A stretch of DNA of 20,815 bases from a virus. Below are positions 1-20,815 of the stretch, in pieces (position 1 is the stretch's first letter; each line of letters begins with the position of its first letter). The notes under the pieces were generated by a model. The model made no database searches. It was not told where the DNA came from and saw only the letters and a list, made by a program, of their open reading frames with translations. The DNA is taken from positions 1 to 20,815 of the IMG/VR virus record IMGVR_UViG_3300033153_009143; one strand, 5' to 3'. The position numbers and the translations under genes are program-made.

Positions 1-10
1 GTTTAGGCAT
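1..10 (-). CDS. Start of a further leftward gene (partial)
   Basis: On the minus strand an ATG (positions 10-8) follows the stop codon of the 105-aa gene by one base, with the GGAAGGA of that gene's last codons well placed as a ribosome binding site. Only the first three codons (M-P-K) lie in the window, so the product cannot be named. It suggests that the leftward operon continues beyond the window. Confidence 0.35.
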
Positions 11-11
11 T

Positions 12-329
12 TTATTTTCCTTCCGCTTTGGCGATGGCTTGTTCGGTAAACCCCTGCACCTCATCGGTTCGCAGGGTAGTGCGGCCCGTTTTATGTTCTG
101 GGTCAAAATGCCATAATAGATTTTTGCAGGCCTCCAAAAGTTCGGGGGCGGCGGCGATAAGGCGAGCGTTGGCCACACCCTCTCCATTAAAGTCAATTGT
201 CTGTGCAACTGGATATAGAGTTGTTCCGTCCTCCTCTAAACGCATTCTTCCTGTTTCTGAAAATATGTATTTGCAATTGTGGGGCTGTGATCCTTTGTGC
301 CATGGTCCTGGCGTATGTTTTGGTGTCAT
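12..329 (-). CDS. Small phage protein of the HTPGPW / ARLIAAAPELLEA type
   Basis: The 105-aa product begins MTPKHTPGPW and contains NARLIAAAPELLEA around residues 54-67, ending in an AIAKAEGK tail. This combination recurs in many short phage and prophage proteins of unknown function, usually in early or accessory regions. No enzymatic motif, signal peptide or membrane segment is visible. The start is supported by AAAGAGG about 6 bases upstream on the minus strand, just after a GC-rich hairpin (343-359). It is the second gene of a leftward unit that follows the 64-aa gene and reads from the promoter at 617-644. The identification as a real phage gene is firm; the function is unknown. Confidence 0.8.
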   Translation of the reverse strand: MTPKHTPGPWHKGSQPHNCKYIFSETGRMRLEEDGTTLYPVAQTIDFNGEGVANARLIAAAPELLEACKNLLWHFDPEHKTGRTTLRTDEVQGFTEQAIAKAEGK

Positions 330-342
330 TTCAAACCTCTTT

Positions 343-359
343 GCCCGGTAGGCCCGGGC
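343..359 (-). other. GC-rich intergenic hairpin before a ribosome binding site
   Basis: GCCCGG (343-348) and CCGGGC (354-359) form a perfect 6-bp stem with a 5-base loop. In the leftward transcript it falls between the two small genes, directly before the AAAGAGG ribosome binding site of the downstream gene. It has no T-run on either side, so it is unlikely to be an intrinsic terminator. It may tune translation or mRNA stability; that is inference. Confidence 0.4.
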
Positions 360-377
360 GGGCCGTGAAGGGTTAAG

Positions 378-572
378 CTATCTTTCGCAGAGTTCATTGC
401 GTCCGCACGTGCAACCATCTACACCGCACAGGGCCTTAGCGACCCTATGCACCCAGGCAGCTTGAGCGGGCGTGCGATTGTCAGGGTGAGTGTTAAGGAT
501 CTGGTTAATTTCTTTTCGGGTCTTGGGTGTGCGGTATTCGGTCCCGTGGAAACTATTAGTTAGTGTTGTCAT
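378..572 (-). CDS. Small hypothetical phage protein, Cys-rich C terminus
   Basis: This frame encodes 64 aa starting MTTLTNSFHGTEYR and ending in a short cysteine-rich tail (CGVDGCTCGRNELC). The frame is open 12 codons further upstream (to 608), but the internal ATG at 572 is preceded by GGAGGGAAGGAAC, a clear ribosome binding site, so that start is preferred. It is the first gene after the leftward promoter. The C-x4-C-x1-C-x5-C arrangement could bind a metal ion, but no family is recognised. Its position suggests an early or regulatory gene. Confidence 0.6.
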   Translation of the reverse strand: MTTLTNSFHGTEYRTPKTRKEINQILNTHPDNRTPAQAAWVHRVAKALCGVDGCTCGRNELCER

Positions 573-616
573 TGTTCCTTCCCTCCTTTGTTTAAGTTGC
601 GTTATCATGTATATGT

Positions 617-644
617 ATTATATGCTATGATATATATAGGTCAA
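617..644 (-). promoter_or_regulatory. Leftward sigma70-type promoter
   Basis: Read on the minus strand, TTGACC (complement of 639-644) is followed after 16 bases by a perfect TATAAT (complement of 617-622). It points into the leftward small genes whose first chosen start is at 572, giving a short leader. Upstream of the -35 box (645-676) are several CTCGA/GAGCGA-like half-sites that could be operators. Confidence 0.65.
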
Positions 645-825
645 ACTCGATTTAGCTCGACTATGAGCGATTGAGCCAGACTAGGTTATTTTTTGTACGC
701 CGTTCAATAATAAATTGCGAGCATAAGCAGGCAAAATAACAAGCAAATTAGAATACTTGGTCAAAAAACATGAAATTATTATCTCAGCTATGGTCGAATT
801 ATCTCTTATTTACTGCGATTTGTGC
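645..825. other. AT-rich divergent intergenic region
   Basis: This stretch separates the leftward unit from the rightward promoter. It is AT-rich and shows no convincing reading frame. Repeated short motifs (CTCGA twice, GAGCGA, GAGCC) lie at 646-676 next to the leftward -35 box and may be repressor half-sites. Nothing else is recognisable between about 680 and 825. Confidence 0.4.
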
Positions 826-853
826 TTGACTTTTGATTCGAACCTGTTACAAT
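826..853 (+). promoter_or_regulatory. Rightward sigma70-type promoter
   Basis: TTGACT (826-831) and TACAAT (848-853) are separated by 16 bases, a near-consensus housekeeping promoter. The predicted start of transcription is near 860, exactly where the sequence changes from AT-rich to GC-rich and hairpin-dense. It is the best promoter for the structured RNA region and possibly for the rightward late genes. Confidence 0.65.
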
Positions 854-858
854 GGGCG

Positions 859-1175
859 CATGATAGCGCGTGATAATGGCCCAGTCGGCCACGGTAATAT
901 GATCCATAGCGCCATCATAAGACATAAACAGGCAAGTCCCGGCTGCGCTGATCCCCGGCGCTTCGTGCACCCTGGAAGCAAGGGCCGCAGAGCAAAATAA
1001 CCTAGTCGCCCGGTGATACGGAACAGAGACTTTAAGTCCAGGGAGTTCGCAACTGCCTGGCTAGGCCGCACGGTCTAAGGTGTTTGGGAGCCCTAAAATC
1101 CGAGGGTAGCCCGGCTGACAATAGCTGGTTAACCTAACTGTTTATGATCAGAGCTTCTCAATATAGGTTTAAGGG
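859..1175 (+). ncRNA. Candidate structured non-coding RNA or structured leader
   Basis: A GC-rich block lies between AT-rich flanks, directly after a strong promoter, with no credible coding frame. Many local stems can be drawn: GCGC 856-859/866-869; TGGCC 877-881/GGCCA 887-891; CCCT 970-973/AGGG 981-984; a two-part stem CCAGG-AGTT 1038-1047 with AACT-CCTGG 1051-1060; AGGCC 1063-1067/GGTCT 1072-1076; GGG..CCCT 1086-1094 with AGGG..CCC 1103-1112; and AACCTA 1131-1136/TAGGTT 1164-1169. It is not tRNA, tmRNA, RNase P RNA or SRP RNA by any motif I recognise, and no T-run terminator closes it. It could be a free phage RNA or the 5' leader of the 1240 gene. The exact ends are unknown. Confidence 0.45.
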
Positions 1176-1239
1176 GGTCAAGGTTTATTAAGATAGATAT
1201 TATAATTTATTTAACGATTATAGGTAGATAAGTAAGATT

Positions 1240-1614
1240 ATGATTCGGGTAATGCTAAATTTTTTAACAATCAAAAAATTGCGCAGCTCGTTTTTAGCGA
1301 TAATGATCATGATAGCTGCTTTGCTGAGCATGTCAGCGGTCTGTAATGCGGGGAGTACGGATGTAACCCAGGGGGACAAGTCAGAAGTCCAGCAAATTCT
1401 TGGGTTTAAGCTGTTTTTATCTAACGGAAAAACGCTTGCGGTCGACCCACAGGCCATCGCTAAACTAACGCCGCGGGAAACCATACGGCTGCTACTGCTG
1501 TTTGATTTTGCGGCCAATGTTTATCAGGTGTTCGGACAGGACGCTCACCCGGACCTGATGTACGCAATCGCTTGCAAGCTGTTTCCTGAGGAGAAGGGTA
1601 AGACGCATGACTAA
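1240..1614 (+). CDS. Small exported protein with signal peptide, unknown function
   Basis: The 124-aa product has a positively charged N terminus (about residues 11-16, TIKKLR) followed by a hydrophobic core (about residues 17-35) and a possible signal peptidase I site after CNA. SAVC is a poor lipobox, so a lipoprotein is less likely. The mature part is about 85 aa with no motif I recognise. An in-frame ATG at 1252 is an alternative start; neither has a strong ribosome binding site. It is the first rightward gene after the structured RNA region and overlaps the next small frame by 8 bases. A periplasmic role such as lysis or superinfection exclusion is possible but unsupported. Confidence 0.6.
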   Translation: MIRVMLNFLTIKKLRSSFLAIMIMIAALLSMSAVCNAGSTDVTQGDKSEVQQILGFKLFLSNGKTLAVDPQAIAKLTPRETIRLLLLFDFAANVYQVFGQDAHPDLMYAIACKLFPEEKGKTHD

Positions 1615-1756
1615 GGGAGTTATTTCTTTCCTTCATTCTGAGGTTGCGGACTTTCCGGTCTTTGCTCACGGCCGGGGGAGTCCGTTGCTAGTCAGTTCCA
1701 CCATCTTCAGGGACGCTGTTGGGTCAACGGTAGCGCCCCCTGAAGATGGGTACTGA
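1607..1756 (+). CDS. Possible 49-aa ORF overlapping the exported protein
   Basis: An ATG inside the end of the preceding gene opens a 49-codon frame beginning MTKGVISFLHSEVADFP and ending PPEDGY-stop. AGGAGAAGGG lies about 9 bases upstream, a better ribosome binding site than the preceding gene has, and the overlap would suit translational coupling. Two strong inverted repeats (1647-1684 and 1692-1756) fall inside this frame, so the stretch may instead be a structured non-coding element. No homologous family is recognised. Confidence 0.4.
   Translation: MTKGVISFLHSEVADFPVFAHGRGSPLLVSSTIFRDAVGSTVAPPEDGY
1647..1684 (+). repeat. Inverted repeat (hairpin 1) upstream of terminase
   Basis: CGGACT (1647-1652) pairs with AGTCCG (1679-1684), and the internal CCGG copies (1655-1658 and 1672-1675) can pair within it. 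No T-run follows. It lies just before the larger inverted repeat. Confidence 0.45.
1692..1756 (+). repeat. Long perfect inverted repeat (hairpin 2) upstream of terminase
   Basis: CCATCTTCAGGG (1701-1712) and CCCTGAAGATGG (1738-1749) are a perfect 12-bp inverted repeat. An outer stem TCAGT 1692-1696/ACTGA 1752-1756 and an inner stem CGCT 1714-1717/AGCG 1732-1735 extend it, giving about 21 paired positions. No run of T follows, so a simple intrinsic terminator is unlikely. Its place about 55 bases before the terminase small subunit makes a packaging recognition site or an mRNA processing signal possible. Confidence 0.6.
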
Positions 1757-1809
1757 TTCATTTTAACATCGCATGTTTGTTGGCCGTTTAAGCACAGGAG
1801 AACATAAAG

Positions 1810-2154
1810 ATGCCAGGGACCAGAGAACAGGCCCTAAAAAACCTAAAAAAGAAAAAAACCCGGGGTAGGCCAAAAGGCGCTAAAAACAAGGTAAGGGGGA
1901 GTTTAATAACTCAAATCCTGGAGATTACTGCGCATTTAAAAGAAAAAGGTATGGGTCTGGAGCACTGTGCGGAAGAAAACCCTAAGTGGTTTTTCGAGAA
2001 TTTCTACAAGGCGATTATCCCTAAAAACGTTCAACATTCTGGTGATCCCGGTAATCCGCTGGAAGTTATATTTGGCCTGACCGAAAAAGCGGCCCAGAAA
2101 ATCAAAGATGAAAAAACCCGAATAGATGAGCTTGCCCGCATTAAAAATAAATAG
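1810..2154 (+). CDS. terS: Putative terminase small subunit
   Basis: The 114-aa protein has a strongly basic N terminus (residues 10-28, including GRPKGAKNK), a helical middle and a charged C terminus. In many phages a protein with this RGRPKGxxNK opening sits directly before the large terminase and acts as the DNA-recognition component that loads the motor. The assignment rests on that opening and on position: it overlaps the large subunit by 29 bases. The start has CAGGAG about 10 bases upstream. A classical helix-turn-helix is not obvious, so the call is by family resemblance and context. Confidence 0.65.
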   Translation: MPGTREQALKNLKKKKTRGRPKGAKNKVRGSLITQILEITAHLKEKGMGLEHCAEENPKWFFENFYKAIIPKNVQHSGDPGNPLEVIFGLTEKAAQKIKDEKTRIDELARIKNK

Positions 2155-3805
2155 CGCGGAAATAGCGCACGAGGCGTGGGAAGCGCTCAGGACGGCGACC
2201 TATGCTCAGGCTATTGAAATATATGACCTGTATTTGAATAAGTACGGGTGCAGGGCGGACACGGAGTTTTGCGCCGAATTGGGTAAAATAGATAGGTTTT
2301 TTCTCTTATTCCATACCTTGCGCCGGCCGGACGTTATACATCCGTGGTTATATAAGCGAGCAAGAGAAGTTCAGGCTAACCCCGATGGATATTTAGACAT
2401 ATGGGCCCGCGAATCGTATAAATCAACAATTATTACCTTCGCTGGTTCGATTCAGGAGATTATCAACGATCCCGAGATAACTATCGGTATTTTCAGTCAT
2501 ACCAGACCGATTGCCAAGGGCTTTTTGGATCAGATTAAGCAGGAGATTGAGTACAATCCGCTACTGCATCAATTTTACCCGGATATTTTTTGGAAAGACG
2601 CTAAAAAAGAGGCTCCTACATGGTCACTGGACATGGGGATAGTGGTCAAGCGCAAATTTAACCCCAAGGAAAAGACCGTTGAAGCGTATGGCCTGGTAGA
2701 CGGTATGCCGACCAGCAAGCACTTTAAGTTAATGATTTACAATGACGTGGTAACAGACAAGTCGGTTACTACCGCAGATATGATCTTAAAAACCACTCAG
2801 GCGTGGGAATTGAGCCGAAACCTGACGGCCGGCGGCCCGACCAGCGCACGCCGCACCTGGCACGAGGGAACCCGATATAACTACGCTGACACCTATCAGG
2901 TAATTATTAATCGTGGAGTATTCAAGCCGCGTGTATATCCCGCCACAGTAGACGGTACCCCGGACGGTGAGCCTGTTTTTCTCACCCAAGAGGCGTGGGC
3001 AGAAAAAAAGAAAGAATCAAGCGCTTATACAATCGCCTGTCAGCAGCTATGTAATCCCCTGGCCGGCGAAGAGCAGGAGTTTAGGCGTGACTGGATCAGG
3101 CGATGGGAAGTCAGGCCCAAGACCTTGAATGTGGCAATACTCGGAGATCCGGCTTCAAGCAAGAAAAAAGGGTCCAGCAATACCGCTATGGCCGTAATCG
3201 GCACAGACGCAAGCCGGAACAAGTATTTACTGGACGGCGCGTGTCACAAGATGAACCTGGCCGAACGGTGGAACACCTTGAAATATTTGAGAAAGAAGTG
3301 GATTAACGCTCCAGGCGTTCAGTCTGTAACGGTGGGATACGAAAAATACGGTATGCAGGCGGATATAGAGCATTTCAAGGAAATGATGAAGATCGAGAAA
3401 TATTCGTTTCCTATCGAAGAAGTTTCCTGGACACGAGACGATACTAACGCTAAAGACGACCGTATTCGCAGATTAATACCTGACCATCAAAACTGGCGGT
3501 TTTTCTACCCGTGGGAACCGTACAAAGACGAAGCGGGCAACCTGATTGAAACTACCGCTCAAATCAGAGACGCAATAGAGCGAGGACAGGGAAACCTAAT
3601 AGCCAGACCCATTAAACGGCGTAATCACGAGGGGAAAATTTATAATTTAGTTCAATGGTTTATAGATAACGAATACCTATTTTTTCCAGCGACAACGGCG
3701 AAGGATTTTTTGGACGCTATGAGCAGATTTTATGATTTGAGTATGAATCCGCCCCAGGTAGTCAAAGAAGAGGACCTGTTGCCGCCATATGTGGGAGATG
3801 ATTGA
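2126..3805 (+). CDS. terL: Terminase large subunit (packaging ATPase/nuclease)
   Basis: The 559-aa product is a full-length DNA-packaging motor protein. A deviant Walker A, ARESYKST, lies at residues 94-101 and a Walker B-like LMIYND at 202-207 in the N-terminal ATPase half. The C-terminal RuvC-like nuclease half shows the expected acidic residues: D341 in AILGDPASS, E406 in GYEKYGMQAD, and an aspartate in DFLDAMSRF about 25 residues from the end. It translocates DNA into the procapsid through the portal and cuts the concatemer. It overlaps the small subunit gene, implying coupled translation; the ribosome binding site at this start is weak. No frameshift or missing motif is seen. Confidence 0.93.
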   Translation: MSLPALKINSAEIAHEAWEALRTATYAQAIEIYDLYLNKYGCRADTEFCAELGKIDRFFLLFHTLRRPDVIHPWLYKRAREVQANPDGYLDIWARESYKSTIITFAGSIQEIINDPEITIGIFSHTRPIAKGFLDQIKQEIEYNPLLHQFYPDIFWKDAKKEAPTWSLDMGIVVKRKFNPKEKTVEAYGLVDGMPTSKHFKLMIYNDVVTDKSVTTADMILKTTQAWELSRNLTAGGPTSARRTWHEGTRYNYADTYQVIINRGVFKPRVYPATVDGTPDGEPVFLTQEAWAEKKKESSAYTIACQQLCNPLAGEEQEFRRDWIRRWEVRPKTLNVAILGDPASSKKKGSSNTAMAVIGTDASRNKYLLDGACHKMNLAERWNTLKYLRKKWINAPGVQSVTVGYEKYGMQADIEHFKEMMKIEKYSFPIEEVSWTRDDTNAKDDRIRRLIPDHQNWRFFYPWEPYKDEAGNLIETTAQIRDAIERGQGNLIARPIKRRNHEGKIYNLVQWFIDNEYLFFPATTAKDFLDAMSRFYDLSMNPPQVVKEEDLLPPYVGDD

Positions 3806-3807
3806 TT

Positions 3808-3951
3808 ATGGCGGAAAGAACGTTTAGTTGGCTAACGCTGGTAACCGAGGCTGACCCTGAGCATTACGAGATAGATGACGCCTATGAGTTCAGTAACGGA
3901 CGGACGTTTAAGAGCACGGACTCAGGTTCGAGTGGAGTATATGACCAATAA
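3808..3951 (+). CDS. Small phage protein, 47 aa
   Basis: An ATG two bases after the terminase stop opens a 47-codon frame beginning MAERTFSWLTLVTEADPEHY and ending SGVYDQ. GGGAG about 10 bases upstream is a good ribosome binding site. The protein is acidic and has no recognisable domain. Its tight packing between terL and the next gene, which starts inside its last codons, supports it as a real late-operon gene. Confidence 0.6.
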   Translation: MAERTFSWLTLVTEADPEHYEIDDAYEFSNGRTFKSTDSGSSGVYDQ

Positions 3952-4102
3952 TTACACTAATCACCCGGATTACGACCAGCTGCCCGAAGTAATTAAGACG
4001 GTATACAGCCACAAGGAATACGCATGGTTGTCTGATGATGAAAAAGCTCGGCTAATTGAAACCGAATGCAACCCTGAAGTACCCGAAGTAGAGGAAGATT
4101 AA
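3941..4102 (+). CDS. Small acidic phage protein, 53 aa
   Basis: This frame codes MTNNYTNHPDYDQLPEVI and ends in an acidic tail (PEVPEVEED). The frame is open upstream to 3875, but the ATG at 3941 has GTGGAG just before it and only an 11-base overlap with the preceding gene, so it is the preferred start. Its stop is immediately followed by the GTG of the next gene. No family is recognised. Confidence 0.65.
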   Translation: MTNNYTNHPDYDQLPEVIKTVYSHKEYAWLSDDEKARLIETECNPEVPEVEED

Positions 4103-4432
4103 GTGTTCAACGTCGAAGAATATCTTAATACTGTTCATGAATTAAGAGATTTATATGATGAGGTATGGGAAAAAACAAAAGATGGTATTTGGAGCGAATC
4201 CGCAGAAGACAGTGTGTGGGAAATAGAGCGACCTTTGTATGGTTTACTTCGTGACCTTAAAAGTTTTGGTGAAATGCTTTTTGAACTTAGGTGTTTGCGG
4301 GAAGCTGCTCCCGACGTAGCCAGAAAAATAATCGAATACAGGGATGTTCTCAACGATTATAAAGACGGGCTTGCAGAATTACAGCAAGCAATACGGGAGG
4401 CACAACATGATCAAGAAAAACAAATTGCTTAA
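4103..4432 (+). CDS. Hypothetical coiled-coil phage protein, 109 aa
   Basis: It starts with GTG directly after the previous stop, with GAGGAAG about 6 bases upstream. The product is rich in charged and aromatic residues, and its C-terminal half looks helical and coiled-coil-like (from about residue 65 on, ending LAELQQAIREAQHDQEK). It overlaps the next gene by 26 bases. It has no recognised domain; position between terminase and portal is typical for small accessory morphogenesis or unknown proteins. Confidence 0.65.
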   Translation: MFNVEEYLNTVHELRDLYDEVWEKTKDGIWSESAEDSVWEIERPLYGLLRDLKSFGEMLFELRCLREAAPDVARKIIEYRDVLNDYKDGLAELQQAIREAQHDQEKQIA

Positions 4433-4826
4433 TCCTTCGCTTTTTTTGGATGATTTAAATAAATCCAGAGATGAAATAAACAAAATTGACGATAACGACA
4501 AAGAAATAGGCGGAGAAATAAAAAAAGCCTATTTGAAAATAGTTGATGGAATTAACGGGTTAGCTATCCAGGCTTTCAAAAACGAATTTTTGGGGATGAA
4601 GTGGGATCTTCTGGCCGATGAATCAAGTTTTGATGAAGTAATTAAGGCGATGGAAAAAGAAAATTCAAGGCAAGGCAAACTTGGACGTGCTATCGGGGCA
4701 TGTGACGAATTGGAAGAAAAGATTGATTCGGCTAAACGCGAATTGCAGGAATTAAGGAACCCCGAAGCCGCTAAAGCGTATCAAAAAAGGCTTCAAGATA
4801 GAGCGACATTAAATGTCAGTCTTTAA
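4407..4826 (+). CDS. Hypothetical helical phage protein, 139 aa
   Basis: The frame extends upstream to 4344, but the ATG at 4407 has a perfect GGGAGG 7 bases before it and starts MIKKNKLLNPSLF, so it is the chosen start. The product is highly charged and predicted helical, with a likely coiled coil near the C terminus (DELEEKIDSAKRELQELRN, about residues 100-118). No enzyme motif is visible. It overlaps neighbours on both sides, consistent with a polycistronic late operon. Confidence 0.65.
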   Translation: MIKKNKLLNPSLFLDDLNKSRDEINKIDDNDKEIGGEIKKAYLKIVDGINGLAIQAFKNEFLGMKWDLLADESSFDEVIKAMEKENSRQGKLGRAIGACDELEEKIDSAKRELQELRNPEAAKAYQKRLQDRATLNVSL

Positions 4827-5196
4827 TCTCAAGCCAGACACGGGCTATGAAATTAAGCCGGTAGAAGGTCACGAATTAGCGGACATAGCGCTGGCTAAAC
4901 GCTGCGCGGACGCTCTAAACGAGCATTATCCCGGTCATTTATGGGCTGTACATCTCAATGATGAAGAGATGGGCGGCATATTAATAATTCGCAATTTAGC
5001 GGTATCGTTTCAATACGGATATGTGTTGCATTTATCAACAATTCATGCTGACCCAAACTTGAAATGCGTAATGCGGGCAGGTGGTGAAATATTAGAACGA
5101 GCCAGTATGATTCGTGGCCGATGGGACGGTGAGGACGCAAAGTATATCGAGGGAGTAAAGCCTCAACATCAGCCTTTTGGCGGGATAATTATATGA
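4813..5196 (+). CDS. Hypothetical phage protein, 127 aa
   Basis: The product starts MSVFNLKPDTGYEIKPVEGH and looks like a compact alpha/beta protein, ending in KPQHQPFGGIII. It overlaps the preceding gene by 14 bases. Hypothetical proteins of this size are common between terminase and portal in podovirus-like genomes, but I do not recognise a named family. No signal peptide or membrane segment is seen. A 115-base structured non-coding gap follows before the portal gene. Confidence 0.65.
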   Translation: MSVFNLKPDTGYEIKPVEGHELADIALAKRCADALNEHYPGHLWAVHLNDEEMGGILIIRNLAVSFQYGYVLHLSTIHADPNLKCVMRAGGEILERASMIRGRWDGEDAKYIEGVKPQHQPFGGIII

Positions 5197-5216
5197 TTAA
5201 GTCCGAAAATTTAATT

Positions 5217-5293
5217 CTCCCCTGAAAACAGGGGGGTCGCAAGTTTAAGGCGGCTGGTGGGAGCCCCGTTCTTCTATTAGCCGTCTTGCTTGC
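5217..5293 (+). promoter_or_regulatory. Structured leader upstream of the portal gene
   Basis: Two structures fill the gap before the portal start. The first is an 8-bp hairpin with an AAAA loop (5217-5224/5229-5236, core CCCCTG/CAGGGG). The second is a longer one with outer stem GCAAG 5239-5243/CTTGC 5289-5293 and inner stem GGCGGCT 5249-5255/AGCCGTC 5279-5285. An A-run and a weak AAGAG ribosome binding site follow. Neither ends in a T-run, so attenuation by termination is not evident. Translational control of portal level or RNase processing is possible. Confidence 0.45.
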
Positions 5294-5311
5294 AAAAAAA
5301 ATAAGAGACAT

Positions 5312-7342
5312 ATGGCAGACGAATCGATCAGCAAAGACATTTGGTTGGAGAGAGCGGCCAACGCTTATTCTCAGTCAACTTCGTATGTTGACAATAATTA
5401 TAGAAAAAAATGGAACGAGGCCCTTCGTTTTTTTCAGAGTAAGCACCAGGCCGGGTCAAAATACCGCAAAGACGCTTATAAATATCGTTCTAAGGTTTTT
5501 CGTCCTAAATCCCGCGCAGCCACACGTAACAACGAAGCGGCAGCGGTAGCGGCTTTTTTCGCCAATCAAGATGTAGTTGACGTCTCTCCTCAGAATCCAA
5601 ACGATGATTCACAACAGGCTTCAGCTGACGTAATGAAGGAATTATTGAATTATCGTCTGCAGAAAACTATTCCATGGTTTTTAACCTGTATTGGCGGCTA
5701 CCAGGACGGTCAGGTTGTTGGCGTGATGGTTTCCGAGAACTATTGGGATTACAAAGAACGCACGGAAAAGCAGTATGAACCGGTTATAAATGAAGAAACC
5801 GGTGAACCGTTATTTGATGAAGAAACCGGCGACCCGATTATGAACGAAATAAAGGTAACGGTTCCGGTTAAAGACGAGCCCTGTATTGATTTGTTTCCCG
5901 TGGAAAACCTGAGAATCCATCCTTCAGCCAGTTGGGTAGACCCTATTGGCACGTCTCCGTATGTTATTCGTCTAATTCCCATGTATGTGGGAGAAGTTAA
6001 GGCTCGGATGAAAGCGCAAGATTCTAAAACCGGAGAGCCAAAATGGAAACAATTAGACGATGGTGAGATAAGATCCGCTCAAAAAAACATATATGACAGC
6101 ACCCGCCAGACACGAGAGGAAGATAGAGAGGACAGCGGGGACCAGGATCACACAAAAGAATTAGGCGATTACGACATAGTGTGGGTACTCAAGAATTTCA
6201 TACGGCATGAGGGCGAAACATACGTCTATTATACGCTGGGTACGCAATACCGTTTAACCGACCCTAAACCCCTCAAGGAAGTCGTTTTTCACGGCGAAAT
6301 ACCCATTACCATGGGATATGTGGTTGTAGAAACGCATAAACTTTTTCCTTCTGGCTTGATTGAATTAGGCGCTAACCTTCAAAAAGAAATTAACGAAATC
6401 GCTAATACCCGGCTTGATAACGTTAAGCTGGTGATGAACAAAAGATGGAAGGTAAAAAGGGGTTCTCAGGTTGATTTGCGTGCTCTGGTGCGTAATGTGG
6501 CTGGAGGAGTAACTCTGGTTGAGGAAATGGGAGATGTTGAGGGAGAAGAATTTCACGATGTTACCGGGTCCAGTTATCAGGAGCAAGATCGTCTGAATGT
6601 TGATTTTGATGAAACCGTGGGGTCTTTTTCCGCATCCACCATCCAAACTAACCGCAGGCTGAACGAAACCGTGGGCGGAATGCAGATGCTTAAAGGCGGC
6701 ATTAACAGCCTGGTCGAGTATTCCCTGCGGGTGTTTGCCGAAACATGGGTGGAGCCAACTCTCCGGCAATTAGTCAAACTGGAACAATATTACGAAACAG
6801 ACGAGACGATTTTAGCAATTGCGGCAGAAAAAGCGCAATTAGTTAAAAAATACGGCATTAACAAAGTAACAGATGATTTATTAAACCAGGAACTTACCTT
6901 GAATGTGAACGTTGGCATGGGAGCCACGGACCCGATTATGCGGGTACAAAACTTCATGTTGGGTATCAGAACCATCGTAGAGGTTATAAAAACTGACCAG
7001 AGCGGCGTGTTAGATATTCAGGAAATTGCTAAAGAAGTGTTTGGCCGCATTGGGTATAAGGACGGCGCTCGATTCTTTATTGAGGCCATGGGCGATGATC
7101 CTGAAAAAATGCAGATGGCTCAGGTTATCCAGCAGTTACAGCGGTTAGTGCAGGCGTTAAAGGCAGAGCTTGAAAGTAATATCGGCGAACAGAAAACAAA
7201 GGTATTGATTGAAAGAATGAAGCAGTCAGGCGCAAGCCAGCGGAAGGAAGCTGAGCTGAAAACAAAACTCGTAGAAAAACAGTTAGATTTATTGAATCCG
7301 GTAGTGGGAGAAAAACCAGGTGTTAGACCTCAAAACGCTTAG
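5312..7342 (+). CDS. Portal protein (podovirus/P22-like)
   Basis: At 676 aa this matches the size of P22-type portals, the dodecameric ring through which DNA enters and leaves the capsid and to which the tail docks. It lies in the expected place between terminase and scaffold. Residues 1-145 resemble the N-terminal region of such portals (FRPKSRAATRNNEAAAVAA around residues 63-81). Residues 340-480 hold the likely stem/wing segment (LIELGANLQKEINEIANTRL and a GSFSAS...RRLNETVGGM stretch). The C terminus is a long helical, charged barrel-like tail. Residues 148-180 carry an acidic near-duplicated loop (NEETGEP / DEETGDP). The assignment is by family resemblance and synteny. Confidence 0.88.
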   Translation: MADESISKDIWLERAANAYSQSTSYVDNNYRKKWNEALRFFQSKHQAGSKYRKDAYKYRSKVFRPKSRAATRNNEAAAVAAFFANQDVVDVSPQNPNDDSQQASADVMKELLNYRLQKTIPWFLTCIGGYQDGQVVGVMVSENYWDYKERTEKQYEPVINEETGEPLFDEETGDPIMNEIKVTVPVKDEPCIDLFPVENLRIHPSASWVDPIGTSPYVIRLIPMYVGEVKARMKAQDSKTGEPKWKQLDDGEIRSAQKNIYDSTRQTREEDREDSGDQDHTKELGDYDIVWVLKNFIRHEGETYVYYTLGTQYRLTDPKPLKEVVFHGEIPITMGYVVVETHKLFPSGLIELGANLQKEINEIANTRLDNVKLVMNKRWKVKRGSQVDLRALVRNVAGGVTLVEEMGDVEGEEFHDVTGSSYQEQDRLNVDFDETVGSFSASTIQTNRRLNETVGGMQMLKGGINSLVEYSLRVFAETWVEPTLRQLVKLEQYYETDETILAIAAEKAQLVKKYGINKVTDDLLNQELTLNVNVGMGATDPIMRVQNFMLGIRTIVEVIKTDQSGVLDIQEIAKEVFGRIGYKDGARFFIEAMGDDPEKMQMAQVIQQLQRLVQALKAELESNIGEQKTKVLIERMKQSGASQRKEAELKTKLVEKQLDLLNPVVGEKPGVRPQNA

Positions 7343-7610
7343 CAAGGATGACTGGATACTTCTGTCTGATCAAGCCAAGGCTTTTATGGAAAGTAAGCTA
7401 TGGCAGTATATAGAGGCCATGGTTTACGAGGAACAGCGGGTCGGTATGTATAAATTAGCGAACATAGACCCCGATGACGCAAAGAAAATCAGGGACATCC
7501 AAAGCGATATAGCAGTAGCGGAAAGAGTTCCCCAATGGTTTATTTCGCTTATAAATGAAGGGGAGCAGTTAATACAAGAAAAAATAATAGAAGAAGCAGA
7601 AGGAGAGTAA
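7320..7610 (+). CDS. Small phage protein between portal and scaffold, 96 aa
   Basis: A GTG start overlapping the portal gene by 23 bases, with GGGAG about 10 bases upstream, gives MLDLKTLSKDDWILLSDQ. The protein is acidic and helical and ends EEAEGE. The pattern resembles short proteins found between portal and scaffold in many phages, sometimes annotated as unknown head proteins. Function is not known. Confidence 0.65.
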   Translation: MLDLKTLSKDDWILLSDQAKAFMESKLWQYIEAMVYEEQRVGMYKLANIDPDDAKKIRDIQSDIAVAERVPQWFISLINEGEQLIQEKIIEEAEGE

Positions 7611-7615
7611 GAACA

Positions 7616-8740
7616 ATGGGAAACGGTGCTACCAAAAAAGGCGTACCGGATGAAACAAGGCCGGTAAATCCTCGATTAGCAGAAATGGAGCAGATTGTAC
7701 TAAACAGCCTGAAAGACAGGCGAGAAGAAATTGAACTGCCACTCGAGGAGAAGGACGAAGAAAAGATCGAAAAACAAGAAGATCCTGTTAAGGCCGAGCA
7801 GGACATTCAGGACGAACCGGATGAAAAGGCGGAGAAAGAAGGCGTATCTCCAGAAGAGACCGTTGATGAAGCCAAAACCGAGGTAAAACCGGAAGAACCT
7901 GAAGAACCGGAAGAAGCCGGAGAGGTCGAAGAACCTGAAGAAAAGAAGACGAATCTTCAACAAACGATCACCATTAAGGTTGATGGCGAAGAACGCGAGG
8001 TCTTGCTATCTGAAATTACAGACGCGGGTATTAGAACCTTGCAAAAAGAAGCCACAGCCGACAAGCGCTTGGAAGAAGCCACCCGGGTTTTAAAGCAGGC
8101 GCAGGAGCTATCCTTACAGAAGCAAGAGGACGCTGACCAGAAAGAAGAAATCATCCCGGACGAAGAAGTTGACATGGCTCGCATTAAAGAGCTTACGGAG
8201 GCGATTAGGTACGGAGATGAGGACGAAGCGGCGGAAGCTCAAGTGCAGCTTCTCAAAATGGGACGCGGGGAACAGACACCCACTATCCCTTCAGAAGACG
8301 AGATTGTTCAAAAAGCCGTAATCGCAATAACTCAAAATCAAATCAAGACGCAATTCAGTCTACCCAAGGAAAAGGGCGGCTTTAAAGACCTGATGGATGA
8401 TGCAGAGTTGTTGTATATCGTGAGCCAGCGTGTCGACGCCAAAATAGCAGGCGGAGCCCCAGACATATGGGAAACCTACCAGGAAGCTGGCGAAGAAGTG
8501 CGCGCTAAATTTCTACCAGAGTCAAAAAAAGAAGATTCAAACCTATCAAAAGACAAAGACGAATCTAATGACGGTTTGGAGAAAAAGAAAAAGCGGAAGA
8601 AATCAATCGACACTGTAAAAAGTGCTAATGAAAAATCAATAACAAGCACAGAGGACCTTAATCCTTCGCTAGACAGCGCAGAGAAAAGAACGAAAATTGT
8701 TCAAGACATAAGGAAGGCAAGAGGGCAACCCTCTGTTTAG
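7616..8740 (+). CDS. Capsid scaffolding-like protein
   Basis: The 374-aa protein directly precedes the major capsid gene. It has an extremely acidic, low-complexity region (about residues 38-112, rich in EEP/EEK), then a KVDGEEREVLLSEI segment (about 120-133) and a predicted coiled-coil stretch (to about 175). A basic cluster KKKKRKK lies near residue 325. This layout is typical of scaffolds that direct procapsid assembly and are absent from mature virions; the basic C terminus could dock onto the coat protein. There is no protease motif, so a fused maturation protease is not supported. GGAGAGTAAGAACA just upstream supplies the ribosome binding site. Confidence 0.8.
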   Translation: MGNGATKKGVPDETRPVNPRLAEMEQIVLNSLKDRREEIELPLEEKDEEKIEKQEDPVKAEQDIQDEPDEKAEKEGVSPEETVDEAKTEVKPEEPEEPEEAGEVEEPEEKKTNLQQTITIKVDGEEREVLLSEITDAGIRTLQKEATADKRLEEATRVLKQAQELSLQKQEDADQKEEIIPDEEVDMARIKELTEAIRYGDEDEAAEAQVQLLKMGRGEQTPTIPSEDEIVQKAVIAITQNQIKTQFSLPKEKGGFKDLMDDAELLYIVSQRVDAKIAGGAPDIWETYQEAGEEVRAKFLPESKKEDSNLSKDKDESNDGLEKKKKRKKSIDTVKSANEKSITSTEDLNPSLDSAEKRTKIVQDIRKARGQPSV

Positions 8741-8758
8741 TTTTATAGGAGGTTAATT

Positions 8759-8863
8759 TTGGCAGGTCAAGTATGGGTCGTAAACTCGCTCGGCGGATAT
8801 ATGTATAGCGATAATTTATCCAAAGAGCTGAGAATGGCCGTTCAGCCCTTGGTAAAGTTCCGT
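8759..8863 (+). CDS. Major capsid protein, exon 1 (codons 1-35)
   Basis: A TTG start with AGGAGG 7 bases upstream opens a frame reading MAGQVWVVNSLGGYMYSD and on to VQPLVKFR, where it leaves the expected protein and reaches a stop (TGA 8876-8878) inside the intron. These residues match the usual N terminus of a large group of phage coat proteins in which KFR is followed by QFCD. The missing QFCD is found 751 bases downstream at 9615. The last exon base is T8863, paired with the intron guide sequence as group I introns require. Unspliced mRNA would yield only a peptide of about 39 aa. Confidence 0.85.
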
Positions 8864-9614
8864 GGTGTAACTTATTGAAATCATGGCGGAATTAAAACCA
8901 CACTATATGCTGGAACGCCTTAAAGTTTTCATAACTAACTATGTAAAATGATGAAAAATGTAACAATAGGTAATCAGCAGGAAATCTTGGATATCGCTTG
9001 GTTGGCCGGGATGTTAAACGGTGACGGCTGTTTTTCTTTACAGGTAAGGAAGAGAAAAGAAAGAAAAAATCAACATGCGGCGCAAGTTGATTTGAGCCTC
9101 GCTTTAACCCAGACCGATGGAGTTATTATAGAAAAAGCGAAAATCGTCATGGAGAAAATAACGGAAGCAACTCCCCATATCGTTGAATACGCCCCCAGTG
9201 GAGCGGGAAAAAACACCAAGCTGAATCTCAGGTATTCAAAAATGGCGCATATTAAAAAGTTATTGGAAGCGATTGAGCCCTTTTTGGTTGGCAACAAGGC
9301 TGCCAGGGCCAGGCTTATTATGGCATACATAAACAGAAGGCTTTCAATGACTGATGTTGCCACAAGAAACAAGAATCCTCTTCATGATAAAACCAGTTGG
9401 CAGCTTATTAAAAAATATTACAGCAGCCAAAATAAAGATTTTCCAAAGGATATTCAAGCGATCCCCAGAGGCTAATACGTGGGGCGCTGTTTTTTTAATA
9501 GACAGTGATGATAGAGTCCGAACTTTGGTAAAAGCCAGAGAGGAAAAGTCGTGAGACATGTTCCCGCCACATAAACAGTGGTCAGTAGGTAATAAACCGA
9601 AAGTAACAGAATTG
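8864..9614 (+). ncRNA. Group I intron interrupting the major capsid gene
   Basis: The ribozyme core can be drawn by eye. P1: exon AGTTCCGT (8856-8863) with guide GCGGAATT (8886-8893), eight pairs ending in the canonical U.G at the splice site. P3: CCAC 8898-8901/GTGG 9479-9482. P4: TGCTG 8908-8912/CAGCA 8975-8979. P5: GCCT 8917-8920/AGGT 8968-8971. P7: GGCT 9470-9473/AGTC 9515-9518. P8: CTGT 9487-9490/ACAG 9502-9505. P9: CTTTGGT 9523-9529/GCCAGAG 9534-9540 with an AAAA loop. Two further 3' hairpins are CCAC 9567-9570/GTGG 9578-9581 and GGT 9588-9590/ACC 9596-9598. The intron ends in G9614 as expected for omega-G. Splicing joins KFR to QFCD in frame. P10 pairing is weak, and P2 and P6 were not resolved. 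Confidence 0.88.
8948..9475 (+). CDS. LAGLIDADG homing endonuclease in the intron
   Basis: The 175-aa product carries one LAGLIDADG-type motif, WLAGMLNGDG at residues 18-27, with the catalytic acidic residue D26. A later IEPFLVGNKAARARLIMAYINRR segment matches the usual second half of single-motif enzymes, which act as homodimers. Such enzymes cut intronless alleles and drive intron homing; some also help splicing as maturases. The start lies in the P5 loop and the stop TAA (9473-9475) is inside the P7/R element, so the gene occupies the P6 region and overlaps the ribozyme core at both ends. No strong ribosome binding site precedes the ATG pair at 8948/8951; a TTG at 8987 after AGGA is an alternative. 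The motif and frame look intact. Confidence 0.88.
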   Translation: MMKNVTIGNQQEILDIAWLAGMLNGDGCFSLQVRKRKERKNQHAAQVDLSLALTQTDGVIIEKAKIVMEKITEATPHIVEYAPSGAGKNTKLNLRYSKMAHIKKLLEAIEPFLVGNKAARARLIMAYINRRLSMTDVATRNKNPLHDKTSWQLIKKYYSSQNKDFPKDIQAIPRG

Positions 9615-10448
9615 CAGTTTTGTGACGTGAAGGATGCCACCCAGCAAGGATTGTCTAAGGGTGACACCTTTCATTGGAACGTATACCAAGACGTAGCAAC
9701 ACAGGGGGGTACTCTTGTTGAGACCGACACGATGCCCGAAACCCAATTCACGATTACTCAGGGAACATTAAGCATTACGGAATACGGTCAATCTGTGCCT
9801 TATACCGGCAAGCTGGACAGTCTCTCTGAACATCCCGTGAAGGAAATTATTAACAAGGTCTTAAAAAACGATGCGAAGAAAGCGTTTGATATTGCAGCTC
9901 ATGCTCAATTCAATAATACTCCGCTTCGTGCGTATCCGACTAGCGGTACAGCTACGGATGCGGTGTCCATTGCCACCACGAGTACGGTTGGCGGTACTTC
10001 TAGCGTGGCCCTTAATACCGGTCATGTCAAGGCTATCGTAGATGCCATGAAAGAGCGAAATATTCCGCCTTATAAGGCTGACGATTATTACGCGATTGCC
10101 TGGCCCACGACTCTTAGAACCTTTAAAAACAGCCTTGAAAGTATCCAAAAGTACACTCCTGAAGGTTTTAGCATGATCATGAACGGTGAAGTTGGCCGAT
10201 ATGAAAACACTCGGTTTGTCGAGCAGATGAATATTGATAAAGCCGACACCGCTTATACCGATTGGTGTTTCTTCTTCGGGGAAGATACGGTGGCCGAAGC
10301 AATTGCGGTCCCAGAAGAAATGCGGGGTAAAATTCCAGGCGATTACGGACGTTCCAAGGGTGTAGCCTGGTTTTATCTCGGTGGATTTGGCCTTGTTCAT
10401 ACCGCTCACGCGCAAGCCCGCGTCGTGAAGTGGGAAAGCGCAGCTTAA
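9615..10448 (+). CDS. Major capsid protein, exon 2 (codons 36-312)
   Basis: The second exon begins QFCDVKDATQQGLSKGDTFHW and continues for 277 codons, giving a 312-aa coat protein when joined to exon 1. Landmarks include VATQGGTLVETDTMPET, SVPYTGKLDSLSEHPVKEII, VKAIVDAMKERNIPPYKADD, and a C-terminal GEDTVAEAIAVPEEMRGKIP with FYLGGFGLVHTAHA. This is a common coat-protein family of podovirus-like phages (N4 gp56/P22-coat-like group, HK97 fold expected). The ATG at 9558 (MFPPHKQW) is not the real start, because its first 19 codons are intron. The gene follows the scaffold, as expected, and a decoration-like gene comes next. Confidence 0.88.
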   Translation, partial: QFCDVKDATQQGLSKGDTFHWNVYQDVATQGGTLVETDTMPETQFTITQGTLSITEYGQSVPYTGKLDSLSEHPVKEIINKVLKNDAKKAFDIAAHAQFNNTPLRAYPTSGTATDAVSIATTSTVGGTSSVALNTGHVKAIVDAMKERNIPPYKADDYYAIAWPTTLRTFKNSLESIQKYTPEGFSMIMNGEVGRYENTRFVEQMNIDKADTAYTDWCFFFGEDTVAEAIAVPEEMRGKIPGDYGRSKGVAWFYLGGFGLVHTAHAQARVVKWESAA

Positions 10449-10461
10449 GGAGGTATGAAAC

Positions 10462-10974
10462 ATGCCATATGATGATGCAAAATACGGTGTAATTAACCGA
10501 AAGTGGTTCGGTCTTACCAAAAAGCTCGGCGGTGACTGTGCGGATGGCTACGAGATAGGTAGCGCAACAGCCCAGACCCATTTGGCCCGCTGGTATCCAC
10601 GCGGACCGATCAAGGTTCTTAAGGTTGGATTTATGGTCTTAGGTTCACTTTCCACTCCGGCTACAAACGCGGACGTGGAGCTTGTGCCTTTAAGGTTTTA
10701 TAAGTCCAGTTCCGCAGGAGCTTCCCTCGATACCTTAATCGCCAGTGATGGCATTGTCGCCTGTGATACTGGGCGTAATTCACAGTACGAGATTGCCTCT
10801 AAGGAGACAATTGCCAGTCCTGAAATCGAAGCCGGCCGTTTTATCAGTATCCGAACCGGATCTCCAACAAGCGGTGACGGTACGGTTGACAACGGCACCG
10901 TAGGCGGGTCTCTGGCGTTCTTCATTGACTGGATACCCAAGCATGAAGGCGAAAACGGTAAGTGGGATGTTTAA
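10462..10974 (+). CDS. Capsid decoration-like or head-associated protein
   Basis: The 170-aa product starts MPYDDAKYGVINRKWFGLTK and looks largely beta-stranded, with a Gly/Thr-rich loop (GSPTSGDGTVDNGTVGG) near the C terminus. It follows the coat gene by 13 bases, with GGAGG 8 bases before the ATG. Proteins of this size directly after the coat gene are often capsid cement or decoration proteins, but I recognise no named family, so the role is inferred from position and composition. It is the last gene before the terminator-like hairpin and the glycan cassette. Confidence 0.65.
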   Translation: MPYDDAKYGVINRKWFGLTKKLGGDCADGYEIGSATAQTHLARWYPRGPIKVLKVGFMVLGSLSTPATNADVELVPLRFYKSSSAGASLDTLIASDGIVACDTGRNSQYEIASKETIASPEIEAGRFISIRTGSPTSGDGTVDNGTVGGSLAFFIDWIPKHEGENGKWDV

Positions 10975-10995
10975 TTAACTATTAACCTATAACCC

Positions 10996-11026
10996 GGCGG
11001 GGGGGCTTGGTTCCCTCCCGCCTTTT
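10996..11026 (+). terminator. Intrinsic terminator-like hairpin
   Basis: GGCGGGGGGG (10996-11005) pairs with CCCTCCCGCC (11013-11022) around a 7-base loop, a 10-bp stem with one G.T pair, followed by TTTT. The T-tract is short, so termination may be partial. It separates the capsid genes from the glycan cassette. Confidence 0.65.
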
Positions 11027-11041
11027 AGAAAGAAGAATTAG

Positions 11042-12109
11042 ATGATTCGTAAACTAAAGATTGCGATGATAAGCGGTCATGCCTGTGTTCGAGTGCAGAA
11101 GATGGCGCTTCCTTTAATTTGGAAGGGTCATGATGTGCATTTGATTGCTAAGGCAATGCCTTCCGGTTATCAGCACTATCAAACGCTTTCGTTCGCAGAG
11201 GGCGTAAATCACTACATAGAGGCCATTAAGCAATATGCCCGGTTTGTGGACGTATTCCACTGTCACAACGAGCCTTCATGGTTTGTAACGGCCGTTAAAG
11301 AGCATTGTGACGTACCTGTGGTGCTGGACGTACACGATTCATATTTAGCCAGAGTGACGGAGGAACAGCTACAGGCAGAGCGGGAAAAAGGCGCGGACCT
11401 GCACCGGCATTATTCGGAAGAACGTAATAATTTCCAGATGGCTGATGCCCTGGTTTTTCCGAGCAAGCCCTTTGGCGACCTGATTATGAAAGAGTATGCC
11501 CTAAATCAGCCAAGTCTTGTACTGCCTTCTTATGTGTCTCGCGCGGATTATCAGTATCGGGGCGGGCCGTGGCTGGGCGGTTTAGCGTATGAAGGCAAGG
11601 TCAATCTCACCAAAGAGATAAAAACGGGTGGCAAGAACTATGGTTTTAAATACTGTGATTACGAGGAATTAGCAAGACAGGCCCTTCGGGCAGGCATGGA
11701 CTTGCATTTATACGCTACCAGAAAAGACGACAGTTTTATGAAAGCGTTTAAGGAAACGGCGTTTATTCACGAAGGCCGGCTGTTTCATAAACTGCTTGAA
11801 TCTTTAACCCGCCACGATTGGGGTTTGGTGGGGAACGTCTTTTATACTCCCGAATGGGACGTAGCCTTTCCGAACAAGCTATTTGAATATATTGCGGCTT
11901 CCGTACCCGTGGTTGCGATAAACGCAAAATACTGCAGTGAGTTTATTCAGGAACATGGCGTGGGAATTGTGGTGGATTCAATAGAAGAATTGGCAGGCAG
12001 ATGGGGCGAACATCGGCAATGTAGAGAAAATCTAGTTAAAGTACGTCAGAAATTCACTATGGAAAAACACATTGGAAAACTGGAAGAACTGTACGAGGGG
12101 TTATTGTGA
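11042..12109 (+). CDS. GT-B glycosyltransferase (GT4-like)
   Basis: The 355-aa protein shows a GT-B layout. The N-terminal Rossmann half opens KIAMISGHACVRVQKMALPL (residues 6-25), with VFHCHNEPSW (71-80) and PVVLDVHDSY (92-101). The C-terminal donor-binding half holds FPNKLFEYIAASVPVV at 276-290, the usual nucleotide-sugar motif of family GT4-like enzymes. It would transfer a sugar from a nucleotide-activated donor; donor and acceptor cannot be told. No membrane segment is seen, so it is likely cytoplasmic. AGAAAGAAGAA before the ATG gives a moderate ribosome binding site. It is the first gene of the cassette and is followed after 3 bases by the deacetylase. Confidence 0.85.
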   Translation: MIRKLKIAMISGHACVRVQKMALPLIWKGHDVHLIAKAMPSGYQHYQTLSFAEGVNHYIEAIKQYARFVDVFHCHNEPSWFVTAVKEHCDVPVVLDVHDSYLARVTEEQLQAEREKGADLHRHYSEERNNFQMADALVFPSKPFGDLIMKEYALNQPSLVLPSYVSRADYQYRGGPWLGGLAYEGKVNLTKEIKTGGKNYGFKYCDYEELARQALRAGMDLHLYATRKDDSFMKAFKETAFIHEGRLFHKLLESLTRHDWGLVGNVFYTPEWDVAFPNKLFEYIAASVPVVAINAKYCSEFIQEHGVGIVVDSIEELAGRWGEHRQCRENLVKVRQKFTMEKHIGKLEELYEGLL

Positions 12110-12112
12110 GAG

Positions 12113-12742
12113 ATGCTTCTAAATCCGAACAAGACATTAATACTTGCGCCGCATCCCGATGACGCTGAATTTGGTTGCGGGGGAACTATCGCCAAGCTTT
12201 TAAATCAAGGGCGAGATGTAAGTGTCATGGTTTTTTCCAAGGTAAATCCAGCCATCAATCCGCCTGAAACCCTGACGGTTGAGCTTAACGAGTCCATGAG
12301 ACGGTTCGGAGTTATACGTACGGCTGTTAAGGTTTACGATTTTCCAATGCGCCGCCTGAATTATGTACGTCAGGATATCTTACAGGAGTTAATGGATGTA
12401 AAAGATGAAATCGACCCGGACCTTGTTTTTATTCCTTCTCCTAACGATGTGCATATGGACCATCTTACAATTTCTCAAGAAGGTTTGCGGGCTTTTAAGG
12501 GGGTGACTACGCTTGGCTATGAGCTTCCCTGGAACAATTTTAATTTTAAAACACAGGTTTTCGTTGAATTAAACGCGGCTGATGTTGAATGCAAGATAAG
12601 CGCTATTGAGGCTTATGAATCTCAAGCTCATAAAAAGTATGCCAGCCCTAAGTTTATTAAGGCGTTGGCCGTAACGCGGGGCGTACAAATCGGTTTTGAT
12701 TATGCGGAGGCTTTTGAGGGTATTCGATGCGTCTTGAAATGA
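12113..12742 (+). CDS. LmbE/PIG-L family N-acetyl sugar deacetylase
   Basis: The 209-aa product has the hallmarks of the zinc-dependent LmbE/PIG-L family: PHPDDAEFGCGG at residues 13-24 (metal ligands H14 and D17, catalytic D16) and NDVHMDHLT at 111-119 with the third ligand H114 or H117. Family members remove an acetyl group from N-acetylglucosamine-type sugars, for example in GPI anchor, mycothiol and bacillithiol synthesis. The key residues are all present and the length is normal. The gene overlaps the LpxD-like acyltransferase by 16 bases, suggesting a deacetylate-then-reacylate pair. The substrate is unknown. Confidence 0.88.
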   Translation: MLLNPNKTLILAPHPDDAEFGCGGTIAKLLNQGRDVSVMVFSKVNPAINPPETLTVELNESMRRFGVIRTAVKVYDFPMRRLNYVRQDILQELMDVKDEIDPDLVFIPSPNDVHMDHLTISQEGLRAFKGVTTLGYELPWNNFNFKTQVFVELNAADVECKISAIEAYESQAHKKYASPKFIKALAVTRGVQIGFDYAEAFEGIRCVLK

Positions 12743-13353
12743 TGGGAGATAAACAGCGGTTTGAGTTCGCCGAGTCTACGCAATCTTTTTGTTGTCGGCC
12801 GTTACGCGGACAAAATTGTTCTATCGCCAATGATGCGATTATCGGGCCTCACACGACCATTGGCGATAATGTGGTCATCAAGGCGGGTGTAATTATAGGC
12901 GATTACTGCAACATTAAATCGGGTTCTGTGATTGGGGACAAGGGGTTCAGTTTTGGCTTTAACGAAGACGGCATGGCTCATGAAATCGTTCATACTGGCG
13001 GTGTCATTATTGGAAATCATGTGGAGATAGGAGCCCTTTGTACCGTATGCCGGGGAACCGTGACTGATACGATTATCGAAAATTACGTTAAAACAGACGA
13101 TCACGTTCATATAGCTCACAATTGTCATATTAAGAAAGGGGTTATTATCACGGCGGGCGCAATTTTAGGAGGAAGCGTAACCATAGAGCCTAAAAGCTGG
13201 CTTGGATTAAACTGTACCGTTCAAAACAAGGTGAAACTGGCGTGGGGAACGCTGGTTGGCACGGCGGCGAATGTTATCAAAAACACTGTCATTAGAGCCG
13301 TTATGACTGGCAATCCGGCAAAAATAATGCGGGTTAGAAGGTATGAAACATGA
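12727..13353 (+). CDS. LpxD-like left-handed beta-helix N-acyltransferase
   Basis: The 208-aa protein is built of hexapeptide repeats (IIGPHTTIGDNVVIKAGVII and similar, from about residue 32 to 180). It contains IGDKGFSFGFNEDG at 69-82 and HVHIAHN at 126-132, which closely parallel the catalytic region of LpxD; H131 corresponds to the expected catalytic histidine. LpxD transfers an acyl group to the free amine of a glucosamine, and the enzyme lacks LpxD's N-terminal uridine-binding domain, so its acceptor may differ. GAGGG about 7 bases upstream supports the start at 12727; the ATG at 12742 is an alternative. Its overlap with the deacetylase suggests consecutive steps. It could be a sugar N- or O-acetyltransferase of the same fold. 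Confidence 0.8.
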   Translation: MRLEMMGDKQRFEFAESTQSFCCRPLRGQNCSIANDAIIGPHTTIGDNVVIKAGVIIGDYCNIKSGSVIGDKGFSFGFNEDGMAHEIVHTGGVIIGNHVEIGALCTVCRGTVTDTIIENYVKTDDHVHIAHNCHIKKGVIITAGAILGGSVTIEPKSWLGLNCTVQNKVKLAWGTLVGTAANVIKNTVIRAVMTGNPAKIMRVRRYET

Positions 13354-14363
13354 TTGATGTCTTAATGCTGACCGGGCACGATTGGGCGAATACCGGATGG
13401 AGATTTTCGCAGTGCCTTCAAAGTCTTGGCCTTGAGGTTCTGTTTTTCAAGGGCATGATGCACCCCTTTTGCTACCCAGAGCAAGGCATAGTGCATCCGG
13501 CTTTGTATGAAATGGTTAAGGAACATGGAGCCCATACTCACCTGGCTTTTGAAGTGCCAAAGTTAAAATTTTATGCTGACAACGCTAAGGTGATTCATTA
13601 TCGAGACTCAAGTTTTATTGATACTACCGCTGATTTGAGCAAAAAGCGGGTGGTCGTACAACATGGCGGCCGAACGTACAGGGTTGGACACGAGACTATT
13701 AATGAAATTTTTAATCCCATTGTAGACGCCACCCTGATTCAGATGCCAGACCTGTTAGGTCTGGGAGCGAAAAACGAACAACTTGTTTACTATCCCGTTC
13801 AAACCGAAAGGCTGTTGCCGCACTACAAAAGACAATATGACAGGTTAACTATAGGTCATTTTCCCACAGGGCAAATTGAAAAAGGTTCTTCTTTGATTGT
13901 TTCCGTTCTGGAAGAGCTTAATGCGGGCAAATTTAAAGATCGTTTTTACTTTATGGGAACAACGGATTTCACTAAAGCGCGTGGGAAAATGCTGTTATGG
14001 CAGGATCACCTTCAGCGCACGGCGGCTTGCGATATTATTATTGAAACGTGCTCCATGACGGCTCAGGGGCGGCCTTACGGAGAATGGGGAAATACGGCCA
14101 TTGAAGCGGCGGCGTTAGGAAAAATCGTTGTTACTAACTCATTAAGCACAGAACTGTATAAAACGGAGTACGGCCCCGACTGCGCCTTGCATATTGCGAA
14201 CAACGGGGAAGAAATGAAGGATGTTCTTTCTCGTTTATTGTCCATGACCGACAGGGAACTTCTGGCAGAAAAAGAAAAAAGCAGAGCGTGGGTGGAAAAG
14301 TATCATAGCATGGAGGCAACCGCCGCAAGGCTTTGGGATAAAATTTATAAGTATTTTTTTTAA
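13350..14363 (+). CDS. Second GT-B glycosyltransferase
   Basis: The 337-aa protein looks like a GT-B fold enzyme. It opens MIDVLMLTGHDWANTGWRFS, has KRVVVQHGGRTYR around residues 102-114 and GHFPTGQIEKGS around 169-180. A C-terminal donor-site segment GEWGNTAIEAAALGKIVVTN lies around 244-263, equivalent to the E-x7-E region of GT4-like enzymes. The N-terminal half differs from the first glycosyltransferase, so the two probably act on different acceptors. It overlaps the acyltransferase by 4 bases (ATGA), typical of coupled translation. Specificity cannot be read from sequence. Confidence 0.75.
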   Translation: MIDVLMLTGHDWANTGWRFSQCLQSLGLEVLFFKGMMHPFCYPEQGIVHPALYEMVKEHGAHTHLAFEVPKLKFYADNAKVIHYRDSSFIDTTADLSKKRVVVQHGGRTYRVGHETINEIFNPIVDATLIQMPDLLGLGAKNEQLVYYPVQTERLLPHYKRQYDRLTIGHFPTGQIEKGSSLIVSVLEELNAGKFKDRFYFMGTTDFTKARGKMLLWQDHLQRTAACDIIIETCSMTAQGRPYGEWGNTAIEAAALGKIVVTNSLSTELYKTEYGPDCALHIANNGEEMKDVLSRLLSMTDRELLAEKEKSRAWVEKYHSMEATAARLWDKIYKYFF

Positions 14364-14374
14364 AGGAGTTATTT

Positions 14375-14572
14375 ATGAGCGATAAACCAGAGAATTTTAA
14401 GGGGATTAAGGACAATTACGGAGTTACTAAAAAAGACATTAGCCGGGGATTTACTCCTGGTATGGCCGAGGGAGAGACGCGCGGCGTTGACGATATTCCT
14501 ATGCTGTATGACAGCATGGCGGGAGAAGAATTAGGCGGCTTTCTGGGAAGGGGAAAGGGATGGGAGCGGTAA
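14375..14572 (+). CDS. Small phage protein, 65 aa
   Basis: AAAGGAG 6 bases before the ATG and a frame beginning MSDKPENFKGIKDNYGV support this as a real gene. The middle (SRGFTPGMAEGETRGVDDIP) is polar and probably flexible. No domain is recognised. It sits between the glycosyltransferase and the KPY-motif proteins and overlaps the next gene, so it belongs to the same unit; a virion accessory role is possible. Confidence 0.6.
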   Translation: MSDKPENFKGIKDNYGVTKKDISRGFTPGMAEGETRGVDDIPMLYDSMAGEELGGFLGRGKGWER

Positions 14573-14757
14573 CAATTATGCTTGATAAAAGTAAACCCTA
14601 TACCGTGGTTTCCGGTAAACCAGGCGTGGGCTATGAACAAAACGGCATGTTGTTCAAGCCGAACGGGGAGTTTAGCGAATTAACCTATGAAGATATGTCT
14701 CAAGGGGAAATTAACCAAAGGAAAATTGAGATGTTGTGGGGAAAAAATAATGAATGA
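14560..14757 (+). CDS. Small KPY-motif phage protein, 65 aa
   Basis: The frame contains LDKSKPYTVVSGKPGVGYEQ followed by NGMLFKPNGEF, a short motif repeated almost unchanged at the N terminus of the next protein. The ATG at 14560 has AAGGGGAAAGGG before it; the ATG at 14578, which would give MLDKSKPY directly, has GGGAG 12 bases before and is a possible alternative. LDKxKPY with a following YEQxGxxF occurs in other phage small proteins to my recollection, without known function. It overlaps its neighbours on both sides. Confidence 0.6.
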   Translation: MGAVTIMLDKSKPYTVVSGKPGVGYEQNGMLFKPNGEFSELTYEDMSQGEINQRKIEMLWGKNNE

Positions 14758-15352
14758 ACCGATAGTGCTTGATAAAAATAAGCCGTATCAAGAGGTGTTT
14801 GGTACGGCAGGGATTCGATACGAGCAGGACGGCAAGGCTTTTGACCCCGTGGGAAATCTCGTAACAAAAGTAAAGGATGACGGTTTTTTGTGTTCCGAGT
14901 CTGGTTGTCGATATAAGGCGAAAACGGAAGAGGAACTGAAAGCCCATATTATTCAGGAACATGGTGGTCCTCTGGAAGTCCAAATGGTGAAAGACCGCCT
15001 ATACGACCTTTTTGTAGCGACAAATTCGGGCAGCCTTGAATTCCTGCATCCGAACGATAACGGCGGATTCGTTTATAACGATGGGACTCTGACCTTTACG
15101 ATAATTGTGCCGAAATTTGACGCAGTTACGGTTTCCGGTCAGTCTGACAGGTCTGACAGGCCTGACAGGCCCGACAATGTTGATAGTGATTCCAAACTGC
15201 CCGTAGACGTTGACAGGATAGACGAAAAGGGAATCAAGAAATATCTTGACATAATGGCGGTAGATTATGACGGCAGGCTCGGGGAGAAAAAACTGCGGGT
15301 GTTGTTAAAAAAAGCCCTGAAAGAAAAGCCGAAAGAGGATGATACTTTTTAA
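14750..15352 (+). CDS. KPY-motif, C2H2 zinc-finger and HeH/SAP-like phage protein
   Basis: The frame is open from 14687, but the ATG at 14750, overlapping the previous stop by 8 bases, gives 200 aa starting MNEPIVLDKNKPYQEVFG. Residues 6-35 repeat the KPY motif of the upstream protein. A C2H2-type finger follows, C48-x4-C53-x12-H66-x4-H71. Residues 132-143 are a short (S/P)DR repeat encoded by 9-base tandem DNA repeats (15142-15177). The C terminus (about 159-190, KGIKKYLDIMAVDYDG then EKKLRVLLKKAL) resembles small HeH/SAP-type helical domains of phage proteins. The three modules suggest a nucleic-acid or protein-binding role, but the function is unknown. Confidence 0.75.
   Translation: MNEPIVLDKNKPYQEVFGTAGIRYEQDGKAFDPVGNLVTKVKDDGFLCSESGCRYKAKTEEELKAHIIQEHGGPLEVQMVKDRLYDLFVATNSGSLEFLHPNDNGGFVYNDGTLTFTIIVPKFDAVTVSGQSDRSDRPDRPDNVDSDSKLPVDVDRIDEKGIKKYLDIMAVDYDGRLGEKKLRVLLKKALKEKPKEDDTF
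15142..15177 (+). repeat. Four tandem 9-bp repeats
   Basis: Units GTCTGACAG, GTCTGACAG, GCCTGACAG and GCCCGACAA follow head to tail in frame and encode the linker repeat (S/P)DR of the zinc-finger protein. Array length could vary by slippage, changing the linker without shifting the frame. Confidence 0.7.
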
Positions 15353-16313
15353 CGATTTTTGCGAACCCCCGCGCAATCAACGGGTTTTGTTTTTCAATCC
15401 GAGTTTGGCCTGGGAATATAACGTTTCTGTTACTGATTGGATTCGTGATGAGCTTAATTGCGAGACGTTCTCTACGCCGGCAACCTCGCTTGATAACGTT
15501 AAGGATTTAAATAAATACAACCTGGACTGCGCGATAGATCTTAGCCGGGCGTGTTTCAGAAAACCTGTTGACCCCCCGGTTTGTCCGTTTACCGGCAAAC
15601 AAACCGTGCCCGTAAATATATCGGGGCCTTGGGGCTATTATAATATGTGTCAAGAAAGTAAGACTCTCGTGCTGGCCGACAGGCAGTTTTTGGATTTTGG
15701 TATTTATGATGATGATTATGGCGACCGGATAAGTACCAAGATTAATCCTCGTTATGCTTTGTTAGCCGGCGACATATTTCGGGACTGCAAATTGCCCGCG
15801 AATGGGAGTTTGTTGGACATAGGTTTTGCGAACACTGCCATTATGGTGGCTTTTGCCCGTAAGGGCTGGAAAGTTACAGGTATTGACCTCGCCTGTTCTC
15901 CTGTTAGACGCAAGCAAATTAAGGCGGTTGGCGGAAAATTCATTAAGAGCGATATTTCCAAAAATGAAATTAAGGGTACTTACGATATCGTTTGGGTTAG
16001 TCACGTTATTGAACATCTCACGAATCCCGCAGAAACCATTGAGCGCATATGCGGAGCGGTGGCGCCGGGCGGTTATTTGTTTGTGTCTGCGCCTGATTCA
16101 GAACCATGGTTCGATAAAGGCGATCAAACGGGCATTAGCGTTCATTTGCATCCAGAACAGCATGTTTGGATAGGCCCGTCTTCGCACGTAGCGAATATAT
16201 GCAGGAATAATGGATTTACGATACTCAAAGATGAAAAATACGGAGATCCTTTCCCGGGTGCGTTTGAGTTTGTGACTATTAACGAATGGCGGTTATTGGC
16301 GCAAAAAGTATGA
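15339..16313 (+). CDS. SAM-dependent methyltransferase (class I fold)
   Basis: The 324-aa product has a class I methyltransferase core in its second half: motif I LLDIGFANTA at 158-167, acidic loop GIDLA near D183, DIVWVSHVIEHL at 216-227 and PGGYLFVSAPD at 243-253. Motif I lacks the usual second and third glycines, so the cofactor loop is divergent. The first 130 residues (with RVLFFNPSLAWEY near 15-27 and several cysteines) are not part of the core and may recognise the acceptor. It overlaps the preceding gene by 14 bases and the GT9 gene at ATGA. In a glycan cassette it may methylate a sugar; DNA or protein targets cannot be excluded. Confidence 0.8.
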   Translation: MILFNDFCEPPRNQRVLFFNPSLAWEYNVSVTDWIRDELNCETFSTPATSLDNVKDLNKYNLDCAIDLSRACFRKPVDPPVCPFTGKQTVPVNISGPWGYYNMCQESKTLVLADRQFLDFGIYDDDYGDRISTKINPRYALLAGDIFRDCKLPANGSLLDIGFANTAIMVAFARKGWKVTGIDLACSPVRRKQIKAVGGKFIKSDISKNEIKGTYDIVWVSHVIEHLTNPAETIERICGAVAPGGYLFVSAPDSEPWFDKGDQTGISVHLHPEQHVWIGPSSHVANICRNNGFTILKDEKYGDPFPGAFEFVTINEWRLLAQKV

Positions 16314-17371
16314 ATACTCCTAAAGAAATCAGATACCTTGACCTATTAAGGCGTTGGCACGATCAGGACCTGGGTCCGAAGCGTCCGGGTAAATCGGTTT
16401 GTGTGGTGAGATATGGCGGGATAGGCGACTACATTCAAACTAGCTCCGTGTTACCCCGCTTAAAGGAACAGGGCTATCACGTTACCCTGAACGTAGAGTC
16501 GCTCGGATATGAATTAATGAAGCACGATCCATATATAGACGCTTTTTTTATTCAGGAAAAAGACCAGATTTTAAGGGAAGAACTCGGGCCGTATTGGGAA
16601 AAATTATGCGGGTGTTTTAGGAAATTCATTAATTTTAGTGAATCGGTTGAGGGTTCTCTGCTATCGGTTGAGGGGCGCATTCATCAATACTGGCCCAAAA
16701 AGGCTCGTCATGAATACATGAATCACAACTACCTTGAAATGATGCACCTGATAGCAGATGTGCCGCTAGTATATTCGCCGAGATTTTATTCAAGTCGCCG
16801 GGAAAAAAAGTGGGCGGGTCGAAAGAAAAAAAGCATGGGGGGCCGGTTTATTTTATGGGTACTGGCCGGGTCTTCGGGTCATAAGACATGGCCCTATCTT
16901 GACCAGATGATAGCCCGAATTATGCTCACTATGCCAGACGTAAAAATAGTGTTGGTTGGAGATGGTCTTGCACAAATGCTGGAAATTGGATGGGAGAAAG
17001 AACCAAGGGTTATCAAGAGGGCAGGCGTTTGGACGGTTCGCCAGACTATCGCACTGGCTGAAGTGGCAGACCTCGTTGTTGGCCCTGAAACCGGCATTAT
17101 GAACGCTGTCAGCACGTTGAGCGTTCCCAAGGTTGTTATGTTGTCTCATTCAACGGTAGAAAACCTAACCAGAGATTGGAAGAATTGTATATCGCTGGTT
17201 CCATTGGGGTGTCCTTGTTATCCGTGTCACATGCTTCATCATAGCTTTGAATACTGTCATAGAGACGAAAAAACAGGGACGGCCCTTTGTCAATCCAAGA
17301 TTTCTGTAGAACAAATGACCGCCGCTATTAATTTACAATTAGGGCGGGCGGTATATAAGGGGGCCGCGTAA
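16310..17371 (+). CDS. GT9 (heptosyltransferase-like) glycosyltransferase
   Basis: With the ATG that overlaps the methyltransferase stop (ATGA), the product is 353 aa. It shows the GT9 pattern: VRYGGIGDYIQTSSVLPRLK at 33-52, a donor-domain ILWVLAGSSGHKTWPYLDQM at 181-200, and VVGPETGIMNAVSTLSVPKV at 256-275, the ADP-heptose-binding signature region. A C-terminal cysteine cluster (C301, C303, C306, C316, C327) is also seen in other GT9 proteins and may bind metal. Known GT9 enzymes add heptose to the LPS core or modify proteins such as autotransporters. An in-frame ATG at 16286 is an alternative start. Its stop overlaps the first base of the next gene. Confidence 0.85.
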   Translation: MNTPKEIRYLDLLRRWHDQDLGPKRPGKSVCVVRYGGIGDYIQTSSVLPRLKEQGYHVTLNVESLGYELMKHDPYIDAFFIQEKDQILREELGPYWEKLCGCFRKFINFSESVEGSLLSVEGRIHQYWPKKARHEYMNHNYLEMMHLIADVPLVYSPRFYSSRREKKWAGRKKKSMGGRFILWVLAGSSGHKTWPYLDQMIARIMLTMPDVKIVLVGDGLAQMLEIGWEKEPRVIKRAGVWTVRQTIALAEVADLVVGPETGIMNAVSTLSVPKVVMLSHSTVENLTRDWKNCISLVPLGCPCYPCHMLHHSFEYCHRDEKTGTALCQSKISVEQMTAAINLQLGRAVYKGAA

Positions 17372-18069
17372 TGGCAACCGATTTAAGTATAACCGGATAT
17401 ACGATCATTGAAGACGCATTAAAGGAAATAGGTGTGCTGGCCGCCGAGGAAACAGCAAGCGCCTATCAGACCACGCATGGGCGAAGAATATTGAATATGA
17501 TGGTCAAAGGATGGCAGGGTTCGCCCAATATATTTACATCCGGGCTTAAAATGTGGGCCAGGGAAGCCGCGTCACTTACCTTAAAATCTCAGATTTCTTA
17601 TAGTTTCAAAGCGGCTGATGGGGACCTGGATATTGATCCGCCTGTAGATATACTTTCCGTGACACTGAAAGATTCAAACGATAATGAAACCGTTTTAAGC
17701 CCAATGCTTTTAGGGGAATATAAAGAAATTGGCAATAAAACCGAAACCGGAACCCCAACAAGGTTTTATTACGAAAAACTGCTCACGGAGGGTTTGTTTT
17801 ATTTAAATCGTATTCCAAGCGACACAACCAGCACAATCGAATTCGTGTATTTAAGACCGCTCACTATTATCGAGGATTCAGACGATACCCCTGATTTTCC
17901 GCAACATTGGTATATGGCGTTGACAAAGAATCTGGCAATTAATCTTTGTCCTTCTTATGAAGTGACTCCCGATAGAGAACTCAAAGGCCAGGCGGCGTAT
18001 TGGCTTGCCATAGCTCAAACGGTGCATCCGGAGAACGCGAACATTTATTTTGAGCCAGGGAGGGATTAA
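17371..18069 (+). CDS. P22 gp4-like tail adaptor / head-completion protein
   Basis: The 232-aa protein opens with ATDLSITGYTIIEDALKEIG (residues 2-21) and LNMMVKGWQG, the usual start of gp4-type adaptors that bind below the portal and seal the packaged DNA. The middle is beta-rich (residues 65-140), and GLFYLNRIPSDTTSTIEFVY (about 144-163) matches the family layout. In P22, gp4 is followed by gp10 and the tail needle; here a gp10-like gene follows, supporting the call. The ribosome binding site is AAGGGGG upstream, in the end of the GT9 gene. Assignment is by family resemblance and synteny. Confidence 0.78.
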   Translation: MATDLSITGYTIIEDALKEIGVLAAEETASAYQTTHGRRILNMMVKGWQGSPNIFTSGLKMWAREAASLTLKSQISYSFKAADGDLDIDPPVDILSVTLKDSNDNETVLSPMLLGEYKEIGNKTETGTPTRFYYEKLLTEGLFYLNRIPSDTTSTIEFVYLRPLTIIEDSDDTPDFPQHWYMALTKNLAINLCPSYEVTPDRELKGQAAYWLAIAQTVHPENANIYFEPGRD

Positions 18070-18072
18070 CAG

Positions 18073-18243
18073 GTGAAAAATTCAGACCGAAAGTATCTTT
18101 TCAGGGTGGCTGCTATGCTAGATAGCGCGAAACGCATAGAAATAAATGATGAGGCCGTGCCAGAATTAAAAAAGTTTATACAGATTAGTGATTTTTTAGC
18201 AACTCGAATTGCCATTAACTTAAAAACGATAGCTCGAAGATAA
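18073..18243 (+). CDS. Small hypothetical phage protein, 56 aa
   Basis: A GTG start with GGGAGGG about 8 bases upstream opens a 56-codon frame, MKNSDRKYLFRVAAMLDSAK to KTIARR, that ends one base before the gp10-like ATG. The product is basic and predicted helical. No family is recognised. Tight spacing on both sides supports it as a real gene. Confidence 0.6.
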   Translation: MKNSDRKYLFRVAAMLDSAKRIEINDEAVPELKKFIQISDFLATRIAINLKTIARR

Positions 18244-18244
18244 T

Positions 18245-20029
18245 ATGAATCTTCCTCTTTTATCCGAAACAGGGGCAGAAGGCCGTTATCCCGTCAATTA
18301 TTATTTAGAGATTGAGACGGAAGACGGGCAGCCCGCCCTTGTGGGTACGCCCGGGACAAAGGTTTTTGATGTTGCCTGGGCTGAACTGGTCACCAACGGA
18401 ACTTTTGATAGCAATATTACGGGCTGGAATAACGATGGGGTTGCCCCTTACGAAACGCTTGAATGGCAGAGCGGAAAACTGCACGCCGTGAATACCACTA
18501 ACACTGGTTTTGTAAATTCAGACGATAACATTTCGGTTACTGCTGGAAGGCTTTATAAAATTACATTCGACCTTGACATCTCTTCCGGCCAGGGGCCGGG
18601 CTGTATTATGGCAAGGGCTATAAGGGGCGACAGACTATGCACCATGTTTGAGATTGGTGATGGTACAAATGGCTCTCATGTCTTTTACTGGACTCCGACA
18701 ACCACAGAGAATGTGCTTTTTGAGGCTGTTGTAAATCAGAACTCAGATTTCACCCTTGACAACGTCTCCATTCAAGAAATAGTTACCGGTCAACCTGTTC
18801 GTAATCTTAATGTTATGGGTGATTATTTATATGTCGTCTGCGGGAACACCTTTTATCAGGTGGATTCAAGTGGAGCGGCTACCAGTAAAGGAACGATTAA
18901 TTCTACCACGGGTTATGTCTGGATAGAAAATAACGGCCTTCAGGTGATGGTTGTAGATAGCGTTACCAACGAAGGATATATCTATACCCTGTCCAATGAC
19001 ACCTTTGCGCAAATTACTGACGCTGATTTTCCAGGTGCGGGAAGTCTGACTTATCAGGACGGATATTTCATAATAACACAACCGGACACGGATTATGTTT
19101 TTCTTTCAGATATTAATGACGGTACAAGTTGGGACGCTTTAAAATATGCCGCAGCCGAAGGAGACCCCGGCAACCTGGTAGCCGTGCTGTCAGACCATCG
19201 GGAACTGTTTGTGTTTGGGGAAAACGCTTCTGAGGTCTGGTGGAACTCCGGGGCTTCATATCCTTTTGACCGCAGGGAAGGCGTTTATCTTGAAGTGGGA
19301 TTGGGGGCGGCGGCTTCACTCGCGAAAGTAGATAACTCGGTTTTCTGGCTTGACGACAAGGGCATGGTGCGCCGTTTACACGGTTATGACCCGGAATTTG
19401 TTTCAACCCGGCGTCTTGAAAAAATCATAGCCGGATATTCCACGGTAAGTGATGCCATAGGGTTTGGATACGTTGATCAAGGTCATTCGTTTTACCAGCT
19501 TACCTTCCCCACAGCCAACGCTACATGGTGTTATGACACGGCGACAAAACGCTGGCACGAGCGAACAAGCTATCCGGGAAGTAACCGGCATAGAGCGAAT
19601 TGTTACGCTTATTTTAATCGAAAGCATATTATCGGGGATTATGAGAACGGAAAACTTTACGAATTAGACCACGACACTTACACCGACAACAGCGAAACGG
19701 TTCAGCGTGTTCATGTTTTCCCTAAAGTCAGGGCGGATAGATTTCATCGTTTAAGAATAAACTTCAAGTCAGGCACAGGGCTTGTTACCGGTCAGGGAAG
19801 CGACCCCCAGGCCATGCTCGATTGGAGTGATGACGATTGCCGGACGTGGAGTAACGAGCATTGGGCCGATATAGGGGAAATAGGTGAATACACCCGCCGT
19901 TCCGTCTGGTATCAGATGGGGCGGTCTGAAAGTGGATTTCGTAATTACAGGGTAACGGTAAGCGATCCTGTGGAACTGGTAATCAGGTCTGCCGACTTAA
20001 AGGCAACCCGCAACGGACGTAAAATATGA
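18245..20029 (+). CDS. gp10-like packaged-DNA stabilisation protein with inserted carbohydrate-binding-like domain
   Basis: The 594-aa protein matches the gp10-type tail hub family: GTPGTKVF (34-41) and PVRNLNVMGDYLYVVCGNTF (184-203) near the N terminus, then TDADFPGAGSLTYQDGYFII, YAAAEGDPGNLVAVLSDHRE, HRANCYAYFNRKHIIGDYEN and GQGSDPQAMLDWSDD in order. It would form part of the short tail below gp4. Between GTPGTKVF and PVRNL lies an extra segment of about 137 residues (44-180), beginning ELVTNGTFDSNITGWN and ending FTLDNVSIQEI, which reads as a CBM4/9-type jelly-roll. Homologues as I know them have only a few residues there. The stop overlaps the next gene at ATGA. Confidence 0.82.
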   Translation: MNLPLLSETGAEGRYPVNYYLEIETEDGQPALVGTPGTKVFDVAWAELVTNGTFDSNITGWNNDGVAPYETLEWQSGKLHAVNTTNTGFVNSDDNISVTAGRLYKITFDLDISSGQGPGCIMARAIRGDRLCTMFEIGDGTNGSHVFYWTPTTTENVLFEAVVNQNSDFTLDNVSIQEIVTGQPVRNLNVMGDYLYVVCGNTFYQVDSSGAATSKGTINSTTGYVWIENNGLQVMVVDSVTNEGYIYTLSNDTFAQITDADFPGAGSLTYQDGYFIITQPDTDYVFLSDINDGTSWDALKYAAAEGDPGNLVAVLSDHRELFVFGENASEVWWNSGASYPFDRREGVYLEVGLGAAASLAKVDNSVFWLDDKGMVRRLHGYDPEFVSTRRLEKIIAGYSTVSDAIGFGYVDQGHSFYQLTFPTANATWCYDTATKRWHERTSYPGSNRHRANCYAYFNRKHIIGDYENGKLYELDHDTYTDNSETVQRVHVFPKVRADRFHRLRINFKSGTGLVTGQGSDPQAMLDWSDDDCRTWSNEHWADIGEIGEYTRRSVWYQMGRSESGFRNYRVTVSDPVELVIRSADLKATRNGRKI

Positions 20030-20815
20030 CGACTCTTTTAGGAAGCCCGCCCACCAAGGCAGAATTTTTTCGAGGCAATACCATGTCTCGGGAATGGCGA
20101 GACTGGTTTAGCCGTTTAGCCAATGCGGGGATTGAAGGGGATAATCTTAATTTTACCGCATTTGATACTGATATTAACGATTTAGATGACATCGCAGACG
20201 GAACGAATTATGGCAGAATTTTAAATACAAATATTTCTGCGGGGCATATTGTTCTGTCAGAATGCACAGGCGACCTGGACGATATCGCGGACGGTACTTA
20301 TGGCAAGGTGCTCTCAACGTCTATTTCTGCGGGTAGGATTGTTCTCTCAGAAACAGATGGTAGCTTGGACGATATTTCTGATGGCACCTATGGAAAGGTT
20401 CTAACGACAGATATTTCTGCGGGGCATATTATTCTTTCTTCTGTTTCGGGCGATGCTGATGACATATCCGAGGGCGCGACCAACAAGTTTGCGGGAGAAT
20501 CGGGAGCAGATGTAACAAGTAATAATGCTCAAGCCTCCTCCTGGCTGACTGATGTGGCAGATATCGTTTTTGGCAATGATTCGATTACGCGACTGACAGA
20601 CCTGGTTTTGGATAATCTCGCCGATGGCACCTACGGGAAAGTTGCAGCGACAGACATATCTTCAGGGCATATTGTCTTGTCTTCCGTTGAGGGAACCCTG
20701 GATGATATTGATGATGGTACTTATGGAAAAGTATTAGTAAATGATATATCTTCGGGACATATTATTCTAGCTGAATGTGAAGGCGGCCTGGACGATATCG
20801 CGGACGGTACTTATG
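20026..20815 (+). CDS. Tail fibre/spike with 30-aa tandem repeats (3' partial)
   Basis: The ATG overlaps the gp10-like stop, and the frame stays open to the window end (263 complete codons). The first 50 residues (MTTLLGSPPTKAEFFRGNTM, then REWRDWFSRLAN) look like a virion-attachment segment. From residue 53 on the sequence is a tandem repeat of about 30 residues with consensus DDIADGTYGKVLxTxISAGH followed by IVLS. Repeats of this kind form elongated beta-rich fibres. Position after gp10 fits a tail fibre, spike or needle, and host binding is likely at the missing C terminus. The receptor domain and any chaperone lie beyond the window. Confidence 0.75.
   Translation, partial: MTTLLGSPPTKAEFFRGNTMSREWRDWFSRLANAGIEGDNLNFTAFDTDINDLDDIADGTNYGRILNTNISAGHIVLSECTGDLDDIADGTYGKVLSTSISAGRIVLSETDGSLDDISDGTYGKVLTTDISAGHIILSSVSGDADDISEGATNKFAGESGADVTSNNAQASSWLTDVADIVFGNDSITRLTDLVLDNLADGTYGKVAATDISSGHIVLSSVEGTLDDIDDGTYGKVLVNDISSGHIILAECEGGLDDIADGTY
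20182..20815 (+). repeat. Tandem 90-bp coding repeats in the fibre gene
   Basis: Units begin at 20182 (93 bp), 20275, 20365, 20455 (diverges after its first codons), 20608, 20698 and 20788 (cut by the window end). Most are exactly 90 bp, and conserved blocks encode DDI-x-DGTYGKV and ISAGHIVLS. The DNA is diverged between units, so the array is not a very recent expansion. Confidence 0.8.

Follow-up and report, generated by a model that had tools for sequence, protein, structure and literature searches.

The major capsid protein (MCP) gene in the window, which is the whole 20,815-nucleotide stretch of viral DNA that was analyzed, is split by a 751-nt insert (8864-9614) with in-frame stops inside. 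We consider it very probable that this insert is a mobile group I intron, for which splicing, cleavage, homing and translational control are proposed below. The insert also carries a LAGLIDADG endonuclease, an addition to what the first-pass annotation of this DNA had reported. Because each particle takes hundreds of coat protein copies, the intron places virion output directly under the efficiency of the ribozyme, and virus particle production in these phages should depend on a self-excising RNA.

The interrupted coat gene and the intron core

The first-pass annotation described the coat gene as a 35-codon and a 277-codon piece that are rejoined at KFR|QFCD with no loss of a residue. Its coordinates proved exact to the base (Table 1). 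The last base of exon 1 is U8863 (codon 35 is CGT), exon 2 resumes at CAG with C9615 as its first base, and both exons stay in frame up to the MCP stop codon at 10446-10448. The joined exons give a 312-residue coat protein, and when this protein was aligned with uninterrupted relatives it matched them from end to end, in agreement with the predicted junction. MCPs of this phage group are found in at least 599 IMG/VR stretches, and the KFRQ(F)xD motif is nearly invariant among MCP relatives. Residues 35 and 36 are contiguous in 79 of the 80 IMG/VR sequences most closely related to exon 2; the exception is L003, where an insert of 706 nt lies at this boundary. A translated insertion in coat homologues, which the first-pass annotation had named as evidence against an intron, was seen at 35|36 in none of about 80 MCP relatives aligned. 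The tblastn matches of exon 2 are Vibrio and Escherichia phage proteins, some of them annotated as major capsid protein. Compared with four relatives, pN/pS is 0.16-0.24 for exon 1 and 0.16-0.25 for exon 2, rough figures with synonymous sites near saturation, which indicate purifying selection on both.

The same structural module as the MCP contains genes that match the Pfam families SU10_portal (1.6e-36) and SU10_adaptor (1.1e-7). By these portal and adaptor genes the phage is classed as SU10-like (Kuravirus-like) and short-tailed-phage-like. Between the MCP and adaptor genes (11042-17371) lie glycosyltransferase, PIG-L deacetylase, hexapeptide transferase and methyltransferase-like genes, which are unusual inside a structural module. 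At 20026-20814 a frame with repeated LDDIADGTYGKVL(S/T)xxISAGHIVLSE units resembles a repetitive tail-fibre protein and is cut by the contig end.

Comparison with related introns bears out the 8-bp P1 with its terminal U.G at 8863, the omega-G at 9614 and the P3, P4, P5, P7, P8 and P9 pairings that were originally proposed. Over nine introns P1 has 69 of 72 standard pairs, with the terminal U.G in all nine, and at one pair L003 and L099 have U-A where the window has C-G. P4 is fully paired (54/54) and P7 has 49 of 54 standard pairs; the sixth P7 pair counted in the relatives is A.G in the window, and L100, a sister intron, has the same P7 features. For P3, 52 of 54 pairs are standard, against a mean of 40.3 with shuffled partners, and none of 2000 shuffles reaches 52. 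A shorter P3 of 4 bp (CCAC/GUGG) was rejected on comparison with L100, which gave CCACAC/GUGGGG. An unconstrained fold of the window core with the ORF loop excised forms P1, P4, P5, P5a, P8 and P9; P3 is a pseudoknot partner and lies beyond what the folding program can display. The mismatch in P3 and the A.G at the sixth P7 pair could point to a ribozyme that is weak or decaying, although the P7 features recur in L100.

Table 1. Positions of the coat gene exons, the predicted intron and its helices in the window.
Feature	Position	Strand	Description
Exon 1 of MCP gene	8759..8863	+	35 codons, TTG start; ends KFR with 3' U; gapless alignment to residues 1-35 of relatives
Predicted group I intron	8864..9614	+	751 nt, terminal omega-G9614; homologous introns at same boundary; covariance model match
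P1	8856..8893	+	Exon AGUUCCGU (8856-8863) with internal guide GCGGAAUU (8886-8893); 8 bp, terminal U8863.G8886
P3, 5' strand CCACAC	8898..8903	+	Pairs with GUGGGG 9479-9484; one A.G mismatch
P4	8908..8979	+	UGCUGG 8908-8913 / UCAGCA 8974-8979; encloses P5 and P5a
P5	8917-8920/8968-8971	+	By eye and unconstrained fold
P5a	8926-8932/8951-8957	+	UUUUCAU/AUGAAAA; by eye and unconstrained fold
LAGLIDADG homing endonuclease ORF	8948..9475	+	175 aa, one motif LAGMLNGDG; bulk in loop L6
P6, 5' strand GGAAAUC	8980..8986	+	Pairs with GAUCCCC 9460-9466; by eye, against other type A introns (GGGAAGUC/GACCCC)
P6, 3' strand GAUCCCC	9460..9466	+	By eye
P7, 5' strand G[A]GGCU	9468..9473	+	Bulged A9469; pairs with AGUCC 9515-9519
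P3, 3' strand GUGGGG	9479..9484	+	Comparison over nine introns
P8 hairpin	9485..9507	+	CGCUGU (9485-9490) / ACAGUG (9502-9507); covaries in relatives; model alignment; fold
P7, 3' strand AGUCC	9515..9519	+	Nine-intron comparison, covariance model
P9 hairpin	9523..9540	+	CUUUGG (9523-9528) / CCAGAG (9535-9540); 100% paired over nine relatives; model; fold
Exon 2 of MCP gene	9615..10448	+	277 codons and stop; PHROG 1357 major head protein, 5.2e-14
Ligated-exon junction (predicted)			AAGTTCCGT|CAGTTTTGTGAC; protein KFR|QFCD

The identification as group I is carried by the homologous introns at the same boundary and by the covarying core. In the P7-P8-P9 region of nine relatives, 95.6% of the cells are paired and in 35 cells both partners have changed, where shuffles give 10.8; when the partners are slid by 1-3 columns the pairing falls to 22-43%. 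A covariance model of this 3' core (R1) was built from the nine relatives, leaving out both the window and L100, and its sole match in the window is 9459-9545 (39.8 bits, E 1.5e-9). Another core alignment (A3), which included L100, was discarded with the L100 P7 off by one column. The Rfam group I model, which had been suggested as a check, gave no match in the window at the default gathering threshold, and a permissive scan found RF00028 at 22.9 bits (cutoff 50, E 0.002) with the 5' half misaligned; the misalignment comes from the endonuclease ORF, which divides the core. L083, a sister intron that has no ORF, exceeds the Rfam group I cutoff with 70.8 bits. The Rfam gathering score is a practical threshold and not a defining trait of group I introns. 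Since both standard annotation and default Rfam miss the window intron, such coat genes would be called truncated.

Related introns and their spread

Besides the window, pattern scans and homology brought up 16 records with an interruption at 35|36, which makes 17 in all; two intron types occur among them. The interrupted genes were located by scanning for MCP exon-2 starts without a preceding arginine codon, and the 17 include near copies (L083/L086/L090/L093 and L084/L088/L091). In every 35|36 case examined base by base a U precedes the insert and a G ends it. Nine distinct introns are of the window's type (A). Type B (L092, L094 and L098) is 233-248 nt long, GC-rich and without an ORF, and has the identical 35|36 boundary and guide; on its visible P3/P7 pairings and a weak model match of L094 (E 1.7e-5) it is also assigned to group I. 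The two types have the last ~12 nt (AAGTAACAGATTG-like) in common, a likeness that may reflect either convergence or recombination. The CAACGACTA pattern also matches the contigs L103, L105 and L106, in which no intron core is present.

On a tree of 87 distinct MCPs the site-35 introns are scattered and require about 9-11 changes, and the well-supported branches alone force at least five changes for type A; the tree was made by a quick method with one support measure, and site 35 is the only site that its labels describe. The MCP of the window groups with that of L002, in which 35|36 is empty, whereas for the intron and the endonuclease of the window the nearest are those of L100, whose MCP lies elsewhere on the tree. 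L002, to which the window is most closely related by MCP, carries at 13|14 a type A intron with its own LAGLIDADG ORF (L002:3120-3940). These conflicts point to repeated horizontal spread, and the distribution fits homing between related genes together with loss. The introns remain uncommon, with the model detecting them in 2 of the 80 best relatives.

Exon alignments and the flanking U/G place further MCP introns at 13|14 (L002, and L098 near 13), ~82 and ~95 (L097), 93|94 (L092 and the Aromatoleum anaerobium contig L117), 257|258 (L118) and ~288 (L092). The L092 gene (626-3237) has three introns, after residues 35, 93 and ~288; Rfam group I gives the second 87.8 and the third 92.3 bits, and the second has an opposite-strand ORF that looks HNH-like by eye. 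L097 (9157-12147) also has three MCP introns, at 35, ~82 and ~95, with small exons between them. The Rfam scores are 90.3 bits for L118, 62.3 for L117, and 51.7 and 41.8 for L097. The L117 MCP gene (3666-5660), with its intron at EYG|NSV, lies in an Aromatoleum anaerobium genome contig (NZ_WTVG02000039) and may offer a cultured entry point. In L102 (4374-5870) the gene of a distant major head protein (PHROG 267) is interrupted, at a different point close to its N-terminus, by a type A intron with a LAGLIDADG ORF, and in L104 (4457-4540) an ORF-less type A core lies beside a glycosyltransferase-like frame.

Judged from these alignments, the MCP gene of this phage group is a hot spot for introns, with about seven sites. 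We think it likely that group I introns use it as a general landing platform: there are about seven sites in ~312 codons, two ribozyme types at one boundary and up to three introns per gene, and the type is also present in L102. The supply of coat protein would then depend on ribozymes that are lost and then gained anew, and these might act as a switch, set by timing or by the environment, for the expression of late genes. The many sites and intron types form a natural series for asking why introns are tolerated in a structural gene with such high expression, and how homing driven by endonucleases travels among uncultured phages and a contig from a bacterial genome (Aromatoleum).

The endonuclease, the proposed mechanism and its alternatives

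The endonuclease ORF matches Pfam LAGLIDADG_1 at 5.6e-6 (27.6 bits, cutoff 23.1). Direct searches of IMG/VR and phage records gave no close relative of the window endonuclease; L100, which was found via its MCP, is the closest among those compared (48% identity). A profile built from the enzymes of the window, L100 and L003 matches I-CreI and, for most of its length, I-CvuI, likewise single-motif endonucleases of ~160-175 aa, and the window enzyme is of this single-motif, presumably homodimeric type. I-CvuI and I-CreI come from algal chloroplast rRNA introns, whereas the target of the window enzyme would be a phage coat gene. Its start codon is next to and in the P5a 3' strand and its stop codon is at the P7 5' strand. 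This placement of start and stop could, by analogy with T4 introns, keep the window endonuclease silent once the RNA is folded or spliced.

A mechanism that fits these features is that exons and intron are transcribed together and the RNA folds into the P3-P9 ribozyme core. An exogenous guanosine would attack after U8863 of P1, exon 1 would then attack after omega-G9614, and translation of the joined mRNA would give the coat protein of 312 residues. Unspliced RNA would be the template for the endonuclease, whose start codon would be enclosed in P5a, a possible timing control. The enzyme would cut intronless MCP genes at the conserved KFR|QF, and repair would copy the intron in.

One can also ask whether the insert is a decayed group I intron that has lost the ability to splice, with the coat protein made by internal initiation at ATG 9558 (MFPPHKQWSVGNKPKVTEL-QFCD...) or the genome being defective. 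An ATG-initiated ORF of 296 codons does exist at 9558-10448, and both the P3 mismatch and the Rfam score under the cutoff would suit decay. Yet exon 1 is without a stop or gap and is held, as its pN/pS of 0.16-0.24 indicates, under purifying selection, the 19 intron-encoded residues ahead of QFCD are absent from the MCPs of relatives, and the core helices and an uninterrupted endonuclease ORF have been retained; we therefore regard decay as very improbable. An assembly artefact or chimera, in which a foreign piece was placed in the MCP gene, has in its favor that the window is a single uncultured contig. It is very improbable when the insert begins and ends exactly at the boundary where many independent contigs have homologous, clearly different introns, and when its internal guide matches this gene's own exon.

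Translational bypassing or an intein, with no RNA splicing, would equally restore the protein without loss of a residue. The intein is excluded by a TGA in frame soon after 8863. The bypass gap of T4 gene 60 is ~50 nt, and 751 nt with a ribozyme core and an endonuclease is unlike known bypass gaps, so that this explanation is hardly credible. A mobile group I intron remains the reading that we prefer.

Comparison with known systems

High intron loads are known from other phages. Huge gut phages have a mean of 18.5 introns per genome (PMC12363816), and a Twort gene has three introns according to the account of Landthaler and Shub (1999) given in PMC11878797. In Bastillevirinae the polymerase and terminase genes have up to three group I introns per gene (PMC11878797); that paper never uses the word capsid, whereas in L092 and L097 the three introns are in one MCP gene.

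The first-pass annotation regarded coat-gene introns as rare. Rare they are, but an intron of this kind was already shown in mycobacteriophage LittleE (Cluster J), where an insertion of ~820 bp in the major capsid gene, most likely a group I intron, was proven to splice by RT-PCR and N-terminal sequencing (PMC3706429), and in the present phage group the coat gene is a repeated target. As in the window, a U precedes the LittleE intron, a G ends it and an endonuclease gene lies inside. Unlike the window, LittleE is an unrelated siphovirus, its endonuclease is on the opposite strand, and one phage with one site was described. Lactococcal phage Tuc2009, as cited in PMC3706429, has an intron in a capsid subunit gene; it is a different phage type. 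A search of the open-access literature found no report on MCP introns in this phage group. Introns in capsid genes are already known from these systems, and what looks new here is the crowding of introns in one coat gene.
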